Source: Thermococcus zilligii AN1 (lineage in GTDB: Archaea; Methanobacteriota_B; Thermococci; Thermococcales; Thermococcaceae). Taken from it: a stretch of DNA of 64,000 bases. The stretch covers positions 186,001 to 250,000 of the forward strand of contig NZ_AJLF01000001.1 of assembly GCF_000258515.1 (NCBI RefSeq), in the 5' to 3' direction. The position numbers and the translations under genes are program-made. Of this stretch, positions 1 through 64,000 are shown piece by piece (within the stretch, counting starts at the first letter, position 1; the number at the start of each line of letters is the position of its first letter). Under the pieces are notes generated by a model that saw nothing but the letters and a program-made list of their open reading frames with translations, did no database searches and was not told the origin of the DNA.

Positions 1-396
1 ATGCTCGACGGGCTTTTGGAGACGATAGGCCTGAGCAGGGAGGAGGTCTACATAACCAACGTAGTCAAGTGCCGCCCGCCCGAAAACAGAGATCCCACGG
101 AGGAGGAAATCAGGGCCTGCGCACCTTACTTGGACAGCCAGATCGACATAATCCGGCCAAAGGTCATCGTTCCGCTCGGCAGGCACTCGATGGGCTACAT
201 CCTGAGAAAGTTCGGGTTTGAACCGGAGCCGATAAGCAAGATCCACGGGAAGACCTTCGAAGCCTACACCCTCTTCGGGAAAGTCGTCATCATGCCAACC
301 TATCACCCGGCAGCTGCCCTCTACAACCCGCCTATACGGGAGGAGCTCCAGAAGGACTTCATGAAGCTCAGGGAGCTCATAAGCTCTTTCTCCTGA
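1..396 (+). CDS. Uracil-DNA glycosylase, family 4 (3' part)
   Basis: This is the C-terminal 131 residues of a family 4 (thermostable, Fe-S) uracil-DNA glycosylase, which removes uracil from deaminated DNA to start base excision repair. Visible motifs are ITNVVKCRPP and RACAPYL, carrying two of the four cluster cysteines, and the C-terminal YHPAAALYNP block with the active-site histidine. Family members are about 190-200 residues, so the first 60 or so residues, including the N-terminal Gly-Glu motif and the other two cysteines, lie before the window. The ATG at position 1 is therefore probably internal. No partner gene is visible on the left. Confidence 0.88.
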   Translation: MLDGLLETIGLSREEVYITNVVKCRPPENRDPTEEEIRACAPYLDSQIDIIRPKVIVPLGRHSMGYILRKFGFEPEPISKIHGKTFEAYTLFGKVVIMPTYHPAAALYNPPIREELQKDFMKLRELISSFS

Positions 397-701
397 ACTT
401 CTCTTCACGTTTCAATTACTCCTCTGAGTGCTTGAAAAAGCCTTTGACGTTTTTTAAGCCCAAACCGGATCTGTCCGAAGCGTTCCCGGGAAAGGTTTTT
501 ATGGTGGTGAGCGTTATTGTACTTGAGGGTACCTATTAGTGTGGCAGGACATAATTATACACAGCGATGCAGAAGTTGGGTCAGCAAAATGCGTGGTAGA
601 GCAACAGCATTTTCGAAGAATCGCAAAAACGCCAAAATTATTTCAGAAAGGCTTATATAATGCCGATTGTTGTTGGGGTGAAATCCCCTGGAGGTGAAAC
701 C
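397..701. other. Intergenic region upstream of the antiporter gene
   Basis: These 305 bases hold no convincing gene. The right end carries the promoter of the antiporter gene. An imperfect inverted repeat, TTTTCGA at 610-616 and TCGCAAAA at 621-628, sits about 25 bases before the TATA box, where an operator could lie. A second A/T-rich element, AAAGGTTTTTATGG near 491-504, resembles a TATA box but leads only to a 12-codon frame. Confidence 0.4.
645..665 (+). promoter_or_regulatory. Promoter of the NhaC-type antiporter gene
   Basis: GCTTATATAA at 651-660, preceded by the purine-rich BRE-like AGAAAG, is a strong archaeal TATA box. A transcript starting about 25 bases downstream would begin near 682 and carry GGAGGTG at 690-696 before the GTG at 702. 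The box overlaps the in-frame ATG at 660, which argues against that ATG as the start. Confidence 0.7.
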
Positions 702-2606
702 GTGTCGGACTTCGGTGTACTCTCCCTGCTACCGCCGCTGGTGGCCATCATCTTAGCGGTTTGGACGAAGAGGGTGCTTTTTGCACTTTTTGCCGGTGTC
801 TGGATCGGCGGAGTAATGGCATCGGGATGGGACATCGTCGGAGGAACGATTCAAACCTGGTCGTGGGTGGTAGGAAACGTAACCGACAGCTGGAACGCCA
901 CAATACTGGTGTTCGACCTGCTGATAGGTGCCGGTGTTGGACTCATATACAAGTCCGGTGGCGTTCACGCGGTGGCAAGGGTACTTTCCAGAAGGGTGAA
1001 GAGCAGCAGAGGCTCCTCTGTCCTCGGCTGGCTCATGGGGGTCCTGGTCTTCTTCGATGACTACACCAACACCATCATCGTCGGAAACACGATGAGGCCA
1101 ATAACAGACAGGACGAGGGTCTCGCGCGAGATGCTCGCTTACATAGACGACTCTACCGCCGCCCCGGTTGCTGGCATAGCCCTCGTCTCCACCTGGATAG
1201 GCTACGAGCTCGGCCTCATAAAAGGGGCCTTCGTTGACCTCGGCGTAAGCACCGGTGAGTACTACGCCTGGCTCCACAGCGTTCCCTACACCTTCTACTC
1301 GATACTGGCGATAATCCTCGTCTTCATCGTCGCCTACACCCACAGGCACTTCGGTGCCATGCTCCACGCAGAGTACCGCGCCAGGACGACAGGAAAGGTT
1401 CTCCGCGACGGGGCGAAGCCGCTGATGACGACTGAAGTTGACTTAGGCCAGCCAAAAGAAGGAGGAAGCGTGTGGAACTTCGTTTTGCCTATAGCCATGC
1501 TTGTCCTCATAACCCTCGGCGGGATGTGGCACACTGGTTCAAACGCCTACCGCGACGGCTTTATCTCTGACAACCAGGACATACTCAATGTTATCGGGCT
1601 CTCGGACAGCAGCGATTCCATAATGGAAAAACTGATGGCCGGCCAGAGTGTTACCCTCGATGACGTCACGATAATTCCCTACAACGATAGCGTCAAGCAG
1701 TTCTTCTACGTTGACAGCGATTCCGCAATGAAAACCTACAACGAGTCCGTCAAGAAAGTTCTCAACGCGGCTGGAATACTCGGAGAGGAGAAGAGGAAAG
1801 AGATAATGGATCAGCTGACAAGCGGGAAGCCCTACCATCTTGGGAAGCTTACCCTCGAGGGCTACAAACCACCGAGCGCCATGGACATCCTGAGCAACTC
1901 CGACGCCGCCACAGCTCTCCTCTGGGGTTCGTTCATGATGGTTCTCACGGCCCTGATCCTCATAGCCCTCCAGAGGCAGATGACCTTTGAGGAAATTGAG
2001 AGTGCCATAGTCCAGGGAATGAAGCAGATGATGTTCGCAACGGCAATACTCGTCCTGGCATGGAGCATCAAGAGCGCAACCTCCGCCGTTGGAACGGCTG
2101 AGTACGTTGTTGGCCTTGCCAAAAGTTCGGGACTGAGCGGTGGATGGGTTCCGCTCATAGTGTTCCTCGCGGCGATGTTCATCTCCTTCACGACCGGAAC
2201 GAGCTGGGGAACCTTCGGAATAATGATGCCAATAGCGATACCGCTCGCCTACAGTGTCACCGGCAACGTTGGGCCGGAGGTCTTCGCGAGCATAGGCGCA
2301 GTATTCGCCGGCGGTATCTTCGGCGACCACTGCTCCCCGATAAGCGACACCACAATCATGAGCTCCATGTTCAGCGGCTCCGACCACATAGACCACGTTA
2401 AGACGCAGATTCCCTACGCCGTAACTGCGGCGGGCGTTAGCTTTGTCCTCTACGTGCTCTTTGGCATAGGAGTCAGGAACTGGGCCATTCTCCTGCCCTT
2501 GGGGATAGTCCTCCTGGTGGCCGCCTGGTACTTCCTCAGCGAGTGGTACGGCAAGAAGTATGGCATTCCACACGGAAAGGTGCCAGTCTACACCGTTGAA
2601 GAGTGA
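702..2606 (+). CDS. nhaC: NhaC-family Na+/H+ antiporter
   Basis: This polytopic membrane protein of 634 residues belongs to the Na+/H+ antiporter NhaC family (PF03553) and exchanges cations or organic acids for protons. The conserved blocks FFDDYTNTIIVGNTMRP, GTSWGTFGIMMP and GDHCSPISDTTIMSS are all present. Start: GTG at 702 follows GGAGGTG at a good distance, while the ATG at 660 overlaps the TATA box. An unusual feature is a hydrophilic insert of about 120 residues (roughly residues 277-398) between two membrane segments, probably an external loop. The gene converges with the next one, leaving 13 bases between them. The transported ion is not settled by sequence. Confidence 0.88.
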   Translation: MSDFGVLSLLPPLVAIILAVWTKRVLFALFAGVWIGGVMASGWDIVGGTIQTWSWVVGNVTDSWNATILVFDLLIGAGVGLIYKSGGVHAVARVLSRRVKSSRGSSVLGWLMGVLVFFDDYTNTIIVGNTMRPITDRTRVSREMLAYIDDSTAAPVAGIALVSTWIGYELGLIKGAFVDLGVSTGEYYAWLHSVPYTFYSILAIILVFIVAYTHRHFGAMLHAEYRARTTGKVLRDGAKPLMTTEVDLGQPKEGGSVWNFVLPIAMLVLITLGGMWHTGSNAYRDGFISDNQDILNVIGLSDSSDSIMEKLMAGQSVTLDDVTIIPYNDSVKQFFYVDSDSAMKTYNESVKKVLNAAGILGEEKRKEIMDQLTSGKPYHLGKLTLEGYKPPSAMDILSNSDAATALLWGSFMMVLTALILIALQRQMTFEEIESAIVQGMKQMMFATAILVLAWSIKSATSAVGTAEYVVGLAKSSGLSGGWVPLIVFLAAMFISFTTGTSWGTFGIMMPIAIPLAYSVTGNVGPEVFASIGAVFAGGIFGDHCSPISDTTIMSSMFSGSDHIDHVKTQIPYAVTAAGVSFVLYVLFGIGVRNWAILLPLGIVLLVAAWYFLSEWYGKKYGIPHGKVPVYTVEE

Positions 2607-2619
2607 TTCCCTTCTCTTT

Positions 2620-3075
2620 TTATTTCGAGAGTACCGAGGACACCAGCCCCAGTGAAAAGCCAACCCATGCGAACAGGTAGCCGGATCCTATTCTAAGGCT
2701 CCCCCCATCGCTGCCCCCGTAAACGAGGGAGAGCGTGAGTATCACCATTCCGATCAGGCCTATAGCATGGCCGAATTTACCGTTAAACAGGCCCATAAAA
2801 GCCCCCAGTATGATGAGGGGAAACGCAACCAGCGGGAGGATTATATTCAGCGTTTTTGCACCCCCGTTGAGATCCTGCTTGAGGGCGTCCTTTTTGAGGT
2901 AGATGGCTTTAGCCATATCGACAAAACTCAGCCCCTGGCCCCCCTCTGCGGACCCCTTTTCGGGCGAGGTCGCCAGGAACATCCTTATCTCGGGGCTCTT
3001 TGACCCGGGGGTGAACCATGGCATCGTCATGGCAACGATGACCAGGAGTGCTGCCAGGAACGGCACTGGTTTCAT
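2620..3075 (-). CDS. Hypothetical membrane protein, 151 aa
   Basis: I do not recognise a family. The protein has an N-terminal hydrophobic segment (residues 4-20) followed by a hydrophilic stretch of about 50 residues, probably outside the membrane, and then three further membrane segments from about residue 75 to the end. A GGTGAGG ribosome binding site precedes the ATG at 3075. It is transcribed alone, between the convergent antiporter gene and the divergent gene at 3263. A small integral membrane protein of unknown role is as much as can be said. Confidence 0.7.
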   Translation of the reverse strand: MKPVPFLAALLVIVAMTMPWFTPGSKSPEIRMFLATSPEKGSAEGGQGLSFVDMAKAIYLKKDALKQDLNGGAKTLNIILPLVAFPLIILGAFMGLFNGKFGHAIGLIGMVILTLSLVYGGSDGGSLRIGSGYLFAWVGFSLGLVSSVLSK

Positions 3076-3262
3076 TCCCTCACCCCTTTACTAAATCTCG
3101 ATTCAGCTTTACCGGGCTGTTTATGAGCTTTTCGGCCGGGTCGTTACTCTTCTCATCTTTGGGGGAAATACTAAGCCCCGGAGTTTTAGCCGGTGCGCGG
3201 GAAATTTGCTCTACACCCAAAACACTTTTATTGGCCGGCATTTTCATTCCCCCGGTGGGCAT

Positions 3263-3685
3263 ATGAAAAAAGTCCAGGAGGCACTCATGGGGTTGCTCTC
3301 GGCTCTGGATCCGGAAGAGACCGGTCTCAGGTTGGTCGGCGTGCTCGTGGCCCGTGAGCAGAGGCCGGCTTACAACTTCTCCCTCTTTGACGTTACCGGG
3401 AATGAGATAGTCCTGATGCTCCAAATCGGGGACACCGTCGTTTACCTCGCTTTTGAAAGCGGGGAGGAAATCGATGAGGATGAGTACCCGGAGCTGGTGG
3501 AGGAACTCGTAACCATCTCATTGCCCGGGGTCAGGAATCTCATCAGGGCCGTTAAGGAGGAGAACCTCCCGGAACCGAGGATAATATACGACGAGATGAG
3601 CCCCGAGCTGAAGGAGTTCCTCTACGACGTCCTCATGAAACATGTGCGCGGCAGACCTGTCCACGACCAGACAGAGGTTGCCTGA
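3263..3685 (+). CDS. Conserved hypothetical protein, 140 aa
   Basis: This soluble, acidic protein has no recognisable catalytic motif. Residues 1-80 look like an alpha/beta domain that opens with a helix (MKKVQEALMGLLSAL) followed by strands, and residues 80-140 are mainly helical. The ATG at 3263 follows CGGTGG. A TATA-like CACTTTTATT at 3223-3232 fits a transcript starting near 3255. The upstream in-frame ATG at 3206 lies before that box and is unlikely to be used. Function unknown. Confidence 0.7.
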   Translation: MKKVQEALMGLLSALDPEETGLRLVGVLVAREQRPAYNFSLFDVTGNEIVLMLQIGDTVVYLAFESGEEIDEDEYPELVEELVTISLPGVRNLIRAVKEENLPEPRIIYDEMSPELKEFLYDVLMKHVRGRPVHDQTEVA

Positions 3686-4066
3686 GGGGCCCGATTTCCC
3701 CCTCTTGGTTTTGGCATTTTGTCATTAAACAAAGGGCGTTTTTGGTTAAAGGTCAAAACGCCGTGAAACCTGCGGGGATTTTCTGGAAACCCGCCAACGT
3801 CGCGACCGAAAGGCACTTAAACCCCCCGGTGTCTCATCCCCCGATGCGCCATGATCTACAGGAGTGATCGTCTTTGGCTATTGTAATGGCTTCCCCGAGA
3901 GGGTCAGCCCATTAACTCCAGGGCGGGATTGTTTTTGGCATGATTAAACGGGGGGACCGTTTTTGGTCAGCTTTCTCTCCAGCTTAAAGACCCCCGCTTA
4001 GCCCCACGCTCATTATTCCCTCGCCTTTGGGACTTTTTCTTCCAGAAAAGCTTCGGAGGTGGTAGA
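3686..4066. other. 381-base gene-free region with hairpins and repeated motif
   Basis: No coding frame is supported here. There is a near-perfect hairpin, GGCGTTTT at 3735-3742 with AAAACGCC at 3755-3762, and a second, GCGGG at 3772-3776 with CCCGC at 3790-3794. A motif of the form TTTTTGGCAT...ATTAAAC occurs twice, near 3705-3729 and 3933-3948, and GTTTTTGGT-like tracts recur. The right end must contain the trpB2 promoter; CAGCTTAAAGA near 3979-3989 is the best TATA candidate. Confidence 0.5.
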
Positions 4067-5392
4067 ATGAAAGCCGTTCTTCCCGATTCGAAGATACCGA
4101 AGAAGTGGTACAACATCCTGCCGGATCTTCCAGAGCCTTTGGAGCCGCCCCTTGATCCAGAAACTGACGGGCCGATGGAGCCGGAGAAACTCCTGAGGAT
4201 TTTTGCGGCAGAGTTGGTTAAGCAGGAGATGAGCAGCGAGCGCTACGTCGGGATTCCAAAGAAGGTCAGGGAACTTTACGCCAAGATAGGAAGGCCGACG
4301 CCGCTCTTCCGGGCGACGAACCTTGAGAAGGCCCTGGACACGCCGGCGGAGATCTACTTCAAGTACGAGGGTGCAACCGTAACTGGAAGCCACAAGATAA
4401 ACACGGCGCTGGCTCAGGCCTATTACGCTAAGGAGCAGGGAATCGAGAGGCTCGTCACCGAGACGGGAGCCGGCCAGTGGGGGACTGCCCTGAGCTTGGC
4501 GGGAGCGCTCCTCGGGGTGAAGGTCAGGGTCTACATGGCGCGCGCCAGCTACCAGCAGAAGCCCTACAGGAAGACGATAATGCGCCTCTACGGTGCTGAG
4601 GTCTACCCGAGCCCGAGCGACAGGACAGAAATCGGGCGGAAGTTCTTAGCTGAGAACCCCGACCACCCGGGCGGGCTGGGAATAGCGATAAGCGAGGCCA
4701 TTGAAGACGTTCTAAGGGATGAAAAGGCCCGCTATGCCCTTGGAAGCGTTTTAAATCACGTCCTCATGCACCAGACCGTCATAGGCCTCGAAGCTAAGGA
4801 GCAGATGAAGGAGTTTGAGGAGCCGGACGTTATAATCGGCTGCGTTGGTGGCGGAAGCAACTTTGCCGGCCTGGCTTATCCCTTTGTGAAGGACGTCCTC
4901 GACGGCAGAGCCGACTATGAGTTCATAGCGGTTGAACCAAGGGCTGTACCGAGCATGACGCGCGGCGTTTACAAGTATGATTTCGGCGATTCAGGCGGCT
5001 ACACCCCAAAGATGAAGATGCACACCTTGGGGCACACCTACTACGTTCCGCCGATACACGCTGGCGGTTTACGCTATCACGGCCTGGCCCCTACGCTGAG
5101 CGTCCTGATAAACCACGGGGTAGTTAGGCCGGTTGCCTACCACCAGACCGAGGTCTTTCGGGCGGCCGAGCTGTTTGCCAGGACGGAGGGCATAGTTCCT
5201 GCCCCTGAAAGTGCCCACGCCATAAAAGGGGCAATAGACAGGGCGCTGAAGGCAAAGGAGGAAGGGAAAGAGGAGGTCATACTCTTCAACCTCAGCGGGC
5301 ACGGTCTCCTCGACCTCCGGGGCTACGAGGATTACCTGGATGGAAAGCTTGAAGACTACGAGCCGGAACACTTCCCGGCCCTGGAGGGGTGA
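4067..5392 (+). CDS. trpB2: Tryptophan synthase beta chain, TrpB2 type
   Basis: This PLP enzyme of 441 residues condenses indole with serine (or phosphoserine-derived aminoacrylate) to make tryptophan. The PLP lysine is K110 in TGSHKIN. The phosphate-binding GGGSN loop is at 261-265, and TETGAGQWG (131-139) holds the catalytic glutamate. The tryptophan in this last motif (rather than histidine) and the N-terminal extension are typical of the TrpB2 subgroup, which works without a tight TrpA partner. GGAGGTGG precedes the ATG. No trp biosynthesis genes lie nearby, so it may act as a stand-alone indole-salvaging enzyme. Confidence 0.93.
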
Positions 5393-5406
5393 GGCTTTTT
5401 TCTATT

Positions 5407-6069
5407 TCATTTGAGCTTTGACAGAATCCTCTCCGGGTGGAAGTTCAGGCTCGCCCTCGCTTCCGGGATTTCCATTCCGAGGTTTATCCCGAGGCTCATC
5501 AGGTCCCTTGGTCCCCTTACTTCCCACCTGCCCTCGGCGGAGCTCGTTAGAAAGCGCGGGACGTCGTATTTCCTCACGAGCTGCCATGTCTTGGCCATGA
5601 AGAGGAGGAGCTGAACCCTCTCGTAGGGGTTAACCCTGAGGAGTGGGGAGAGGGAAAACCCCACCGCAACCCCGTTCTTTGCGGCTATTCCTGCTAATAT
5701 GTGGTCGAAGCCGGGGTCGTTCCTTCCGAGCCATGGGCTTATCAGGGCATCGACGCCCGCCTCGAGGGCGGCGCGGTTCACCCGCATCTCACCTCCCTGG
5801 ACGTAGATCAAGGCCTTTGGATTGCGGTTTTTGACTTCCCGGATGAGGCTCGGTTTTTTTGTGATGAGTAGGAGGGCAACTTTGCCGTAGGCCCCGCGGA
5901 GGGCCTTCAGCTCCTCCCTGAGCGCGTCCCAGTCCGGGGAGCTTTCGAGGACGAGCTTTTTTGTGAACACCACCTCGTCGAACCACTCGCTCGCCAGCTG
6001 ATAGGCTTCATCGCTCCTCACGTCCATCTCTATGAAATAGTTCCGCGAAAAGGAAAGCTCCCCGCTCAT
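5407..6069 (-). CDS. rnp3: Ribonuclease P protein component 3 (Rpp30)
   Basis: This is Rpp30/RNP3, a TIM-barrel-like protein that pairs with Pop5 in archaeal RNase P, which trims tRNA 5' leaders. The 220 residues show the family features: an N-terminal YFIEMDVRSDEAY, and a central VNRAALEAGVDALISPWLGR followed by a DPGFDHILA block. The ATG at 6069 overlaps the stop of the upstream gene as ATGA, so it is preferred over the GTG at 6081. Coupling to the RNA-binding protein gene matches the conserved archaeal arrangement of exosome and RNase P genes. Confidence 0.92.
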   Translation of the reverse strand: MSGELSFSRNYFIEMDVRSDEAYQLASEWFDEVVFTKKLVLESSPDWDALREELKALRGAYGKVALLLITKKPSLIREVKNRNPKALIYVQGGEMRVNRAALEAGVDALISPWLGRNDPGFDHILAGIAAKNGVAVGFSLSPLLRVNPYERVQLLLFMAKTWQLVRKYDVPRFLTSSAEGRWEVRGPRDLMSLGINLGMEIPEARASLNFHPERILSKLK

Positions 6070-6521
6070 TCTTCCAGCCACTCCCTGATGGCTTTAACGA
6101 CGGCCTCCTTTCTCATGGGGAAAGCCTTGACCTTTATCCTGACCTGGATGACGTCGGCCCCCTCGTCTATCTCCACATCGCCAAGATAAGCCTTCTGCTT
6201 GTTGAAGCGGACGTAGAGGGTCCCCTCTTCGTCTACCTTCTCTTCAAGGTTCTCGAGGATGTAGCGCTTATTCTCCTCGCTCAGGAGTTCCTTGAAGTAG
6301 TCGAGGAACTGCCTCACGGCCTTGCTCTTTTGTATCTCAACGTTAACTACCTTGATCGGGTTGCCGAAGTAGCCTTCGGTCTCAACGACGTCGAAGATTA
6401 AGTCATCCTCGTCTATCTCCTCGGGAATAAAGGTCGCTATCGCGTCGAGGACCTTGTCCTCGTCTTCAGTCGCCTGGATGAAGGTGGTAAGTCTGACGTG
6501 GTGCGCCCTAAGCTTCTCCAT
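6066..6521 (-). CDS. RNA-binding protein, predicted exosome-associated (COG1325)
   Basis: The 151-residue protein matches the small archaeal family (COG1325) predicted to bind RNA together with the exosome and RNase P. It has an N-terminal segment LRAHHVRLTTFIQATED and a long acidic, helical middle, consistent with an L5/L11-like fold. The ATG at 6521 follows GGTGGGG; the GTG at 6530 overlaps that site and is unlikely. A TATA box (CTTTTAAAGC on the minus strand, about 6549-6558) implies a very short leader. It is co-transcribed with rnp3 through a 4-base overlap. Confidence 0.82.
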   Translation of the reverse strand: MEKLRAHHVRLTTFIQATEDEDKVLDAIATFIPEEIDEDDLIFDVVETEGYFGNPIKVVNVEIQKSKAVRQFLDYFKELLSEENKRYILENLEEKVDEEGTLYVRFNKQKAYLGDVEIDEGADVIQVRIKVKAFPMRKEAVVKAIREWLEE

Positions 6522-6657
6522 CTTCCCCACCGGGGTGAATTGGAAGGCCAGCTTTAAAAGGTAACTCCACGCTTGTGAGATTTTACATCAATGGATTCCT
6601 CGTGAAAAGATGCTGACCAGGCTGACCTCAACACTCGGCACGAGATTTGGCTAAATA

Positions 6658-6690
6658 GGTGGGGACTTGAAGTCATTTCGAGCCCCCACC
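6658..6690 (-). terminator. Hairpin across the stop codon of the 6673 gene
   Basis: On the minus strand GGTGGGG (6690-6684) pairs with CCCCACC (6664-6658), with a loop of 19 bases that contains the stop codon, and TATTT follows. It may act as a transcription terminator or protect the 3' end of the mRNA. Confidence 0.45.
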
Positions 6691-7137
6691 AGTATTGCCT
6701 CCAGTAACCGCCATTGCCCATCCGATTATGAGCATCATTGAAGCACCGGCTGTAAGCGCCATAGGCAGCAGGTATTCCTCGGGAAGGTATGGGGCCCTTT
6801 GACATACTCCCTCCGGAGAGACTTCCCAAGGGGTTAGAATTGCATCCAGGGGCGTGGAGAGGGGGAGTGTGAGGAAGAACGAGAGTATCCATACCGGAAG
6901 TCCAATGCTCACGAAGCTATCCTTACCAAGGAGCTTTCCAAGGAAGTATCCAAGGCAGAAGAATACGGCCGCAGGGATAAGGAGGTCCAGATTCAGGCCC
7001 CAGTAGGTAGCGGCAAAACCTGACGTTCCTGCTTTTCTCATTTCGTTCATGGATATCGATATCACCGACCAGCCGATCACGGAGGAGGAAATAATCAAAG
7101 AAAGAGTCAGGATGAGCAGCACCCTTGGGCCTTTCAT
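6673..7137 (-). CDS. Hypothetical membrane protein, 154 aa
   Basis: The protein has four predicted membrane segments (about residues 5-25, 50-70, 80-100 and 128-150) and a short loop with one cysteine (EGVCQRAPYLP). No family is recognised. The second of two close ATGs (7137) stands 6 bases after GAGGTG and is preferred; the ATG at 7143 abuts that site. It starts 10 bases after the stop of the secreted protein gene, so the two are probably one transcript and may form a membrane/exported pair. Confidence 0.65.
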   Translation of the reverse strand: MKGPRVLLILTLSLIISSSVIGWSVISISMNEMRKAGTSGFAATYWGLNLDLLIPAAVFFCLGYFLGKLLGKDSFVSIGLPVWILSFFLTLPLSTPLDAILTPWEVSPEGVCQRAPYLPEEYLLPMALTAGASMMLIIGWAMAVTGGNTGGGSK

Positions 7138-7147
7138 ACCCATCACC

Positions 7148-8116
7148 TCAGCACTGGGACGAATAATAACAATGGGCATCATTTCTATTCCCATGTATCA
7201 GAGGATATGATGTCCATATTTTCTTGGGGAGATAAGGATTTGTATCTTTCTGGCTGCTCATCATGTGGTTCCAAGTGTTAATATAAATCTTACCAGAATA
7301 CTGCTCATTCGATGTGAGGTGCTCCGGCTTAATGACTAGGAAATTTTGATCTTTACTATAGCTATCAGGAAACTTTGCAGTGTTCTCTGAGTAGAGTACT
7401 AAGAAGTATTCGATGTCTTCAATCCGTCCATACTTCCACAGCCTATAAACATCGTATGCCCCATCAATAAGAGGATGATCCTCATCAGCAAACACTAGGT
7501 TGTATTCAATGACTTTTCCTGAGCTTGTTTGATAAACATACCACCAAACGGATACGAGAGGGTTTAATCCTTGAATTGGCACGCTGTTGGGATTATATAG
7601 AATATCAATCCATGGCTGATATATTTTAGGGAGAGTCTCTAAAACCTCTCGCGGAAGAGACGAACTTTGAGATGTGATTTCCAGCGTGGAATTTTGGGAT
7701 ATTAACTGCCTTCTAACTCGCTCTATCTGAAAGTTTCTGTCTAGATCATCAAGTATCAGCTTTTTTAACATTTGCCTCTCTGCCGTAGAAAGCTCCTTTG
7801 TAACTCCTTCAATGAGCTTTATCAGAATGTCTATGTCGTCTTGAGACACGTAGCCACGTTCTGCATAGTCCTTGGATATCTTTTCACATAGCCTCATGCC
7901 TGCTATGTGAATTGGTAACTCCCTAATGTTGGCATAATACTTTGACGGCCCCTCGTCATCTAGTGCAACTTTAGTATTGTTATAAACTTTAAAAATTTCA
8001 CCGTCGATGACTATGTACGCCACCTGCCGATCATCTTTTTCTTCTGTTGACTTCCCCGATGTCTCCGAGACTATCAGCAACCCCAAGAGTATTGCAACCA
8101 GGGGCTTCCACCTCAT
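7148..8116 (-). CDS. Hypothetical secreted protein, 322 aa
   Basis: A signal peptide is clear: MRWKPLVAILLGLLIVSE. The mature protein has no family I can name. Residues 60-150 are helical and charged, and residues 165-300 are rich in aromatic residues and asparagine, ending in a cysteine-containing tail (CYYSSQC). Codon choice is much richer in A/T than in the neighbours, which suggests recent acquisition. A strong A/T-rich promoter lies upstream, and GGAGGGA precedes the ATG. It is probably co-transcribed with the membrane protein gene downstream. Confidence 0.65.
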   Translation of the reverse strand: MRWKPLVAILLGLLIVSETSGKSTEEKDDRQVAYIVIDGEIFKVYNNTKVALDDEGPSKYYANIRELPIHIAGMRLCEKISKDYAERGYVSQDDIDILIKLIEGVTKELSTAERQMLKKLILDDLDRNFQIERVRRQLISQNSTLEITSQSSSLPREVLETLPKIYQPWIDILYNPNSVPIQGLNPLVSVWWYVYQTSSGKVIEYNLVFADEDHPLIDGAYDVYRLWKYGRIEDIEYFLVLYSENTAKFPDSYSKDQNFLVIKPEHLTSNEQYSGKIYINTWNHMMSSQKDTNPYLPKKIWTSYPLIHGNRNDAHCYYSSQC

Positions 8117-8159
8117 GAGGTTCCCTCCTTTGAGGTTTTTGCATTATACTTTATGCTAT

Positions 8160-8178
8160 TTTTTCTTATAAATTTTTC
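8160..8178 (-). promoter_or_regulatory. Promoter of the secreted protein gene
   Basis: On the minus strand AATTTATAAGAAAA (about 8175-8162) is a clear TATA element. It lies about 50 bases before the ATG and within an unusually A/T-rich stretch (8140-8200). Confidence 0.55.
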
Positions 8179-8200
8179 TTTTCTTTAATGAAAAATTTTG

Positions 8201-8214
8201 CGTTCACTAGAACG
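8201..8214. terminator. Perfect small hairpin downstream of bioY
   Basis: CGTTC-ACTA-GAACG forms a perfect 5-bp stem. On the minus strand it follows the bioY stop by about 35 bases and is followed by a T-rich run (CAAAATTTTTCATT), so it may end the bioY transcript. Confidence 0.35.
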
Positions 8215-8248
8215 TTAAGGGGTAATTAAAATGCCCGCTTTAAAAGGT

Positions 8249-8758
8249 TTAGAGGGCGTCCTCCGGGAGGAGGGCCCTGACCTCCTTTGCTATCCACACT
8301 GCAGCGATGGCCTTAAGGGCATCAAAGGGGACGAAGGGTAAAACGCCGACCTCAAACGCCCTGGCTTCTCCGATGAGGAGGCTCAGCCTGAACCACCCGA
8401 GAAGGTAGATTACCCCCACACCGATGAGAGAGCCGGCGAGGGCCAAACCAGTCCTTTTTCTAAGGAGCCCCGCAACCAACGCGGCCAGAGGAAAGGCCCA
8501 TAGATAACCAGTCGTTGGCCCGTAGAGAACTGCAACTCCGCCCGAAAAGCGGGAGAATACGGGAAACCCCATGGCTCCAATGGTGAGGTAGAGAACCTGG
8601 CTTAAAAAGCCGAGCCTCGGCCCCAGCAGGAGCCCCGAAAGGAGCACGAAGAGAACCTGCAGGGTTATGGGAACGGGGCCTATGGGGATGCTTATCATGG
8701 CCCCCACGGCAGTCAGGGCCGCGAAGAGTGATATCTTCGCTATCTCCCCTGGCTCCAT
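8249..8758 (-). CDS. bioY: Biotin transporter substrate-binding component BioY
   Basis: BioY is the membrane S component of ECF-type biotin importers. The 169-residue protein shows the family sequence GPVPITLQVLFVLLSGLLLGPRLG, then GGVAVLYGPTTGYLWAFP, and a C-terminal FDALKAIAAVWIAK that contacts the energising module. About six membrane segments are expected. The gene diverges from birA and shares a 58-base promoter region containing a BirA-type operator. BioM and BioN, encoded after birA, would be its ATPase and coupling subunits. Confidence 0.93.
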   Translation of the reverse strand: MEPGEIAKISLFAALTAVGAMISIPIGPVPITLQVLFVLLSGLLLGPRLGFLSQVLYLTIGAMGFPVFSRFSGGVAVLYGPTTGYLWAFPLAALVAGLLRKRTGLALAGSLIGVGVIYLLGWFRLSLLIGEARAFEVGVLPFVPFDALKAIAAVWIAKEVRALLPEDAL

Positions 8759-8776
8759 TCGATCACCCGGGGGGCA

Positions 8777-8813
8777 ATTGCGTAAACCTTAAAATTCTTT
8801 TGGTTAACGGAAT
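8777..8813. promoter_or_regulatory. BirA-type operator in the bioY/birA divergent promoter
   Basis: The inverted repeat is ATTGCGTAAACC (8777-8788) and GGTTAACGGAAT (8802-8813), separated by 13 bases. Ten of the 12 positions are symmetric. It closely follows the known biotin-repressor consensus (TTGTAAACC, spacer, GGTTTACAA). The A/T-rich spacer TTAAAATTC supplies a TATA-like element on both strands, so a bound repressor would block transcription of bioY and of birA-bioM-bioN at once. The birA ATG at 8817 would then be almost leaderless. Confidence 0.85.
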
Positions 8814-8816
8814 CCG

Positions 8817-9533
8817 ATGAGGCCCATAAAGGATAGCCCGGCAAAGAGGCACATTCTTTCCCGGCTCAGGGAGGGAAAGGTGAGCGGGGAGAGCCTCGCC
8901 AGGGAGCTGGGGATGTCCAGGGTCGGGGTGTGGAAGTACATAAGGGAACTCAACTCCTTAGGCTATTTGATAAGGGCTGAACGGGGCTATCGGCTTTTGA
9001 AAGAGCCCGATGTCCCCTATCCCTGGGAACTGAGCGTGCGGAGCGTTTACTTCCCGAAAACTGGAAGTACGATGGAGGAGGCCCTTAAACTGGCCTGGAG
9101 AGGGGTTTACGATGTCTTCGTGCTGGCCGGGGAGCAGGTTTCCGGGAGGGGCAGGTTTGGGAGGACGTGGGTCTCGCCCCCCGGCGGGCTTTATCTGTCC
9201 GTCGTGACGAGGGGCCGGGATCCCCTGGCCCTTAGGGAGGAGATGGCTGAAGTCGTGGCCGGATCCCTTTCAGAGCTTTTGGAAGTTGAAGCCGTTGAAA
9301 ACGGGCTCTTTGTGGGAGGAAAGAAGATCGGCGGGGTTCTCGTTGAGGTCCTCGGTGAACCGGAGAGGCCGAAGGTGGTTGCTGGAATCGGGCTGAACGT
9401 CAGAAACCCCGTTCCAGAGGGTGCTACGTCCCTCTCGAGGGAGCTCGGGGAAAACGTCAGCCTCGTCGCGGTGGCTAAGCTGGTAACGAAAGCCATAGCG
9501 GGGGAGCTCCATGATAGAGGTGAGGAACGTTAG
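8817..9533 (+). CDS. birA: BirA-like biotin repressor/ligase
   Basis: Residues 1-60 form a winged-helix DNA-binding domain (SGESLARELGMSRVGVWKYI). The rest is a biotin protein ligase catalytic domain with GRGRFGR at 110-116, a lysine at 170 in KKIGGVLVE and GIGLNV at 190-195. Two features are odd. The usual KWPND motif is replaced by AVENG near residues 159-163. The total of 238 residues also leaves no room for the C-terminal SH3-like domain of classic BirA. It may therefore be mainly a biotin-sensing regulator of bioY and bioMN. The ATG at 8817 lies just after the operator; the 3' end overlaps bioM by 23 bases. Confidence 0.85.
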   Translation: MRPIKDSPAKRHILSRLREGKVSGESLARELGMSRVGVWKYIRELNSLGYLIRAERGYRLLKEPDVPYPWELSVRSVYFPKTGSTMEEALKLAWRGVYDVFVLAGEQVSGRGRFGRTWVSPPGGLYLSVVTRGRDPLALREEMAEVVAGSLSELLEVEAVENGLFVGGKKIGGVLVEVLGEPERPKVVAGIGLNVRNPVPEGATSLSRELGENVSLVAVAKLVTKAIAGELHDRGEER

Positions 9534-10245
9534 GCACAGAGTTGGCGGGAGGGAGCTTCTGAGGGGAGTCAGCTTCGACCTTCACCGCGGTGAAGTCCTC
9601 GCCCTCCTGGGGCCGAACGGGAGCGGGAAGACCACGCTGGCCAAGATGATAATCGGGCTCGTGAAACCGGACGAAGGGACGATCCTCGTTGACGGAATCG
9701 ATGTTAGGAAGGCCAAAACGAGTGAGCTCAGCAGAAAAGTTGGCTACGTCTTTCAGGAACCGGAGAGGATGTTCTTCACTGGCAGGGTCTTTGACGAGGT
9801 CGCCTTTGGCCCCTCGAACCTGGGCCTTTCGGAGGTCGAGAAACTGGTGGAACGGGCACTCAGGGGGGTGGGTCTATGGGACTACCGGGACAGGAAGCCG
9901 CTGAGCCTCAGCGGCGGCGAAAAGAGAAAGCTCGCCGTGGCGTGCGTTCTCGCCATGGGGACGGACTACGTGATACTGGACGAGCCCTTCAGCAATCTCG
10001 ATGGCCCTGGGATAAAAGCGGTCGTTGAGACCGTGAGGGGCCTGAAGGATACGGGAAAGGGCGTGCTCCTCATAACCCACGACGTTGAGCTGGCTTACAC
10101 GTTGGCGGACAGGTTTGTAATCCTCTCGGGCGGAAAGATCCCAGTGAGTGGTCGCGCAGGTGAGCTCTTCGACGTTGACCTTTCGGCCTACGGTTTGAGG
10201 ACACCTCTCCTCGGGGATTGCCATGGGAAAAGATCCGAGGGCTAA
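9511..10245 (+). CDS. bioM: ECF transporter ATPase, biotin (BioM)
   Basis: This ABC ATPase of 244 residues powers biotin import with BioN and BioY. Walker A is GPNGSGKTT (about residues 33-41). The Q loop is VGYVFQEPERMFF, the signature is LSLSGGEKRKLAVA, and Walker B with the catalytic glutamate is DYVILDEPFSNLD, followed by the H-loop LLITHD. The sequence is of the CbiO/EcfA type. The ATG lies within the end of birA, so translation is coupled. Only one ATPase is encoded here, as expected for a dedicated BioMNY system. Confidence 0.92.
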   Translation: MIEVRNVRHRVGGRELLRGVSFDLHRGEVLALLGPNGSGKTTLAKMIIGLVKPDEGTILVDGIDVRKAKTSELSRKVGYVFQEPERMFFTGRVFDEVAFGPSNLGLSEVEKLVERALRGVGLWDYRDRKPLSLSGGEKRKLAVACVLAMGTDYVILDEPFSNLDGPGIKAVVETVRGLKDTGKGVLLITHDVELAYTLADRFVILSGGKIPVSGRAGELFDVDLSAYGLRTPLLGDCHGKRSEG

Positions 10246-10810
10246 AATCGTTTCAACGGTCTTTTTGGGTTTGGGAGTGATGGTGTCATCCAGTCCAGCC
10301 GTCCCGTTAGGTGTGACCCTTTTCTCGGCACTGGCCCTTCTTAGGGCCCGAAAGTTCCCGGCTGGCCTCCCGGTTGCCCTGCTGTCCCTTCCTATGGGTT
10401 TCGGCTATTTCCTCAGGGTTCTCGCCCTTCTCCTTTTGGGGGAGCTTTTGGTCTCGACAACGGGGAGCTGGGACGTAGTACTGGCCCTTAGGAGGCTTCG
10501 CTTGCCGTCCGATTTTGCCCTCGCCGCTGGAATAGCCCTCAGTCAAATTGAGGCCCTGGCGAGGTTTTCTTCCGAAATACAGGATGCCCAGAAGGCGAGG
10601 GGCATGAAAGGTGGTCTCGGTGCGGTTAAGGCAGTCGCGGTTCCCCTGCTGGTCCGCTCCATTCTATTCGCGAGGGACATGGGGGACTCAATTGAGGCCA
10701 GAGGCTATTCCGGCGTGCTGGGAGCGCCCTACGGGTACAGAATCGGCCCGAGTGAGGTCTTGATGATCGGCGCCTCTTTTGCCCTTCTGGCGCTCTCGCT
10801 TATAATATAA
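10223..10810 (+). CDS. bioN: ECF transporter transmembrane coupling protein, biotin (BioN)
   Basis: This is the EcfT/BioN-type T component, 195 residues. It has several membrane segments and the two coupling-helix signatures with Ala-Arg-Gly: AQKARG (about 128-133) and EARGYSG (about 158-164), which grip the ATPase. It is shorter than many EcfT proteins (about 260 residues) and has fewer N-terminal membrane segments. It overlaps the end of bioM by 23 bases and ends the birA-bioM-bioN operon, converging on the L15e gene. Confidence 0.88.
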   Translation: MGKDPRAKIVSTVFLGLGVMVSSSPAVPLGVTLFSALALLRARKFPAGLPVALLSLPMGFGYFLRVLALLLLGELLVSTTGSWDVVLALRRLRLPSDFALAAGIALSQIEALARFSSEIQDAQKARGMKGGLGAVKAVAVPLLVRSILFARDMGDSIEARGYSGVLGAPYGYRIGPSEVLMIGASFALLALSLII

Positions 10811-10827
10811 GAGATTGGAAGGGGCCT

Positions 10828-11412
10828 TCACTTGCCCCTGCCATCGTTGGCCCTTATGCTGGGCCTGACCTTTTCAGCGCCTTTGCCCTTGTTCAGCAGG
10901 CCGCGGCTCCTCTTTCCGGCGCTTGTGAGTCCCCTGAAGACCCTGCCCTTGTGGGCCTTGCCGGCTATCCAGGCTATCTTCGGGTCGCTCTTTATGACCG
11001 GGTGGTGCGGGTCAACGAGAATGACCTCAAACCACTTGTACATGCCATCTTCCCCGACCCAGTAGGAGTTGAGGACCTCGAGGTTGGGGAACTTTCTCGC
11101 GGCCTTCTCCTCAGCGATCCACTGGAGGCTCTTCTTCGGCGAGTACCTGACCATACCCATCTTGCTCGGCTTCCTTCCGCCCTTCCACCTGGGCCTCTTC
11201 CTTCCTCCGCGCCTGACCCTGACGCGGACTACAACATAGCCCTGCTTCGCCTGATAGCCGAGAGAGCGGGCGCGGTCGAGCCTCGTCGGCCTCTCGATCC
11301 TCGTAACTACCGGGTCCCTCCTCCACTGGATCATCCTCTTCCTGAGGAGCTCGCCGACGTAGCTCTTCTTGGGGCTCTTCCAGGCTTCCCTAATGTACTT
11401 GTACATTCCCAT
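10828..11412 (-). CDS. rpl15e: 50S ribosomal protein L15e
   Basis: The 194-residue basic protein is the archaeal/eukaryotic large-subunit protein L15e. It opens with the family sequence [19 protein letters not shown] and has the conserved [23 protein letters not shown] and [15 protein letters not shown]-like region. A GAGGTG site precedes the ATG. The promoter TATA (CTTAAAAAC on the minus strand, 11509-11501) is about 90 bases upstream, leaving a leader of about 65 bases, longer than usual here. Confidence 0.96.
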
Positions 11413-11539
11413 CTTTCACACCTCTTCCCCGTTTGTGGTTCTCCCTTCCGGGAACATCCCGCGGGCTGAACCCGCCGAGTCAGGCCGAGTTGGAGGCTGG
11501 GTTTTTAAGGGTTGCGATGTCTGAGGTGGGCGCTGGAGC

Positions 11540-12109
11540 TTACCCTTTTATCACGTGAATCCCGTTCTCTTTCACCAGGGTTTTGAGCTCCTCGAGCTTC
11601 ATCAGCTTGTAATCCTTATCCGGAGACGGGGCCAGGTAGAGGGGGGCTGTTGAGTTCCCCTTAAACTGCCACGTCCCTAATAACCGGAAGTAGACGTGTT
11701 GCCCGTCGCTGGCGGTTTCTCCCACCCAGATCTCGACCGAGAGCCCTTCCAGTTTCCGGTCAAACTGGAGGGTTAGAGTCCCCTTGACAAGCTCCTTAGA
11801 GCAGGTGGTGTTTTCTTCTTTCTTTCCGGTTAGGAGGCTGTACATTTTGTCGTCGAGTTCGTAGATCTGCACCTCAACTGCCTTTGGGGTCTGGTACGTA
11901 AACGCCCTCGAGCAATCCGAGAGTATATTGCCCACAATGTAATAGGCCCTTTCCGTTTCTCCCTGCGTTGGATTGCCCCTTTGGAGCTCCAGCGAGATGA
12001 GCTTCGGAGGCGAGGGATTGGCCCTTTCCAGGATGCTCCCCCAGAAGATTCCCACTATCAGCACTGCCATGAAGGACGCCAGCGCGATGAGGACAACCTT
12101 TCTGTCCAT
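11540..12109 (-). CDS. Hypothetical membrane-anchored protein, 189 aa
   Basis: The N-terminus (MDRKVVLIALASFMAVLIVGIFWG) is a single membrane anchor or signal segment. The exported part of about 160 residues is rich in strands and has two cysteines, about 40 residues apart, that could pair (LSDCSRAF and NTTCSKEL). No family is recognised. GGTGGTG precedes the ATG at 12109; a longer in-frame start at 12238 lies outside the likely transcript. It diverges from the PrsW-family gene. Confidence 0.65.
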   Translation of the reverse strand: MDRKVVLIALASFMAVLIVGIFWGSILERANPSPPKLISLELQRGNPTQGETERAYYIVGNILSDCSRAFTYQTPKAVEVQIYELDDKMYSLLTGKKEENTTCSKELVKGTLTLQFDRKLEGLSVEIWVGETASDGQHVYFRLLGTWQFKGNSTAPLYLAPSPDKDYKLMKLEELKTLVKENGIHVIKG

Positions 12110-12197
12110 CACACCACCCTTCTTACTTCGAAGTTCCTTAGATATAGCTTTTGTGCAGGTGATTACTACTTTGTAGAGTAATAAAGGCCATGCAAAC

Positions 12198-12206
12198 CTT
12201 AAAAAC
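12198..12206 (+). promoter_or_regulatory. Promoter of the PrsW-family gene
   Basis: ACCTTAAAAACC is a TATA box 31 bases before the ATG, followed by a short leader containing GGTGGT. Confidence 0.55.
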
Positions 12207-12236
12207 CCGGAAGCCCAATGAACTGAAGGTGGTACC

Positions 12237-12944
12237 ATGGGTGCGCTCGAATGGTTGGTTTTCTTCGCCTACGTGCCCGTTCTCATCCTCCTCTGGTACT
12301 TTTACCATGAGGATAAGCTGGAGCCGGAACCAAAGAAATACGTAATAGGGACGTTCCTTCTCGGGGCAACGCTCTCGGTTGGCGTGGCTTTTGTAGTGGA
12401 GGCACTGCTAACGCCCAGATGGGGTATCGGGGGTTACCTACTGCCCGCCGGAGCATTCTACCTGGCCCTGGTCGCGGGGGTCGTTGAGGAGCCCTCCAAG
12501 GCCCTGGCAATACTCTTCCCCTTCAGGGCAGGCCAGATGGATGGCATAATGGATGGCGTTGTCTACGGCGTTGCGGCTGGCCTCGGCTTTGCGGCGACCG
12601 AGAACTTCCTCTACGGGCTCGGTTACGGGCTTCAGGTCACGGTATTCAGGGCGCTCTTAACGCCCTTTGCCCACGGAACCTGGAGCGCGATAGTTGGCGT
12701 CGGCTACGGGCTGGTGGCGGAGGGAAAGGGGGATTCCGTCGGGGGATTTCTCCTGACTGCTATGGTTCTCCATTTCCTCTGGGACTATTTCGCTTTCCTG
12801 AGCATTGCCGTTCCGGCGTACGACATCATACTGATCCTCCTGCTCTTCGTTAACGTCGCCCTTCTGAGGTATCTCCTGATCATGGGGCGTGCCGAGGATG
12901 AGCAGAAGGCCTGGTATTACCTTTTGAGGAGAATGTGGGGGTGA
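12237..12944 (+). CDS. PrsW-family intramembrane metalloprotease-like protein
   Basis: This integral membrane protein of 235 residues belongs to the PrsW/CPBP-like (PF13367) glutamic/metal-dependent intramembrane protease group. Four conserved blocks are visible: EEPSK (84-88), GFAATENFLYG (117-127), FAHGTWS (144-150) with H146, and LHFLWD (178-183) with H179 and D183. These give the expected catalytic glutamates and histidines on adjacent membrane helices. The substrate is unknown; the bacterial relative cleaves an anti-sigma factor, which archaea lack. The next small gene follows by 6 bases and may be its partner. Confidence 0.83.
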   Translation: MGALEWLVFFAYVPVLILLWYFYHEDKLEPEPKKYVIGTFLLGATLSVGVAFVVEALLTPRWGIGGYLLPAGAFYLALVAGVVEEPSKALAILFPFRAGQMDGIMDGVVYGVAAGLGFAATENFLYGLGYGLQVTVFRALLTPFAHGTWSAIVGVGYGLVAEGKGDSVGGFLLTAMVLHFLWDYFAFLSIAVPAYDIILILLLFVNVALLRYLLIMGRAEDEQKAWYYLLRRMWG

Positions 12945-12950
12945 TGGCAT

Positions 12951-13166
12951 GTGGACAACGCTGAAAAGCTTATAGAAGAGGCACTCTTCGAAGCTAGGCC
13001 CTACGTCGAGTACTACGACAGGCTGAAAAGCCTTGTGAGAAATCTCTGGGGGAAGTCGGGGGACATGGGGGAGTTCCTCCGTCTCCTGAACGAGGAGCTC
13101 AAAAGGGCGGAAGAGCCCTTCAAGACCGACATCAGGATATTCCTCCAGAAGTTGGAGGCCCTCTAA
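12951..13166 (+). CDS. Small hypothetical protein, 71 aa
   Basis: This short, charged and almost entirely helical protein has no recognised family. It starts at GTG 12951, after GGGGGTGATGG, six bases past the end of the PrsW-family gene, and is probably translated from the same transcript. It converges with the DUF1667 gene. Confidence 0.6.
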   Translation: MDNAEKLIEEALFEARPYVEYYDRLKSLVRNLWGKSGDMGEFLRLLNEELKRAEEPFKTDIRIFLQKLEAL

Positions 13167-13203
13167 TTCGGCCACCAGCGAACCGGGGAAATATTTGTGG
13201 GGG

Positions 13204-13551
13204 CTAGGCGCCCCGCGTGGCCACTATTTTTATCCCCTCCCACTCCGCCACAACGTCCCCAATTTTCACCGGCGCCTTTAGCTTTATCCCGGCGAGGAAC
13301 TTCATCAGCTCGGGTATCCTCTCCTTCGGGACAGGCTCTGCCGTTTTGACGCTCACCGTTGGAAGGGCGCCCCCTTCAACGGGAAGGACGCTCATGACGA
13401 CCCTTTTTGGATTCATGACCTCCTGGATGGCCCACTCCTTACCGCGCGGGCAGGTGTGTCCCCTGACCCCGAGGACTTTTCCTTCCTTAAGATCAACTTC
13501 GATGGCACAGCCCAGGGGACAGACGATGCAGGTGAAGCGGTAGGTGGTCAT
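13204..13551 (-). CDS. DUF1667 Fe-S/zinc-type subunit of glycerol-3-phosphate oxidoreductase module
   Basis: The 115-residue protein has four cysteines, C8, C11, C15 and C34 (TCIVCPLGC and HTCPRG), typical of DUF1667 (COG3862), which is encoded with GlpA-like and NAD(P)H-oxidase-like flavoproteins in Thermotoga and Thermococcales. The cysteines could bind a metal or Fe-S cluster and pass electrons between the flavoproteins. Its ATG overlaps the upstream stop as ATGA. It is the last gene of a three-gene operon. Confidence 0.85.
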   Translation of the reverse strand: MTTYRFTCIVCPLGCAIEVDLKEGKVLGVRGHTCPRGKEWAIQEVMNPKRVVMSVLPVEGGALPTVSVKTAEPVPKERIPELMKFLAGIKLKAPVKIGDVVAEWEGIKIVATRGA

Positions 13552-14810
13552 GCCTTAACCACCTCCACGGTCAGCTTTCCCTCGGCCCTCTGAATCTCCC
13601 CCGCCTTCAGCCTGAACCTTATCATCTCCGCTGGCTTCACCACCGGGAGCCTGAGCCTCTTGCCTATCTCGGGAATCCTCAGCTCAACGTCTTCCATCGG
13701 CTTTGCAACGCGGAGGTACAGGTAGACGTCCCTCTCCCCGCTCAGGTAGTGGGGCACCACGAGGCGGACGTTGGGGCCTTTCTCCACTTTCACCCACTTC
13801 CTGCTCCCGATTCCACCGTTTTCTATGAACTCCCTGGCCCCCTCGGCGGCAAGTTCACCTTGCTCTGCAACGTAGTCCACGAGGTCGTTGATTACCAGTG
13901 AATTCCCGGCAGCGAATATCCCCGGAACGCTCGTCTCGAGCCTGTCGTTGACCACCGGTCCCCCCGTTGCGGGGTCAATCTCGACGCCGATCTTCCTGAG
14001 GGGCTTAACTGAAGGGATGAGGCCAGCTGAGATTATCAGGGTGTCAGCCTCTATCCAGAACTCGCTTCCGGGGACTTCCTGGAAGTTCTCGTCAACCTTG
14101 ACCACCTTAACGCGCTGGACGCGGCCCTTTCCGCGCACCTCAACGACTTTATGGCTCAGGTAGAGAGGGATGTTGAAGTCCCTCAGGATCATCACGTTCC
14201 TCGCTAAACCTCCTGGATAGGGCATGAGCTCAACAACGGCCTTCACTTTTGCTCCTTCAAGGGCAAAGCGGCGCGCCATGATGAGGCCAACGTCGCCGGA
14301 GCCCACTATGACGATTTCTTTCCCTGGAAGAACGCCGTAGATGTCCATCAGCGTCTGCGCCTCCCCGGCCGTGTAAATGCCCGAGACTCTATCGCCAGCT
14401 ATGCCTATCTCGAAGGCGTGCCTTTCCCTCGCTCCCGCCGCATAAATTATGGCCTTCGTCCAGACCTGGCAAACACCGCCCGGGGAAGCGAAGACCACCA
14501 CCTTCTCCAGGTCAGAGTAGTTCTCTATCTCAATCACACGGGCGGCTGTCTTGTACTCCACCCCGAGCTCAACGAGCCTCTTCGCAAGCCTCGAGGCAAA
14601 CTCCGGCCCTGTGAGCTCTTCTCTGAAGTAGTGTATCCCAAAGCCGGGGTGGATGCACTGGGGGAGGATTCCTCCGAGGTAGTCGTTCTCTTCCAGAAGG
14701 AGCACTTTCAGGCCAAGCTCCCTGGCTCTGGCAGCTGCCGCCATTCCGGCTGGCCCGCCCCCGATGACGACAACATCGTAGCTGAGCATCGGGATTTCCG
14801 AAGGCTCCAT
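13548..14810 (-). CDS. FAD/NAD(P)-dependent oxidoreductase (NOX-like) of the glycerol-phosphate module
   Basis: The 420-residue flavoprotein has an N-terminal FAD-binding Rossmann motif VVVIGGGPAGMAAAA (about residues 14-28), a second nucleotide-binding motif IVGSGDVGLIMARR, and the GIFAAGNS block that closes the FAD site. About 90 further residues form a C-terminal strand-rich domain. It is of the type encoded between GlpA-like dehydrogenases and DUF1667 proteins and probably carries electrons from glycerol 3-phosphate to an NAD(P)- or quinone-independent acceptor. ATG 14810 overlaps the upstream stop as TGATG, after GGTGAGG. Confidence 0.85.
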   Translation of the reverse strand: MEPSEIPMLSYDVVVIGGGPAGMAAAARARELGLKVLLLEENDYLGGILPQCIHPGFGIHYFREELTGPEFASRLAKRLVELGVEYKTAARVIEIENYSDLEKVVVFASPGGVCQVWTKAIIYAAGARERHAFEIGIAGDRVSGIYTAGEAQTLMDIYGVLPGKEIVIVGSGDVGLIMARRFALEGAKVKAVVELMPYPGGLARNVMILRDFNIPLYLSHKVVEVRGKGRVQRVKVVKVDENFQEVPGSEFWIEADTLIISAGLIPSVKPLRKIGVEIDPATGGPVVNDRLETSVPGIFAAGNSLVINDLVDYVAEQGELAAEGAREFIENGGIGSRKWVKVEKGPNVRLVVPHYLSGERDVYLYLRVAKPMEDVELRIPEIGKRLRLPVVKPAEMIRFRLKAGEIQRAEGKLTVEVVKA

Positions 14811-16297
14811 CACTCCTCACCCCTGAGGAGGGCCTTAACGTCGCCTATTCCAATCTCACTTCCTTTACCCTTCAGCGTGACTTTCCAGGGCTCGACGCCG
14901 TATTCCCCCGCCAGGAGCTGGACTATCCTCGGCCTGCAGAAGCTCCCCTGGCACGTTCCGGTTGTGGCCTTCGTTCTGAACTTGATGGAATCGACGCTCG
15001 GCGTTTTGACGCCTATGAACTTCATCCTCTCGATGGCCTCCAAGATGTCTCCCTCGCTCACGTTGTTGCACCTGCAGACCACCTTTCCATAGGCGGGGTT
15101 TCTTTTTACAATCTCGTTGGCTTTCTCCGGCGAAAGCATGAAGAAGTGCGTGATTTCCCTTCTGTAGGGGTTCCAGCCGGACTTCTCGATTAGCCTGATT
15201 CCGAGGTCGCGCTGGATTATCCCTGCAACCTCGTAGGCTATCGCCGGAGCGCTGGTAAGGCCGGGCGAGCGTATTCCCGCGACGTTTATGAAGCCCCAGA
15301 CCTCTTCTTCCGCCTTGATTATGAAGTCCCCACCCGTTGGCTCGGGCCTCAGGCCGGCGAAGGTTCTGATGACTTTGCTCCTCGGAGGTAACTGGGGCCA
15401 GAGCTTTTTGGCACCTTCCCAGACCTCTTCGAGCCCTTCCCTCGTTGTGGCGAGGTTGTCCTTCTCTTCCGGGGGCAAATCCTGGGCGTTCGGCCCTATC
15501 ATCAGGTGCCCGCTTATCTCGGTCGTAACGACGATCCCCTTGCTTATTGGCGTGGGCGTCGGGAAGAGAACCCTCCTCGGGCCGGGAACATCGTCGTCGA
15601 AGAGGAAGTATTCGCCCTTCCTCGGGTGAATCTCGAAGTATTCTATTCCAGCCATCCTCGCTATTTCATCGGCGTAAAGGCCGGCCGCGTTGATGACTAC
15701 GTCAGCCTCTATGAAGCCGTCGCTGGTCTCAACTCCCCTAACCTCTCCCTTCTCGACTTTTATTCCCCTGACCTCTGTCTCAAGGTGGGTCTTTACCCCG
15801 TTCGCTACGGCGTTTTCAACGAGCGCTATAACCGCTGGAATCGGCGCTATCTGGCCGACTATTGGCACCCAGAGGGCACCGATGGCTTCCTTTGTGAGGC
15901 CAGGCTCAAGGTGGAAGAGCTCCTCCTTTTCAACCATTCTCATCTCCGGCACGCCGTTCTTCCTTCCGCGTTCAAGGAGCCTCTCAAGCTCGTCGAAGTC
16001 TTCCTCCTGGAGAGCAACTATAAGCGCCCCGTTCCAGACGTGGGCTATCTGGAGCTCTTTAACCCATTGATGCCACAGCCGGTTCCCCCTTATGCACAGC
16101 CTCGCCCTCGTGGGGTACTTATCGGGGTCATCGTCATAGCCCCCGTGGATTAGGGCAGTGTTGGCCTTGCTCACGCCCCAGCCGACATCGGGGGCCTTTT
16201 CTATGAGGTGAACCTCGAGGTTCTCGTATTTACTCAGAACGCGTGCTATGCTCGCGCCGCTTATCCCGGCGCCTATTATGGCGACCTTTGTTTTCAT
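14810..16297 (-). CDS. GlpA/GlpO-like glycerol-3-phosphate dehydrogenase with C-terminal [2Fe-2S] domain
   Basis: The 495-residue protein begins with a DAO-type FAD domain (VAIIGAGISGASIARVLSKY, and HGGYDDDP substrate region). It ends in a BFD-like [2Fe-2S] domain with cysteines C408, C410, C449 and C454 (CRC...TCQGSFC). This layout matches anaerobic GlpA-type dehydrogenases that oxidise glycerol 3-phosphate to dihydroxyacetone phosphate. A TATA box (minus strand, 16347-16338) and GGGGGTG precede the ATG. It leads the three-gene module; no glycerol kinase or glycerol transporter gene is adjacent in this window. Confidence 0.87.
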   Translation of the reverse strand: MKTKVAIIGAGISGASIARVLSKYENLEVHLIEKAPDVGWGVSKANTALIHGGYDDDPDKYPTRARLCIRGNRLWHQWVKELQIAHVWNGALIVALQEEDFDELERLLERGRKNGVPEMRMVEKEELFHLEPGLTKEAIGALWVPIVGQIAPIPAVIALVENAVANGVKTHLETEVRGIKVEKGEVRGVETSDGFIEADVVINAAGLYADEIARMAGIEYFEIHPRKGEYFLFDDDVPGPRRVLFPTPTPISKGIVVTTEISGHLMIGPNAQDLPPEEKDNLATTREGLEEVWEGAKKLWPQLPPRSKVIRTFAGLRPEPTGGDFIIKAEEEVWGFINVAGIRSPGLTSAPAIAYEVAGIIQRDLGIRLIEKSGWNPYRREITHFFMLSPEKANEIVKRNPAYGKVVCRCNNVSEGDILEAIERMKFIGVKTPSVDSIKFRTKATTGTCQGSFCRPRIVQLLAGEYGVEPWKVTLKGKGSEIGIGDVKALLRGEE

Positions 16298-16337
16298 ATC
16301 TGCACCCCCTGAACTGAAAGGAGAAATCGCTTAGGCC

Positions 16338-16347
16338 ATTTTAAAGC
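16338..16347 (-). promoter_or_regulatory. Promoter of the glycerol-phosphate oxidoreductase operon
   Basis: GCTTTAAAAT on the minus strand is a TATA box about 45 bases before the start. I saw no copy of the TATCAC-N5-GTGATA glycolytic regulator motif around it. Confidence 0.6.
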
Positions 16348-16457
16348 TTTCCTTAACCTCCGGTTTCCAGCGGAAGGGATTAGAGAACAGCTAAGGACAT
16401 AAAAAGGAAGAACAGGGGCGAACACAGGTTTGATGAACAAATCTGTCCATCAAGTTT

Positions 16458-17549
16458 TCATTTCCGGCTCTGGACAGCCTCGGGCTCCCTCTCCGCCGCC
16501 TCTTCTGCGTACACCTCGTTTAGCACCCTAAGGAACTCGCTGGCGGTAACGACATCCCTAACGTCTATGTGCTCGTTCTTCGTGTGCGAGATGTCAAGGT
16601 TACCCGGGCCGAAGACTATGGTTTTCGTCCCGTTGTACATGAAGTTTATGGCATCCGTCCAGCTCCTCATGCCGCCGAACTCGTCAAGGCCCACACTGTC
16701 CATGGCCACTTTTGCCAGCTTAACGATTTCCTCGTCCTCGCTCAGCTCGTAGCCGTCCCATATCTCGGTGTACTCGTATTTCAGCGTGTACTCATCGAGT
16801 ATCGGGTCCATGAGGTCGAGAACTTCCTCCACTTCCTGATCAGGCAGAAGCCTCGCCTCAAGCCTTCCCCTGCACATGGCCGGGATGAGATAAACGGGGT
16901 TCTCGCAGACGAGCTCCTGTATCCCAATGTGGGGGTCGAAGTACCTGCCCTTCTGCTTGAAGGGCTCGAGGGCCTTTAGCTCCTCCAGCATCTTGTAGGT
17001 TTCCTCTATGGCGTTGACCCCGCTTTCGGGACAGGCCCCGTGGGCCTCCTTCCCGCCGACCTCAAAGTAGGCCTCGATGTTGCCGGCATGTGCAATGTGG
17101 ACTTCCAGGTCAGTCGGCTCCAGAACTACGGCCATCTTCGGCCTGTAACGCTCCATGAAGAGTGCGCTCCCCCTCCCTCCGAGCTCCTCGTCGCTGACGA
17201 AGACAACGCCAACGTTGAGGTCTTTTCCTTCCTTCTTCAGGCTCTCCATCATGAGGAGTACCGCGGCGGCGCCGCCCTTTGCGTCGCTCGAGCCGGTTCC
17301 ATAGATTATGTTGCCCCTGACGAAGGGTTCCGCCCTAACGGGGATCGTATCGACGTGAACCTCGTAGAAAAGCTCCGCATTCGGGTTGACGACGAGGTCT
17401 ATTATCTCCCCGTCGCTCTCGATGTGGACGTCGTAGTCAAGCCTGTGGAGGAACTCCATGATGTGGAGCATTATCCTGTCCTCTTCTCCAGAAGGAGAGG
17501 GTATCCTCAAAAGCTGGAGGAGTATCTCCTTCGCGCGCTCTGTCTTCAT
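16458..17549 (-). CDS. M20-family metallohydrolase (ArgE/DapE/LysK-like)
   Basis: This di-metal deacylase or carboxypeptidase of 363 residues has the M20 ligands in order: H65 and D67 (EVHVDTIP), D89 (GTGSSDAKGG), the catalytic pair E121-E122 (SDEELGGRGS), E144 (LEPTD) and a C-terminal histidine (ISHTKNEHI). The middle holds the usual dimerisation domain. The amide substrate cannot be read from sequence; no lysine or arginine biosynthesis genes lie nearby. The ATG at 17549 follows AGGTGA; the GTG at 17558 is part of that site. The gene appears to have its own promoter. Confidence 0.85.
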   Translation of the reverse strand: MKTERAKEILLQLLRIPSPSGEEDRIMLHIMEFLHRLDYDVHIESDGEIIDLVVNPNAELFYEVHVDTIPVRAEPFVRGNIIYGTGSSDAKGGAAAVLLMMESLKKEGKDLNVGVVFVSDEELGGRGSALFMERYRPKMAVVLEPTDLEVHIAHAGNIEAYFEVGGKEAHGACPESGVNAIEETYKMLEELKALEPFKQKGRYFDPHIGIQELVCENPVYLIPAMCRGRLEARLLPDQEVEEVLDLMDPILDEYTLKYEYTEIWDGYELSEDEEIVKLAKVAMDSVGLDEFGGMRSWTDAINFMYNGTKTIVFGPGNLDISHTKNEHIDVRDVVTASEFLRVLNEVYAEEAAEREPEAVQSRK

Positions 17550-17596
17550 TTGGGTCACCTAATTAACTACGGGAAACCGGTTTATAAACACTCCCC

Positions 17597-18298
17597 TCAG
17601 GGGCGAAGGTACCTCAGCCTCACCCTCCCGTTTTCTTCCAGCCATTTGAGGAGCTCTTGGGCGAAGGCAAACTTCTTCCTCTTGCTCTCCCATACCGGGG
17701 AGTGCCCCCTCAGGGAGGGCTTGCTCCACTTTCCAACTACATCGCCGAAATCGAAGCCAACCAGGACTATCTCCCTCGCCCCGAGGGCTTCCGCCAGAAA
17801 AGCGGCTCTGTCGCCGTCGGTGAAGCCGCCGAAGTTGTAGACGATGTCCAGCGGTTCAGTCTGACAGGTTCCGAGGATTCTGGAGAAGAGCGGAACATAA
17901 ACCGTCAGTTTGTCAACGTTATCACCGTGGGCGTGAATAACCATAAACGCACCCCTGTCGTTTGCTATCCTGAGGTCGGGGATCCTGCCATCCAAGTCTG
18001 TCACGATTACGTCTGGAACCAGACCGGCATCGAGGAGAGCCGAAGTTGCGCCGTCTGCGGCTATGAGGGTTCCGTCCGAGAAGTTGAGCTCCTTTAAAGC
18101 TTTCTCAAGGCTCGGGCCGGCGCCGAAGACGTAGGCTTTTTTCCCGATAATGGCCTCAAGCTCCTCCTTTAGTAGGTACTCGTCACCCTCGAGGAGCAGG
18201 GCACGGAGGATTTGAGCGGCTCCCCTGTCCTTTTCGATCGAATACCCCATCTCCCGGGCTATTCGGAGGTAGAAGGGTTTCCACTCCTCCCAGTTCAT
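17597..18298 (-). CDS. mptE: 6-hydroxymethyl-7,8-dihydropterin pyrophosphokinase (MptE)
   Basis: The 233-residue protein is the archaeal MptE (COG1634, DUF115-related) kinase. It transfers pyrophosphate to 6-hydroxymethyl-dihydropterin in folate/methanopterin-type cofactor synthesis. It shows VFGAGPSLEKAL, LIAADGATSALL, VPDVIVTDLDG, VIHAHGDN and VGFDFGD, the conserved signature series of the family. The ATG at 18298 overlaps the upstream Mut7-C stop as ATGA. A PTPS-like gene at 39745 and a DHPS-like gene at 61498 could supply neighbouring steps of the same pathway. Confidence 0.9.
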   Translation of the reverse strand: MNWEEWKPFYLRIAREMGYSIEKDRGAAQILRALLLEGDEYLLKEELEAIIGKKAYVFGAGPSLEKALKELNFSDGTLIAADGATSALLDAGLVPDVIVTDLDGRIPDLRIANDRGAFMVIHAHGDNVDKLTVYVPLFSRILGTCQTEPLDIVYNFGGFTDGDRAAFLAEALGAREIVLVGFDFGDVVGKWSKPSLRGHSPVWESKRKKFAFAQELLKWLEENGRVRLRYLRP

Positions 18299-18765
18299 TT
18301 TCCATCCCTCAGCTTTTTGTCCATCTTGAGCATCTCCTCCCACTGCCTCCCGGGCCAGTATATCTGACCGCAGTCCTCGCAGATATAAAACTCCTCATAC
18401 CTCCCGTAGACTGTGGGGGGAACCTTTTCCCGGACTTCTTCCTTCGGGGCGCGCCTTATAGGGCCGTTGCACTTGGGGCAGCGGGCGTCGGGCGGAAAGA
18501 GCTCTTTAAACTCTATGCCGAGGCTTTTAAGCTCCCTCACCTGCTCTTCAAGGGAGTTCGATGAGAGGAGGAAAACTCTGGCGCCGGATTTTTCAGCCCT
18601 CCCGGCCAAACCTGAATCCCTCGTCAGGAGTATTCTACCCTCTCTAAGTGCTATCCTGACTATCTCGTCATCGTCCTCTATTCCATAAAGGGTGTCGTAG
18701 CCGTAGAGCCTCAACCACCTCGCCAGCCGGCCGAGCATCATGTCGGCTATAAAGCGCATGGGCAT
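18295..18765 (-). CDS. Mut7-C RNase domain protein (COG1656)
   Basis: The 156-residue protein has a PIN-like nuclease core. The start region is RFIADMMLGRLARWLRLYGYDT and the acidic site is ILLTRDSGLA. A zinc ribbon follows (CPKCNGPI and CEDCGQIYW). It matches the Mut7-C family of predicted RNases widespread in archaea. No ribosome binding site precedes the start, but CACTTTAACC (minus strand, about 18795-18786) is a TATA box about 25 bases upstream, so the transcript is probably leaderless, beginning at ATG 18765 or 18759. It is co-transcribed with mptE. Confidence 0.85.
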   Translation of the reverse strand: MPMRFIADMMLGRLARWLRLYGYDTLYGIEDDDEIVRIALREGRILLTRDSGLAGRAEKSGARVFLLSSNSLEEQVRELKSLGIEFKELFPPDARCPKCNGPIRRAPKEEVREKVPPTVYGRYEEFYICEDCGQIYWPGRQWEEMLKMDKKLRDGK

Positions 18766-18843
18766 CGAAAGGTATTGATCCTGTGGGTTAAAGTGTTTCC
18801 GGTGGTGGGATGCACTACGGGGAAGTCGTGGGGGGTCTGGCTG

Positions 18844-19206
18844 ATGAGTTCGAGGGAGGCAGTAATCTCCCGGATGATTGAGGACGGGAGAAAGCGCTAC
18901 CTGGTGATAAAGCAATACGGGTGGTACCTCCCCGCGATAAAGCGCGCCTGCGAGGAAGTGTTCGCCAGTGCGAGCTTTACGTCTTCGGAAGCGTCTTAAC
19001 CGGGAAGTTCACAGCCGGGAGCGACGTTGATCTACCGATAAAGGTGAGAAAGGCCCCGAAAAGTCTCCGCGAGAGGGCCGGGCTTGAGGTCAAAATCGAA
19101 GAGCTCGCAAACTCCCCCCTATCACCCCTTTGAGTTCCACATAGTTGACGAGGAGGGCTTCAGGCACTACGCTGAGGTTCTCAGGGTGAACCCCGTTAAG
19201 GTCTAG
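18844..19206 (+). pseudogene. Nucleotidyltransferase (MNT type), broken by two frameshifts
   Basis: Three successive frames together encode a minimal nucleotidyltransferase. Frame one (from ATG 18844) gives the N-terminal helix region ending in IKRACEEVF. The next frame, from about 18963, gives LYVFGSVLTGKFTAGSDVDL, with the GS...D-x-D metal site. After a run of six C near 19113-19118 the reading shifts again to YHPFEFHIVDEEGFRHY and stops at 19206. The catalytic core is intact in one frame, but no single frame spans the gene. No HEPN partner toxin gene is adjacent. A sequencing error in the C run is possible for the second shift. Confidence 0.8.
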
Positions 19207-19430
19207 TGGGGGGCTTTTTAGGCGGGTAGTTGTTTTGGAGAGCATGGCCTCACTGAGGCCGGTAATGTTTGAGGCGACTTGATGAAGGAATTACCGTAGC
19301 CTGTGACTGGGTAGTGTTCTGCGTCGGAGGGACGTTGACTTCTTTTACATTAGAATGTCAAAAATCCCCCGGGAAAGCTTTAAAAGCGGCCGTCCAAGTT
19401 TCAACTGAAGAACTTTCCGGAGGTTTTACT
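19207..19430. other. Intergenic region with two consecutive inverted repeats
   Basis: Between the broken nucleotidyltransferase and the HPS-PHI gene there is a perfect hairpin, GGCCTC (19246-19251), ACT, GAGGCC (19255-19260). It is followed immediately by GGTAAT (19261-19266) paired with ATTACC (19290-19295). TTGATGA lies inside the second loop. The right end carries the HPS-PHI promoter. No coding frame is supported. Confidence 0.45.
19377..19386 (+). promoter_or_regulatory. Promoter of the HPS-PHI gene
   Basis: GCTTTAAAAG, preceded by a purine-rich BRE-like GGGAAA, is a strong TATA box. The expected transcript start near 19410 leaves a leader of about 20 bases with GGAGGT before the ATG at 19431. 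Confidence 0.65.
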
Positions 19431-20651
19431 ATGATACTCCAGGTGGCACTCGATTTGACCGATATTGAGCAGGCCATTTCTATAGCGGAAAAAGCCGCCC
19501 GCGGTGGCGCTCACTGGCTTGAGGTTGGGACCCCCCTCATCAAGAAGGAGGGCATGCGCGCCGTTGAACTTCTGAAGAGACGCTTCCATGACAGGAAAAT
19601 CGTTGCCGACCTCAAAACCATGGACACTGGGGCGCTTGAGGTTGAAATGGCGGCCAGACACGGTGCAGACGTCGTCTCAATCCTTGGCGTTGCCGATGAC
19701 AAGACGATAAAGGACGCGGTTGAAGTCGCCAGGCGCTACGGGGTAAAGGTGATGGTCGACCTCATAGGGGTTAAAGACAAGGTGGAGCGCGCCAAAGAGC
19801 TTGAGAAGATGGGGGTTCACTACATACTCGTCCATACGGGCATAGACGAGCAGGCCCAGGGTAAGAACCCCCTCGAAGACCTTGAGAAGGTCGTCAAGGC
19901 CGTTAACGTCCCGGTTGCGGTTGCGGGCGGGCTTAACCTCGAAACGATTCCAAAGGTTATAGAGCTCGGTGCCACGATAATAATCGTCGGTGGCGCCATA
20001 ACGAAGGCAAAAGACCCTGAGGAGGCCACGAGAAAGATAATAGACCTCTTCTGGGGAGAGTACATGCAGACGATCAAGAAGGCCATGAAGGACATCGTGG
20101 AGCACGTCAACAACGTCGCTGAAAACCTGAGGCTCGAGCAGGTTCGCGGCTTCGTCGATGCCATGATAGGGGCGAACAAGATATTCATCTACGGCGCCGG
20201 AAGGAGCGGGCTCGTTGGAAAAGCCTTCGCGATGCGCCTCATGCACCTCGACTTCAACGTCTACGTCGTTGGCGAGACTATAACACCGGCCTTCGAGCGG
20301 GGAGACCTCCTCATAGCGATCAGCGGTTCCGGTGAAACCACGAGCATCGTTGACGCGGCAAAAATAGCCAAAAATGTGGGTGGAAAGGTCGTCGCGATAA
20401 CCTCCTACTCGAACTCGACCCTCGGAAAGCTCGCAGATGTAGTCGTTGAGATACCCGGCAGAACGAAGGAGGACGTGCCCACAGACTACATAGCCAGACA
20501 GATGCTCACAAAGTACAAGTGGATAGCCCCGATGGGAACGCTCTTCGAGGACTCCACGATGGTCTTCCTGGACGGTGTAATCGCCCTCCTCATGGCGACC
20601 TTCCAGAAGACCGAAAAGGACATGAAGAGGAAGCACGCAACGCTCGAGTGA
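19431..20651 (+). CDS. Bifunctional 3-hexulose-6-phosphate synthase / 6-phospho-3-hexuloisomerase
   Basis: The 406-residue fusion interconverts ribulose 5-phosphate plus formaldehyde and fructose 6-phosphate. In Thermococcales it runs in reverse to supply pentose for nucleotides, since the oxidative pentose phosphate pathway is absent. Residues 1-210 are the HPS TIM barrel, of the orotidine-decarboxylase suprafamily (VADLKTMD, DVVSILGVADD, VAVAGGLN). Residues 215-406 are the SIS-domain isomerase (FIYGAGRSGLVGKAFAMRL, AISGSGETTS). The ATG at 19431 follows GGAGGT; the long upstream extension in frame precedes the promoter and is not coding. Confidence 0.95.
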   Translation: MILQVALDLTDIEQAISIAEKAARGGAHWLEVGTPLIKKEGMRAVELLKRRFHDRKIVADLKTMDTGALEVEMAARHGADVVSILGVADDKTIKDAVEVARRYGVKVMVDLIGVKDKVERAKELEKMGVHYILVHTGIDEQAQGKNPLEDLEKVVKAVNVPVAVAGGLNLETIPKVIELGATIIIVGGAITKAKDPEEATRKIIDLFWGEYMQTIKKAMKDIVEHVNNVAENLRLEQVRGFVDAMIGANKIFIYGAGRSGLVGKAFAMRLMHLDFNVYVVGETITPAFERGDLLIAISGSGETTSIVDAAKIAKNVGGKVVAITSYSNSTLGKLADVVVEIPGRTKEDVPTDYIARQMLTKYKWIAPMGTLFEDSTMVFLDGVIALLMATFQKTEKDMKRKHATLE

Positions 20652-20694
20652 AAGGTTTATTAGTCTCTCCTCTTACCCTTTTGGGGAAAAGGGC

Positions 20695-21447
20695 ATGCTT
20701 AACTTTACCCACGTTTTCGTTGGAATAGGGAAAGCCGGCGGAAGCGTTGTGGATGGAATAGAGAGCGACGTTGTTAAGGTTCGGATAAATCCGGGCTACT
20801 ATATTCTTCGTACCGGGACTTACTCTGAGAAAATAGCCTCCTTTTTTTCCAGGCTTCCGGAGAACTCCCTGGTGTGGATAGTTTTTGAGGACAAGCCTGT
20901 GAACGTTGAGATAGTTAAGCTCATATCCGAAAACCTCCCCGAAGGCACGATGGGCCTGGCCTACGTCTTTACCCCCTCCAGGGAGCTTTTTGAGGAGAGT
21001 AAGCCCTCCTGGGCCAAAAATTTTGAGACGGTCTTCTACGACTCCCTGTGGGAGTTCCTGAAAAGGGACGTTCCCCTGCTTGAGGCATATGAAGAGGCCT
21101 CGGTGGTTATTTCCCGGGCCCTTACCCTGCTCCACAAGAGCCTTGAGGGACAGATGGTCATAAACGTTGATTATGCCGATTTCTTTTCAACTGTCAGAGG
21201 CGGCAACGTTGGAATCCTGCGCCTACTGGGCAGGGTTGACTTCGACTGGCACTGGGGAGTCTGGGACAGGGGGATAGTTATAACTATAGTCGACGAGGGG
21301 GTAGCGCTCAGGGATGCCCATGCCGTCCTCCAGAGGTTTCATGACCTTTTGAAGGAGAAGGACATAATATGGGGGCTGATCTCAAGAAAAACCGCGGGGA
21401 CAGGGATTGAGACTCTCACACTGCTCGTCAGGGAATGGGGGGAGTAA
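20695..21447 (+). CDS. FtsZ/tubulin-like protein lacking the GTP signature loop
   Basis: I assign the 250-residue protein to the FtsZ/tubulin fold by pattern. Residues 8-22 (FVGIGKAGGSVVDGI) match the FtsZ T1 nucleotide loop. Residues 154-163 (MVINVDYADF) match the T7 catalytic loop, with N157, D159 and D162 in the FtsZ N-x-D-x-x-D spacing. Residues 220-246 (KDIIWGLIS...IETLTLLV) match the C-terminal domain strands. The T4 GGGTGTG signature is absent: residues 62-72 read IVFEDKPVNVE instead. The region between T1 and T4 is also about 30 residues short. It probably cannot hydrolyse GTP alone. It leads a five-gene operon; GGTTTATTAG at about 20655 is its TATA box. Confidence 0.6.
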   Translation: MLNFTHVFVGIGKAGGSVVDGIESDVVKVRINPGYYILRTGTYSEKIASFFSRLPENSLVWIVFEDKPVNVEIVKLISENLPEGTMGLAYVFTPSRELFEESKPSWAKNFETVFYDSLWEFLKRDVPLLEAYEEASVVISRALTLLHKSLEGQMVINVDYADFFSTVRGGNVGILRLLGRVDFDWHWGVWDRGIVITIVDEGVALRDAHAVLQRFHDLLKEKDIIWGLISRKTAGTGIETLTLLVREWGE

Positions 21448-21448
21448 A

Positions 21449-22099
21449 ATGGTACAGGCACTGCTCTTTGACGTGGACTACACCTTACTCACCGAAATGC
21501 CGCTTATACAGCTTTTTCTCCCTCGGGTTTACGAGAAACTTGCAAAAAAGCTGGGAGTAAACAAGGAGGAGGCCAGAAACAGGTTCCTATCGGAGATATT
21601 TTCAAGGAAAGACACCTACGAGTGGCATGATTGGAATTTCTTTTTCAGGCTCTTTGATCTCGACATGGAGTACGAGGAGCTGATTGAGAGATATCCCCAC
21701 AGGATAACCGTCTACCCTGACGTTCCCCCCGTTCTCGAGTGGCTTAAGGAGGAAGGTTATCTCCTGGGAGTGGTTACCAGCGGTCCAGAATATCAGAAGG
21801 TGAAGCTGAAGATAACCGGTCTGGATCGCTATTTTGATGTCGTGGTTACCCGGGAGGACGTCGGTGAGATAAAGCCGAGCCCAAAAATTTTTCTCTACGC
21901 CCTTGAAACCTTGGAAGTAAACCCCGAGAATGCTGTTATGGTGGGAGATTCCCTCTGGCAGGACGTCTACGGCGGGAAGAACGTCGGCATGAAGACTGCC
22001 TGGATAAATCGCTCCGGAAACGATAGCGATTACCATTTTGCCGACTTCCGGATAAAGACATTCCACGAGCTTAGAAAGATAGTGGGGGTGTTGCCATGA
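21449..22099 (+). CDS. HAD-superfamily hydrolase
   Basis: The 216-residue protein is a class I HAD phosphatase. Motif I is LLFDVDYTLL (nucleophile D near residue 9), with a helical cap at about 18-85. Motif II is GVVTSGP, motif III lies at the lysine of GEIKPSPKIF, and motif IV is VMVGDSLWQDVYGGKNVGM. The substrate is a small phosphorylated metabolite that cannot be named from sequence; phosphoglycolate phosphatases and pyrimidine nucleotidases share this outline. The ATG lies one base after the stop of the FtsZ-like gene, with GGGGGA before it, so the two are co-translated. Confidence 0.85.
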   Translation: MVQALLFDVDYTLLTEMPLIQLFLPRVYEKLAKKLGVNKEEARNRFLSEIFSRKDTYEWHDWNFFFRLFDLDMEYEELIERYPHRITVYPDVPPVLEWLKEEGYLLGVVTSGPEYQKVKLKITGLDRYFDVVVTREDVGEIKPSPKIFLYALETLEVNPENAVMVGDSLWQDVYGGKNVGMKTAWINRSGNDSDYHFADFRIKTFHELRKIVGVLP

Positions 22100-22287
22100 G
22101 GGAGATATTCAGTAAGGAGGGGGTTTTTGTAAGGTACGGGGAGAAAACCGTAAAGCTGGAAAACGGGCACGAGATCGTCCACAGGTCGGAAAACCCGACT
22201 GAGCTGTGGTGGGAACTGAAGGAGGCCCTCAAGGGCAGGAGGGTCAGGGTTGTGGTCTATGAACTTGAGGAGAGCGGGGAAAAGTGA
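22096..22287 (+). CDS. Small hypothetical protein, 63 aa
   Basis: This strand-rich, charged protein has no recognised family. It begins with an ATGAG overlap with the HAD gene and ends in a GTGA overlap with the D-glutamate-cyclase-like gene, so it is an internal member of the five-gene operon. Its length and composition would suit a small beta-barrel or ribbon domain, perhaps a subunit of the neighbouring enzyme. Confidence 0.6.
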   Translation: MREIFSKEGVFVRYGEKTVKLENGHEIVHRSENPTELWWELKEALKGRRVRVVVYELEESGEK

Positions 22288-23096
22288 TAGCACACATCAT
22301 AAATACCGACGCTGGCGGCAGGGGAATAGGAAGAGTTTACCTGGAATACAGGCTTTCCAGCTTTAATTTTATGGAGAAAGCCACCGAAACTTTCCTTGAC
22401 AATCTGGATAAAACGCTTGTAATAACCGGGTTCCCCATACCCCCTTCTATGGTTCCCGAAACTGACGGCCCTCCGGGGGCTCTTGCCCTTGTCCGGGCTG
22501 TGGAAGACCTCGGCGGTAGCGCGGAGGTTCTCAGCTATCCGGAGGTTCTGGAGGCCATCAAGGGGTTTGGCGTCAGTGTCGCTGGAGACGTGGAAGTCTC
22601 AAATTACTCCCTTATTATAGCTATCGAGACCCCCGGAAGGGCCTCCGATGGAAAATACTACTCAATGAGCGGTACCGAGATAATCAGAGGAGCCTTCGAC
22701 GGTATTTTTCTCGAGGCCAGGGAATATGGAATACCCACGATAGCCATCGGTGACGGTGGCAACGAGGCTGGAATGGGCAATATCAGGGGACTGATTGAGC
22801 GCTACATCCCGCTGGGAAGAAAAATAGCCAGCGTTGTCGGGGCGGATCATCTGATAACCTCGGGAGTCTCGAACTGGGGTGCCTACGGGCTCGTGGCTCA
22901 GGCGTCCCTGATGGCTGGCAGGAACCTTCTCCTGGACTGGGACGAAAGGAAAGTCCTCACCGCCCTTAAAGCCGGGGGAATAATCGACGGGGTTAGAAAA
23001 AGAGCTTGCTTGAGTGTTGATGGTATCGGCCTTGAGGTTCACGAGAAGATAGTGGAGCTTTTAAAAACCGTAGTGAACGATGCCCTCGGTGATTGA
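22284..23096 (+). CDS. D-glutamate cyclase-like protein (DUF4392)
   Basis: The 270-residue protein resembles the C-terminal domain of D-glutamate cyclase (DUF4392, PF14336), which converts D-glutamate to 5-oxo-D-proline. Supporting motifs are ITGFPIPPSMVPETDGPPGA near the N-terminus, AIETPGRASDGKYYSMSG in the middle, IAIGDGGNEAGMGNI and a C-terminal VGADHLITSGVSNWG. It starts at GTG 22284, overlapping the previous stop. The true substrate in Thermococcales is not known, and D-glutamate is not a usual archaeal metabolite, so a related acid may be used. Confidence 0.72.
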   Translation: MIAHIINTDAGGRGIGRVYLEYRLSSFNFMEKATETFLDNLDKTLVITGFPIPPSMVPETDGPPGALALVRAVEDLGGSAEVLSYPEVLEAIKGFGVSVAGDVEVSNYSLIIAIETPGRASDGKYYSMSGTEIIRGAFDGIFLEAREYGIPTIAIGDGGNEAGMGNIRGLIERYIPLGRKIASVVGADHLITSGVSNWGAYGLVAQASLMAGRNLLLDWDERKVLTALKAGGIIDGVRKRACLSVDGIGLEVHEKIVELLKTVVNDALGD

Positions 23097-23717
23097 ATGA
23101 AGCTGGAGGAGTTCATATCCAACCCTCAATCCAGACAGCTCATAGAGTCCGTTAGAAATTTTGCCAGGAGCTTCTTTGAAAGGGACGGAACCCACGGCTT
23201 CAGCCACGTGGAGAGGGTGTTTAACCTGTGCCTCCACATCGGGAGAGAAGAGGGGGCTGATCTGGAGGTTCTGGCCTTAGCGGCCCTCCTCCACGACATA
23301 GCCAGGCCCCTGGAAGATGCGGGGAAAGTTGAGGATCACGCCGCTGAGGGAGCGAGGATCGCCAGGGGGTATCTCAAAGGCCTTGGCTATCCCGATGAGA
23401 AAGTTGAGGCAGTTGCCCACGCCATAGAGGCCCATCGCTTCTCCCGCGGGCCGGAACCCGGAACGCTCGAAGCCAAAATCCTCAGCGATGCTGACAAGCT
23501 CGACGCCATCGGGGCCGTGGGCATAGCGAGGGTCTTTATGTATTCCGGTGAGCATGGGAGGGATATAGAAGCTTCGATGAGGCACTTTGAGGAGAAGATA
23601 TTAAAGCTAAAGGACTTGATGTACACTGAAACGGCCAGAAAAATAGCCGAGGGGAGGCATCGCTTTACTGAGGAGTTCCTGCGCCGGTTAAGGCTTGAAA
23701 TAGAGGGAGAACTCTGA
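23097..23717 (+). CDS. HD-domain phosphohydrolase
   Basis: The 206-residue protein has the HD metal ligands in order: H37 (HGFSHVERV), the H66-D67 pair (LLHDIAR), histidines in VEAVAHAIEAH, and D131/D133 in LSDADKLDAIG. This pattern is found in small archaeal and bacterial HD phosphohydrolases acting on nucleotides or other phosphoesters. The ATG follows the previous stop directly (TGAATG), so it is the last gene of the operon that begins with the FtsZ-like gene. Confidence 0.83.
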   Translation: MKLEEFISNPQSRQLIESVRNFARSFFERDGTHGFSHVERVFNLCLHIGREEGADLEVLALAALLHDIARPLEDAGKVEDHAAEGARIARGYLKGLGYPDEKVEAVAHAIEAHRFSRGPEPGTLEAKILSDADKLDAIGAVGIARVFMYSGEHGRDIEASMRHFEEKILKLKDLMYTETARKIAEGRHRFTEEFLRRLRLEIEGEL

Positions 23718-23748
23718 TATTTTTGTCCGGTTTTTCCCCAAATAATAA

Positions 23749-23759
23749 GGTTTTTAAAT
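23749..23759 (+). promoter_or_regulatory. Promoter of the KH-domain gene
   Basis: AAGGTTTTTAAATG is a TATA box; the transcript would start near 23785 and carry GGAGGTGAG before ATG 23814. Confidence 0.55.
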
Positions 23760-23813
23760 GCCTTCCTGAATTTAGTCTAGCCCTCTCATGGTCATTCTGG
23801 AGGAGGTGAGCGA

Positions 23814-24326
23814 ATGAAAGCGCCGATCTGCGAGGTGTGCCTGAAGACGGATGACATTCTCTGCCCGGCTGATGAAAAAAAGCTCCAGGGTGGGACAATA
23901 ACGGAGCTGGATGTCAAGATCGCCAGGTTGCTTTACAAGCTTCTCGGTGATGTTGAGATCGAGTTTAGAAAGGCCGTCGAGTCTGGCGATCTCGTTGTTA
24001 TAGTCGTTGGGAAGGGCGACGTTCCGATAGTCGTTGGTAAAGGTGGCAAGAACATAAAGACCCTCGTCAAAGAGCTCGGAAAGCGCGTGAGGGTCATCGA
24101 AGGTTTGGAAGCTGACACAGTGGACGACATCAAGAAACTGGCAACTGACCTGTTCTATCCTGTCACCGTGTTCGGAGTCAACGTTGTCTACAGGCCCAAT
24201 GGTGAGTACACCTACAAGGTTCTGGTTCTTGGAAAGGAACAGAAGAGGCTTCCTGAAAAGCCGGAGATCCTGGAAAGCGTCCTTTCCCAGATCACTGGAA
24301 AGGAAGTTAGGATAGTGTTTGTCTGA
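23814..24326 (+). CDS. KH-domain RNA-binding protein with N-terminal cysteine motif
   Basis: The 170-residue protein has an N-terminal CEVCLKTDDILC segment that could bind zinc. It is followed by a KH fold with the VPIVVGKGGKNIK loop, which contacts single-stranded RNA, and a second, weaker domain to the end. It resembles NusA-like archaeal KH proteins encoded beside translation genes, as here next to aspS. A role in transcription or ribosome function is likely but unproven. Confidence 0.78.
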   Translation: MKAPICEVCLKTDDILCPADEKKLQGGTITELDVKIARLLYKLLGDVEIEFRKAVESGDLVVIVVGKGDVPIVVGKGGKNIKTLVKELGKRVRVIEGLEADTVDDIKKLATDLFYPVTVFGVNVVYRPNGEYTYKVLVLGKEQKRLPEKPEILESVLSQITGKEVRIVFV

Positions 24327-24386
24327 TTTTGCCTTTTTCCATCGAATACCTTTAAAAGCCTGCTCTAACTTCTTCTGGGGATGACC

Positions 24387-25703
24387 ATGTATAGAACCCA
24401 CTATTCAAACGAGATTACGGAGGAGCTCAACGGCCAGCGCGTTAGAGTGGCGGGCTGGGTGTGGGAGATCAAGGATCTGGGCGGAATAAAGTTCCTCTGG
24501 ATAAGGGACAGGGAGGGCATAGTCCAGATAACGGCCACAAAGAAGAAGGTCAATCCGGAGCTCTTTGAGCTCATCCCGAAGCTCAACAGTGAAGACGTTG
24601 TTGCCGTTGAGGGCATCGTCAACTTCACGCCAAAGGCGAACCTCGGCTTTGAAATCCTGCCGGAGAAGCTTGAAATCCTCAACAGGGCGGAAAGTCCGCT
24701 TCCCCTCGACCCCACCGGGAAGGTTAAGGCGGAACTCGACACTCGCCTGGACAACCGCTTCATGGATCTAAGAAGGCCCGAGGTAATGGCGATATTCAGG
24801 ATACGCTCGAGCGTTTTCAGGGCCGTGAGGGAATTCTTCAACGGCGAGGGCTTCATAGAGATCCACACGCCGAAGATAATCGCGACGGCGACCGAGGGCG
24901 GAACCGAGCTCTTCCCCATGAAGTACTTCGAGAAGGACGCCTTCCTGGCCCAGAGTCCCCAGCTCTACAAGCAGATAATGATGGCTTCCGGCTTGGACAG
25001 GGTCTACGAGATAGCGCCGATTTTTAGGGCTGAAGAGCACAACACGACAAGGCACCTGAACGAGGCCTGGAGCATCGACGCGGAGATGGCCTTCATAGAA
25101 AGCGAGGAAGAGGTAATGAACCTCCTCGAGAGGCTGGTGGCTTACGCCATCAACTACGTCCGCGAGCACAACGAGAAGGAGCTTAAACTCCTGAACTTCG
25201 AGCTCGAGGAGCCCAAACTGCCCTTTCCGCGCGTTACCTACAGCAAGGCCCTTGAAATCCTCTCCGACCTCGGCAAGGAAATCCCGTGGGGAGAGGACAT
25301 AGACACCGAGGGCGAGAAGCTCCTCGGGAAGTACATGATGGAGAACGAGGGGGCACCGCTCTACTTCCTCTACCAGTACCCGAGCAAGGCCAAGCCGTTC
25401 TACATAATGAGATACGATGACAGGCCTGAAATCTGCCGCGCCTTTGACCTCGAGTACAGGGGAGTTGAGATAACCTCCGGCGGCCAGAGGGAGCACAGGC
25501 ACGACGTTTTAGTGGAGCAGATTAAAGAGAAGGGGCTGAACCCGGAGAGCTTCGAGTTTTACCTCAGGGCCTTCCGGTACGGCATGCCGCCCCACGGAGG
25601 CTTCGGCCTCGGGGCAGAGAGGTTGGTAAAGCAGATGCTCAACCTCGACAACATCCGTGAGGTCATCCTCTTCCCGAGGGACAGGAAAAGGCTGACACCA
25701 TGA
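24387..25703 (+). CDS. aspS: Aspartyl-tRNA synthetase
   Basis: The 438-residue class IIb synthetase charges tRNA-Asp. An N-terminal OB-fold anticodon domain (VRVAGWVWEIKDLGG, about 20-105) is followed by the catalytic domain. Motif 2 is FRAEEHNTTRHLNE and motif 3 is GFGLGAERLVKQML. It is of the archaeal type, whose discriminating form is specific for aspartate. The start at ATG 24387 is preferred over 24381; CTTTAAAAGCC at 24351-24360 is its TATA box, giving a leader of only a few bases. Confidence 0.96.
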   Translation: MYRTHYSNEITEELNGQRVRVAGWVWEIKDLGGIKFLWIRDREGIVQITATKKKVNPELFELIPKLNSEDVVAVEGIVNFTPKANLGFEILPEKLEILNRAESPLPLDPTGKVKAELDTRLDNRFMDLRRPEVMAIFRIRSSVFRAVREFFNGEGFIEIHTPKIIATATEGGTELFPMKYFEKDAFLAQSPQLYKQIMMASGLDRVYEIAPIFRAEEHNTTRHLNEAWSIDAEMAFIESEEEVMNLLERLVAYAINYVREHNEKELKLLNFELEEPKLPFPRVTYSKALEILSDLGKEIPWGEDIDTEGEKLLGKYMMENEGAPLYFLYQYPSKAKPFYIMRYDDRPEICRAFDLEYRGVEITSGGQREHRHDVLVEQIKEKGLNPESFEFYLRAFRYGMPPHGGFGLGAERLVKQMLNLDNIREVILFPRDRKRLTP

Positions 25704-25710
25704 CCAAAAC

Positions 25711-25720
25711 CTCTTTATAC
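25711..25720 (+). promoter_or_regulatory. Promoter of the exported 493-residue protein gene
   Basis: CTCTTTATAC is a TATA box; GGAGGTGG lies before the ATG at 25769. Confidence 0.55.
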
Positions 25721-25768
25721 CATTTTTACCCACCGGTTTCTTGAAACAGTACCCGGAGGTGGAAGAAG

Positions 25769-27250
25769 ATGAAAAAGCCTTTAACGGCTTTGACCGTGTT
25801 TCTAATAGTTCTCTCCCTATACGGAACCGCTGGATATGCTCAGGGGGCCGAAGAGACAGGTTCTCTAAAGCTCATATATTCCGGCTACGTCCTTAAAGGG
25901 CAGGTTCTTAAAGTTGGGACAACAGCGGAGGTTATAACTCTCACTGTGAAGGACGTTACCTCTGCTTCACTGGTTCTCAGGGTTGTCTCGATCAACGTGT
26001 CAACTGATCTGACCCTTTCCCCTGGAGAGTTTAGGGATATTCCTCAGATCCATCTCGCTGTCTCACTCAAGTCGCTTAGGGCAGATGACAAAGTTGCCTA
26101 CATAGATGTCTATTCCCAGAACGGCGTGCTTATTACTCCCCCAAGGAACCCGCCAAAGGTGAAGGTTTACCTGAACACAACGGTTGCTGAAGCAGTTGTG
26201 GGGCAGGTGATACCTGTAAACGTGAAAGTGGAAAACCTTGGCCCCGGTGAGATAAGGAACGTGACCATCGAAATACCCTCAATACAGGGATTGAAGTTAA
26301 CCGGGACTTCCGGGAGCGGAATTATTGAAACGTTGTCCGGTTACAGTTCGGCTTCCCCCGTGGTGTTCCTCCTGACCCCCACGAGGCCCGGCGAGTTTAA
26401 CGTTTCGGTAAGGGTTACCTACTACAATGAGTCCCTATCCAGGGTTACGACGGTGAGCGAGCCCCTTACGATAAAGGCCTACACTTCTCCAGAACTCACT
26501 GTCGGCATCGGAGGGACAAACTCGACTCAGGTAAAGGTTCCTCAGAAGTACGTGGTGTCCAAAAATGGTTCTTCTGCTTACGTCTTCATAACCGTTTCCG
26601 CCAGCCAGGGAAATCCGAACTTTGAATTCGCAAAGGACGTCAGCGTCGAGCTGAAGTACCCCGATGAAGTAACTGGCATAGAGAAAGTTTACTTTGGCAC
26701 CATAAAAGCCGGTCAGTCAGTGGACAAGGCCATCGAGATAAAAATCAACGGCGAGGGAATATATCCAATTGCGGCCGTTCTCAAGTACAAGGACCCCCTG
26801 GGGAACAGCCATGATTTGGAGCTCGGCACGGCCTTGATAGTTGATTCGACACCACCGAGGGTAGTCGTCAAGAAGGTTCCCGTGATTCCAACCGAGGAGC
26901 AGGTCCCCCAGGTGCTTGAGAACACTCTTGAGAATTCCAAGGACCCAAAAAAGGTTGCCGAAAGCGTTTATGCTGTTATATCCCCCTATCTGGAGACCGA
27001 GAAGACCGTTAAATACCTGAAGGTTTCGGTGGCAATACTCCTTTTACTCACCCTGATTCTCGCGTACCTTGCCGTGGGCTACTACCGGGAGGTCAGAACC
27101 TTCAGAAGGGTTCTCTTCAGGAAGAGGAAGTACAAGACAGGTGGATTGCCCAAGAAGTGGAGCAGGGACGAGCTTGAGAGTCTGTTGGGGGAACTGAGAC
27201 TCGAGAAAGTGAAGGAGAACCTCCCATCTGGGGAAGGCTCTGAGCTCTGA
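25769..27250 (+). CDS. Exported membrane-anchored protein with CARDB/NPCBM-like domain
   Basis: The 493-residue protein has a signal peptide ([19 protein letters not shown], cleaved near AQG at about 25). Residues 130-240 form a CARDB-like immunoglobulin domain ([21 protein letters not shown]), and more strands run to about residue 360. Residues 425-447 form a single membrane segment ([15 protein letters not shown]), and a basic cytoplasmic tail of about 45 residues follows. The topology is outside-anchored-inside. Similar proteins in Thermococcales belong to COG1361 S-layer-associated groups. No enzyme motif is visible. Confidence 0.75.
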
Positions 27251-27306
27251 TCTCTTTTAAAATTTTTAAAGGCCCCACTAAAATTCCTGGAGGGGTTTGG
27301 GCTGTG

Positions 27307-27663
27307 ATGTTCAAGTTCAAGCAGGTTATAGTGTCCAGAAAAGACCTAAAGCTCAGCAAGGGCAAGTTTGCGGTTCAAGTAGCCCACGGAGCCGTTACGG
27401 CGGCAATAAAGGCCCAGAAGGAGAAGCCGGAGTGGTTTAAAGCCTGGTTCCACGAGGGTCAGAAGAAGGTCGTTGTTAAGGCGGAGAACCTCGAGGAGCT
27501 CTTCAAGATCAAGGCCGAGGCAGAAAAACTTGGCCTCCCAACGGCCCTGATACAGGACGCAGGATTAACCGAGATTCCTCCTGGCACTATCACTGTCCTT
27601 GCGATAGGGCCCGGCCCAGAGGAGCTTGTTGACAAGGTTACGGGACATCTGAAGCTGGTGTGA
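27307..27663 (+). CDS. pth2: Peptidyl-tRNA hydrolase, Pth2
   Basis: The 118-residue archaeal/eukaryotic Pth2 releases tRNA from prematurely ended peptidyl-tRNA. Conserved residues are in [16 protein letters not shown] (K, Q and H of the active site), [10 protein letters not shown], and [25 protein letters not shown]. The ATG at 27307 gives the family's standard N-terminus (MFKFKQV); the preceding GTG at 27304 is less likely. TATA-like tracts CTTTTAAAAT and ATTTTTAAAG (27253-27271) lie upstream. Confidence 0.95.
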
Positions 27664-27670
27664 GGAGAAA

Positions 27671-27682
27671 TCCTTTTTAATC
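27671..27682 (+). promoter_or_regulatory. Promoter of the OLD-like ATPase gene
   Basis: TCCTTTTTAATC is a TATA box directly after the pth2 stop. The transcript would start near 27705, with GGTGGGA before GTG 27713, so the pair has its own promoter. Confidence 0.5.
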
Positions 27683-27712
27683 GGTTTGCCGTTTTCCGTT
27701 TTCGGTGGGAGC

Positions 27713-29044
27713 GTGAGACTGAAAAAGCTTGTGGTTAAGAACTTTAAGAGCCTTAGAAACTGCGAGGTCGAGCTCGGTAAGTTCAACGTTCTTGTTGGCC
27801 CAAATGCCTCCGGGAAAACCAACCTTGTTGAGGTATTCAAACTTCTGAGGAAAATATACTTTGAGAATGACACCAACCCCTTCCTCGAGTGGTGGGGCTA
27901 CAACAATGTGGTATGGGGCAGAAAGGAAGAGCTTCCCATAACCGTCGAAATGTTCTTTGATGTTGGTGGATACGATGTCTATTTTGAGACGACCTTCGCC
28001 GGAACGGGCGGGAGCTTCAGGATCCTGCGGGAGGTTCTGGAGGTTAGGGGATATTTCAGAATAGAAAAAGAAGGACGTACACTCAGGGTTTTTCACGACG
28101 CCGAGTTTATAAAAAGAGCCCTTCCAAAGCTTAAAACTGTTAAGACCCCCAAGGGACTTACCGAAGCATACGACTATTTCGTTAAACTTGACACAGAGGA
28201 GTTGTTGCACCTTGAGGCACAGTTGCCTTCAAACTATGCAGGGGAGACGCTTTTCCCATGGCCATGGAGAGCCTCGGCAATCTTCGATGAGAACTATGAA
28301 ACGGCATACATAATAACACAAACAAAGGATGATAAACCCATTTTGCCTTTAATTTCCCCCGTGGTTCAAGGTAAATGGGGTACTGAACCACTTGCATTTG
28401 AGTTAGGAGGGCTACTTCACGAAACAATACTTCCCACTCTTGTCCTGAGGCAGATTTATGTTCAAAATGTGAAGGAGCCAAAGTTCTCCCGTAAAGAAAC
28501 AACCCTCTCAGAGGACGCCTCCAACCTTGTCCCCTTCCTCTACAACATCTGGCTTCGTGAAGGAAGACTGCCGGATGAGATAGCAAAACCCCTCTCTATG
28601 GCTTTTCCCCACACCAGGGTTTTCTTCCAGCTGACTGAAGATGGACGGGTCATGATGAAGGTCTTTGATGGAGACCTTGAGCTTGCTCCCCCGGGCATCT
28701 CCGATGGTTTCTATAAAACCCTCGCTATCCTCACCGCTGCTTATCTCAAGCCTCCCCTCCTGGTGATAGATGAGATAGAGAACTCCCTCCATCCGGAGAC
28801 CCTGGAGTTAATTTTTGATGTTCTCCGTGAGAGTGAGAGCCAGGTCATAATAACAACTCACTCCCCTGTGGTCGTTGATATGACCGAGCCTTCTGACCTG
28901 ATACTGGTGGATAAAGTTGGGGGAGAAAGTAGGTTCATGAGGGTCAAAGATCCCGAGAAAATCAAGAAGTTCCTTAACGAAAAGGGCATTACCCTGAGCG
29001 AGGGCTGGTTATACGGCTCGTTGATTAATAGCGATGAACAGTGA
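27713..29044 (+). CDS. OLD-like AAA ATPase
   Basis: This SMC/ABC-type ATPase of 443 residues has Walker A GPNASGKT (29-36), an ABC-like signature ISDGFYKTLAIL (about 326-337), Walker B LLVIDE (349-354) and H-loop TTHSP (383-387). This is the core of the OLD/RecF-like family (AAA_15/21). No TOPRIM nuclease domain is fused at the C-terminus; the next gene appears to supply it. The start is GTG 27713 after GGTGGGA. The pair sits between pth2 and truD and has its own promoter, consistent with an inserted two-gene module. Defence or DNA repair roles are possible. Confidence 0.85.
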   Translation: MRLKKLVVKNFKSLRNCEVELGKFNVLVGPNASGKTNLVEVFKLLRKIYFENDTNPFLEWWGYNNVVWGRKEELPITVEMFFDVGGYDVYFETTFAGTGGSFRILREVLEVRGYFRIEKEGRTLRVFHDAEFIKRALPKLKTVKTPKGLTEAYDYFVKLDTEELLHLEAQLPSNYAGETLFPWPWRASAIFDENYETAYIITQTKDDKPILPLISPVVQGKWGTEPLAFELGGLLHETILPTLVLRQIYVQNVKEPKFSRKETTLSEDASNLVPFLYNIWLREGRLPDEIAKPLSMAFPHTRVFFQLTEDGRVMMKVFDGDLELAPPGISDGFYKTLAILTAAYLKPPLLVIDEIENSLHPETLELIFDVLRESESQVIITTHSPVVVDMTEPSDLILVDKVGGESRFMRVKDPEKIKKFLNEKGITLSEGWLYGSLINSDEQ

Positions 29045-29559
29045 TGGCTATGAACCGGGAGGTCGTCATAATAACCGAAGACGCATATGGGGGGGAGTTC
29101 TTTAAGAGGCTCGTAGACCGGCTAAAAAAGGAGGGGTTAGCGAATATTGAGTTGAAAAAGCTCTCTGGAAGGAGAAACCCTATTCACGCCCCTTATCTCT
29201 GCAACCCAAAGCTGGAAAAAATCCTCCGTGCATCCGAGCTTTCCAAGCCAGATTTTATACTCCTCGTATACGACGGGGATGGCCCATCGAATTACGCACC
29301 CCGGAAACAAGACGTGGAGAAACACGTCCCGTGTAACATCAAAACACCTGTCAAAATTCTTCTCTTTGAGTATGAAATTGAGGAGTGGGTGTGCAGGAGC
29401 TTAGACTATAGCTGGGCAATCAAACCCTCTGACGAGCTAAAACGACGTGAAGGATACGCCAAACATAAGCTACCCGAGTACGTGGACAAGCTTGACTTCA
29501 ATAAGCTGAGAAATAACTGCAAATCATTCCGGGAATTCCTGAAAATCGTGGGGGAGTAA
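29044..29559 (+). CDS. TOPRIM-like protein paired with the OLD-like ATPase
   Basis: The 171-residue protein reads like a stand-alone TOPRIM domain. The first acidic residue is E12 ([14 protein letters not shown]), the D-x-D motif is at 77-79 (ILLVYDGDG), and [10 protein letters not shown] (108-117) is a third acidic block. The arrangement recalls DUF4276 and RloB-like proteins, which accompany AAA ATPases in defence systems. The ATG overlaps the ATPase stop as TGATG, so the two products are co-translated. The family assignment rests on these motifs only. Codon use is somewhat A/T-rich compared with truD next to it. Confidence 0.65.
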
Positions 29560-29560
29560 A

Positions 29561-30811
29561 ATGGACTACCGCGAGTTCTTTTCCCGGTTCCGATACCTGA
29601 GCGAGAGGCCCGGGATTGGTGGCAGGATTAAGGTTTTCCCCGAGGATTTTGTGGTAGTTGAGGAGCCGCTCCCCCAGATATTTGAGGGGGGCAAGCATGC
29701 CGTATTCCTCCTCAAAAAGCGCAACTGGGAAACCATGGCTGCCGTAAAGGAGATAGCCAAGCGTGCTGAAATAAGGCACAGCGACATCGGCTTCGCCGGA
29801 ACAAAGGACAGACACGCCGTGACCTATCAGTACATAAGCGTGCCCGCACGGGCCAGGGAGAAAGTTGAGGGCGTTCAAATAAGGGATATTGAGCTAAGGT
29901 TCGTCTCCTACGGGAAGTTCATCAAGCTCGGCTACCTCGTGGGAAACCGCTTCAGGATAATAGTCCGCGACGTTAATGGGGAAGCCTTTGAGAGAACCAG
30001 GGAAATAGTGGGGGAACTCAGGGAAAAAGGCGGTTTTCCCAACTACTTCGGCTACCAGCGCTTCGGGGAAAGGCGCGTTACCAACCATCTAATAGGAAAG
30101 CTACTCCTTCAGGGGGACTTCGAAGGGGCGGCAAGGCTCTTCCTCGGCGCTCACGAAGGTGAAATGGAAGGAGATGAGGCCAGAAGGCGTTTCTGGGAGA
30201 CCGGTGATGTGGACAGAGCGCTTGAGGAGTTCCCGAACTTCCTGAGGTACGAGAGGGCCATGCTTCACCGCTACAAGGAAACGGGGAGCTGGAAGAGGGC
30301 CTTCCTGGGCCTCCCTCTCCCGATAATGCGCATCTTTATTCACTCTTACCAGAGCTACCTCTTCAACCTCTACATTTCGAGGCGCATTGAGGAGGGGTTG
30401 CCCCTAAACGAGGCTTTAGTCGGAGATATCGTTGTCCAGGTGAAAGGGGGAATTCCCTACCGCGACAGAACCTACCGTGTAACCGAGACAAACGTTGATT
30501 TTGTCAATGAGAAGATAAGGAAAAACCAGGCCATGGTTTCAGGCCCCCTCTTCGGCTTTGCCATGAGAAGGGCCAGGGGACTACCCGGAAGACTCGAAGG
30601 GGAAATACTCGAAGGGGAAGGGCTTTCACCCGAGGACTTCAAAAGGCTCCCGAAGCAGATGGCGGAGCCGGGGGGAAGGCGGGAACTCCTGATAAGACCC
30701 CTCGGGCTGACCTACGGCTACGTCCCGGGGCAGGGCATGTGCCTTCGCTTCTTCCTCCCCAAGGGTGTTTACGCCACCAGCGTACTGAGAGAGATTATGA
30801 AGGACCACTGA
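29561..30811 (+). CDS. truD: tRNA pseudouridine(13) synthase TruD
   Basis: The 416-residue enzyme isomerises uridine 13 of tRNA. The catalytic aspartate is D83 in [14 protein letters not shown]. Other family blocks are the N-terminal [35 protein letters not shown], and [19 protein letters not shown] at the end. GTGGGGG precedes the ATG, which is one base past the TOPRIM-like stop, so truD may now be read through from that module. The neighbouring pth2 lies just beyond the inserted pair. Confidence 0.95.
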
Positions 30812-30817
30812 AGGAAA

Positions 30818-30828
30818 GGTTTAAAAAC
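30818..30828 (+). promoter_or_regulatory. Promoter of the L7Ae-S28e-L24e genes
   Basis: AAGGTTTAAAAACGG is a strong TATA box with BRE; GGAGGGATG lies before ATG 30888. Confidence 0.65.
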
Positions 30829-30887
30829 GGAATCCGCTTCCCTAACTTGACAACCGGATGAACGATGAAGTTTCGGAGGGATGAAGG

Positions 30888-31259
30888 ATGGCGAAGCCGA
30901 GCTACGTCAAGTTTGAGGTTCCAAGCGAGCTTGCTGAGAAGGCCCTTGAGGCAGTTGAGCTCGCTCGCGACACCGGAAAGATAAGGAAGGGCACGAACGA
31001 GACCACCAAGGCCATCGAGAGGGGCCAGGCAAAGCTCGTTGTCATCGCTGAGGACGTTGACCCAGAGGAGATAGTTGCCCACCTCCCGCCGCTGTGCGAG
31101 GAGAAGGAGATCCCGTACATCTACGTCCCGAGCAAGAAGGAACTCGGCGCTGCTGCCGGGCTTGAGGTTCCGGCCGCCAGCGTTGCCATAGTTGAGCCCG
31201 GCAAGGCCCGCGAGCTCGTCGATGACATCGCCACGAAGGTCAGGGAGCTCATGAAGTGA
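30888..31259 (+). CDS. rpl7ae: 50S ribosomal protein L7Ae
   Basis: The 123-residue L7Ae binds kink-turns in 23S rRNA, in box C/D and H/ACA guide RNAs and in RNase P. Typical blocks are [23 protein letters not shown]-like (in pieces [12 protein letters not shown] and [18 protein letters not shown]) and [20 protein letters not shown]. It leads a short ribosomal cluster with S28e and L24e, the common archaeal order, with Ndk and IF2 following. Confidence 0.97.
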
Positions 31260-31337
31260 GCTCCTTTCCCTTCATTCACTTAAAGATGTTTAAGGTGACC
31301 TTTAGCGCGGAGAGTTTTGAGTTTAGGGGTGTGAGAT

Positions 31338-31553
31338 ATGAGCGACGAGGAAGTCTTCCCTTCCGAGGTAATAGAGATCATTGGAAGAACCGGCGTCACC
31401 GGTGGAGTTACTCAGGTCAAGGTTAGGGTCCTTGAGGGGCGCGACAAGGGCAGGGTCATAAGGAGAAACGTCAAAGGCCCGGTCCGCGTCGGCGACATAG
31501 TCATCCTCAGAGAAACCGAGCGTGAGGCAAGAGAGATCAAAGGGAGGAGGTAA
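31338..31553 (+). CDS. rps28e: 30S ribosomal protein S28e
   Basis: The 71-residue S28e has the family motifs [19 protein letters not shown] and [20 protein letters not shown]. It has its own TATA-like element (CACTTAAAG near 31278). L24e starts three bases after its stop. Confidence 0.96.
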
Positions 31554-31555
31554 AC

Positions 31556-31759
31556 ATGGCCCGCTGGAACGTCTGCTCCTACTGCGGAAAGGAATTCGAG
31601 CCGGGAACGGGGAAAATGTTCGTCAGGAACGACGGCAGAGTCCTGTTCTTCTGCTCCGGCAAGTGCGAGAAGCTCTACTTCATGGGCAGGAACCCGAGAA
31701 AGCTCAAGTGGACCAAGGCCTTCCAGGAGGCCCGCATCCAGAGGGCCAAGGGGGAGTGA
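31556..31759 (+). CDS. rpl24e: 50S ribosomal protein L24e
   Basis: The 67-residue L24e holds a zinc ribbon with [13 protein letters not shown] and [18 protein letters not shown]. The ATG follows GGGAGGAGG, overlapping the end of S28e; the two are translationally linked. Confidence 0.96.
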
Positions 31760-31853
31760 TTTCTTCTTTTCTCCCTGTTCCAGCGTTTCTGGGGAACCCT
31801 TCCATTTCCAAAAAGCCTATTAACCACCCGGTCGACTACCCCCGGTGTTCCCG

Positions 31854-32378
31854 ATGGCCGACAGAAAGATTGAAAGGACCCTCGTTATTCTGAAGCCGGA
31901 CGCAGTGGTTAGGGGCCTGATAGGGGAGATAATCTCCCGCTTTGAGAGGAGGGGCCTCAAAATCGTCGGAATGAAGATGATATGGATTGACAGGGAGCTT
32001 GCCGAGAAGCACTACGAGGAGCACAGGGGCAAGCCCTTCTTTGAGCCTCTCATCGATTACATCACAAAGGCCCCGAGCGTCGTCATGGTCGTTGAGGGCA
32101 GATACGCGGTAAGCGTCGTTAGAAAGATGGCTGGATCAACTGACCCGAAGGATGCGGAGCCCGGGAGCATAAGGGGCGACTACGGCCTCGACGTTGGCGA
32201 TGCAATCTACAACGTCATCCACGCCTCGGACAGCCCCGAAAGTGCGGAGAGGGAGATAAACCTTTACTTCAGGCCTGAGGAGCTTTTTGAGTACTGCAAG
32301 GCCTCGGACTGGTTCTACCACACCCACGCAAGGGCAAAGAAAGAATATTTGGACAGCACGAACTGCCTGGAGCGCTGA
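31854..32378 (+). CDS. ndk: Nucleoside diphosphate kinase
   Basis: The 174-residue Ndk passes the gamma phosphate of ATP to nucleoside diphosphates through a phosphohistidine in [17 protein letters not shown]. The N-terminus [15 protein letters not shown] is conserved. It is longer than the usual 150 residues by an insert around 90-105 and a C-terminal extension ([15 protein letters not shown]), as in other Thermococcales. The start at 31854 rather than 31845 matches the short leader after TATA CCTATTAAC (about 31816). Confidence 0.95.
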
Positions 32379-32444
32379 ACTTTCTTTCATCTTTTCCCCA
32401 AGCCCTCTTCTCGATTGGTTCCTCCCCACCACTAAACGCCGAAC

Positions 32445-32456
32445 CCTTTAAAAGCA
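32445..32456 (+). promoter_or_regulatory. Promoter of infB
   Basis: CCCTTTAAAAGC is a TATA box; GAGGTGAG lies before the ATG at 32488. Confidence 0.6.
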
Positions 32457-32487
32457 CTCGAGGGAGTTAGGCTCAGAGGTGAGGAAA

Positions 32488-35400
32488 ATGACCAAGAGGA
32501 TTAGACAGCCAATCATCGCTGTCCTCGGTCACGTTGACCACGGCAAGTGCCTGCTTCCGGAGGAGAGGGTAGTGCTCCCAAGCACCGGAATTGTCACGCT
32601 CAAGGATCTCTTTGAAAGGAGCAAAGGAGTCGTTGAAAAGGACGAGGAGAGGGAGGTAAGGCTTCTCAGGCAGGTTGTGGTTGGAGCGGTCGGGGACGGA
32701 AGGCTCTCCCTCCTTGAGAGCCCCTACGTCTGGAGGGTGAGACACAGGGGCAAAATCTTAAGGGTCAGGCTTAAAAACTGGCACGGCGTTGGCGTAACAC
32801 CGGAGCACCCGTTTTTGACCACGAGGGGATGGGTGAGGGCTGACCGGCTAAGGCCGGGGGATTACGTTGCCGTCCCGAGGTTCATCCATGGGAACGAAGA
32901 CAGGGAGATCTTTCTTTCCTACGTATCCTCGAAGGTTCCAAGGGGGTGGCCCGTGGCAAGGCCTGATGGAGAAGGCTTAAAGCTCCCCGAGACGGATGAG
33001 GAATGGAAGGCCCTCTTTTACTTTGCGGGGGTTATGTTCGGTGGTGGCACTCAGAAGATAGCGAACAACGACGTTGAAGTCTTTGAGAGGCTTAGGAAGC
33101 TTGAGGCCCTCGGAGTCGAGCTTAAGCAAATTGGGAGGGAAACATCCCTGGAGATAGAGCTAAGGAAGGGCAAAAACGCCCTTCTAAGCCTTCTCAGGCA
33201 CCTCTTCGAGTTCCCGGGGGAGAAGGCCAGCGGGACAAGGGTGCCCAACGTCCTCTTCATGGCACCGAAGGAATACGCCGCCGAGTTCCTGAGGGGCTAC
33301 TTTGACGCCGATGGCCACGTAAGCCTGAAGGACGCAAGAATCGAGGTTACCAGTCCCTCCAGAGGGTTCGTCGAGGACCTCTCGCTCGTCCTCCTTCGTT
33401 ACGGCATCGTTTCAAAGATACACCGCTCTGAACACACCACGCTGGTGATCTCCGGAAGGAGAAACCTGCTGGCCTTTGAGGAGCACGTCGGCTTTACCGT
33501 GAAGGAGAAAGCCGAGAGGCTTAAGCGCGCCATAGAGAAGAGCAAAAATAGCGAGGCTTATCCAGTCTTTGAGGAACTCAGGAGGCTTAGACTGCTCTTC
33601 GGGTTTACGAGGGAAGAGCTCAACTCGCTTGTGCCCTTCTACAGCAAATATGAGGGCAAAGAGGCACCCAGCTACGAGACGCTGATGAGAATACTCGATG
33701 CCATAGAGAAAGGCTCACCGGCACTTCAGCACAAGCTGGCGGCCCTTGAGGGGCGCTCAGGGGATCACAGCTACCTGAAGGCCCTTGAAAAGGACGGCCT
33801 GATCCGGGATGGAAGGCTGACGGAGCTCGGAAGGGAGCTTCTCGAGGTCTGGCGCAACAGGGAGTTCGACTCCAGCGATGTGGAGTACCTCCGCAACATA
33901 GCCGAGAACTTCGTTTTCATCCCGGTCGAGGCGGTTGAGGAGGAGGAATACGACGGCTACGTCTACGACTTGACCACGGAAACCCACAACTTCGTCGCCA
34001 ACGGGATACTCGTTCACAACACGACGCTCCTCGACCACATAAGGCATACCAACGTAGCAGGAAAGGAAGCGGGTGGAATAACCCAGCACATCGGTGCGAC
34101 AGAGGTTCCGATAGATGTGGTCAAGCAGCTTGCCGGACCGCTCATCCAGCTCTGGAAGGGCGAGATAAAGCTTCCCGGACTGCTCTTCATTGACACCCCG
34201 GGCCACGAGGCCTTCACGAGCCTGCGCGCGAGGGGAGGAAGCCTCGCTGATCTCGCGGTTCTCGTGGTGGACATCAACGAGGGCTTCCAGCCGCAGACGA
34301 TAGAGAGCATCGAAATCCTGAGGAAGTACAGGACGCCCTTCATAGTTGCGGCCAACAAGATAGACAGGATAAAGGACTGGAAGATTGGGGAAGACGAGCC
34401 GTTTCTGGTGAACATCAAAAAGCAGGACCAGAGGGCCTTGCAGGAGCTCGAGACGAAGCTCTGGGAGCTTATAGGGAAGTTCTACGAGATGGGCTTCCAG
34501 GCCAACAGGTTTGACAGGGTTCAGAACTTCACGCGGGAACTGGCAATAGTCCCGATCTCTGCCAAATACGGAATCGGTATCCCGGAGCTCCTCGTCCTCA
34601 TAGCAGGTCTCTCCCAGAAGTACCTCGAGGAGAAGCTCAAGGTAGAGGTCGAGGGGCCGGCGAGGGGAACGATACTCGAGGTCAGGGAGGAGCTCGGCCT
34701 CGGAACAACCATAGACGTCATAATCTACGACGGAACACTCAGAAAGGACGACATAATAGTGGTTGGCGGAAAGGACAAGGCGATAGTCACCAAAATCCGC
34801 GCTCTGCTCAAGCCCAAGCCCCTCGACGAGATCAGAGACCCGCGCTTCCGCTTTGACCAGGTTGATGAGGTTGTTGCGGCGGCGGGTGTCAAGATAGCCG
34901 CACCCGGCCTTGAGGAAGCTTTAGCGGGTTCACCGGTGATAGCGGCCCGCTCGGAGGAGGAAATAGAGAAGGCCAGGCAGGAGATCCTCAGCCAGATACA
35001 GAGCGTCGTCATAAACACAGGAAAGGTTGGGGTCATCGTCAAGGCCGACACCCTCGGCTCCCTCGAGGCCCTGAGCAAGGAGCTGAGCGGGAAGAACATC
35101 CCGATAAGAAAGGCCGACGTCGGGAACATCAGTAAAACGGATGTCATGGAGGCATTGAGCGTCAGGGACGAGGACGAAAAATACGGAGTTATTCTTGGTT
35201 TCAACGTGAAGGTGAACGAGGACGCCGAGGAGGTAGCGAAGGCCAGGGGCGTTCCCATCTTCGTCGGCAACATCATCTACAAGCTCATCGAGGACTACGA
35301 GGCCTGGGTCAGGGCTGAGGAAGAAAGGAAGAAGCGCGAGCTTTTGAAGAACGTTACCTTCCCGGGGGTTATCCGCCTCTACCCGGACGAGCGCTACGTC

Positions 35401-35757
35401 TTCAGGAGGAGCAAGCCGGCCATAGTTGGAGTCGAAGTCCTCGAGGGCAGGATAAAGCCCGGGGTTACGCTCATCAAGGAAACCGGCGAGAGGGTTGGAA
35501 CGATAAAGTCCATCAAGAACAAGAACGACTTCGTGCAGGAGGCGAAGAAGGGCGACGCGGTTGCCATAGCAATCGAAGAGGCCATAGTGGGCAGGCACAT
35601 CCACCCGGGCGAGACCCTTTATGTTGACCTCAGCAAAAACGACGTCATTTTGCTCGCCAAACAGCTCAGGGACGAGCTGGAGGAGACCGACATAAAGGCC
35701 CTCAAGATGACGGCGAAGGTCAAGGAAAAGGAGGACCCGTTCTGGAGGGCGGTTTGA
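32488..35757 (+). CDS. infB: Translation initiation factor IF2/aIF5B with intein
   Basis: The 1089-residue precursor is the GTPase that joins ribosomal subunits during initiation. The N-extein is residues 1-20, ending in the P-loop GHVDHGK. The intein is residues 21-511. The C-extein resumes with [13 protein letters not shown], then has switch [10 protein letters not shown] and NKID. Spliced, the protein has 598 residues, the normal archaeal length. The ATG at 32488 after GAGGTGAG is preferred to the GTG at 32479. The factor works only after intein removal, since the insertion splits the GTP-binding loop between Lys20 and Thr512. Confidence 0.95.
32548..34020 (+). mobile_element. Intein in the IF2 P-loop with LAGLIDADG endonuclease
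   Basis: The intein has 491 residues. It starts with Cys ([10 protein letters not shown]), has a block B region [20 protein letters not shown], and ends with [19 protein letters not shown], followed by Thr. The residues needed for splicing (Cys1, block B His, terminal His-Asn, +1 Thr) are all present. A DOD endonuclease lies in the middle; the second motif LRGYFDADG is intact, while the first reads FAGVMFGGG, where the catalytic acid should be. A winged-helix-like segment follows. Inteins at this site are known from other Thermococcales. The endonuclease is probably weak or dead. Confidence 0.93.
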
Positions 35758-35941
35758 GCGGCCCCACTTCAAATTTTCCCTTTTCTACGGGAGCAGAGCC
35801 CACTGGAGAAGTTCAAAGCTTCTCGAGAAGGCTTCAGCCATTCCCGGGTTCTTTCTTTGCTTCCCCGGCGGCCTCCCACAAGGCAGGAGAGCACCACCCG
35901 TTAAACTTTTCCTCCGGGGGAAATAAGGTCAGCTAAGCCCC
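35758..35941. other. Convergent intergenic region after infB
   Basis: This 184-base gap separates two convergent genes. A T-rich stretch (AAATTTTCCCTTTTC) follows infB and may end its transcript. I see no gene in it. Confidence 0.4.
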
Positions 35942-37246
35942 CTAAACCCGCGGGCTCGCTCTTTCTCTCCAAGTCCCCGAAAATCCCCTCCCCACGAGCT
36001 CCACAACGGCCTCCACGTGTGGCGTGTGCGGGAACATATCGATGAGAACGGCGTTTTCAATTCTGTAAGCCCTCTTCAAATGCTTCTCGTAGTCGAGTTT
36101 GAACGCTTTGGGGTTGCAGGAGACGTAGATGATTTTCTCAACGCCGCTTTTCACGAGAAGCCCGGCCGCTTCCTTCAGCCCCTTCCTCGGCGGGTCGACG
36201 ATGACGGTATCGTAGTCCCCTACCGGCGTCTCCTCCGCTTTCCCGACCCTAAAGACGGCATCGACACCGTTGAGTTCTGCGTTTCTGTTCGCCATCCCCA
36301 CTGCAAAGGGGTTCAGCTCAAGGCCTTCAACCCCGAACCCTTTCCTCGCAAGCCACACCCCAAAGGTGCCGACGCCTGAATAGAGGTCGAGAACCCTCTC
36401 TCCGTCCGTGAAGCCTTCAACGGCCCTGAGGAGGAGCGGTAAAGCGTAGCTGTTCGTCTGGAAGAAGCTGTTGGGGTGAATGAGATAGATGACGTCCCCG
36501 ATTTTCTCGCGCAGGTAAGGTTCCCCGGCAACGAGCTCCGCCTCGCCCTGCGGGTCGTCCCTTGTATCCCTCTTCAGGCTCCAGTAAAGCGAATCTGCGA
36601 AGGAGAAATGGCCCCTGAAAGCCTCCAAAACTTCTTCCGAAGGCTTCAGGTGGGCAATGAGGTTCACCATGACCTCGCCCGTGAACTTGCCTTCCCTCAC
36701 CTGGAGATAGTGAATGTCCCCGCTTTTCCCGCTTAAATCCCATGGCTTGAGGCGTGTTTCCTCGAGAAATTCGCGTAAAGAACGGAGGTATTCCATGGTT
36801 CTCTTCGAGAAGACGGGGCACTCCCTCAGGTTGACGACGCCCAAGGGGTTCCCGTACTCCTTGAGGCCAGTCCCACCACCGGTCACGATGAAATTGCTGA
36901 GATTCCTAAAGCCCCAGATTTTCGGCGAACCCCTGATTTCGGCTTTTATCCCGGCGATCCTCTCAAAAAGCTCCGCCTTTAGCCTGAGCTGCTCCTTATA
37001 CTTCAGCCCCTGCCAGAGGCAACCGCCGCAGGTTCCAAAGTGGGGGCATCTCGCCCCCTGTCTCAGGGGAGACCCCTCGATAAGCTCAAAATCGAGCGCC
37101 AGTCTCCTTTCAAAGCGGTGTTTTTTCTTCTTAACTTCCACAAAGTCGCCGGGATAGGCAAAAGGGACGTAGAATCTTTTCCCGTTGACCTCAAGCACGC
37201 CGAGGCCGTCGTCGCTGATGCCTGCAACCCTACCTTTCGGGCTCAT
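35942..37246 (-). CDS. RNA (uracil-5-)-methyltransferase, TrmA/RumA (RlmD) family
   Basis: The 434-residue SAM enzyme makes 5-methyluridine in rRNA or tRNA. An N-terminal TRAM domain (VAGISDDGLGVLEVNGKRFY) is followed by a Fe-S motif (CPHFGTCGGCLWQ plus a later cysteine), and then the Rossmann catalytic domain. That domain has VLDLYSGVGTFGVWLARKG, the IVDPPRKG motif and the catalytic cysteine in YVSCNPKAF. Thermococcales carry two such paralogues, one for 23S rRNA and one for tRNA position 54; which one this is cannot be decided here. A TATA box (minus strand, 37273-37265) about 20 bases before the ATG makes the transcript leaderless. Confidence 0.88.
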   Translation of the reverse strand: MSPKGRVAGISDDGLGVLEVNGKRFYVPFAYPGDFVEVKKKKHRFERRLALDFELIEGSPLRQGARCPHFGTCGGCLWQGLKYKEQLRLKAELFERIAGIKAEIRGSPKIWGFRNLSNFIVTGGGTGLKEYGNPLGVVNLRECPVFSKRTMEYLRSLREFLEETRLKPWDLSGKSGDIHYLQVREGKFTGEVMVNLIAHLKPSEEVLEAFRGHFSFADSLYWSLKRDTRDDPQGEAELVAGEPYLREKIGDVIYLIHPNSFFQTNSYALPLLLRAVEGFTDGERVLDLYSGVGTFGVWLARKGFGVEGLELNPFAVGMANRNAELNGVDAVFRVGKAEETPVGDYDTVIVDPPRKGLKEAAGLLVKSGVEKIIYVSCNPKAFKLDYEKHLKRAYRIENAVLIDMFPHTPHVEAVVELVGRGFSGTWRERASPRV

Positions 37247-37291
37247 GTCCCCAGCTTGGGGGAGGTTTTTAAGAAACTTTTCCCGGCAAAA

Positions 37292-37301
37292 AGCTTTTAT
37301 A
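37292..37301 (+). promoter_or_regulatory. Promoter of the zinc-ribbon protein gene
   Basis: GCTTTTATAT is a TATA box; GGTGGT lies before ATG 37332. It is divergent from the methyltransferase promoter at 37265-37273. Confidence 0.6.
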
Positions 37302-37331
37302 TCTCAGCTCCTACTAAACATGGTGGTAACC

Positions 37332-37508
37332 ATGGAAAAGCGTCAGCTCACGTGTCCCCTCTGCGGTGGGACAGAGTTTCAGGTCGAGGAGGGCAAGCTC
37401 GACAGCAAGTGGGGTTTTACAGCCCACAAGGTCAGGATAGCCATCTGCAAGAACTGCGGCTACGTCATGCTCTTCTACGAGGGGAGGACGATATGGGACT
37501 TCGACTGA
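37332..37508 (+). CDS. Small zinc-ribbon protein, 58 aa
   Basis: Two CxxC knuckles, CPLCGG (about residues 7-12) and CKNCGY (about 42-47), define a zinc ribbon of the nucleic-acid-binding type. The ATG at 37332 follows GGTGGT. Between the knuckles is a short segment (EFQVEEGKLDSKWGFTAHKV). The ligand is unknown; it may bind nucleic acid or act as an adaptor. It is transcribed alone. Confidence 0.75.
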   Translation: MEKRQLTCPLCGGTEFQVEEGKLDSKWGFTAHKVRIAICKNCGYVMLFYEGRTIWDFD

Positions 37509-37551
37509 GTGATAACCCTTAAATACTCGCTCCTATTTTTCCGGTGGTTGG

Positions 37552-37838
37552 ATGAAGCCAAAGGTTTTCATAGGAGCATGAAATACCGAGGGAGCTCTTC
37601 CTCGAAAAGGTTCGCGACGCGGATAAATTCGTCCGCTCCGGGGAGTGGAAGCGGAAAGGCGTTGCCTGGCACCCGCTCATGTTCCTCGGCCCCGCACCTC
37701 GGAAGCGCCACCTACGGGGCCAGGGAGGGGATGGCCGAGCTCGTCGCTAAGAACCTCATAGCATTCAAGAACGGCCAGGTTCCGCCGACGCTCGTGAACA
37801 GGGAGGTGGTAAAGGTAAGAAAGCCGGGCTTTGACTGA
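37552..37838 (+). pseudogene. Glyoxylate/hydroxypyruvate reductase remnant with two deletions
   Basis: The fragment keeps three pieces of a D-2-hydroxyacid dehydrogenase (GyaR type). The first is MKPKVFI at the ATG (37552). Next, after a stop and a shift, come FLEKVRDAD and [17 protein letters not shown]. Last, in a third frame from about 37690, comes [20 protein letters not shown] through to [12 protein letters not shown] and the stop. The middle of the protein, including the NAD-binding GxGxxG, is missing, and a second deletion joins DAD to KFVRSG. The TATA box (CCTTAAATAC, about 37517) and ribosome binding site are intact, so the region is still likely transcribed. The parent enzyme has about 330 residues; about 95 remain. 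Confidence 0.85.
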
Positions 37839-37917
37839 GTTCCTTTTAATTCCTCCGGGAATGTTGAGCCCCTCGCCGGAAGTTGATGGACTGGATCATG
37901 CCTGAGCGGTGGTGGAT

Positions 37918-38739
37918 ATGAAGTGCCTGGTCGCAGGTCACGTCGTCAGAGACATCATCAGAAAAGGGGGAAAGACCCTCGAACGACTTGGCGGCGGTGC
38001 CTACCACTCCGCCCTTGCCCTCTCCAAGTTCTGTGACGTTGAGATACTGACTTCCTTTGCTGACCTGCCTGAGGAATGGGTGAACCAGCTGGAGTCAATA
38101 GGAAAGCTCAGGGTTGTTCCATCCGATTCCACAACAACTTACGAGCTCACTTACCTGGACGGGAACACCAGGAGGCTTAAACTCCTCGACAGGGCCTCCC
38201 CTTTGGAAGAATTGCCCCCAAAGCGTTATGATGTTGTTCTGCTGAACCCCGTTGCCTCCGAGATTTCTCCCGATGTGGTTACCCTCGCAAGGGAGCGCTT
38301 TTCTCTCGTGGCTGCCGACCTTCAGGGGTTCATACGCCTGCCAGACCCCGGACCGGTCAGTTATACGCCCGTAGATGGCTCGGTCTTTAGGGGGCTCTCA
38401 ATCCTGCACTCAGACGCCGTGGAGTTCAGTTACCTCAGGAACTTCTCCCCGGCGGATGTGGAGGTTCTCCTGATTTCCGATGGCCCCAGGGAGGAACGGG
38501 CTTTCTTGCGGGGTAAAGAGCATTCCTTCCGTCCGCTTCCCAGAAAAGTGGACGAATCGACTGGGGCGGGAGACGTTTTTCTGGGCTCTTTTACCGGGTT
38601 CTATCTCAGCTGTCCCTTTGTCCAATCACTGAAGAGAGCTGTTGCCTTTACGGCGCTCTTCCTGGAGAGGAGAAGCGCCGACTTTGCCCCGGATGAAGTC
38701 AATGAGCTCGCCCTGGAGGTTGAGGTGAAAAGGGTATAA
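37918..38739 (+). CDS. PfkB-family carbohydrate kinase
   Basis: The 273-residue ribokinase-like kinase has the anion-hole motif [12 protein letters not shown] (about residues 207-218) with the catalytic aspartate, and an N-terminal [14 protein letters not shown] substrate loop. It is shorter than the 300-residue average; the lid is reduced. GGTGGTGG precedes ATG 37918. The substrate, sugar or nucleoside, cannot be named. A TATA-like CCTTTTAATT lies about 37842. Confidence 0.82.
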
Positions 38740-38824
38740 AGCCCAAAGCTTAATCCAACACACCGATGAGGAGACGTCAGCACGCTGAACGGTGATGAGA
38801 AGGGACTTCCCCGAGGTGGTTGAT

Positions 38825-39340
38825 ATGGAAAGACACGTCCTGATCGTCAAGGCACCGGACGGTGCCGAGATAGGGCCCTTCGCCGAGGAAGTTAAGCGGC
38901 TTGCCGAGGGGCATGGCTTAAGGGCAGAGCTTCACCGCTGCATTGGTCTCACCGTTGATGCCGTCATAATCTACAACAACGGCATCGTTCTCATTAAAAG
39001 AAAGAACGAGCCCTTCAAAGGTCACTATGCCCTCCCCGGGGGCTTCGTGGAGTACGGAGAAACCGTGGAGCAGGCGGTTGTGCGGGAGGCCAGAGAGGAG
39101 ACAGGTCTGAACATCAGGCCAATTAAGCTGGTTGGGGTTTACTCCGACCCGAAAAGGGACCCCCGGGGACACACAGTTACCGTGGCCTTCCTTTGCATCG
39201 GGGAAGGAGAACTGAAGGCCGGTGACGATGCCGGGGAAGTCTTTGTTTTTCCCGTGGATGAGGCTTTGAAGCTCCCCCTGGCCTTTGATCACGGAGAAAT
39301 TCTGAGGGATGCCCTTGGGAGGGATTGGCTTGAGGGTTGA
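38825..39340 (+). CDS. NUDIX hydrolase, ADP-ribose pyrophosphatase-like
   Basis: The 171-residue protein has a full NUDIX box, [18 protein letters not shown] followed by REETGL, with all catalytic glutamates (about residues 74-96). A preceding variable N-terminal domain of about 45 residues ([19 protein letters not shown]) is unusual for simple ADP-ribose pyrophosphatases. The ATG at 38825 follows GAGGTGG. It overlaps the Mth938-like gene by 11 bases if that gene starts at TTG 39330. Confidence 0.85.
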
Positions 39341-39686
39341 GTACCCATCCTTTGGCAGGATAACCGTGGAAGGAGACGTCTATGGTCACGATATTGTGGT
39401 TTATCCAAGCGGGAGAGTTGAGAGGCGGAAGAAGTGGATAAGCAAGGAGAAACACGGTACCAGCCATAGACTTGATCCAGAGGAGCTAAAGGAATACCTT
39501 ACCGAGGATTTCGACTTGCTGCTCGTTGGAACCGGCATGTACGGGAAGCTTTCCCTTCTCCCCGAGAGCAGAAAGCTGGCTGAGGGGAAGGAGGTCATAG
39601 AACTCCCGACTGGCGAAGCGGTGAAGGTTTTCAGCGAGGAGAGCGGGAAGAGAAGGGTTCTGGCGATATTCCACGTCACCTGCTGA
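39330..39686 (+). CDS. Mth938-like domain protein (DUF498)
   Basis: The 118-residue protein carries the Mth938/DUF498 domain ([50 protein letters not shown]) of the NDUFAF3-like fold, of unknown biochemical role. GGGAGGG lies 6 bases before TTG 39330, which gives the typical N-terminus LRVEYPSFG; the upstream ATG at 39309 has a poorly placed site. It is co-transcribed with the NUDIX gene through overlap. Confidence 0.75.
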
Positions 39687-39704
39687 ACCATTTTTGTGCA
39701 GTAA

Positions 39705-39716
39705 GAGTTATAATGG
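39705..39716 (+). promoter_or_regulatory. Promoter of the PTPS-like gene
   Basis: GAGTTATAATGG is a TATA box; GGTGAG lies before ATG 39745. Confidence 0.55.
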
Positions 39717-39744
39717 CCTGGCCCAAGTCCTCCCGGTGAGTGGG

Positions 39745-40206
39745 ATGGCGTTTAGAATCTCTGAGAGGAAGATAGGCTGGCACAAGGACTTCGACAGCTC
39801 CCACTTTCTGGCATTACCCTACGAGAGCAAGTGCCTCCGCATACACGGCCACACCTACAACGTTGACGTGGAAATATGGGGGGAGCTCAACGAGAACGGC
39901 ATGATATTCGACTTCAACCACCTCAGCAACCTCGTGAAGCTCCTCGACCACAGAATCCTGGTAAGCGAGGAGTGGGTCTCCCAGAGGGGAGGAGGGAAGC
40001 TTGTCATCGAGAAGAACGGGAAGAGGATAGAGCTCCCGGAAAACGAGGCAGTCGTCCTCAACAGGCCAAACGTTACTGCGGAGTACATTGCCGAGTGGTT
40101 TGCAGAAAGAATAGCCGAGAAGGCCGGGGAAAACGTGAGAAAGATAAGGGTCAGGGTCTGGGAGGACCCGAGGAGCCATGCCGAAGTAACGCTGGAAAGG
40201 GCCTGA
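39745..40206 (+). CDS. 6-pyruvoyl-tetrahydropterin synthase family protein
   Basis: The 153-residue protein belongs to the PTPS/QueD fold. The zinc ligands are H20, H34 and H36 (DSSHFLALP and CLRIHGHTYNV), with C30 at the catalytic position. A glutamate near residue 140 (VRVWEDPRSHAEV) would hold the pterin. In Pyrococcus a PTPS of this type (PTPS-VI) is implicated in making 6-hydroxymethyl-dihydropterin, the substrate of MptE; MptE is encoded at 17597. Queuosine-type function (QueD) is the alternative. Confidence 0.85.
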   Translation: MAFRISERKIGWHKDFDSSHFLALPYESKCLRIHGHTYNVDVEIWGELNENGMIFDFNHLSNLVKLLDHRILVSEEWVSQRGGGKLVIEKNGKRIELPENEAVVLNRPNVTAEYIAEWFAERIAEKAGENVRKIRVRVWEDPRSHAEVTLERA

Positions 40207-40398
40207 CGGCTCTCTTTTTTGAAGCTTACGCTGGCGCTTCCGCATTTTTCCTTAAAGGCTCTGACCAGTAGGATGCTGGCTTGCTTACTGGGGGAAGTCC
40301 GGCCTCATCAAGCCCTTGATCCCGGGGAGAACGCTTATCATTGCGGTTCTGGTGTCCTTCATCAAAACTCTTTTTAGGCCTGGGGACGAGAAGAGCAC
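40207..40398. other. Intergenic region upstream of the Mrp antiporter operon
   Basis: The 192-base gap carries a stem-loop ATCAA-GCCC-TTGAT near 40307-40320 and the operon's TATA-like CTCTTTTTAGG at 40366-40376. The ATG at 40399 has no clear ribosome binding site, so a leaderless transcript is likely. No gene is seen. Confidence 0.4.
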
Positions 40399-41052
40399 AT
40401 GAGCCGCGTTCACCTTTACCTGAAGAGCCGCCTTGAGAATGTCCGGAGGAGGCTTCTCTACGAGAGCTACGAAGCGAGGAAGCTCCCGACCTGGGAAAGG
40501 GTTGCCATAACGTGGCTGGCTCTCTTCATCTTCTGGCTCGTCATAAGTGGCAAGTTCTCACCATCCCACGTTGTGACCGGGCTCGCTGTGACTTTCATAG
40601 TGGCACTCATCACGAGGGACTTCCTGACGGACGACATAAGGCAAACCGGCCACCTTCTCTCAAAAGCCGCTTATATATTCTTCTTCCTGGTTCCCCAGTA
40701 CCTCTTTATAATGGCCTTCCGCCTGCTCGAGAGCAACCTCAGGGTTGTCAAAAACGTCATCTTCATGGATATAAACCCGGGGATAGTCAAGGTGAAGTCA
40801 GAGTTGCACTCCAACACGGGTCTAACGATTCTGGCGAACTCCATAACGCTAACTCCGGGGACACTGACGCTCGACGTTGATAAGAAGCTCGGCGAGGCCT
40901 ACCTCTACGTCCACTGGATTGATGTGGAAACCCTTGACGTGGAGAAAGCTGGAATAAAGATAAAGGGGGAGCTGGAGGAATGGCTGAAGAAAATATCTGG
41001 TGATACTGCCTTACGCTGTAGCATTCCTACTCTTCACGACCGCGCTGGTTAG
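40399..41052 (+). CDS. mnhE: Mrp-type Na+/H+ antiporter subunit E
   Basis: The 217-residue MnhE/MrpE has hydrophobic segments at about 35-75 and 88-115, then a conserved soluble tail (LTILANSITLTPGTLTLDVD). It opens an eight-gene Mrp cluster. The extra N-terminal basic region of about 30 residues is unusual. The end overlaps mnhF by 53 bases. It corresponds to MbhA of the membrane-bound hydrogenase. Confidence 0.88.
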   Translation: MSRVHLYLKSRLENVRRRLLYESYEARKLPTWERVAITWLALFIFWLVISGKFSPSHVVTGLAVTFIVALITRDFLTDDIRQTGHLLSKAAYIFFFLVPQYLFIMAFRLLESNLRVVKNVIFMDINPGIVKVKSELHSNTGLTILANSITLTPGTLTLDVDKKLGEAYLYVHWIDVETLDVEKAGIKIKGELEEWLKKISGDTALRCSIPTLHDRAG

Positions 41053-41251
41053 TTACAGAATCCTCCTCGGTCCTACGATAGCTGACAGAGCGGTTGCGCT
41101 CAACACAGCCACTACCAAAGCCGTTTTGATAATCGCGATGCTTTCGCTACTCTATGATGCCCCTTACCTCCTCGACGTAGGCATAGTCCTCCTCATGGTG
41201 AACGCCGTCGGGGGACTCATCATAGCGAAGTACCTGGAGGTGAGGGCGTGA
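41000..41251 (+). CDS. mnhF: Mrp-type Na+/H+ antiporter subunit F
   Basis: The 83-residue MnhF has three membrane segments and the family sequence YRILLGPTIADRAVALNTA. It starts at GTG 41000 inside mnhE, an unusually long overlap, after AGAAAATATCTG with only a weak ribosome binding site. It is equivalent to MbhB. Confidence 0.87.
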   Translation: MILPYAVAFLLFTTALVSYRILLGPTIADRAVALNTATTKAVLIIAMLSLLYDAPYLLDVGIVLLMVNAVGGLIIAKYLEVRA

Positions 41252-41562
41252 TAGAGTGGGCCTTCCTCCTCTTTGGTCTCTTCATCATGCTCTTTGGAAC
41301 CCTCGGTCTGCTCCGCTTCCCTGATGTCTACACGAGGCTCCACGCCACGGCCAAGTGCGACACGGGAGGGGCCATAAGCATACTCATCGCCCTCGCGCTC
41401 GCCTCGGATCTCCCCCTAGCGGGAAAGCTTAAGTTCTTCGTCATAGCATTCATGATAGCCATGATAAATCCAATGGTGAGCCACGCCATAGCGAGGGCAG
41501 CTTACAGGAGAGGTATAAAACCGAAAGCGGTGGTGGACATGTATGCCTGGGACAATTCATGA
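41248..41562 (+). CDS. mnhG: Mrp-type Na+/H+ antiporter subunit G
   Basis: The 104-residue MnhG shows GTLGLLRFPDVYTRLHATAK, the hallmark of the family, and three membrane segments. It starts at GTG 41248, overlapping the stop of mnhF. It is equivalent to MbhC. Confidence 0.9.
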   Translation: MIEWAFLLFGLFIMLFGTLGLLRFPDVYTRLHATAKCDTGGAISILIALALASDLPLAGKLKFFVIAFMIAMINPMVSHAIARAAYRRGIKPKAVVDMYAWDNS

Positions 41563-41773
41563 ACTCCTCCTCGTCGCGATAGTGCTCCTGGCTGTTTCGG
41601 TGGTCGAGGCGGGGGAGCTCACATCCTCGGTCCTACGTTACGCCCTGCTGAGCCTGGCCTTTATCATAGTGCTCATTCAGCTCAGAGCGCCCGACGTTGC
41701 CCTCTCCGCCGTTGTAGTCGGGGCGATAGTGACCGGGTTGTTCCTTTACACGATTAAGGAGGTGGGAGAGTGA
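41543..41773 (+). CDS. DUF4040 antiporter subunit (MbhD-like)
   Basis: The 76-residue protein has two or three membrane segments and the motif IQLRAPDVALSAVVVGAIVTGL of DUF4040, the domain found in the C-terminal part of MrpA. It stands for that part of MrpA as a separate gene, as in the Mbh hydrogenase. It overlaps mnhG and the next gene by short spans. Confidence 0.84.
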   Translation: MPGTIHELLLVAIVLLAVSVVEAGELTSSVLRYALLSLAFIIVLIQLRAPDVALSAVVVGAIVTGLFLYTIKEVGE

Positions 41774-42054
41774 AGCGCCTTATCGGGGCGCTCCTGAGCG
41801 GTGCCCTCCTGCTGGAGCTCCTCACCCTGGACTACACGAAAGTGATAGGTGGGAGCTACGCCTATTACGTCTCCCACTGGCGCGATGTAGGGATTCCGAA
41901 CCTCGTTACGGCAATCCTCGCCGACTGGAGGGCCTATGACAGTCTCGGCGAGGCCACGCTCCTTTTTACGGCAGTTACGGGCTTCTATCTCCTTCTGGGG
42001 GGAGGAAAAGGTGAAGATGAGCCTCGTGGTCAGGACGAGCACAAAGCTCGTTAG
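41770..42054 (+). CDS. MbhE-like antiporter subunit
   Basis: The 94-residue protein carries two membrane segments separated by a loop (HWRDVGIPNLVTAILADWRAYDSLGEATLLFTAVTGF, in pieces) typical of the MrpA C-terminal/MrpB N-terminal domain. It starts with GTG 41770 after GGTGGGA. Its tail (GGGKGEDEPRGQDEHKAR) overlaps the start of mnhB by 44 bases. Confidence 0.82.
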   Translation: MKRLIGALLSGALLLELLTLDYTKVIGGSYAYYVSHWRDVGIPNLVTAILADWRAYDSLGEATLLFTAVTGFYLLLGGGKGEDEPRGQDEHKAR

Positions 42055-42418
42055 CCCCTTCCTCGTCACTTATGGGGCATACCTCACGATTTACAGCTAC
42101 GAGAGCCCGGGAGGTGGCTTCCAGGCGGGGGTTATCTTCGCGGTAAGCGTGATACTCCTGATGACCGCCTACGGTTATAAGAGAACGAAGAAGCACTTTC
42201 CACTCAGGACGGCCCAGCTCGTTGAAGCCTCATCGGCCCTTTTCATTGTGGCGGTGGCTCTAGCTGGACTGGCCTTTGGAGGCTTCTTTCTCAACTTCCT
42301 CCGTCCATATGTCCCGGGCGGAACGATCATGGCATTCAACATAGGCGTCGCCCTCAAGGTGGGTACTGCGTTTGTCCTCGTCTTCTACGCACTCTCGAGG
42401 TGGGTCGACCGTGATTAA
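42011..42418 (+). CDS. mnhB: Mrp-type Na+/H+ antiporter subunit B
   Basis: The 135-residue MnhB has four membrane segments and the family motif YESPGGGFQAGVIFA. GTG 42011 lies after GGAGGAAAAG and is preferred to ATG 42017. It corresponds to MbhF. Confidence 0.88.
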   Translation: MKMSLVVRTSTKLVSPFLVTYGAYLTIYSYESPGGGFQAGVIFAVSVILLMTAYGYKRTKKHFPLRTAQLVEASSALFIVAVALAGLAFGGFFLNFLRPYVPGGTIMAFNIGVALKVGTAFVLVFYALSRWVDRD

Positions 42419-42701
42419 CGCAGAAATCGCTGGAATAGTCGTCATGCTTATAGGGCTCTACGGTCTCATATCAAAGGAGGAGCCCATAAAACAGGTGATA
42501 TCAATAAATGTGGTCTCCGTTGGGCTAATTCTCTTCTTCGTTGGTTCCGGCTACGTTGAAGGAGGGGACTTCCCAGTGATGCCCTCCAATCCCGTTGACC
42601 CGCTCCCGGCCACGCTGATGCTAACCACTCTGGTCGTTGACGTTGCCATAACTGCCCTAGCGCTTGCCTTAATACTGCGCATGGGGAGGGATGGGCGTTG
42701 A
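42411..42701 (+). CDS. mnhC: Mrp-type Na+/H+ antiporter subunit C
   Basis: The 96-residue MnhC resembles NuoK: three membrane segments and the DPLPATLMLTTLVVDVAITALALAL motif, in pieces. It starts at GTG 42411, overlapping the mnhB stop by 8 bases; the ATG at 42372 is too far inside mnhB. It corresponds to MbhG. Confidence 0.87.
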   Translation: MINAEIAGIVVMLIGLYGLISKEEPIKQVISINVVSVGLILFFVGSGYVEGGDFPVMPSNPVDPLPATLMLTTLVVDVAITALALALILRMGRDGR

Positions 42702-44176
42702 TAGTCCTGCTCGCCGCGCTGCCGCTCCTCTTTGCCTTCCTGACCGCTCTAACGGTGCCTCTGCGGCTTGAAAAATGGGCCAGGCATACCTTCCTCGCCG
42801 GTTCCCTCTTACCATGGATTGTCTATCTCATAGCTCCCAGCGAGAGCCAGGTCATCGGCGGGTGGGATAAGATAGGGGGGATAGAGGTTGCCCTTGACGC
42901 TTACAGCTCCCTCCTCATCCTGGGCGAGCTGATACTCTTCTCGGCCGTTGCCCTCTATTCCCTCGACTACTTCAGGGAACCCAAGGCCTTCACGCTAATG
43001 CTCCTCCTCCACTCCGGCCTTCTCGGTTCCTTCATCTCCCGCGACCTCTTCAACTTTTATATATTCATGGAGATCGCCTCTGTATCTTCATTCGCCCTCG
43101 TGGGCTTCGCGGGGGGTAGGGCGGTAAGGTCAGCTTACAAGTACCTCATGCTCTCCCTCCTTACCTCCTACTTCTTCGTGCTCTCAATCGGAATAATCTA
43201 CCTCAAAACGGGCTATCTCAACTTAGCCCTAATAGCTGAAAGCGCCTCGTCCTCGCGGGAACTCAGCGCTGCCGTTGCCATAGCCTTTGCCTCGCTTCTC
43301 CTGAAGGCCGGAATCTTTCCGCTCCACACGTGGCTCCCGGATGCACACTCCAATGCCCCCTCCCCGGTCAGTGCGCTCCTCTCAGGTGCTGCAGTTAAAG
43401 CTCCAGCCTACGGAATGCTCCTCCTCTCCCTGCACCTTCCCGTGCCAGAAACTCTCAAAACCGCCCTGCTGGTCGTTGCCTTCTCCTCCATGCTCTTCGG
43501 TGTTGGAATGGCGCTCCTTCAGAAGGACATCAAGCGTCTTCTGGCGTACCACACAGTCAGCCAGATGGGGTACGTGCTCCTGGGCATCGCCACCTCAAAT
43601 CCCCTGGGCTCGGTCTACTACGCCTTTGGGCACGCACTCTTCAAGGGGGGCCTCTTCCTTTCGGCCGGTGCGATGGTTGACCGCCAGGGAACCCGCGACC
43701 TGGAAAAGCTCTCTTACAGGGGTGATGCATTCCTCATGCTCTCCACGATAATGCTGAGCCTGGCCATAGGAGGTGTGTGGCCCTTCATAGGCTCCGTCGG
43801 AAAGGCTTCACTGCTAAAGGAACTTACAATGGGGAGGGAGTTGTTTTACTTAGCTGGCCTTGGAACCCTCGCCTCGTTCACGAAGCTCAACTACCACCTC
43901 CTTCACGGCAAAGGCCCCAACTTTTCCTTCCGTTCGCTCCCTGCCTTCCTCATGGCCCTGACGTCCCTGATAGCCGGGGTAGCCCTCGGGGCAACGGCAA
44001 AAGCGGTTGATGCCTGCATGCTGGCTGGAGGTGTTGCACTCTTCGCACTCCTCAAAAAAGCTGGCCTGCTCGGGATAGAGCTCAAAAAAGAGGAGATAGG
44101 ACCGAGGGAGATCAACACCGGCGCGGCGCTCTTTGCTTTACTCTTACTTGCTTTAATCTACCTCGCGCATCTTTAA
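42698..44176 (+). CDS. mnhD: Mrp-type Na+/H+ antiporter subunit D
   Basis: The 492-residue MnhD is the large ion-translocating subunit related to NuoL/M/N. It has about 14 membrane segments. The family motifs KAGIFPLHTWLPDAHSNAPS and DIKRLLAYHTVSQMGYVLLG carry the key lysines and histidines. TTG 42698 is the start, overlapping the mnhC stop; GGGAGGGAT lies before it. It is the only large antiporter subunit here; no full-length MrpA is encoded. Its end overlaps the convergent ACT gene by 24 bases. Confidence 0.9.
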   Translation: MIVLLAALPLLFAFLTALTVPLRLEKWARHTFLAGSLLPWIVYLIAPSESQVIGGWDKIGGIEVALDAYSSLLILGELILFSAVALYSLDYFREPKAFTLMLLLHSGLLGSFISRDLFNFYIFMEIASVSSFALVGFAGGRAVRSAYKYLMLSLLTSYFFVLSIGIIYLKTGYLNLALIAESASSSRELSAAVAIAFASLLLKAGIFPLHTWLPDAHSNAPSPVSALLSGAAVKAPAYGMLLLSLHLPVPETLKTALLVVAFSSMLFGVGMALLQKDIKRLLAYHTVSQMGYVLLGIATSNPLGSVYYAFGHALFKGGLFLSAGAMVDRQGTRDLEKLSYRGDAFLMLSTIMLSLAIGGVWPFIGSVGKASLLKELTMGRELFYLAGLGTLASFTKLNYHLLHGKGPNFSFRSLPAFLMALTSLIAGVALGATAKAVDACMLAGGVALFALLKKAGLLGIELKKEEIGPREINTGAALFALLLLALIYLAHL

Positions 44177-44560
44177 CTCCCTTACTTCACCCAGCTCGAG
44201 TAGGGCCCTTTCAAGTTCCTCGAGGGAAACCCTGCTCCCGCTGACGTCAATTATGGCCACTATCGCGGCCAGCCCGAGCTCGTTCAGTTCCTCGCTTTCG
44301 TTGAAGAGGATGTTTATGCCATACCTCCCGAAGAGCCCGCTCACCTTTGCCAGGACTCCTGGCCTGTCTTCCACGACCAGTTCAACCTCGACGAGCCTCT
44401 TCCCCGGAAGCGCAACCCTCTCCAGGTGAGCCTCCTTGAGATCGGTGTCCACCTCCACCAAAAAGTAGGCACCCTTCACGAGCCCAAGCTCGTAGGCGAG
44501 ATCCTTAGGAAGCTCAAGCTTTCCGTCTTCTTTCACCCTCACCAGTTCATAGTGCCTCAA
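44153..44560 (-). CDS. AbrB-like plus ACT domain protein, 135 aa
   Basis: Residues 1-52 look like a SpoVT/AbrB-like swapped-hairpin DNA-binding domain (VRVKEDGKLELPKDLAYELGL). Residues 55-130 are an ACT domain (LVEVELVVEDRPGVLAKVSG). ACT domains bind amino acids, so a small amino-acid-responsive regulator is plausible. The TTG start at 44560 follows GGAGGGTTG and overlaps the DUF998 stop as TTGA, so the two are co-translated. Confidence 0.72.
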   Translation of the reverse strand: MRHYELVRVKEDGKLELPKDLAYELGLVKGAYFLVEVDTDLKEAHLERVALPGKRLVEVELVVEDRPGVLAKVSGLFGRYGINILFNESEELNELGLAAIVAIIDVSGSRVSLEELERALLELGEVRELKMREVD

Positions 44561-45114
44561 GATGCAACCCTCCACATCACCAGGTAGTGCCAGGCCGTTA
44601 TCCCAATGACACCGATGAACTCGGGGATGGCGACCCCTTTGAAGGTTCTCATCGCCCAGAGGGCGAGGATCCATGCGAGTGCAAATATCGCTATTGTGGA
44701 GTAGAGGATTTCCCTGTTCCCAGCAATTCCCATGCCAGCCCCGGCTATGAGCAGTCCGAGGCTTGCCGTCAGAAAGAAGGCCCAGCTGACGTAGTGGTGG
44801 GGCGAAGTCCCCTCCGGGAAGATCCCTATGGCCGCAAGAAAAGCCAGGCCGATGGCAAAGATTACAATCCCGGCCCTTTCCAGGGCGTTTCTGCTCCTCT
44901 TGATTAGCCAGGTCGCGTAGTATATGCCGAGAAGCGCGGCCAGAACCAGGGAAGCGTTCATCACCCAGTTGTACTTCAGGCCAACCCTCCCCATATCGCT
45001 TATCGCGTTCTCCGTGAGCCTCCACCAGCTGCGGTTTATTGCGATGGCCGCGAACACCCCGCCCAGCCCTACAATTGGAGCCAGGATCCCCGCCAAAAGA
45101 TGGGAGTTCCTCAT
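44557..45114 (-). CDS. DUF998 membrane protein
   Basis: The 185-residue protein has about six membrane segments and the DUF998 (PF06197) pattern, with W-x(5)-N-A-I-S-D-M-G after the first segment and FPEGTSPHHYVSW in the middle. The biochemical role is unknown. GGTGGTCCC precedes the ATG; GCTATTTAT (minus strand, about 45152-45145) is its TATA box. It is followed by the AbrB/ACT gene. Confidence 0.8.
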   Translation of the reverse strand: MRNSHLLAGILAPIVGLGGVFAAIAINRSWWRLTENAISDMGRVGLKYNWVMNASLVLAALLGIYYATWLIKRSRNALERAGIVIFAIGLAFLAAIGIFPEGTSPHHYVSWAFFLTASLGLLIAGAGMGIAGNREILYSTIAIFALAWILALWAMRTFKGVAIPEFIGVIGITAWHYLVMWRVAS

Positions 45115-45185
45115 GGGACCACCCACGGAAATTTTACGCGGGAGGATAAATAGCTGTCGCTGCCGTGGATCTGAGCGTTTCGACA

Positions 45186-45196
45186 AGTTTATAAAC
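45186..45196 (+). promoter_or_regulatory. Promoter of the MFS transporter gene
   Basis: AAGTTTATAAACG is a TATA box about 25 bases before the ATG at 45218. Confidence 0.6.
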
Positions 45197-45217
45197 GAGC
45201 TCTCCCCACGGGGAACC

Positions 45218-46390
45218 ATGAGATCCTACGCCTCCTTCAGCCGCGACGCTTATCTAATCGTGGTTTACTCCTTTTTTGGCTGGTTAGGGGGCAATATGGC
45301 CGGATTCATAGTCCCCTTTTACTTCAAATCCCTGGGAATGGACTACTCAAGGATGGGCCTCATTTTCTCGGTCTCAACCGCCGCCCAGGCCGCGCTGCTC
45401 CTGTTCTCCGGATCCATAATCGTCAGGATCGGGCACAGGCGGAGCATCCTGCTGGCGCTCTCCCTCTTCGCCTCCGGAAGGCTCATCCAGGTTTTCCTGC
45501 CCGGGCTGGGATTCTTAATGGTGGCCTCGGTCCTCCTCGGCGTCGCCACGGCCCTCGAGGGGCCAGCCCTGATCTCCCTCCTGAGCGAGGAAGCGAGCAA
45601 TGAGAACAGACACTACCTCTTTTCCCTTAACTCCGCCGTGGGGACTTTCGGGGCGGCCTTTGGGATCCTCCTGGGTGGTTTCTTACCGGGAGTTTTCAGC
45701 GGCGGTTCCCCCTACAGGGAGACGTTGCTCCTCTCCACGGCGTTCATATTCATACAGATGGGCCTAATATCGCTCGTTCGCCCGATAATCAAAAGGGAGG
45801 GAAAGAGGATAGCGCTCAGGGGGGAAACTGCCGTAAAGATCCTCAGGTTTTCCCTTCCGAACGCCCTCATCGGCCTTGGCGCGGGGGTGACCATCCCCTA
45901 CGTGGGCCTGTGGTTTAACAAACGCTTTGGCACCGGCCTTGAGAGCATCGGGAGCCTCTTTGCAATCCAGCAGTTCGTCATGGGGCTCGGGATGTTCCTC
46001 CTTCCGGCTGTAGCGGACAGGATGGGGAGCGTGAAGACCATAGTGGGTTTCAACGGGGGTGCAACGCTCCTCATAGCCGGAATGCCCTTCCTCCCGACCT
46101 TCCCCCTGGCGGCGCTGGTCTACATGGTCAGGACAGTCCTCATGAACATCGTCAACCCCATATGGGACGCCTTCCTGATGAGGTTCTTCTCAACGGAGGA
46201 GCGCTCCAACGCCCTGGCCCTGAGGGATCTCTCATGGACAGCCACCTTCGGGCTCGGCCAGTACCTCGGGGGCCTCATATTCGACCGCTCCCTCACCCTG
46301 CCGTTCCTGATAACCGGTGCCCTCTACGGCCTTTCAATGGCAACGTTCTGGGCCCTCTTCGCTGGAGAAGAGGAGGGTGCCAAAAGTTAG
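45218..46390 (+). CDS. Major facilitator superfamily transporter
   Basis: The 390-residue protein has 12 predicted membrane segments and the MFS motif between segments 2 and 3 (SIIVRIGHRRSILLALSL). There is a second related motif in the other half (DRMGSVKTIVGF). The substrate is not deducible; the family includes drug and metabolite exporters. It stands alone, divergent from DUF998. Confidence 0.86.
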   Translation: MRSYASFSRDAYLIVVYSFFGWLGGNMAGFIVPFYFKSLGMDYSRMGLIFSVSTAAQAALLLFSGSIIVRIGHRRSILLALSLFASGRLIQVFLPGLGFLMVASVLLGVATALEGPALISLLSEEASNENRHYLFSLNSAVGTFGAAFGILLGGFLPGVFSGGSPYRETLLLSTAFIFIQMGLISLVRPIIKREGKRIALRGETAVKILRFSLPNALIGLGAGVTIPYVGLWFNKRFGTGLESIGSLFAIQQFVMGLGMFLLPAVADRMGSVKTIVGFNGGATLLIAGMPFLPTFPLAALVYMVRTVLMNIVNPIWDAFLMRFFSTEERSNALALRDLSWTATFGLGQYLGGLIFDRSLTLPFLITGALYGLSMATFWALFAGEEEGAKS

Positions 46391-46440
46391 GGCGGAACTA
46401 CCGGTTACTCCATCCTGCCCGGAATCTCTTCGTTGCTCGG

Positions 46441-47115
46441 TTACTTGGGCTCCAGGTGCGCCCTCTTTACCTCCAAAACGCCCGAGTAGTTGCACCCGTT
46501 CCACTTCCTCTCGACTTCGTCAAAGACTATCCTCGCCCTGAAGAAGGGGGCATCCCTCACGAAGGTCTCGAATTCCCCGCCTTCCCCGGCTATGTGAATT
46601 CCATACTTCTCGTTGAGTCTGATAAGCTCCCCCAAAGCTTTCTCATCAATTCTCCTCCCGAGCCAGCTTTCGTCGAGGCCGTAGGCGGCGGTGCCGACCA
46701 TAACAATGTCAAAAATCCCGATGAGCTCGCGCATGTAACTAACGGGATCGCGGTGCCAGGCCGGGGCGAAGCTCTCCAGGCCGAGGTCTTCAGCAACCTT
46801 ATCAACCCTTTCCTTCTGATACTCGCTCGCCAGGGCCCCTGAAACGACGCCATCAATTTTTAACCCTTCGAGAACCGCTCTCATGTCCTCTACCTCTTTC
46901 TCTTTCTCGCCTCTCGTGAAGCCCTTGACGAGGGGAATCCCGATGGCTTTGGCCTGGAGCTCGGTGAGGTGGATGTTCGGGACGTGGTACATGTAGCTGT
47001 CCTCCCTCTCGCTCACCATGCTGAGGAGGTACTTAACCTCAAACCCCTGCTTGAGCGCCCAGTAGAGGGCGTAGTTGGAATCTTTTCCTCCCGAATACAG
47101 GACAGCGACGCGCAT
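46441..47115 (-). CDS. dph6: Diphthine-ammonia ligase Dph6
   Basis: The 224-residue enzyme amidates diphthine to diphthamide on elongation factor 2. The ATP pyrophosphatase motif [14 protein letters not shown] is at residues 9-22, and further conserved blocks are [16 protein letters not shown] and [27 protein letters not shown] box (minus strand, about 47147-47136) lies about 25 bases before the ATG. Confidence 0.93.
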
Positions 47116-47247
47116 CCCGCGGCCACCGTAACACGGACTTAAAACGCGCTTAAAAAGGTGATGTCGGGGACGCGGTGATACTCGCAGTTCTGGCGAACCT
47201 GGTCCTCCTGTCCGTTATCGGATAGCAAAAAGTTTCATGAGCGAAAA

Positions 47248-47257
47248 CTATTTAACC
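47248..47257 (+). promoter_or_regulatory. Promoter of the inositol-phosphate synthase gene
   Basis: ACTATTTAAC is a TATA box; GGGGGTGTAAGGGG lies before the ATG at 47297. Confidence 0.6.
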
Positions 47258-47296
47258 GCTGTAAAATATACCGTACCAATAAGGGGGTGTAAGGGG

Positions 47297-48445
47297 ATGG
47301 TCAGGGTTGTCATACTCGGACAGGGTTACGTTGCCAGCATCTTCGCGAGCGGGCTGGAGAAGATAAAGGCAGGAAAGATTAAGCCCTACGGTGTTCCACT
47401 TACCGATGAGCTGCCGATTAAAATCAGGGACATAGAGATAGTGGGCTCCTACGATGTAGACGCGAGTAAAGTGGGAAAAGACCTCTACGAAGTTGTTAAA
47501 GCCTACGACCCGGAAGCTCCGGAGAGCCTCAGGGGGATAACCATAAGGAAGGGCGTCCACCTGAGGAGCCTCAGGAACCTCCCGATTAAAGCCACCGGGC
47601 TCGACGACGAGATGACCCTCAAGGAGGCCGTTGAGAGGCTCGTCAGCGAGTGGAAGGAGCTCAGGCCTGACGTCCTCGTCAACGTCTGCACCACCGAGGC
47701 ATTTGTCCCGTTCGGGAGCAGGGAAGAGCTCGAGAAGGCCATTGCGGAGGACAGAAAGGACAGGCTCACGGCAACTCAGGTTTATGTCTACGCGGCGGCA
47801 AAGTACGCCAGGGAGGTTGGAGGGGCGGCCTTCGTCAACGCGATTCCCACTTTGATAGCCAACGACCCCGTCTACGTTGAGCTCGCAAAGGAGAGCAACC
47901 TCGTTGTCTTCGGTGACGACGGAGCGACCGGTGCAACGCCGCTCACAGCTGACATACTCAGCCACCTCGCCCAGAGGAACCGCTACGTCTTAGATATAGC
48001 GCAGTTCAACATCGGCGGAAACCAGGACTTCCTCGCCCTGACGGACCAGGAGAGGAACAGGAGCAAGGAGTTCACGAAGTCGAGCATTGTTGAGGATCTG
48101 CTCGGTTACAACGCCCCGCACTACATCAAGCCCACCGGCTACCTTGAGCCGCTCGACGACAAGAAGTTCATAGCGATGCACATTGAGTACGTCTCCTTCA
48201 ACGGTGCCCACGACGAGCTCGTCGTAACTGGGAGGATAAACGACAGCCCGGCCCTGGCCGGTCTCCTCGTCGACCTCGCCAGGCTCGGAAAGATGGCAGT
48301 TGACAGGAAGGAGTTTGGAACGGTTTACGAGGTCAACGCCTTCTACATGAAGAACCCGGGGCCGAAGGAGGCCAGGAACATACCGCGCATCATTGCCTAT
48401 GAAAAGATGCGCACCTGGGCAGGGCTCAAGCCAAGGTGGCTTTGA
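47297..48445 (+). CDS. myo-Inositol-1-phosphate synthase
   Basis: The 382-residue enzyme converts glucose 6-phosphate to inositol 1-phosphate, for the di-myo-inositol phosphate solute and inositol lipids of Thermococcales. The N-terminal Rossmann motif is VVILGQGYVASIFA, and the conserved blocks are GDDGATGATPLTADIL, FNIGGNQDFLAL and a C-terminal NIPRIIAYEKMR. The ATG at 47297 is chosen; the in-frame upstream start at 47237 lies before the TATA box. Confidence 0.94.
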   Translation: MVRVVILGQGYVASIFASGLEKIKAGKIKPYGVPLTDELPIKIRDIEIVGSYDVDASKVGKDLYEVVKAYDPEAPESLRGITIRKGVHLRSLRNLPIKATGLDDEMTLKEAVERLVSEWKELRPDVLVNVCTTEAFVPFGSREELEKAIAEDRKDRLTATQVYVYAAAKYAREVGGAAFVNAIPTLIANDPVYVELAKESNLVVFGDDGATGATPLTADILSHLAQRNRYVLDIAQFNIGGNQDFLALTDQERNRSKEFTKSSIVEDLLGYNAPHYIKPTGYLEPLDDKKFIAMHIEYVSFNGAHDELVVTGRINDSPALAGLLVDLARLGKMAVDRKEFGTVYEVNAFYMKNPGPKEARNIPRIIAYEKMRTWAGLKPRWL

Positions 48446-48845
48446 AGGCCTTTACTTTTTTCCCGATAGCCCTTTAAGGGGAGTCACTCCCTGGAAGGCC
48501 TTGATGGGAAAGGTGAACCCGCGGGGGCTTTTCTCCTTCTTTTGCCCCTAAATGAGCAATATCCCTCAGCTTATCTGCTCGCTCGCCTGTTGCACGTCTT
48601 CTCCCGCTTCACCGTGGAGTGCCTGATGGTCGACTGAATGTCGGCTTTGATAATTTTTGTCAAACCCAAAGGGTAAGTAGAGGTTTGCGGTATTCCTATA
48701 CTGGTGGTACTGATGGGGATCCCCAACACTGCCCCCTCCAGGGGGCCGGGTTACTTTGGAGTGGAGTTTGGAGCAGATAAAACTTTTCTAACACGACCGG
48801 GGTACAGGCTGGCTTTCTCCCTGAGGCACTCACGGGGGTGTTTTA
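48446..48845. other. 400-base gene-free region before the giant surface protein locus
   Basis: The stretch has no supported gene; a 61-codon frame at 48704-48889 lacks a ribosome binding site and overlaps the small gene at 48846. CCCGCGGG at about 48518 is a small palindrome. Candidate TATA elements are TTGATAATTTTTG near 48648 and GATAAAACTTTTC near 48776, the second being well placed for the 48846 gene. Confidence 0.4.
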
Positions 48846-49007
48846 ATGCTCAGGGGGATAAGACGCGAGCTCGTGGAGTACATACATGAAAGGACAGGCA
48901 TTGACAGGGGAGCCATAGTCAAGATCCTCCGGGCTGAGGAGGCCTTCTTTGCCATGCAGATTGAGAAAAGCCTCAAAAATGAGGGGAGCAGGAGGGAGGA
49001 AAGTTGA
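48846..49007 (+). CDS. Small protein, 53 aa, upstream of the giant surface protein
   Basis: The frame runs from ATG 48846 to TGA 49005-49007. The product is helical, begins MLRGIRRELVEYIHERTG, and continues with IDRGAIVKILRAEEAFFAMQ. GGGGGTG lies 5 bases before the ATG. The stop overlaps the TTG of the next gene (TTGA), so the two are coupled. The helix-turn-helix-like spacing (IDRGAIVKILRAEEAF) suggests a small nucleic acid-binding or protein-binding domain; no family is recognised. Confidence 0.6.
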   Translation: MLRGIRRELVEYIHERTGIDRGAIVKILRAEEAFFAMQIEKSLKNEGSRREES

Positions 49008-52000
49008 AAAGGACGATGGCCCTTCTCCTCCTGGTTGTCCTGCTGACATCAATGGTGCCCCCCTGGGCCGTTGAGGTGGGAATAGTCCACGCCCAGACTG
49101 GAGAGGCCGCAGATGTTGGAATCGTGGATACCGCTTATAGGGTTTCAGGGGGCGACCTCATCATCAACGCCACGCTGAAAAACTATGGGGGGGCCAGCGG
49201 GCCCTTCAACGTCACATTCGAGGTTTTAACTCCCACGAGCCCGCCATCGGTTGGGGAGGTGCCTTTCAAGTGGGTAAACATCACGGAGTACCTCGACGAT
49301 GCGGTGGTTGCAGGTGATGGGGACTACATCGAGAACGGGAGCGCGGTTATAAGGTATGACGACGGCCACTTAATCTACAAACTTCCGTTCAAGCTGAACT
49401 TCTTCGGGAGGAGCATAACCCACATCTCGGTCAGTACAAACGGCTACATTGAGCTGCTCGGCAAGTGGGAGGAACGGAATTTTGGTAGAGCCTTTGGTGT
49501 GCACATGTATGCAGACTACTCCACGAGCGACATCATATTCGCCCTCGATGACGACCTCGATACCAGGAACGGCTATCTGCTCGTGGTCGGCTTTCCTGAC
49601 AGGGTGGTGGTTGAGTGGTTCGGTTCAACATACCGGGACAGGAACTCCCTCTCAAACCCCCTGAACTTCCAGGTGGTCATCTTCGCCAACGGGACAATAA
49701 GGTGGAGCTACCGCCTGCTCGGGTATTCCTCATATAGCTATGACCTCTTCACCGGCTACTACTCCAAGGTCACCGGGGAGACCGTCGGCTTCGAAAAGGC
49801 CGCGGGCAAAAGCTTCGAGCTGAAGGTCCCCTCTGGTTCTCCGACGGTAAAACGTGTTGAGGTCTCGGGGATGCCGGAGGGGGGAAGCACAAACGTCTCG
49901 GTTACCCTCCCCCTGGGGGAGTACTACATCAAGATCATAGCGGACGATGAGGAAGTTCTTGACGACCCCTACAGGGGTGATAACGTAGCGGAGCTCGGGA
50001 TATGGCCAGGGGACTACTGGGTGGAGAGCGCGACCATCGGAGAGATCACGCCTGGCAGGTGGGTTGATATCAACTTCACCATCGGGAGCACATCGAAGAA
50101 CCCCCGCGCAGTGGTTGAGCTCCTGCGGAACGGGAATGTGGAGGGGCGGAGGTATTTGTACAGGAGGGATTTCAAAAACGGCACCGCCTCCGGGAGCTTG
50201 AGCTGGTTCGCCCAGGGGGGAAACTATAACCTCACCCTTGTTGTGAGGGCAGACCTGGACATCAACGAAACGAACAACGCCTATTTCCTCAGGGAATACA
50301 ACCTCCCGCTGCCCAACTTCAGGATAGCTAACTACACGATCAGACTCCCCGGCTGTCTCGGTGAGAGGGCGCTCATTCTGGTCAACGTCACCAACGATGG
50401 GGGGGCTAACTGGAGCTGGGTCGATATAAGGGCCTCGGTTCTCTACGGGGACAACACAGCGGTGAGCTACCTCACGACGATCTCGCTGAACGCTGGGGAG
50501 ACTAAAGAGGTAACCCTGAGCTTAGATGTGAAGCCGGGCAACGTTACGGGAGTCAGGATAGAGATTGACCCCTACGAAAAAGTCGTGGAGTCAAATGAGA
50601 GCGACAACTCCCTCACAGTTCCCATATCAAGAACCTACGAAAAACCTGATTTCACTGTCTCATCCATTGAAGTCCCGGCGAACGTCTCCACCGGAAACGC
50701 CTACCAAGTGAATGCCACCATCGAAAACCTCGGCGGCTGCTACGCCGGAAACGTCAGGGTGAACCTCTACGAGAACGACTATTATGAGAGCTACGCCTAC
50801 ACAACGGTCAACGGTTCCACCAGGGTTTCTCTTGGGTGGACGCCTTCTTATGTCGGTGAGGTGAACCTAACGGTTATCGTTGACCCGTACAACTACATTT
50901 CCGAGCTGAACGAGGACAACAACGAGCTGACAAAGACCGTTTTTGTGAGCGGCCCGGACTTAGTGATAACGAAGGTCACGCTTTTGAGCTTCGACGGGAT
51001 TGCAGGAAGCGGGGCCGCCTTCAACGTAACGGTGAAGAACATAGGGAAGTCTTTCACGGGTGGCTTCTACGTTGGAACAAGGGGGGCGCTGGGTGATGAT
51101 TCCAGGTATATCTCAGGCGGCCTTGCCGAAAACGAGAGCAAGTGGGTTATCCTTAGGCCGATCCTCAACGGTGGCAACTACAACCTCACGTTCAAGGCGG
51201 ACATTTACAACTACATCCCCGAGCTGAACGAGAGCAACAACGAGTACAAATTCCCCATCAGCGTGCCCCTTCCGGATTTTGTTGTAACAAACGTGAGCAT
51301 GCCCAGCAACACCGTTGGCTACGTTATCTTCAAAGTGAACGTTACGAACGTGGGGGCGCCATACAACGTTACGCAATATTCCGTACCGGTCCTCTTCAAA
51401 CTGCCCTGGGGTACTTACACCAGCTACATCAACAGGTACACCGTTGGGAACCTCTTTGAGAGCGGGGAGAGCGCTTTACTGCAGTTCTCCGTGGTTGTGT
51501 ACCCGCCCGGTGGCACCGTTAACGTTACGGTGAACTCGAATGGCAGAATAGCCGAGGCCTCTTCGGATAACTCCAAGGTCTTCAACTACACCACCGGCTA
51601 TCCCGACTTCGTGCCAGGGCTGATCCTTCCCGAGGGCTTTAAGGCTGGGGATAACGTTATCGTAACGGTGGTTGTGTTCAACAGGGGAAACGCCACCTTC
51701 AGCGGCACTGGGGGCCCAGGACTGTCCGTGCACCTGAATCATACGACGGAGGCTGGGGGCGTTCAGTCGTACTTCACCCTTTATGGGCTGATTCCCCCGG
51801 GAGGAAACCTGACAAGGACGGTAACGATCAATGCCCAGGGCGGCCTGAACACCATAACAGTAAAACTTGACTACTCAAACACCTGGGCGGAGCCGAACGA
51901 AAGCAACAACGTTGACTCGGTGAGCTTCACCCTTGAGAAGCCCGACTTCACGATAACGGGACTCTCTGTCCCCGGTGAGGTTCTCAACGGTTCGGCATAC

Positions 52001-55000
52001 CTGTGGAAGGGTTACGAGATAAGGGTGAACGTGACAAACCTCGGAGGGGACTTCGGGGGCACACTCGCCGTTTTCCTCTACGAGGATGATGAGTACGAGT
52101 CCTCAGGCTGGATAAGTGGTCTTGCTAAGGGCGAGACCAAAACCGTGACCCTCTACTACTACCCCGACCCGGAAAGCCACAACGTAACTGTCATTGTCGA
52201 CGGGCCCAACCGGTGGGCCGAGGGCCGCGAGGATAACAACAAAAGAACCTTCCAGACGTCCTTTGGACTGCCGGAACTCCAGCCCCTCGGCGTGACGTGG
52301 GAACCCTACAACTTCACCTCGGGTGAGAACGTCAGGTTTACGGTCTACACCACGAACCTCGGGCAGGCCTTCTACGGGAGCTTCTCGACGAGGATAGAGA
52401 TCTGGAACGGAACGAGCAGGATAACCTACGGCTGGGCGTATCCGCCCAACTGGTATTTTGACCCAAACGCCACAAAGACCCTCACGTGGACGTGGTACAA
52501 CGCCAGGCCCGGCAACCTGACGGTTAAGGTAATCGTGGACTATTACAACGACATCCCCGAGCTCAACGAGGGCAACAACGGGTACACGGCATACCTGGGC
52601 TCAATCGGGACGCCGGACTTCGAGCTTGAGAACCTGAGCGTCGGTGAGCTTGCCTACGGAAAGTGGGTCGACGTAAACGTCACCCTGAGGAACCTTGGCC
52701 AGGCCATCTACAGGCCCTTCAGTGTGCTCTTCAACATCAGCGGGGAGCTCTACTACAGAACCGTCTACGGCATCGGCGCAAACGGGTCAGTTGGGCTGAA
52801 CTTCAGGTGGTACGCCGATAGAGTTGGGGAGGTATTGATTACCGTAAAGGCCGATCCGGGCAACGGGATAATAGAGTCCGACGAGAGCAACAACGAGGTT
52901 TCTGGCAGCTATTACGTCGAGCCCCCCGACTTAACGATAAGCTCCTACGAGTGGGTTCAGGCCGATGTGGCGAGGGGCTACCTCACCTACCGCGTGAACG
53001 TCACGAACCTCGCCGGGGACACCTATAGGGGCTTCTACGTGGCCCTCTATGTAGACGGGGAGTTCAAGGGGGAGGTCTGGGTCAGCTCGCTCATGGGTGG
53101 CAAGACCGTTGAAAAAACAATCTCCTGGCGCTTCAACGTCGGCGGAACCCATGAGGTGAAGCTCGTCGTTGACCCCTGGAACTACATCCCGGAGAGCGAC
53201 GAAACGAACAACGAGGTCAGCACGGAAGTTACTATCGAACTGCCCGACATCGTGGTTACCTCCATAAGCGCCCCGGAGATGCACGCCAATGCTTTCTTCC
53301 CGGTGAACGTGACGGTTAGAAACGCCGGAAACCAGGACATCGCGAGGGGCTTCCCGGTTGTGGTCTATCAGGACGGCAGATATCTCGGAGGGGCATGGGT
53401 TGGCTCTCTCCCCGCCGGAGGCGAGGCGAACGTTACCGTCTGGATAAGGCCCTATCCGGGCGATTCAACGCTGAAAGCCATTGCAGACCCGGGGAACTAC
53501 GTTGTAGAGGTCAACGAGACCAACAACGAGCGCTCTATCCCTGTCCACGTTAGAGCGCCGGACATAAAGGTAGTCTCGCTCTCGCCGGGGAACTTCACGT
53601 ACTCCGGTGAAACGGCCAGCGCAACGGTTACCATCAGGAACACCGGCGACTACGAGACAGGAGCGTTCTTTATTGTGATCCGCAACGGAGTAAAAATCCT
53701 CGGGAGGGCCTACGCCCCGAGCATAGCCCCGGGCGAAGAGAAGAACGTCACTGTGGCATGGACGGCCGACTCCGGAAGCTACAACCTCACGGCGGTGGCT
53801 GATCCGGAAAATGTCATCCGCGAGTGGGACGAGACGAACAACGAGGTTGCCGTCCAGGTCACCGTCCCCGCTCCTGATCTGGTCGTTACTTCATTCGCCT
53901 ACTCAGGGAGCGAGGTCGTTGGGGCTTACATCAACTTCACGGTTACCTTCAAGAACATGGGAAGCACAACGATGCTTCCCTTCCACGTCGGGATATACGC
54001 AAACGGCACGCTCGTCGCCGTGGAACTCGTCCGCGGCTTGGGTGGAGGGGAAAACGTAACTCTGACCTTCACCAACGCCTGGAAGGCCCGCTATGGCACC
54101 TACACCCTGAGGGCGGTTGCTGACCCATTCAACGAGGTCACCGAACTGGACGAGACCAACAACGAGAAGAACTTATCAGTGACGATAATCGACGAGAAGG
54201 CCCCCTACCCTGTCCAGTTTTACCCGGCCAACGGGAGCTACACCAACGAGCCCGCCGTTGGAATTCTCCTCTGGGACGACGGTTCAGGGGTTGACCTGCT
54301 CAGGAGCGAGCTCAGGCTCTACCTCAACGGGAACCCTGTCAACGGCTCATCAGCCTTCATCTACGGCTGGCTGGTCTTCCAGAACTCGACGCCTCTCCAG
54401 GACGGGAACTACTCGGCGGTGGTCACGGCATACGATAGAGCTGGGAATTCCAGGATCTACACCTGGAGCTTCGTCCTCGACAGGAAGGCACCGGAGATAA
54501 GGACGAACGTCACGGATGGGGCGCTTTACAACGGGAGAGTGGTTCCGGGCGTTGAGGTCATTGACGAGAACCTGGGGAACTACACGGTAACGGTCAACGG
54601 AAGGCCCTTCACAGGAAAGGCCATACAGGTGGATGGGACTTACACGCTCGAGGTTAAGGCGGTGGATAAGGCCGGCAACAAAGCCGAGCTGAGGGTTACC
54701 TTCACCGTCAACGGCATCCCGCACCCGCCGGGCGGTTTAACGGTCAGGCTCAACGGCTCCTACGTCGAGTTGAGCTGGCTCCCCAGCGGGGATTCCGACA
54801 TAGCCGGCTATTACGTCTACCGCGATGGGATCAGGTTAAACGACGAGCCCGTTGAGGTCACCCGCTTCCGCGACCTCTACTCGGGAAGCCTCAACTACAG
54901 CGTAACCGCGGTCGACTTCGCCGGCTTCGAGAGCGAGCCCGCCTACCTCTTCCCGGCGAGGCTGGCCATAACGCCTGGAAAGCTCGTAACCGGCTATCCC

Positions 55001-58000
55001 GCTTCCATCAAAGTCACCGTTGAGAACTACGACGGCGCCGTCACCGGAAGGCTGGCCCTTGAGCTGGTGGATACCTTCGGAAACGTTATCGGGAGGCTTG
55101 AGAGGGAGGTCGAACTCTTACCTGGCAACACCACCGAGACCTTTGTTACGACCGTTCCAGAGGGCCTCGGCTCGCTGAGGGCTTCGCTTACCGTCCGCGG
55201 CTCTTCGACCGAGGTACTCATCCCCGTGGCGCCGACCGAGGCCAGGGCCCCAGAGATCACCGTGCACAGCCCGAGAACCGGTCTCCCGACGCTGGTGGAG
55301 GTAAAGCTGACCAACCACGGCTCGGCGCCGCTCGATACCTCGACTGCAACGCTAAAGCTCGGGAACGCCACGGGAGAGCCCATTTCGCTGTTGCCAGTCC
55401 TAATGCCAGGCAAGAGCGCGACCCTGAGCTACCGCGTCGTTCCGGGGGGAAGGGGAACCTACAACCTGACCTTCAGGCTCGCCGGGATAGTGGCCATTAA
55501 AGAGGTCCAGGTCAGGGACCCCGTGGCAAACCCGGTAATGGTGTCCACAGAGGGCTTTGTGAGGAGTGGAAGGGCTAAGGTCTACGTAACCTTCAGGAAC
55601 ACGGGAACTGCCCCGCTCACCGTCAGGGGCGTTAGCGTTCTCGGGATGGAGAGGAGCTTCTCGGTAACCGTCCCGCCGAACCTTTCCTTCTCCGCTTCCT
55701 TCGACTACGTTGTCCCGGCCGATGCGCCGGAGGAGATGGCCATCAAAGCAACGGTCAGAACTGACGTCGGGGACTTCACGAGGGTAGCCACCGTTTCAAC
55801 GGAAGAGCCACCCTACAACGCCAACGTCACCGTTGGTAGGGTCTTTGAGGCTGGTGAAGAGATCACCATCGAAGGCTTCGCCTACAACGCCAGTGGACTG
55901 CTCCCGAACGTTACGGTGAGAGTTGCAATAGCGAGGGGCGACTTCGTGAGGGAGTACGCCGTCATGACCGACGGAACCGGCCGCTTCAGACTGACCTTCA
56001 GGCCCTATCCAGGGGAAGCGGGCCACTTCGTCGTGAGCGCGACACACCCGAGAGTCCTGACCCTTGAGAGGGACGCCGAGTTCGACGTCGTGGGCATAAG
56101 CGTGAGGCCGGACGTCTACGCCCTCAGGGTCACGAGGGAGTTCAGAGGGAAGATCGAGATAACCCTCGTGAACTACTGGGAAGAGTCCAGCGTCTCCGTT
56201 TCCGTGAGCGCTCCGGCATGGCTAAACCTCACCATCCCATCGGGCCTGACCCTGAGGCCCGGCGTTAACGTGGTTGAGGTTGCCCTCTCGAGCAATAACG
56301 CCGTGAACGGGACGGCGACGATAACGTTCAGAACGACCCAGCTCGGCCGGGCCATAGAGAGGAACCTCACGCTGAACTTTATCGTTCTCCCGCCCGAACC
56401 GATAATCGTCGTTGAGCCGGGGGCCCTCGAGGTTGGAGTACTCACCGGTGAGACCGCGAGCAGGAGCATAACCATAAAGAACGTCGGCTTCGAGACGCTG
56501 AGGAACGTCACCGTTGAGAGCTCCATCAGCTGGGTTAAGGTAGCGGGCAACTTCGCTCAGCTTGCTCCAAAGGGAGCCGAGAGCATAGCCCTCTACATAG
56601 TGCCACCCTCGAACCTAACTGGAACTTTCGAGGGCAGAATAAAGGTGAGCTCCTCCAACTACCGCGACGTTATCATTCCGCTCAGGATCACCGTGACGCC
56701 GAACGCCACCGGAGCTGTCACCGTCATAGCGATGGACCCCAACGCCACGAGGCTCGGCGGTGCGAAAGTTGTCCTCTACAACGGCTACGCCCACTTCGAG
56801 GGCGGTACCGATGAGAAGGGCACGATAACGTTCACCGACGTCCCGATAGGTGATTACACCCTCTTCGTCTCGAAGGAGGGCTATTACACGGTGAGCAGGA
56901 AGGTAACCGTCGAGGCCGGCGCTGAGAAGAACGTAACGGCTGTGCTGATGCCCTCAATCCTCCAGGTCGAGTGGGAGGTAGTGCCAGTAACGATAGAGGA
57001 CGTCTACATAATCAGGCACGAGATAGGCTACTCCACCCACGTCCCGGCGCCGGAGATAGCGAGCTCCGGTGGCGACCTTGAGGTCTACGTGGACTACAAG
57101 AAGCTCGCGGAGGCCGGCTTTGTGGAGCTCCGCGGCCAGCTAATAGTTACAAACACCCACCCATACGTCTCGGTCTTCAACGTCACCTTTGGGAGCAGCG
57201 GGAGCCACTACATCGATGTCGAGTTCGCGGTAGATAGGATAGACGAGCTGAAGCCCGGGGAGAGCGTCGTCGTCCCCTACGTTGTGAGGATCTACTACCA
57301 GCGCTCGCCGCCGATAAACCCCTGCTTCCACGAGACCACCGTGCTCAAGCTCAAAGCTGGAGTTATATGCGTTGAAGAGGCCGGGAAGATAACCCTGGAG
57401 GCCCAGAAGGTTCACCAGATAGTTGTCAAGCCCACCTGTGAGGGCTGCTTGAAGTCCCTGGCACTGGTTGGGGGGAAGGTAGGGTTCCTTGTCCTGGGCC
57501 AGGCTATAGGGGACATCCTCGGCGAGATAGACGACACAAACTTGGCCAACACCATAGCTGGTGAGGCACTGGACAACCTGGAGAGCCTCTACGACGCCTA
57601 CGCCCAGCTGGTCATGAACCCGACACCAGAAAACTACGAGAACTTCGTCGAGACCTTCAACTCCGCCAAGAACAACCTCGCCCAGCTCCTGGCGTCTCCC
57701 TTCGCCTCGAACCCGTTGCTGTATCAGGAGGTCTACAACCGGATATCCTCCTTCCAGCTCACGGTTGTCAAGGACTCCAGCGGCAACATCGTCGGCTTTG
57801 GAATGACCATAACAAAGAACCCGACCTACGTCTACGCCATGGGGACGGTGAGCGTGACGGACGGGCAGGTGACGGTTGACTGGGAGAAGGTAACTTCGAT
57901 AGCGACCAGCCTGGCCTCGGGAGTGCTTTCAAAGCTCGGGAGCGTTGGGTCAAGCGTCGTCGGGGCACTGGACATCTTCCAGCTCATAGACAAGGTCGTG

Positions 58001-61000
58001 AGCGACATGACTCCATACCTGGCGCAGGCGGGCATAAACTGCGGGGTCTGTCTGTTGCACAACAACTGTGCACCTCCGCAGAGTGGGAGACCCAGCGTTG
58101 CACAGCTCATCTACTATGGCTCCCTCGGTGGCTACTACTATGTCTCTCCCGGAGGGGGCGCAGGCGGAGGGGGAGAGACCAGCGTGGGCAGGTTCACGTG
58201 TGAAGGCCTGCCAACCGTCCGCGGGGGGAGCTCAGGCGGTGGCTCAAGCACGCAGAGCTGTCCGTCCTGCTCCGTCCAGGCCTTTGAGAAGGCCGGAAGC
58301 GTGGCCGGAGGGAGGGTATGCAGGGCCGTTCAGCTTGGTGAAGGCGGTGGCGGAGGAACCTTGAAACCTCTTCAGCAGGGTGGAGAGAATCAAGGCAACA
58401 CACTGCACATGTGCGTTGACCTCGTCATAACCATAGAGCAGAGGCTCACCTTCGAGAGGCAGGCCTTCAGGGCTTCGCTGAAGTTCACGAACACCAACGC
58501 CAACTACAGCCTCAGCAACGTCAACGTCAGCGTGCTCTTCTTCGACAGCGAGGGCAAGCCGGCCAACGACAGGTTCTTTGTCAGACTCGACGAGGAGAGC
58601 GGTTTAACCGGCGACACACTGCCGCCCCAGGGGCAGGCGAAGATGAGGTGGCTGATAATCCCGAAGGTAGGCGCGGCGGAGAAGTTCAGGACGCGCTACT
58701 ACGTCATGGCCAACATAACAGCTAAAGTCGGCAACACGACGCTCGTCTACGAGACGTGGCCCGTTTTGATAGAGGTCGAACCCGTTCCCCAGCTTGAACT
58801 TGACTACGTCATCCCGCCGAAGGTCTACGGCGATGACCCCTACACGCCGGAGAAAGAACCACCGGTTCCCTTCGTCTTCGGTGTCAGGGTCAAGAACATC
58901 GGCTATGGTGTAGCCAAGAACCTCCGCATAGCCTCGGCCCAGCCGAAGATAGAGAAGGCGAGCTATCCTGGCGTCTACATCGACTTCAGGATACTTGGAA
59001 CCCTCGTTAACGGCAGGAAGGTTCCGAACAGCCTCACAATTGACTTCGGCGACTTAAGGCCCGGAGAGAGCTCAACAGCCGCCTGGATAATGAGCGTTGA
59101 GGTAACCGGCGACTTCACCTACTACAACGCCACCTTCAGGCACAGCGACGAGCTTGGCGGCAACGAGACCTCGCTGATTAGGGAGGTAAGGACGCACTTC
59201 CTCCTGAAGGCCTTCAACAACACGGCCAACGACGACGGCATGCTCGACTTCCTGGTTGACGACGACAGGGATGGGATACCGGAGAAGATACTCGACTCCA
59301 GCGGAGAGGACTACACAGTCCTGTCGGTTAACTTCACGAACGAGACAGGCAGGGGCTTTGTAAAGGTAATCCCGCTTGTCAGAAGCCCTGGCTGGATTTA
59401 CATGAGCATCCCGGTGACGGGATACACGAGAGCTATGAGGAGCGACGGAAAGGAGCCCGTGGCCCAGTGGATCGAGGGCGAAAAGCTCCACATCCTCGAC
59501 CTCGGGACGGCGGACTTCTACGTCCTGAAGAGCAACAGGAAGCCGGTGCCGGTGATAAGCTACAGCGAGCCCATCGTGGTGAACGGGACTGTGAGCTTTG
59601 ATGGGTCTCTGAGCTACGACCCCGACGGAAAGGTCGTGGGGTACCTCTGGCGCATAGGCAACGAGACCTTTGATGGTGTTAGGGTCGACTACACCTTCAA
59701 AGAGCCGGGCGTCTACAACGTCACCCTAACTGTATGGGACGATGAAGGGGCCAGCGCCTCGGTAACCAGGCAGATCAGGGTCTACGGAGGGGCTTCCTTT
59801 GCAGTTAACCTAAGGAGAAGCCCGGAGTGGGGAGTGATACCCTTCAACGTCTCCGTCTACCTCAACGTGACCAACATCGGGGATGCCCCGGGAACCTACA
59901 ACGCCACCCTCTACCTCGACGGGAGCCTGGTGGCATGGAGCGTTTCGGTGATTGAACCGGGTGAGAGCAGACTCTTCGCCTTTACCTTGGAGATAAGCAA
60001 GGCCGGCGAGCACACCATCAAAGTGAACAACCTCAGCGCAGTCGTTAGGGGCTACCTCAACGTAAGCCTTGCCAAAAACGAGAGCTATGCCTTCAGCAGG
60101 GACTTTGGCTTCTACAACACAACCTCATGGGAGCCATTCAGGAGGGACTTCGAAGACTGGAGCACTGATATTCTCTCCACGGTAAGCGTCTCAACGGAGG
60201 GCTTTGACGAGGTGTTCAGCGTTAGCTTGGGGAACTGGAGCCTCCTAAGCTGGAGCGAGGGTCTGGCAGTAGGCTCGCAGACGGGCTGGATAAACGCGAC
60301 CTACTTAAGGACGGTGGTAGTAAGGGGCCTCATTGGCTACAACATGACGACCCTCTATCTCCACCAGGTCGTTAACCTGTTCGCCTATGCGAGCCACATC
60401 CATGACTCGGAACCGCCGAAGATAACCATACTCTATCCAAGGGCCACAGTATACGGGTCGAACGTTACGGAGATAAGGGTCAACGTGACGGATGAATCGG
60501 AGATAGCCTGGGTTAGGGCCGAGATAGACGGCATTCCCTACAGCTTGGCATTCGTTGATGGGGTTTGGGTCACCCACGTGAATATAGGCGACGGGTGGCA
60601 CGAACTCGTTGTTATGGCCTCGGACGTCTGGGGCAACGTTGGAAAGGCGAGCCTTAACTTCACGGTGAACACCGGCATCAGGGTACAGTACATCAACGGA
60701 ACTGAGGTTATCACTATACCGGGTGAACTTGAGAGCGACGTCCAGGTATCAAACGGGACAGTCATAGTCACGGTTATTGGGGACGGTTGGAGGGCAGTGT
60801 TCGAGTTGCCGAAGAGCCAGAGACTCTTCATCGATGAGAGACTCTCTGATAAGCCATGGCTCCTGGTCAGAAGTTCGGCCGAACTTGAACGGGTCGATGA
60901 TATATCCAGGGACATAAACGACGCAGGTGAACGCTCTGTAATTCGGCTGGTGAGGGCGAAGATAAGGGGCGAAAAGGACGGATACGCAGTACTCATGGTT

Positions 61001-61387
61001 CCGAGAAGAGGCATGAAAGTTGCTGGTGTTCTCGTCTGGAAGGAAGGCACTTCATACCCATTAGACACCAACCCGAACAGGAGTGTTGGATACTACGGGA
61101 TTCTGGGGGACTACGTCTACGTCGTCACCTACGGGGAGTCGGTGGTCAAGATCCTGATGAAGAAAGACAGCGGGCCGAATACTGAGGCGGGCTCTCCGAA
61201 GTTCTACTGGGGCGTCTACTTCAATATATTCGAGGGCCTCGGGGATATGCTCCCCAAGACCAGCAGGGGAACCTACGGCGGGATGTGCGGCACTACCGCT
61301 GCAATCCGGAGCCAGTTGAGTGGGGTGCACACGGAAAAGATCCGTGCGTCGAATATGGACACGCTGGAACCCGGGGAAGGGGTCTGA
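49004..61387 (+). CDS. Giant secreted CARDB-repeat surface protein, 4127 aa
   Basis: A signal peptide (residues 1-30, KRTMALLLLVVLLTSMVPPW) leads a huge exported protein. Residues about 85-265 form a beta domain with STNGYIELLG. Residues 340-1730 hold at least 12 CARDB units, each closing with patterns such as DPxNxIxExNExNNE and PDxxV. An Ig-like and an FN3 domain (1900-1995) follow, then more Ig-like repeats and a carboxypeptidase-regulatory-like domain (2570-2655). Next come a helical and Cys/Gly-rich block (2770-3136), a PKD domain (3512-3598) and a final Ig-like domain. The start is TTG 49004, after GGAGGGAGG. There is no C-terminal membrane anchor; attachment by other means or a lost tail is possible. 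Confidence 0.85.
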   Translation: MKRTMALLLLVVLLTSMVPPWAVEVGIVHAQTGEAADVGIVDTAYRVSGGDLIINATLKNYGGASGPFNVTFEVLTPTSPPSVGEVPFKWVNITEYLDDAVVAGDGDYIENGSAVIRYDDGHLIYKLPFKLNFFGRSITHISVSTNGYIELLGKWEERNFGRAFGVHMYADYSTSDIIFALDDDLDTRNGYLLVVGFPDRVVVEWFGSTYRDRNSLSNPLNFQVVIFANGTIRWSYRLLGYSSYSYDLFTGYYSKVTGETVGFEKAAGKSFELKVPSGSPTVKRVEVSGMPEGGSTNVSVTLPLGEYYIKIIADDEEVLDDPYRGDNVAELGIWPGDYWVESATIGEITPGRWVDINFTIGSTSKNPRAVVELLRNGNVEGRRYLYRRDFKNGTASGSLSWFAQGGNYNLTLVVRADLDINETNNAYFLREYNLPLPNFRIANYTIRLPGCLGERALILVNVTNDGGANWSWVDIRASVLYGDNTAVSYLTTISLNAGETKEVTLSLDVKPGNVTGVRIEIDPYEKVVESNESDNSLTVPISRTYEKPDFTVSSIEVPANVSTGNAYQVNATIENLGGCYAGNVRVNLYENDYYESYAYTTVNGSTRVSLGWTPSYVGEVNLTVIVDPYNYISELNEDNNELTKTVFVSGPDLVITKVTLLSFDGIAGSGAAFNVTVKNIGKSFTGGFYVGTRGALGDDSRYISGGLAENESKWVILRPILNGGNYNLTFKADIYNYIPELNESNNEYKFPISVPLPDFVVTNVSMPSNTVGYVIFKVNVTNVGAPYNVTQYSVPVLFKLPWGTYTSYINRYTVGNLFESGESALLQFSVVVYPPGGTVNVTVNSNGRIAEASSDNSKVFNYTTGYPDFVPGLILPEGFKAGDNVIVTVVVFNRGNATFSGTGGPGLSVHLNHTTEAGGVQSYFTLYGLIPPGGNLTRTVTINAQGGLNTITVKLDYSNTWAEPNESNNVDSVSFTLEKPDFTITGLSVPGEVLNGSAYLWKGYEIRVNVTNLGGDFGGTLAVFLYEDDEYESSGWISGLAKGETKTVTLYYYPDPESHNVTVIVDGPNRWAEGREDNNKRTFQTSFGLPELQPLGVTWEPYNFTSGENVRFTVYTTNLGQAFYGSFSTRIEIWNGTSRITYGWAYPPNWYFDPNATKTLTWTWYNARPGNLTVKVIVDYYNDIPELNEGNNGYTAYLGSIGTPDFELENLSVGELAYGKWVDVNVTLRNLGQAIYRPFSVLFNISGELYYRTVYGIGANGSVGLNFRWYADRVGEVLITVKADPGNGIIESDESNNEVSGSYYVEPPDLTISSYEWVQADVARGYLTYRVNVTNLAGDTYRGFYVALYVDGEFKGEVWVSSLMGGKTVEKTISWRFNVGGTHEVKLVVDPWNYIPESDETNNEVSTEVTIELPDIVVTSISAPEMHANAFFPVNVTVRNAGNQDIARGFPVVVYQDGRYLGGAWVGSLPAGGEANVTVWIRPYPGDSTLKAIADPGNYVVEVNETNNERSIPVHVRAPDIKVVSLSPGNFTYSGETASATVTIRNTGDYETGAFFIVIRNGVKILGRAYAPSIAPGEEKNVTVAWTADSGSYNLTAVADPENVIREWDETNNEVAVQVTVPAPDLVVTSFAYSGSEVVGAYINFTVTFKNMGSTTMLPFHVGIYANGTLVAVELVRGLGGGENVTLTFTNAWKARYGTYTLRAVADPFNEVTELDETNNEKNLSVTIIDEKAPYPVQFYPANGSYTNEPAVGILLWDDGSGVDLLRSELRLYLNGNPVNGSSAFIYGWLVFQNSTPLQDGNYSAVVTAYDRAGNSRIYTWSFVLDRKAPEIRTNVTDGALYNGRVVPGVEVIDENLGNYTVTVNGRPFTGKAIQVDGTYTLEVKAVDKAGNKAELRVTFTVNGIPHPPGGLTVRLNGSYVELSWLPSGDSDIAGYYVYRDGIRLNDEPVEVTRFRDLYSGSLNYSVTAVDFAGFESEPAYLFPARLAITPGKLVTGYPASIKVTVENYDGAVTGRLALELVDTFGNVIGRLEREVELLPGNTTETFVTTVPEGLGSLRASLTVRGSSTEVLIPVAPTEARAPEITVHSPRTGLPTLVEVKLTNHGSAPLDTSTATLKLGNATGEPISLLPVLMPGKSATLSYRVVPGGRGTYNLTFRLAGIVAIKEVQVRDPVANPVMVSTEGFVRSGRAKVYVTFRNTGTAPLTVRGVSVLGMERSFSVTVPPNLSFSASFDYVVPADAPEEMAIKATVRTDVGDFTRVATVSTEEPPYNANVTVGRVFEAGEEITIEGFAYNASGLLPNVTVRVAIARGDFVREYAVMTDGTGRFRLTFRPYPGEAGHFVVSATHPRVLTLERDAEFDVVGISVRPDVYALRVTREFRGKIEITLVNYWEESSVSVSVSAPAWLNLTIPSGLTLRPGVNVVEVALSSNNAVNGTATITFRTTQLGRAIERNLTLNFIVLPPEPIIVVEPGALEVGVLTGETASRSITIKNVGFETLRNVTVESSISWVKVAGNFAQLAPKGAESIALYIVPPSNLTGTFEGRIKVSSSNYRDVIIPLRITVTPNATGAVTVIAMDPNATRLGGAKVVLYNGYAHFEGGTDEKGTITFTDVPIGDYTLFVSKEGYYTVSRKVTVEAGAEKNVTAVLMPSILQVEWEVVPVTIEDVYIIRHEIGYSTHVPAPEIASSGGDLEVYVDYKKLAEAGFVELRGQLIVTNTHPYVSVFNVTFGSSGSHYIDVEFAVDRIDELKPGESVVVPYVVRIYYQRSPPINPCFHETTVLKLKAGVICVEEAGKITLEAQKVHQIVVKPTCEGCLKSLALVGGKVGFLVLGQAIGDILGEIDDTNLANTIAGEALDNLESLYDAYAQLVMNPTPENYENFVETFNSAKNNLAQLLASPFASNPLLYQEVYNRISSFQLTVVKDSSGNIVGFGMTITKNPTYVYAMGTVSVTDGQVTVDWEKVTSIATSLASGVLSKLGSVGSSVVGALDIFQLIDKVVSDMTPYLAQAGINCGVCLLHNNCAPPQSGRPSVAQLIYYGSLGGYYYVSPGGGAGGGGETSVGRFTCEGLPTVRGGSSGGGSSTQSCPSCSVQAFEKAGSVAGGRVCRAVQLGEGGGGGTLKPLQQGGENQGNTLHMCVDLVITIEQRLTFERQAFRASLKFTNTNANYSLSNVNVSVLFFDSEGKPANDRFFVRLDEESGLTGDTLPPQGQAKMRWLIIPKVGAAEKFRTRYYVMANITAKVGNTTLVYETWPVLIEVEPVPQLELDYVIPPKVYGDDPYTPEKEPPVPFVFGVRVKNIGYGVAKNLRIASAQPKIEKASYPGVYIDFRILGTLVNGRKVPNSLTIDFGDLRPGESSTAAWIMSVEVTGDFTYYNATFRHSDELGGNETSLIREVRTHFLLKAFNNTANDDGMLDFLVDDDRDGIPEKILDSSGEDYTVLSVNFTNETGRGFVKVIPLVRSPGWIYMSIPVTGYTRAMRSDGKEPVAQWIEGEKLHILDLGTADFYVLKSNRKPVPVISYSEPIVVNGTVSFDGSLSYDPDGKVVGYLWRIGNETFDGVRVDYTFKEPGVYNVTLTVWDDEGASASVTRQIRVYGGASFAVNLRRSPEWGVIPFNVSVYLNVTNIGDAPGTYNATLYLDGSLVAWSVSVIEPGESRLFAFTLEISKAGEHTIKVNNLSAVVRGYLNVSLAKNESYAFSRDFGFYNTTSWEPFRRDFEDWSTDILSTVSVSTEGFDEVFSVSLGNWSLLSWSEGLAVGSQTGWINATYLRTVVVRGLIGYNMTTLYLHQVVNLFAYASHIHDSEPPKITILYPRATVYGSNVTEIRVNVTDESEIAWVRAEIDGIPYSLAFVDGVWVTHVNIGDGWHELVVMASDVWGNVGKASLNFTVNTGIRVQYINGTEVITIPGELESDVQVSNGTVIVTVIGDGWRAVFELPKSQRLFIDERLSDKPWLLVRSSAELERVDDISRDINDAGERSVIRLVRAKIRGEKDGYAVLMVPRRGMKVAGVLVWKEGTSYPLDTNPNRSVGYYGILGDYVYVVTYGESVVKILMKKDSGPNTEAGSPKFYWGVYFNIFEGLGDMLPKTSRGTYGGMCGTTAAIRSQLSGVHTEKIRASNMDTLEPGEGV

Positions 61388-61497
61388 ACCTGCCCCTTTC
61401 ATTTTTGGCTTCTCTAACTCTTGTTTTATCCAAGTTTTGGTGGCCCTGGCCAACTACCGGCGGAGGGCATTTAAGGTTCAATACCCAAAACGTCACC
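61388..61497. other. Short spacer with the DHPS-like promoter
   Basis: The 110-base gap contains the TATA-like GCATTTAAGG at 61468-61477, 21 bases before the ATG at 61498, and a T-rich stretch near 61396-61435 that may end the giant gene's transcript. Confidence 0.4.
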
Positions 61498-63036
61498 ATG
61501 GAGACCTCCAGAAGAATCCTCCTCGTCACGGGCAGACTCGCCGAGCCGCTCGTGAGGAAGTACGGTAAAGGTTGCGACGTCTTTGTAACCCCGGTCAGCG
61601 TCGCGGCCTTCCTCACGCCGGAGCTTATAGCTCACTACCTCAAAAGGGCCGGGATCAGGAGCGAGGACTACGACTTAATCTTAATCCCAGGCCTCGTCCG
61701 CGGCTCTGCCCAGGTCATTGAAGACGAGCTCGGAATCCCTGCCTTCAAGGGGCCGAGGAACGCGATGGACTTGCCGCAGACCCTCAGGGCACTGAGCGGG
61801 GGCTTCAGGCTGAGCAAGGAAAAGCCAGCGGATGAGCTTTTCTCGGTCGATGCGCTCAAGAAGGTCGAAGACATAAGGAACAGAACCCGGAACAGGGCCT
61901 ACATCGAGGAAGCCCTGAAGAAGCCGGGGAATATCCTCATAGGCAACCTTCCCGCCGGCAGGGACTTTCCGGCCAGGATCCTCGGTGAAGTTGTTGATTC
62001 CCCAAAGCTCGGCGTTGAAAAGACCGTCGAGAGGGCCCTCTACTACCTCCGCGAAGGGGCCGACATAATCGACATCGGCATGGTTTCTGGAGAGACCAAC
62101 CTCGACTTCGTTGGGGAAATCCCGGAGATCAGGGAGCAACTCAGGGAGAAAGGCTTCGACGTCCCGATAAGCTTCGACTCGCTCAACACCGCTGAGATTG
62201 AGAGGGCTTTAGACCATGCTGATTTATTCCTCAGCGTCGATGCCGGGAACATTGAGGAGCTAATAACTGAGAAGCCCGTCGTTCTAATCCCGACGAACCA
62301 GAGGGAGGGCTTCTTTCCGACAAAGCCTGGAGAACGCGTCGAGTTTTTAGAAAGACTCAAGGAGGAGGCCCTGAATCTGGGCTACAAAAGGGTTATCATT
62401 GACCCAATCCTCGAGCACGTGCCCCATCTCGCGCGCTCCATAACCGCTTTCCAGCTCTACCGTGAGAGGAACCCCGACGATGTCCTGCTCGCGGGCGCTG
62501 GCAACGTGGTTGAGCTCTATGACGCGGACAGCGTTGGAATGAACGCCCTGCTGGCTGGGATCGCGAAGGAACTTTCCATAAGCCTGCTCCTCACCACAGA
62601 GGTCAGCGCAAAGGCGAAGGGCTCGGTGAGGGAGCTTAGAAGGGCGATAGATATGAACCTCTTCGACATGCCAAAAGACCTCGGCTTCGACCTTCTGCTC
62701 CTCAAGGAGAAGCGCGCGAGCGAGTGGAGGTTTGAGCCGGCTGAGAACATTATCGAAGCGAAGGAAAGGCACGTCCAGCTTGAGCCGGTTTACTTCCGGA
62801 TATGGGTGGAAAAAGGAAAAATCTGGGTGAACGCATACCGCGGTGCCGAGGCCGTGCTCACCGTAACCGGGGAGGAGCCCAACGCGATAATGGACACGAT
62901 TTTAGAGCACTTCGGGATAAGCCCGAGGCATGCTTTCTACCTCGGCCGCGAGCTGGAGAAGGCTAAGACCGCCCTGAAGTTGAGGAGGAGCTATACTCAG
63001 GAGGCCGAGCTGTTCGGGGAGTTCTACGGGAGTTAA
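61498..63036 (+). CDS. Dihydropteroate synthase-like protein
   Basis: The 512-residue protein belongs to the archaeal DHPS-related group (TIGR00284), thought to join a pterin to an aromatic amine in folate- or methanopterin-type cofactor synthesis. An N-terminal region of about 150 residues precedes the TIM barrel. The barrel shows ADIIDIGMVSGETN, ISFDSLNTAEI, ALDHADLFLSVDAGN and RVIIDPILEHV, which match DHPS strands. A C-terminal domain of about 100 residues is family-specific. The start is ATG 61498; upstream frame extension lies before the TATA box. It links to MptE and the PTPS-like protein. Confidence 0.88.
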   Translation: METSRRILLVTGRLAEPLVRKYGKGCDVFVTPVSVAAFLTPELIAHYLKRAGIRSEDYDLILIPGLVRGSAQVIEDELGIPAFKGPRNAMDLPQTLRALSGGFRLSKEKPADELFSVDALKKVEDIRNRTRNRAYIEEALKKPGNILIGNLPAGRDFPARILGEVVDSPKLGVEKTVERALYYLREGADIIDIGMVSGETNLDFVGEIPEIREQLREKGFDVPISFDSLNTAEIERALDHADLFLSVDAGNIEELITEKPVVLIPTNQREGFFPTKPGERVEFLERLKEEALNLGYKRVIIDPILEHVPHLARSITAFQLYRERNPDDVLLAGAGNVVELYDADSVGMNALLAGIAKELSISLLLTTEVSAKAKGSVRELRRAIDMNLFDMPKDLGFDLLLLKEKRASEWRFEPAENIIEAKERHVQLEPVYFRIWVEKGKIWVNAYRGAEAVLTVTGEEPNAIMDTILEHFGISPRHAFYLGRELEKAKTALKLRRSYTQEAELFGEFYGS

Positions 63037-63069
63037 GAAAAAACGTCTCTGAGGAAGCGCCGGGCGGCT

Positions 63070-63369
63070 CTACTCCTCTTCCAGTGGTATCCCCGGCTTC
63101 TTGAACCGCTCGTCTAGCTCTTCCCTCCTGCTTTTGACCCTCCCGTGGAGCGCTTCCACCTTCTCTTTTCCTGGATATTTGGCCCTGAGAACCGTCAGGA
63201 CGCCCTCGAGGAAGCCGAGTATGGAGACCTCTATGAAGTCCTTTCCTTTCTTGCTTTCCAGGCCTTCGTTCAGCCTCAAAAAGGAGTCGAGCCTCGCCAC
63301 AAGGGCTTTCTCATTCAGCTCTTCGAGCAGTTTCCTGACTTCTTCAACTTCCGGAACGTCAACGGCCAT
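63070..63369 (-). CDS. Hypothetical protein, 99 aa, acidic helical
   Basis: The 99-residue product is helical throughout, with charged heptad-like stretches. No family is recognised. GGGGTGACGA precedes the ATG at 63369; it starts 11 bases after the TatD stop on the same strand and is probably co-transcribed with it. Confidence 0.65.
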   Translation of the reverse strand: MAVDVPEVEEVRKLLEELNEKALVARLDSFLRLNEGLESKKGKDFIEVSILGFLEGVLTVLRAKYPGKEKVEALHGRVKSRREELDERFKKPGIPLEEE

Positions 63370-63380
63370 TTCGTCACCCC

Positions 63381-64000
63381 CTATAGTTTAAGCCCGAAGA
63401 ACTTTATAGCGTTCCTCTCCGTTGCCCTCTCAACTTCCTCCAGCTCCAGCCCCTTAAGCTCCGCTACCCTTTTAACAACGTACTCGACGTTCCACGGGTA
63501 GTTCTTCTCGCCCCTGTACGGGCTCATGTAAGGGGAATCGGTTTCCACGACGATGCTCTCAAGCGGCAGGGCCTCGGCCGCTTCTTTAACGGCTGGGATG
63601 AAGTCTATTCCCGTGTTTATACCGATCATGTGGCCGTTTTCCGCTATCTCGAGGGCCAAATCCCTCGGCCCGCTGTAGGAGTGGAAGTAGGCCCTAACGC
63701 CGGCCCTTTGAATGGCTTCAAAAACCTCCCGCTCCGCCTCCCTCGCGTGGAGAACGACCGGGAGATCCAGCTCGACCGCAACGCCCAGGAGGTGGTGGAA
63801 AATTTCCCTCTGGTTCCTCCTCTCCTCCTCACTCTCCGCGTAGTAAAAATCTAACCCTATCTCCCCGAGGGCGACTATTTCTCCCGCATGCTCGCGGATG
63901 AAGGCTTCAACGTTCCTGACCTTTTCCCAGTTCCCCCTCCTCGCTTCGTTTGGAGCGTAGCCGAGGGTCGGCTGGATGAAGCCGAAGTAAGGCTCCAGAA
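63381..64000 (-). CDS. tatD: TatD-family metal-dependent hydrolase (3' part)
   Basis: The visible 205 residues or so contain VALGEIGLDFYY, LPVVLHAREA, YFHSYSGP, and a C-terminal VVETDSPYMSPYRGE, which are the metal and substrate motifs of TatD DNases (amidohydrolase fold). The 5' end lies beyond position 64000, so the first metal-binding HxH motif is not seen. Members act as 3'-5' deoxyribonucleases or D-aminoacyl-tRNA-related hydrolases. Confidence 0.88.
   Translation of the reverse strand, partial: LEPYFGFIQPTLGYAPNEARRGNWEKVRNVEAFIREHAGEIVALGEIGLDFYYAESEEERRNQREIFHHLLGVAVELDLPVVLHAREAEREVFEAIQRAGVRAYFHSYSGPRDLALEIAENGHMIGINTGIDFIPAVKEAAEALPLESIVVETDSPYMSPYRGEKNYPWNVEYVVKRVAELKGLELEEVERATERNAIKFFGLKL

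Follow-up and report, generated by a model that had tools for sequence, protein, structure and literature searches.

We found that the archaeon Thermococcus zilligii AN1 encodes a divergent member of the FtsZ/tubulin superfamily that retains the canonical T7 synergy loop of FtsZ (NxDxxD) and, judging from its sequence, has lost the GTP pocket. The gene begins with ATG and lies in a stretch of 64,000 nucleotides (henceforth the window) from a 1.76 Mb assembly of 5 contigs. This pattern of loss and retention, in a core gene of the Thermococcus/Pyrococcus family, suggests a protein that specifically regulates the division filament or caps its end.

20695..21447, + strand: FtsZ-superfamily protein of 250 amino acids, predicted to be pocketless, family F1 (P0001); assigned by profile, HMM-HMM comparison and fold model

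Relationship of F1 to FtsZ

Single-sequence searches with the F1 protein gave no match in Pfam, only ftsZ in NCBIfam (E 0.047) and, with phmmer, a match of residues 111-177 to A. aeolicus FtsZ (2r6r, E 0.006). A profile of the family, built from an alignment of 41 sequences (A1), matched M. jannaschii FtsZ1 (1w58) with an E-value of 2e-7. The aligned stretches are separate but lie in the right order, and comprise the T1 region, H6/H7/T7 and the C-domain. HMM-HMM comparison with Thermococci FtsZ2 extended over the full length (246 columns, E 9.5e-13).

The preliminary description of this gene called its product FtsZ-like and proposed a fold prediction as a check, with an unrelated fold as the contrary outcome. 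The AlphaFold2 model has a pLDDT of 90.6 and a pTM of 0.90, and the best 50 Foldseek matches listed from the PDB are all FtsZ (best E 1.9e-11, TMq 0.58-0.72). A viral fold library yielded few strong matches to the model, mostly phage FtsZ and tubulins. Given the profile, HMM-HMM, AlphaFold2 and Foldseek results, F1 is a member of the FtsZ/tubulin superfamily at the level of fold, with a GTPase-domain fold joined through H7 to a C-domain, and we regard its superfamily membership as well supported.

Pfam profiles recognize the family poorly. FtsZ_C weakly matches 20 of the 41 members (best E 4.7e-4) and Tubulin only one (E 0.053), and neither Tubulin_2 (PF13809, FtsZl1) nor the CetZ_C domain (PF21011) is among the Pfam matches of the F1 protein or the family members. 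A canonical FtsZ matches Tubulin and FtsZ_C above the curated cut-off, which the F1 protein does not. F1 also departs from canonical FtsZ in T3, T4, T6 and the tail.

Retained and lost parts

We mapped F1 onto FtsZ2 by alignment and scored conservation over 51 distinct F1 sequences. The relevant parts are as follows.

20722..20742, + strand: T1-like loop GIGKAGG, residues 10-16; G10 and G12 identical in all 51 sequences, G15 in all but one
20785..20793, + strand: T2 remnant INP, residues 31-33, with NTD replaced; the T2 Asp of FtsZ and the following Gln are lost
20887..20910, + strand: T4-equivalent EDKPVNVE, residues 65-72, with the GGGTGTG deleted and N70 invariant
21025..21051, + strand: S6/T6 equivalent ETVFYDSLW, residues 111-119; Y115, D116 and S117 invariant, T6 Asn-Asp of FtsZ gone
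21163..21180, + strand: T7 loop NVDYAD, residues 157-162; N157, D159, A161 and D162 invariant in 51 of 51
21205..21438, + strand: shortened FtsZ C-domain, residues 171-248; S9 strand with W226-G227, without the helix of about 16 residues after S7 and without the C-terminal tail

The archaeal FtsZ2 (and FtsZ1) of T. zilligii share with F1 full-length homology, the T1 glycines (pattern FVGIGxxG in F1), H7, the T7 loop (NxDxAD) and the I-x-W-G of S9, which in F1 contains W226-G227. By contrast, F1 lacks their T3, T4 GGGTGTG, T6 Asn-Asp, T2 Asp/Gln, helix after S7 and C-terminal tail. The T7 loops correspond residue for residue, with N240, D242, A244 and D245 of FtsZ2 aligned to N157, D159, A161 and D162 of F1. 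FtsZ2 T3 (LLGKEITQGKGSGGDPEVG) and T4 (GMGNGTGT) fall wholly inside a gap of the mapping, and the position of T6 Asn-Asp is occupied by Y-D-S-L-W. The C-domain is short of some 16 residues (the GESDSKNRAVEAVKA helix), and the protein ends about three residues past S10.

Most of what had been read from the letters alone thus holds. The GIGKAGG at residues 10-16 is present in the translation, NVDYAD is indeed the T7 loop, EDKPVNVE does stand in place of T4, and the T2/T3 span is short, with T3 deleted in the mapping to FtsZ2. The C-domain-like strands were also borne out, in that a profile aligns the C-domain, though in its shortened form. The view that F1 has no pocket of its own is right as far as the GTP signature goes, but the T1 glycines, N70 and Y115-D116-S117 are invariant or nearly so in the 51 sequences. 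It therefore appears that the GTP pocket was lost while the face it occupied is conserved for some purpose.

Many invariant residues of F1 fall outside T7; besides those at the former pocket, they include W61 and a W-x-W-G-x-W stretch. The conserved function is therefore not confined to the T7 face, and the invariant N70 and Y115-D116-S117 imply that another ligand or partner may bind at the former pocket.

Distribution and operon context

Of 94 Thermococcaceae genomes, 89 contain a match to F1, normally as one copy; among the 74 good genomes the number is 72. A phylum-wide profile search found no clear orthologue outside Thermococcaceae, and a search of plasmids and viral contigs found no relatives. 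In six close pairs, dN/dS of F1 is 0.06-0.12; of two further pairs, one gave 0.22 from too few differences and the other is saturated. These data show F1 to be a core gene under purifying selection in Thermococcaceae.

Two genomes carry extra copies. G070 has an intact copy on contig C3 and a second that is split across two overlapping frames (C2:360947-361698), and G067 has two intact copies. The extra copies could be paralogues, or could reflect a frameshift or an assembly mixture.

In the window, F1 lies between two genes that belong to a conserved operon.

19431..20651, + strand: fused 3-hexulose-6-phosphate synthase/6-phospho-3-hexuloisomerase (HPS-PHI), upstream; the mechanical open reading frame starts at 19269, and the ATG at 19431 is our reading of the start
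21449..22099, + strand: HAD-family phosphatase, downstream, 1 bp past the F1 stop codon

The order HPS-PHI, F1, HAD phosphatase is found in nearly all of 25 loci examined, from six genera. HPS-PHI and F1 are separated by 5-55 bp in the 19 loci that parse cleanly. Distances in the other six exceed 1000 bp, which we think are artefacts of alignments that run through a stop codon. The HAD gene is usually within a few bases of F1. The operon apparently continues at 22096-23717 of the window with genes for a 63-amino-acid protein that has no Pfam match, a D-glutamate-cyclase-like C-terminal-domain protein and an HD-domain protein, and many loci share these genes.

HPS-PHI provides pentose phosphate for nucleotides in these archaea (PMC12628685). 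The linkage fits co-regulation of F1 with nucleotide supply, but is no proof of function.

FtsZ paralogues in the same archaea

All 94 Thermococcaceae genomes also encode intact FtsZ-type proteins. T. zilligii has FtsZ1, FtsZ2, CetZ and SepF, all encoded away from the F1 gene. Its FtsZ1 and FtsZ2 (L036 985-2118, - strand; L037 1390-2640, + strand) carry ...EF at the C-terminus, preceded by an arginine-containing stretch, possibly a shared tail motif.

A second family of FtsZ paralogues, P0002, belongs to another Thermococci family, where it is encoded by 9 of the 10 genomes of a single genus (L079 1021-1950, + strand, 309 amino acids; L114-L122). Its T1, T3 and T4 are destroyed, its T7 (SLVNIDFADFR) is identical in 9 of 9 sequences, and its C-domain is nearly frozen. 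The AlphaFold2 model, made from 9 sequences, is poor (pLDDT 55), and the fold assignment of P0002 is consequently one of sequence homology only.

Both F1 and P0002 are thus FtsZ paralogues that have lost T3 and T4 and have an intact T7. They differ in that P0002 has a full-length N-domain and C-domain, is closer to FtsZ2 (HMM-HMM E 5e-33, versus 3e-8 for the F1 family) and has another gene neighbourhood. Its closeness to FtsZ2 and its distinct neighbourhood suggest, but do not prove, a separate origin of the two families. Trees did not place F1; it and P0002 form long branches in a joint tree as well as in separate ones, and the trees favor neither FtsZ1 nor FtsZ2 as its parent and neither a common nor a separate origin of the two families.

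Genome G112, from another of the Thermococci, encodes a third FtsZ-type paralogue of 327 amino acids (L080 1957-2940, + strand). Its GTP signature is intact, and it branches outside the sampled FtsZ1 and FtsZ2 groups.

Possible role of F1

To our knowledge, little is understood about the regulation of archaeal FtsZ filaments beyond SepF. Within a filament, each FtsZ subunit places its T7 loop in the nucleotide site of the one beneath it.

In Staphylococcus aureus FtsZ filaments, the GTP held by a lower subunit is acted on by the T7 residues Asn208, Asp210 and Asp213 of the subunit above it, and D46, Q48 and G72 of T3 in the lower subunit complete the GTP site; growth takes place at the end where T7 is exposed (PMC8936486). 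F1 keeps counterparts of the T7 Asn/Asp/Asp and has none of D46, Q48 or T3. We therefore tentatively favor a role, which we put at a little short of an even chance, in which F1 uses its T7 face to dock at the end of an FtsZ filament where GTP is exposed, capping it, supplying catalytic aspartates, or both. F1 would be unable to assemble into a normal GTP-driven filament, since its acceptor side for the next T7 loop is rebuilt. Its T7 face would sit on the top end of an FtsZ1 or FtsZ2 filament, where GTP is exposed, and cap that end, and its two T7 aspartates could trigger terminal GTP hydrolysis, making F1 a top-end regulator. Capping or GTPase stimulation had been suggested in the preliminary description, and either would agree with the anatomy of F1 and with its conserved catalytic Asn and Asp residues. 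Co-expression with HPS-PHI might link filament control to metabolism, which is a guess.

Several further observations count for capping: the FtsZ fold and full-length homology to FtsZ2, the invariant T7 in a protein without T3 and T4, the mostly low dN/dS, the presence of normal FtsZ in all 89 genomes that have F1, and the same pattern of loss in P0002. Counted against it are the invariant residues outside the T7 face (those of the old pocket, W61 and W-x-W-G-x-W) and the location of the gene in a metabolic operon rather than beside division genes. In addition, the shortening of the C-domain near S7 may alter the bottom interface. A fuller proposal is that F1 is a dedicated FtsZ-derived top-end cap and GTPase trigger, which donates T7 in trans and accepts none, and that such T7-only paralogues evolved on two or more occasions within Thermococci. 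This we consider doubtful.

The conserved residues at the old pocket could instead mean that F1 uses the FtsZ fold as a sensor of a ligand. Its reshaped pocket, with the T1 glycines, N70, Y115, D116 and S117, would bind some other small molecule, such as a sugar phosphate or nucleoside connected with the HPS-PHI operon. Its T7 face would then act on FtsZ or another partner in one state only. The old pocket has invariant residues specific to the family, and the conserved operon with HPS-PHI and the HAD phosphatase in the loci examined agrees with such a role; however, T3 and T4, which hold the phosphates in FtsZ, are gone. We judge a sensor to be unlikely.

The operon, together with the many invariant residues outside T7, would also be compatible with F1 forming its own assemblies or a heteromer apart from FtsZ filaments, e.g., a scaffold for the HPS-PHI and HAD enzymes, with T7 purely structural. 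However, it is not obvious why a loop with only a structural part should need all three T7 contact and catalytic residues, which are invariant in F1 and are retained in P0002 as well. We judge a scaffold to be unlikely too, slightly more so than a sensor.

Two other explanations are already contradicted and merit hardly any credence. The lost GTP signature and shortened domains might indicate a degenerating, functionless relic of FtsZ, but the low dN/dS in most pairs and the occurrence in the same operon across nearly all good Thermococcaceae genomes oppose this. A Rossmann look-alike with a chance NxDxxD would account for the lack of a Pfam match to the protein alone, but the profile, HMM-HMM and fold evidence all indicate FtsZ.

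Comparison with known systems

Our search of open-licence papers found no description of the F1 family. A published survey gathered homologues with the Pfam Tubulin profile, PF00091 (PMC9871819), which barely detects F1. F1 may be a regulator that surveys starting from this profile have overlooked. With its nucleotide site apparently shed and its T7 frozen, F1 would be a natural separation-of-function protein, and it makes the polarity and trans-catalysis of FtsZ filaments directly testable.

FtsZl1 (Tubulin_2), described by Makarova and Koonin in 2010, is likewise a prokaryotic branch that has diverged within the FtsZ superfamily. Its conservation extends from the nucleotide-binding end through H5, and T6-H7 is not identifiable (PMC2875224). 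Retention in F1 is the opposite, with T7 kept and T3 and T4 lost.

The Bacillus subtilis inhibitor MciZ attaches to FtsZ at the bottom face, which bears T7 (PMC8936486). The principle proposed for F1, capping of a filament end, is the same, with the binding of F1 being our inference. Unlike MciZ, F1 would supply a T7 face of its own and bind the opposite end.

CetZ, of which T. zilligii has one copy (L038 904-2004, - strand), belongs to the same superfamily as F1. The CetZ protein has retained the GTP signature and has a match to PF21011, whereas F1 has neither. At the position of T7, this CetZ has TLDASDLK, without the Asn of N-x-D-x-x-D.

Follow-up and report, generated by a model that had tools for sequence, protein, structure and literature searches.

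The window, by which we mean the whole 64,000-nucleotide stretch of DNA analysed, comes from a heat-loving archaeon and carries an ABC ATPase gene and a gene for a 171-aa protein as an overlapping pair within the pth2-truD operon on the forward strand. Upstream of the insertion lies pth2, encoding peptidyl-tRNA hydrolase 2 (27304–27663, +; PF01981, E = 4.9e-44), and downstream lies truD (29561–30811, +; PF01142, E = 4.6e-131). The ATPase, which is of the OLD/SMC type by Pfam, by the HEC-01A profile and by its structure model and is our proposed sensor, is 443 aa long and runs from a GTG start at 27713 to a TGA stop ending at 29044 (+); an alternative in-frame TTG lies at 27686, and the conserved start V/M-R-L-K-K corresponds to 27713. 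The small Toprim-like protein, our proposed nuclease effector from its motifs, profile matches and model, occupies 29044–29559 (+), from an ATG at 29044 (alternative GTG at 29041) to a TAA ending at 29559. Its ATG overlaps the ATPase stop by one base in the sequence TGATG, which yields the 171 aa. Because truD starts with an ATG 1 nt past the stop of the small gene, it belongs to the same array. An earlier note on this DNA had described a two-gene unit with overlapping start and stop codons, placed between two translation genes; the open reading frames 27713–29044 and 29044–29559 and the Pfam identities of the two flanks bear out both points.

Past the stop of pth2 and ahead of the ATPase gene, a T/A-rich, TATA-like stretch (27672–27682, +) is similar in all 14 carriers with a complete joint, as judged by comparing the sequences by eye. 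It is a plausible, putative promoter belonging to the pair itself, and it could instead be a pth2 terminator. Immediately upstream of pth2, 25769–27250 (+) encodes a 493-aa secreted or membrane-like protein with no Pfam match at 1e-5. Further along the window, 32479–35757 (+) holds the gene for an IF-2/aIF5B-type translation initiation factor with an intein (Pfam), whose splicing domain spans residues 73–514 with a LAGLIDADG domain and is followed by the GTPase; 49004–61387 (+) is a single open frame of 4,127 codons with a TTG start, encoding a giant protein. A Pfam scan of 10 further window genes found no defence family among them, and one of these had no match at all.

The ATPase matches the Pfam families AAA_21 (E = 2.2e-29, above the cut-off) and AAA_15 (1.6e-20) and, among the system profiles, HEC-01A best (6.8e-37), followed by mad3 (4.6e-31), AriA (1.7e-30) and AbiLi (6.8e-26). 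This holds across its relatives. In alignment A3, which covers 29 of the 34 loci found in the scan described below (L101, L115, L117, L121 and L127 were dropped), 30/30 aligned ATPases match all four profiles at E ≤ 1e-10, again with HEC-01A best. Walker A (residues 29–36, G29–T36; 27797–27820, +) falls in invariant or near-invariant columns; in the Walker B/D-loop segment LLVIDEIENSLHP (28760–28798, +), D353, E354, E356, N357 and S358 are invariant, as is the switch His383 (28859–28861, +). Taken over the ABC head as a whole, G34, K35, G332, D353, E354 and H383 are invariant and D331 nearly so. The protein thus possesses Walker A, Walker B, the signature-side S-D-G and the switch His that define an ABC ATPase. 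Its model (pLDDT 86) matches the heads of SMC, Rad50 and PtuA at Z 17–20 and the OLD protein 6p74 at Z 17.5, so that Pfam and structure agree with the earlier description of an OLD/SMC-type ATPase without a fused nuclease. Past Walker A, the ATPase family also has a near-invariant P-F-x-x-W-W-G-Y-x-N-V motif (27878–27922, residues 56–70), possibly a hallmark of this ATPase clade.

Toprim domains carry a conserved Glu after strand 1 and a DxD after a later core strand. This arrangement is found in the model of the small protein (mean pLDDT 90.8), in which E12 (codon 29077–29079, +) follows a predicted strand at residues 5–11, and D77-x-D79 (29272–29280, +) follows a predicted core strand at 71–76. 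In alignment A2, built from 27 of the 34 loci (the broken or partial L101, L107, L111, L120, L121, L127 and L129 were left out), D77 is invariant among the 28 intact members, conservation reaches at least 90% at E12 and D79, and the block E111-I-E-E-W115 (29374–29388, +) is invariant in 28/28 rows. The earlier note had thus placed E12 and D77-x-D79 correctly, and the third acidic block that it mentioned is E111-I-E-E-W.

By itself, the window's small protein matches known profiles weakly (DUF4276 0.094, HEC-01B 0.021, mad4 0.0074) and no Pfam family above the cut-off. Across the family at E ≤ 0.1, DUF4276 is matched by 17 of the 28 rows (best 2.2e-5), mad4 by 17 (best 2.8e-6), HEC-01B PDLC04196 by 16 (best 4.4e-9), RloB by 5 and AbiLii by 2, counts that are not independent, since the 28 rows are related to each other. 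The curated Pfam cut-off for DUF4276 (PF14103) is 30.2 bits and the window protein scores 13.4 bits; judged by these profiles, it is a relative of DUF4276 and not a formal member. Motifs and family matches to HEC-01B, MAD4, DUF4276, RloB and AbiLii together uphold the idea of a stand-alone Toprim-like partner. The second protein's small size, which the earlier note took as the distinctive trait of the pair, proved not to be distinctive because the matched profiles are also short (192 positions in DUF4276, 197 in HEC-01B PDLC04196 and 110 in mad4); proteins of the DUF4276 kind normally have this size.

Structure comparison of the small protein in VIA placed an OLD Toprim domain in the first row (6nk8_B; Z 8.2, rmsd 3.9, 146 aligned), with further OLD Toprim matches at Z 7.8 (6njx) and 7.7 (6njv) and Piwi MID domains within 1 Z of them (Z 7.8–8.1, 111–116 aligned). 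Foldseek gave no match to the same model at E ≤ 1e-3. A sequence search of solved structures with the small family returned no Toprim protein at E ≤ 1, its best match being a tRNA 2'-phosphotransferase (0.012). We consider it likely that the small protein is a Toprim protein.

When the genus alignment was scanned against 84,980 species genomes, 34 loci were recovered, all 34 of them titled archaea: Thermococcus, Hydrothermarchaeota, many Methanoperedens, Bathyarchaeota, Helarchaeota and Nitrososphaerota, as well as Altarchaeum, Archaeoglobaceae, Ferroplasma and other Thermoplasmata. In 33 of the 34, the next gene upstream, on the same strand, is the ATPase; the remaining locus (L115) is cut by the contig start. 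This constancy of the pairing (33/34 archaeal loci) is well past chance and marks the two genes as a conserved unit. Broken copies show frameshifts (L101, L121, L129 and the ATPase of L117), internal stops (L107 and L111) or deletion of the DxD part (L120); most come from draft assemblies, and therefore some may be sequencing errors. A pattern scan of IMG/VR contigs found no relative of the pair, and tblastn with the window protein found none in PLSDB. A PF14103 search of 115 genomes of the phylum gave 0 matches and was uninformative, as the controls also gave 0/14. In the literature we found no paper on DUF4276 and no description of the present pair; an earlier account of HEC-01 relatives in archaea may exist.

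The neighbour survey comprised 245 ORFs called in 26 loci and a Pfam scan of 20 neighbours from 15 loci. The 20 scanned neighbours were metabolic, repair or unknown genes, and the idea of a defence island was rejected. Ten Methanoperedens-type loci (L103–L108, L111–L113 and L121) have a UvrB gene just upstream of the pair, named in one member by Pfam and in the others by BLAST clustering, with an antisense ORF between in L111. On a Nitrososphaerota contig (L122), a phage-type integrase gene (5470–6360, −) is found some 0.5 kb away from the pair, the sole sign of a mobile element near the 20 scanned neighbours.

Within the genus, presence of the pair is sharply polymorphic at one site. Among 61 genomes sampled, pth2 and truD were each found in 58, and 53 have both on one contig in the order pth2-truD. 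Of these 53 readable joints, 14 carry the pair and 39 are empty: the joint is 1,782–1,946 nt long in the 14 carriers, all with the ATPase (14/14), versus 6–12 nt in the 39 empty genomes, none with it (0/39). The comparison of pth2-truD spacing that the earlier note had proposed therefore finds the insertion present in 14/53 and absent in 39/53 genomes, which bears out an accessory insertion rather than the universal presence that would have spoken against it. The other eight genomes have the order truD-x-pth2 (3), a split or partial site (3) or neither gene (2). In the three with inverted order (G010, G020 and G083; L165), about 780 bp lie between the genes, and x in G010 is a HAD-type phosphatase by eye. 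A general insertion hotspot at pth2-truD was rejected, with cargo other than the pair in 0/53 readable joints.

On a species tree from two genes (AspRS and inositol-phosphate synthase) covering 33 of the 61 genomes (the 14 carriers and 19 of the 39 empty ones), carriage requires 12 changes versus 10.9 ± 1.5 with shuffled labels, and presence is therefore without visible tie to descent. The pair has been gained or lost between species as near as G004 and G035 (distance 0.027). At the level of the family, the small protein is matched in 20/94 genomes, partial and broken copies counted: 16/61 in the window's genus, 1/3 in a second genus and 3/9 in a third. The carrier of the second genus (G085) likewise has it at pth2-truD. 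In the third (G095, locus L246) it sits at another site, next to a CDP-archaeol synthase-like (carS-like) gene named by eye, and in the one-contig genome G089 (L244, around 1510–1620) it has decayed to 39 residues from the C-terminal part of the small protein, flanked by carS-like and GTPase-like genes in what is apparently the same place as the intact G095 pair. In several pairs of species, divergence is lower at the joint than across the genome, a pattern compatible, as far as sequence goes, with homologous recombination in the flanks having exchanged the region. Between G021 and G011, dS is 0.02 in the small gene and 0.53 in truD, against 1.76 for AspRS and 1.03 for inositol-phosphate synthase; we do not press this single case, because the draft genome of G021 contains 3% contamination. 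The TruD values of G027 were not used, as that record has a stop or frameshift. Patchy, dispensable and turning over among close relatives, the pair shows the distribution expected of a defence system.

The strongest and distinguishing trait of the pair, which the earlier note missed, is the hypervariable, recombining middle of the ATPase (residues 117–258, or about 120–255; 28061–28486, +), our proposed trigger-recognition domain from block identity and allele discordance. Among the 14 carriers, mean pairwise identity per 20-residue block is 6–27% at residues 121–240 versus 71–95% at 1–100 and 261–440. The Methanoperedens-type ATPases (n = 14) show the same pattern, with 27–35% at 141–240 and flanks at 72–96%. 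In nine genomes, matches from the genus ATPase searches are split in two around residues 133–240. The middle is folded in the model (pLDDT block means 67–87 at 141–250). Among G073, G027 and G077, its dN/dS is 0.58, 0.31 and 0.15, with 0.07–0.10 in the flanks, and the middle is therefore a constrained protein rather than debris; no dN/dS > 1 was found in the middle among these three, and in most pairs the synonymous sites have reached saturation.

The middle sorts into recognisable classes that are discordant with the remainder of the gene. The sequences of G008 and G029 are 93% identical in the flanks and 83% in the small protein but 9% in the middle, where G008 is instead 38–39% identical to G034 and G013. 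Similarly, G000 shares 90% of its flanks with G073 but 13% of its middle, and its middle is 32% identical to that of G065. In 75-nt blocks over codons common to both sequences compared, so that block numbers differ from residue numbers, G013 and G011, nearly the same in the small gene, differ in the middle at 39–48 of 75 nt per block, and G011 and G021 differ at 0–3 of 75 nt over shared codons 101–225 and 14–19 of 75 over 226–325, being near-identical in the middle and at the cassette end and divergent in between. For groups picked after inspection of the identity table, AU tests on flanks plus small gene rejected {G008, G034, G013} (p = 3e-52), and on the middle they rejected {G008, G029} (2e-4), {G000, G073, G027, G077} (1.5e-6) and {G013, G011, G021} (7e-47). 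A single history for the whole cassette is therefore rejected. The middle of G095, in another genus and at another genomic site, resembles the G003/G004 class by eye. One genus holds at least four allele classes on nearly constant backgrounds; a middle that is hypervariable, predicted to be folded and swapped between alleles is new here.

We considered whether the middle might vary through relaxed selection alone, with no role in recognition. Its strong variation in length and sequence and a dN/dS that stays below 1 within G073/G027/G077 would fit, but the region is folded in the model, and its classes recur on different backgrounds, as when the middle of G008 resembles those of G034 and G013 (38–39%) and its flanks those of G029 (93%), or when G095, at its other site, reads by eye as the G003/G004 class. 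Drift without constraint makes no common alleles across discordant flanks, and we hold this account to be unlikely. The same domain bears on a selfish toxin-antitoxin pair, in which a Toprim toxin and an ATPase antitoxin would be retained by post-segregational killing and not for defence. Two overlapping genes, patchy, decaying and mobile between sites, suit such a pair, and PARIS has also been described as a toxin-antitoxin (PMC11455837); a hypervariable, allele-swapping domain would nevertheless be pointless in an antitoxin whose remaining parts, like the toxin, are conserved. This reading, too, has a low probability, and it is compatible with defence rather than exclusive of it.

A role in DNA repair or the cell cycle, with an SMC/Rad50-like ATPase and a Toprim nuclease acting like the Sulfolobales OLD protein Cran1, seems highly unlikely. 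Absence of the pair from 39 of 53 genomes with a readable site, its gain or loss between species 0.027 apart (G004/G035), its decayed copies and a hypervariable middle that is atypical of a repair enzyme all stand against it, even though the ATPase model fits SMC/Rad50 heads best (Z up to 19.8), the pair follows uvrB in 10 Methanoperedens-type loci, and Cran1 is essential and linked to the cell cycle in the accessible part of PMC12796447. It is still less credible that the pair regulates the pth2-truD operon or tRNA metabolism and is sited there for that function. It does lie between two tRNA-related genes, runs straight into truD and occupies the same site in the second genus (G085), but other sites exist (the carS-like gene in G095, uvrB in Methanoperedens-type loci) and 39 genomes lack it; we regard this role as extremely improbable.

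We favour the reading that the pair is probably an accessory archaeal defence module, in which an ATPase sensor would govern a Toprim effector and the recognition domain would be renewed by recombination. In its favour are the pairing in 33/34 loci, the profile matches, the conserved residues of catalytic type, the 14 versus 39 genomes with and without it, the hypervariable middle in two unrelated lineages, the mosaicism, and the second site and ghost in the sister genus. Against it are neighbours outside the family that are housekeeping genes (uvrB in the 10 Methanoperedens-type loci) and not defence islands, the lack of relatives in IMG/VR (pattern scan) and PLSDB (tblastn), and, for the small protein of the window, weak profile scores and a fold match tied with other Rossmann-like folds. 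The main caution comes from Cran1, the archaeal OLD protein studied in vivo, which according to the available text of PMC12796447 is essential and serves the cell cycle rather than defence.

With a layout like that of separate-gene ABC-ATPase/Toprim systems (PARIS, MADS3-4, AbiL and HEC-01), the module would act against viruses or other elements. A dimer or oligomer of the ATPase may keep the small Toprim protein inactive until an invader product contacts the fast-changing middle domain (about residues 120–255); binding and ATP turnover would then free or activate the Toprim protein, which, with E12, D77, D79, E111–E114 and Mg2+, could cut nucleic acid and so stop growth. A tRNA or other RNA seems a slightly likelier target than DNA. 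We assign trigger reading to the middle and the effector role to the small protein because of the analogy with PARIS and the pattern in WonAB.

More tentatively, and with somewhat less than even confidence, we propose that the locus is a fixed-site polymorphic immune receptor, whose engine and effector would stay constant while its recognition domain is replaced by homologous recombination between species. If so, a single chromosomal slot would hold an allelic series of virus specificities, an archaeal counterpart of allele-swapping specificity subunits or of plant resistance-gene loci, in a design that recurs in Methanoperedens. Very few ATPase-nuclease alarms have a known trigger. In this case, natural variation flags the likely recognition domain and provides at least four allele classes, so that domain swaps could be tested directly. 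For Thermococcales, the pair would add an immune module other than CRISPR, from a family found here in archaea only (34/34 loci), and would contrast with Cran1, the one tested archaeal OLD protein, which is non-defensive.

That contrast extends to architecture. Cran1, a class 5 OLD protein of Sulfolobales, is likewise an archaeal OLD-type ATPase with a Toprim domain, but it is fused, conserved and essential, whereas the window pair is split and, by its distribution, dispensable; the accessible part of the Cran1 report describes a cell-cycle essential protein that could not be deleted and for which no antiviral role was seen (PMC12796447). PARIS, a class 4 OLD system of AriA ABC ATPase and AriB Toprim tRNase in which an AriA hexamer sequesters AriB, likewise encodes its ATPase and its Toprim protein separately within one operon, and the window ATPase matches the AriA profile (1.7e-30). 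There the ATPase senses a phage product and the restrained Toprim partner is then freed and cuts tRNA (PMC11455837; PMC12409363, the latter in its accessible part). In contrast to PARIS, the window effector has just 171 aa, and none of the 28 small proteins matches the AriB family at E ≤ 0.1 in the profile list, an absence that is no proof. The WonAB/PD-T4-4-like pairs also combine an OLD-type ABC ATPase sensor with variable inserts and a nuclease effector, although WonB is a PD-(D/E)xK nuclease and the window effector is Toprim-like; in the available text, the authors of the WonAB study make the case that ABC-ATPase sensors paired with nucleases form a broader family, and they remark that the ATPase inserts vary (PMC12137116). 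A survey of BREX, in the part accessible, similarly links OLD-ABC ATPases widely to Toprim and other nucleases (PMC12839542). AbiL (AbiLi with AbiLii) resembles the pair on the ATPase side (AbiLi 6.8e-26) and less on the effector side, where the match is weak (AbiLii in 2/28 small proteins). For MADS, whose pairing of Toprim and ABC ATPase is noted in the accessible part of PMC12409363, both halves find matches (mad3 4.6e-31 for the window ATPase, mad4 in 17/28 small proteins), but the window pair is stand-alone, with no methylase between pth2 and truD and without the full gene set, and its ATPase scores 94 against an NCBIfam MAD3 cut-off of 420. HEC-01 (PADLOC Hma-embedded candidate 01, HEC-01A ATPase with HEC-01B) has the ATPase profile that best matches the window ATPase (6.8e-37) and 30/30 relatives, and its HEC-01B profile PDLC04196 is matched by 16/28 small proteins (best 4.4e-9; the window protein just 0.021). 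Unlike HEC-01, the window pair is not embedded in Hma or other defence genes but flanked by pth2 and truD, and its archaeal clade is set apart by a WWGY motif and a hypervariable middle.
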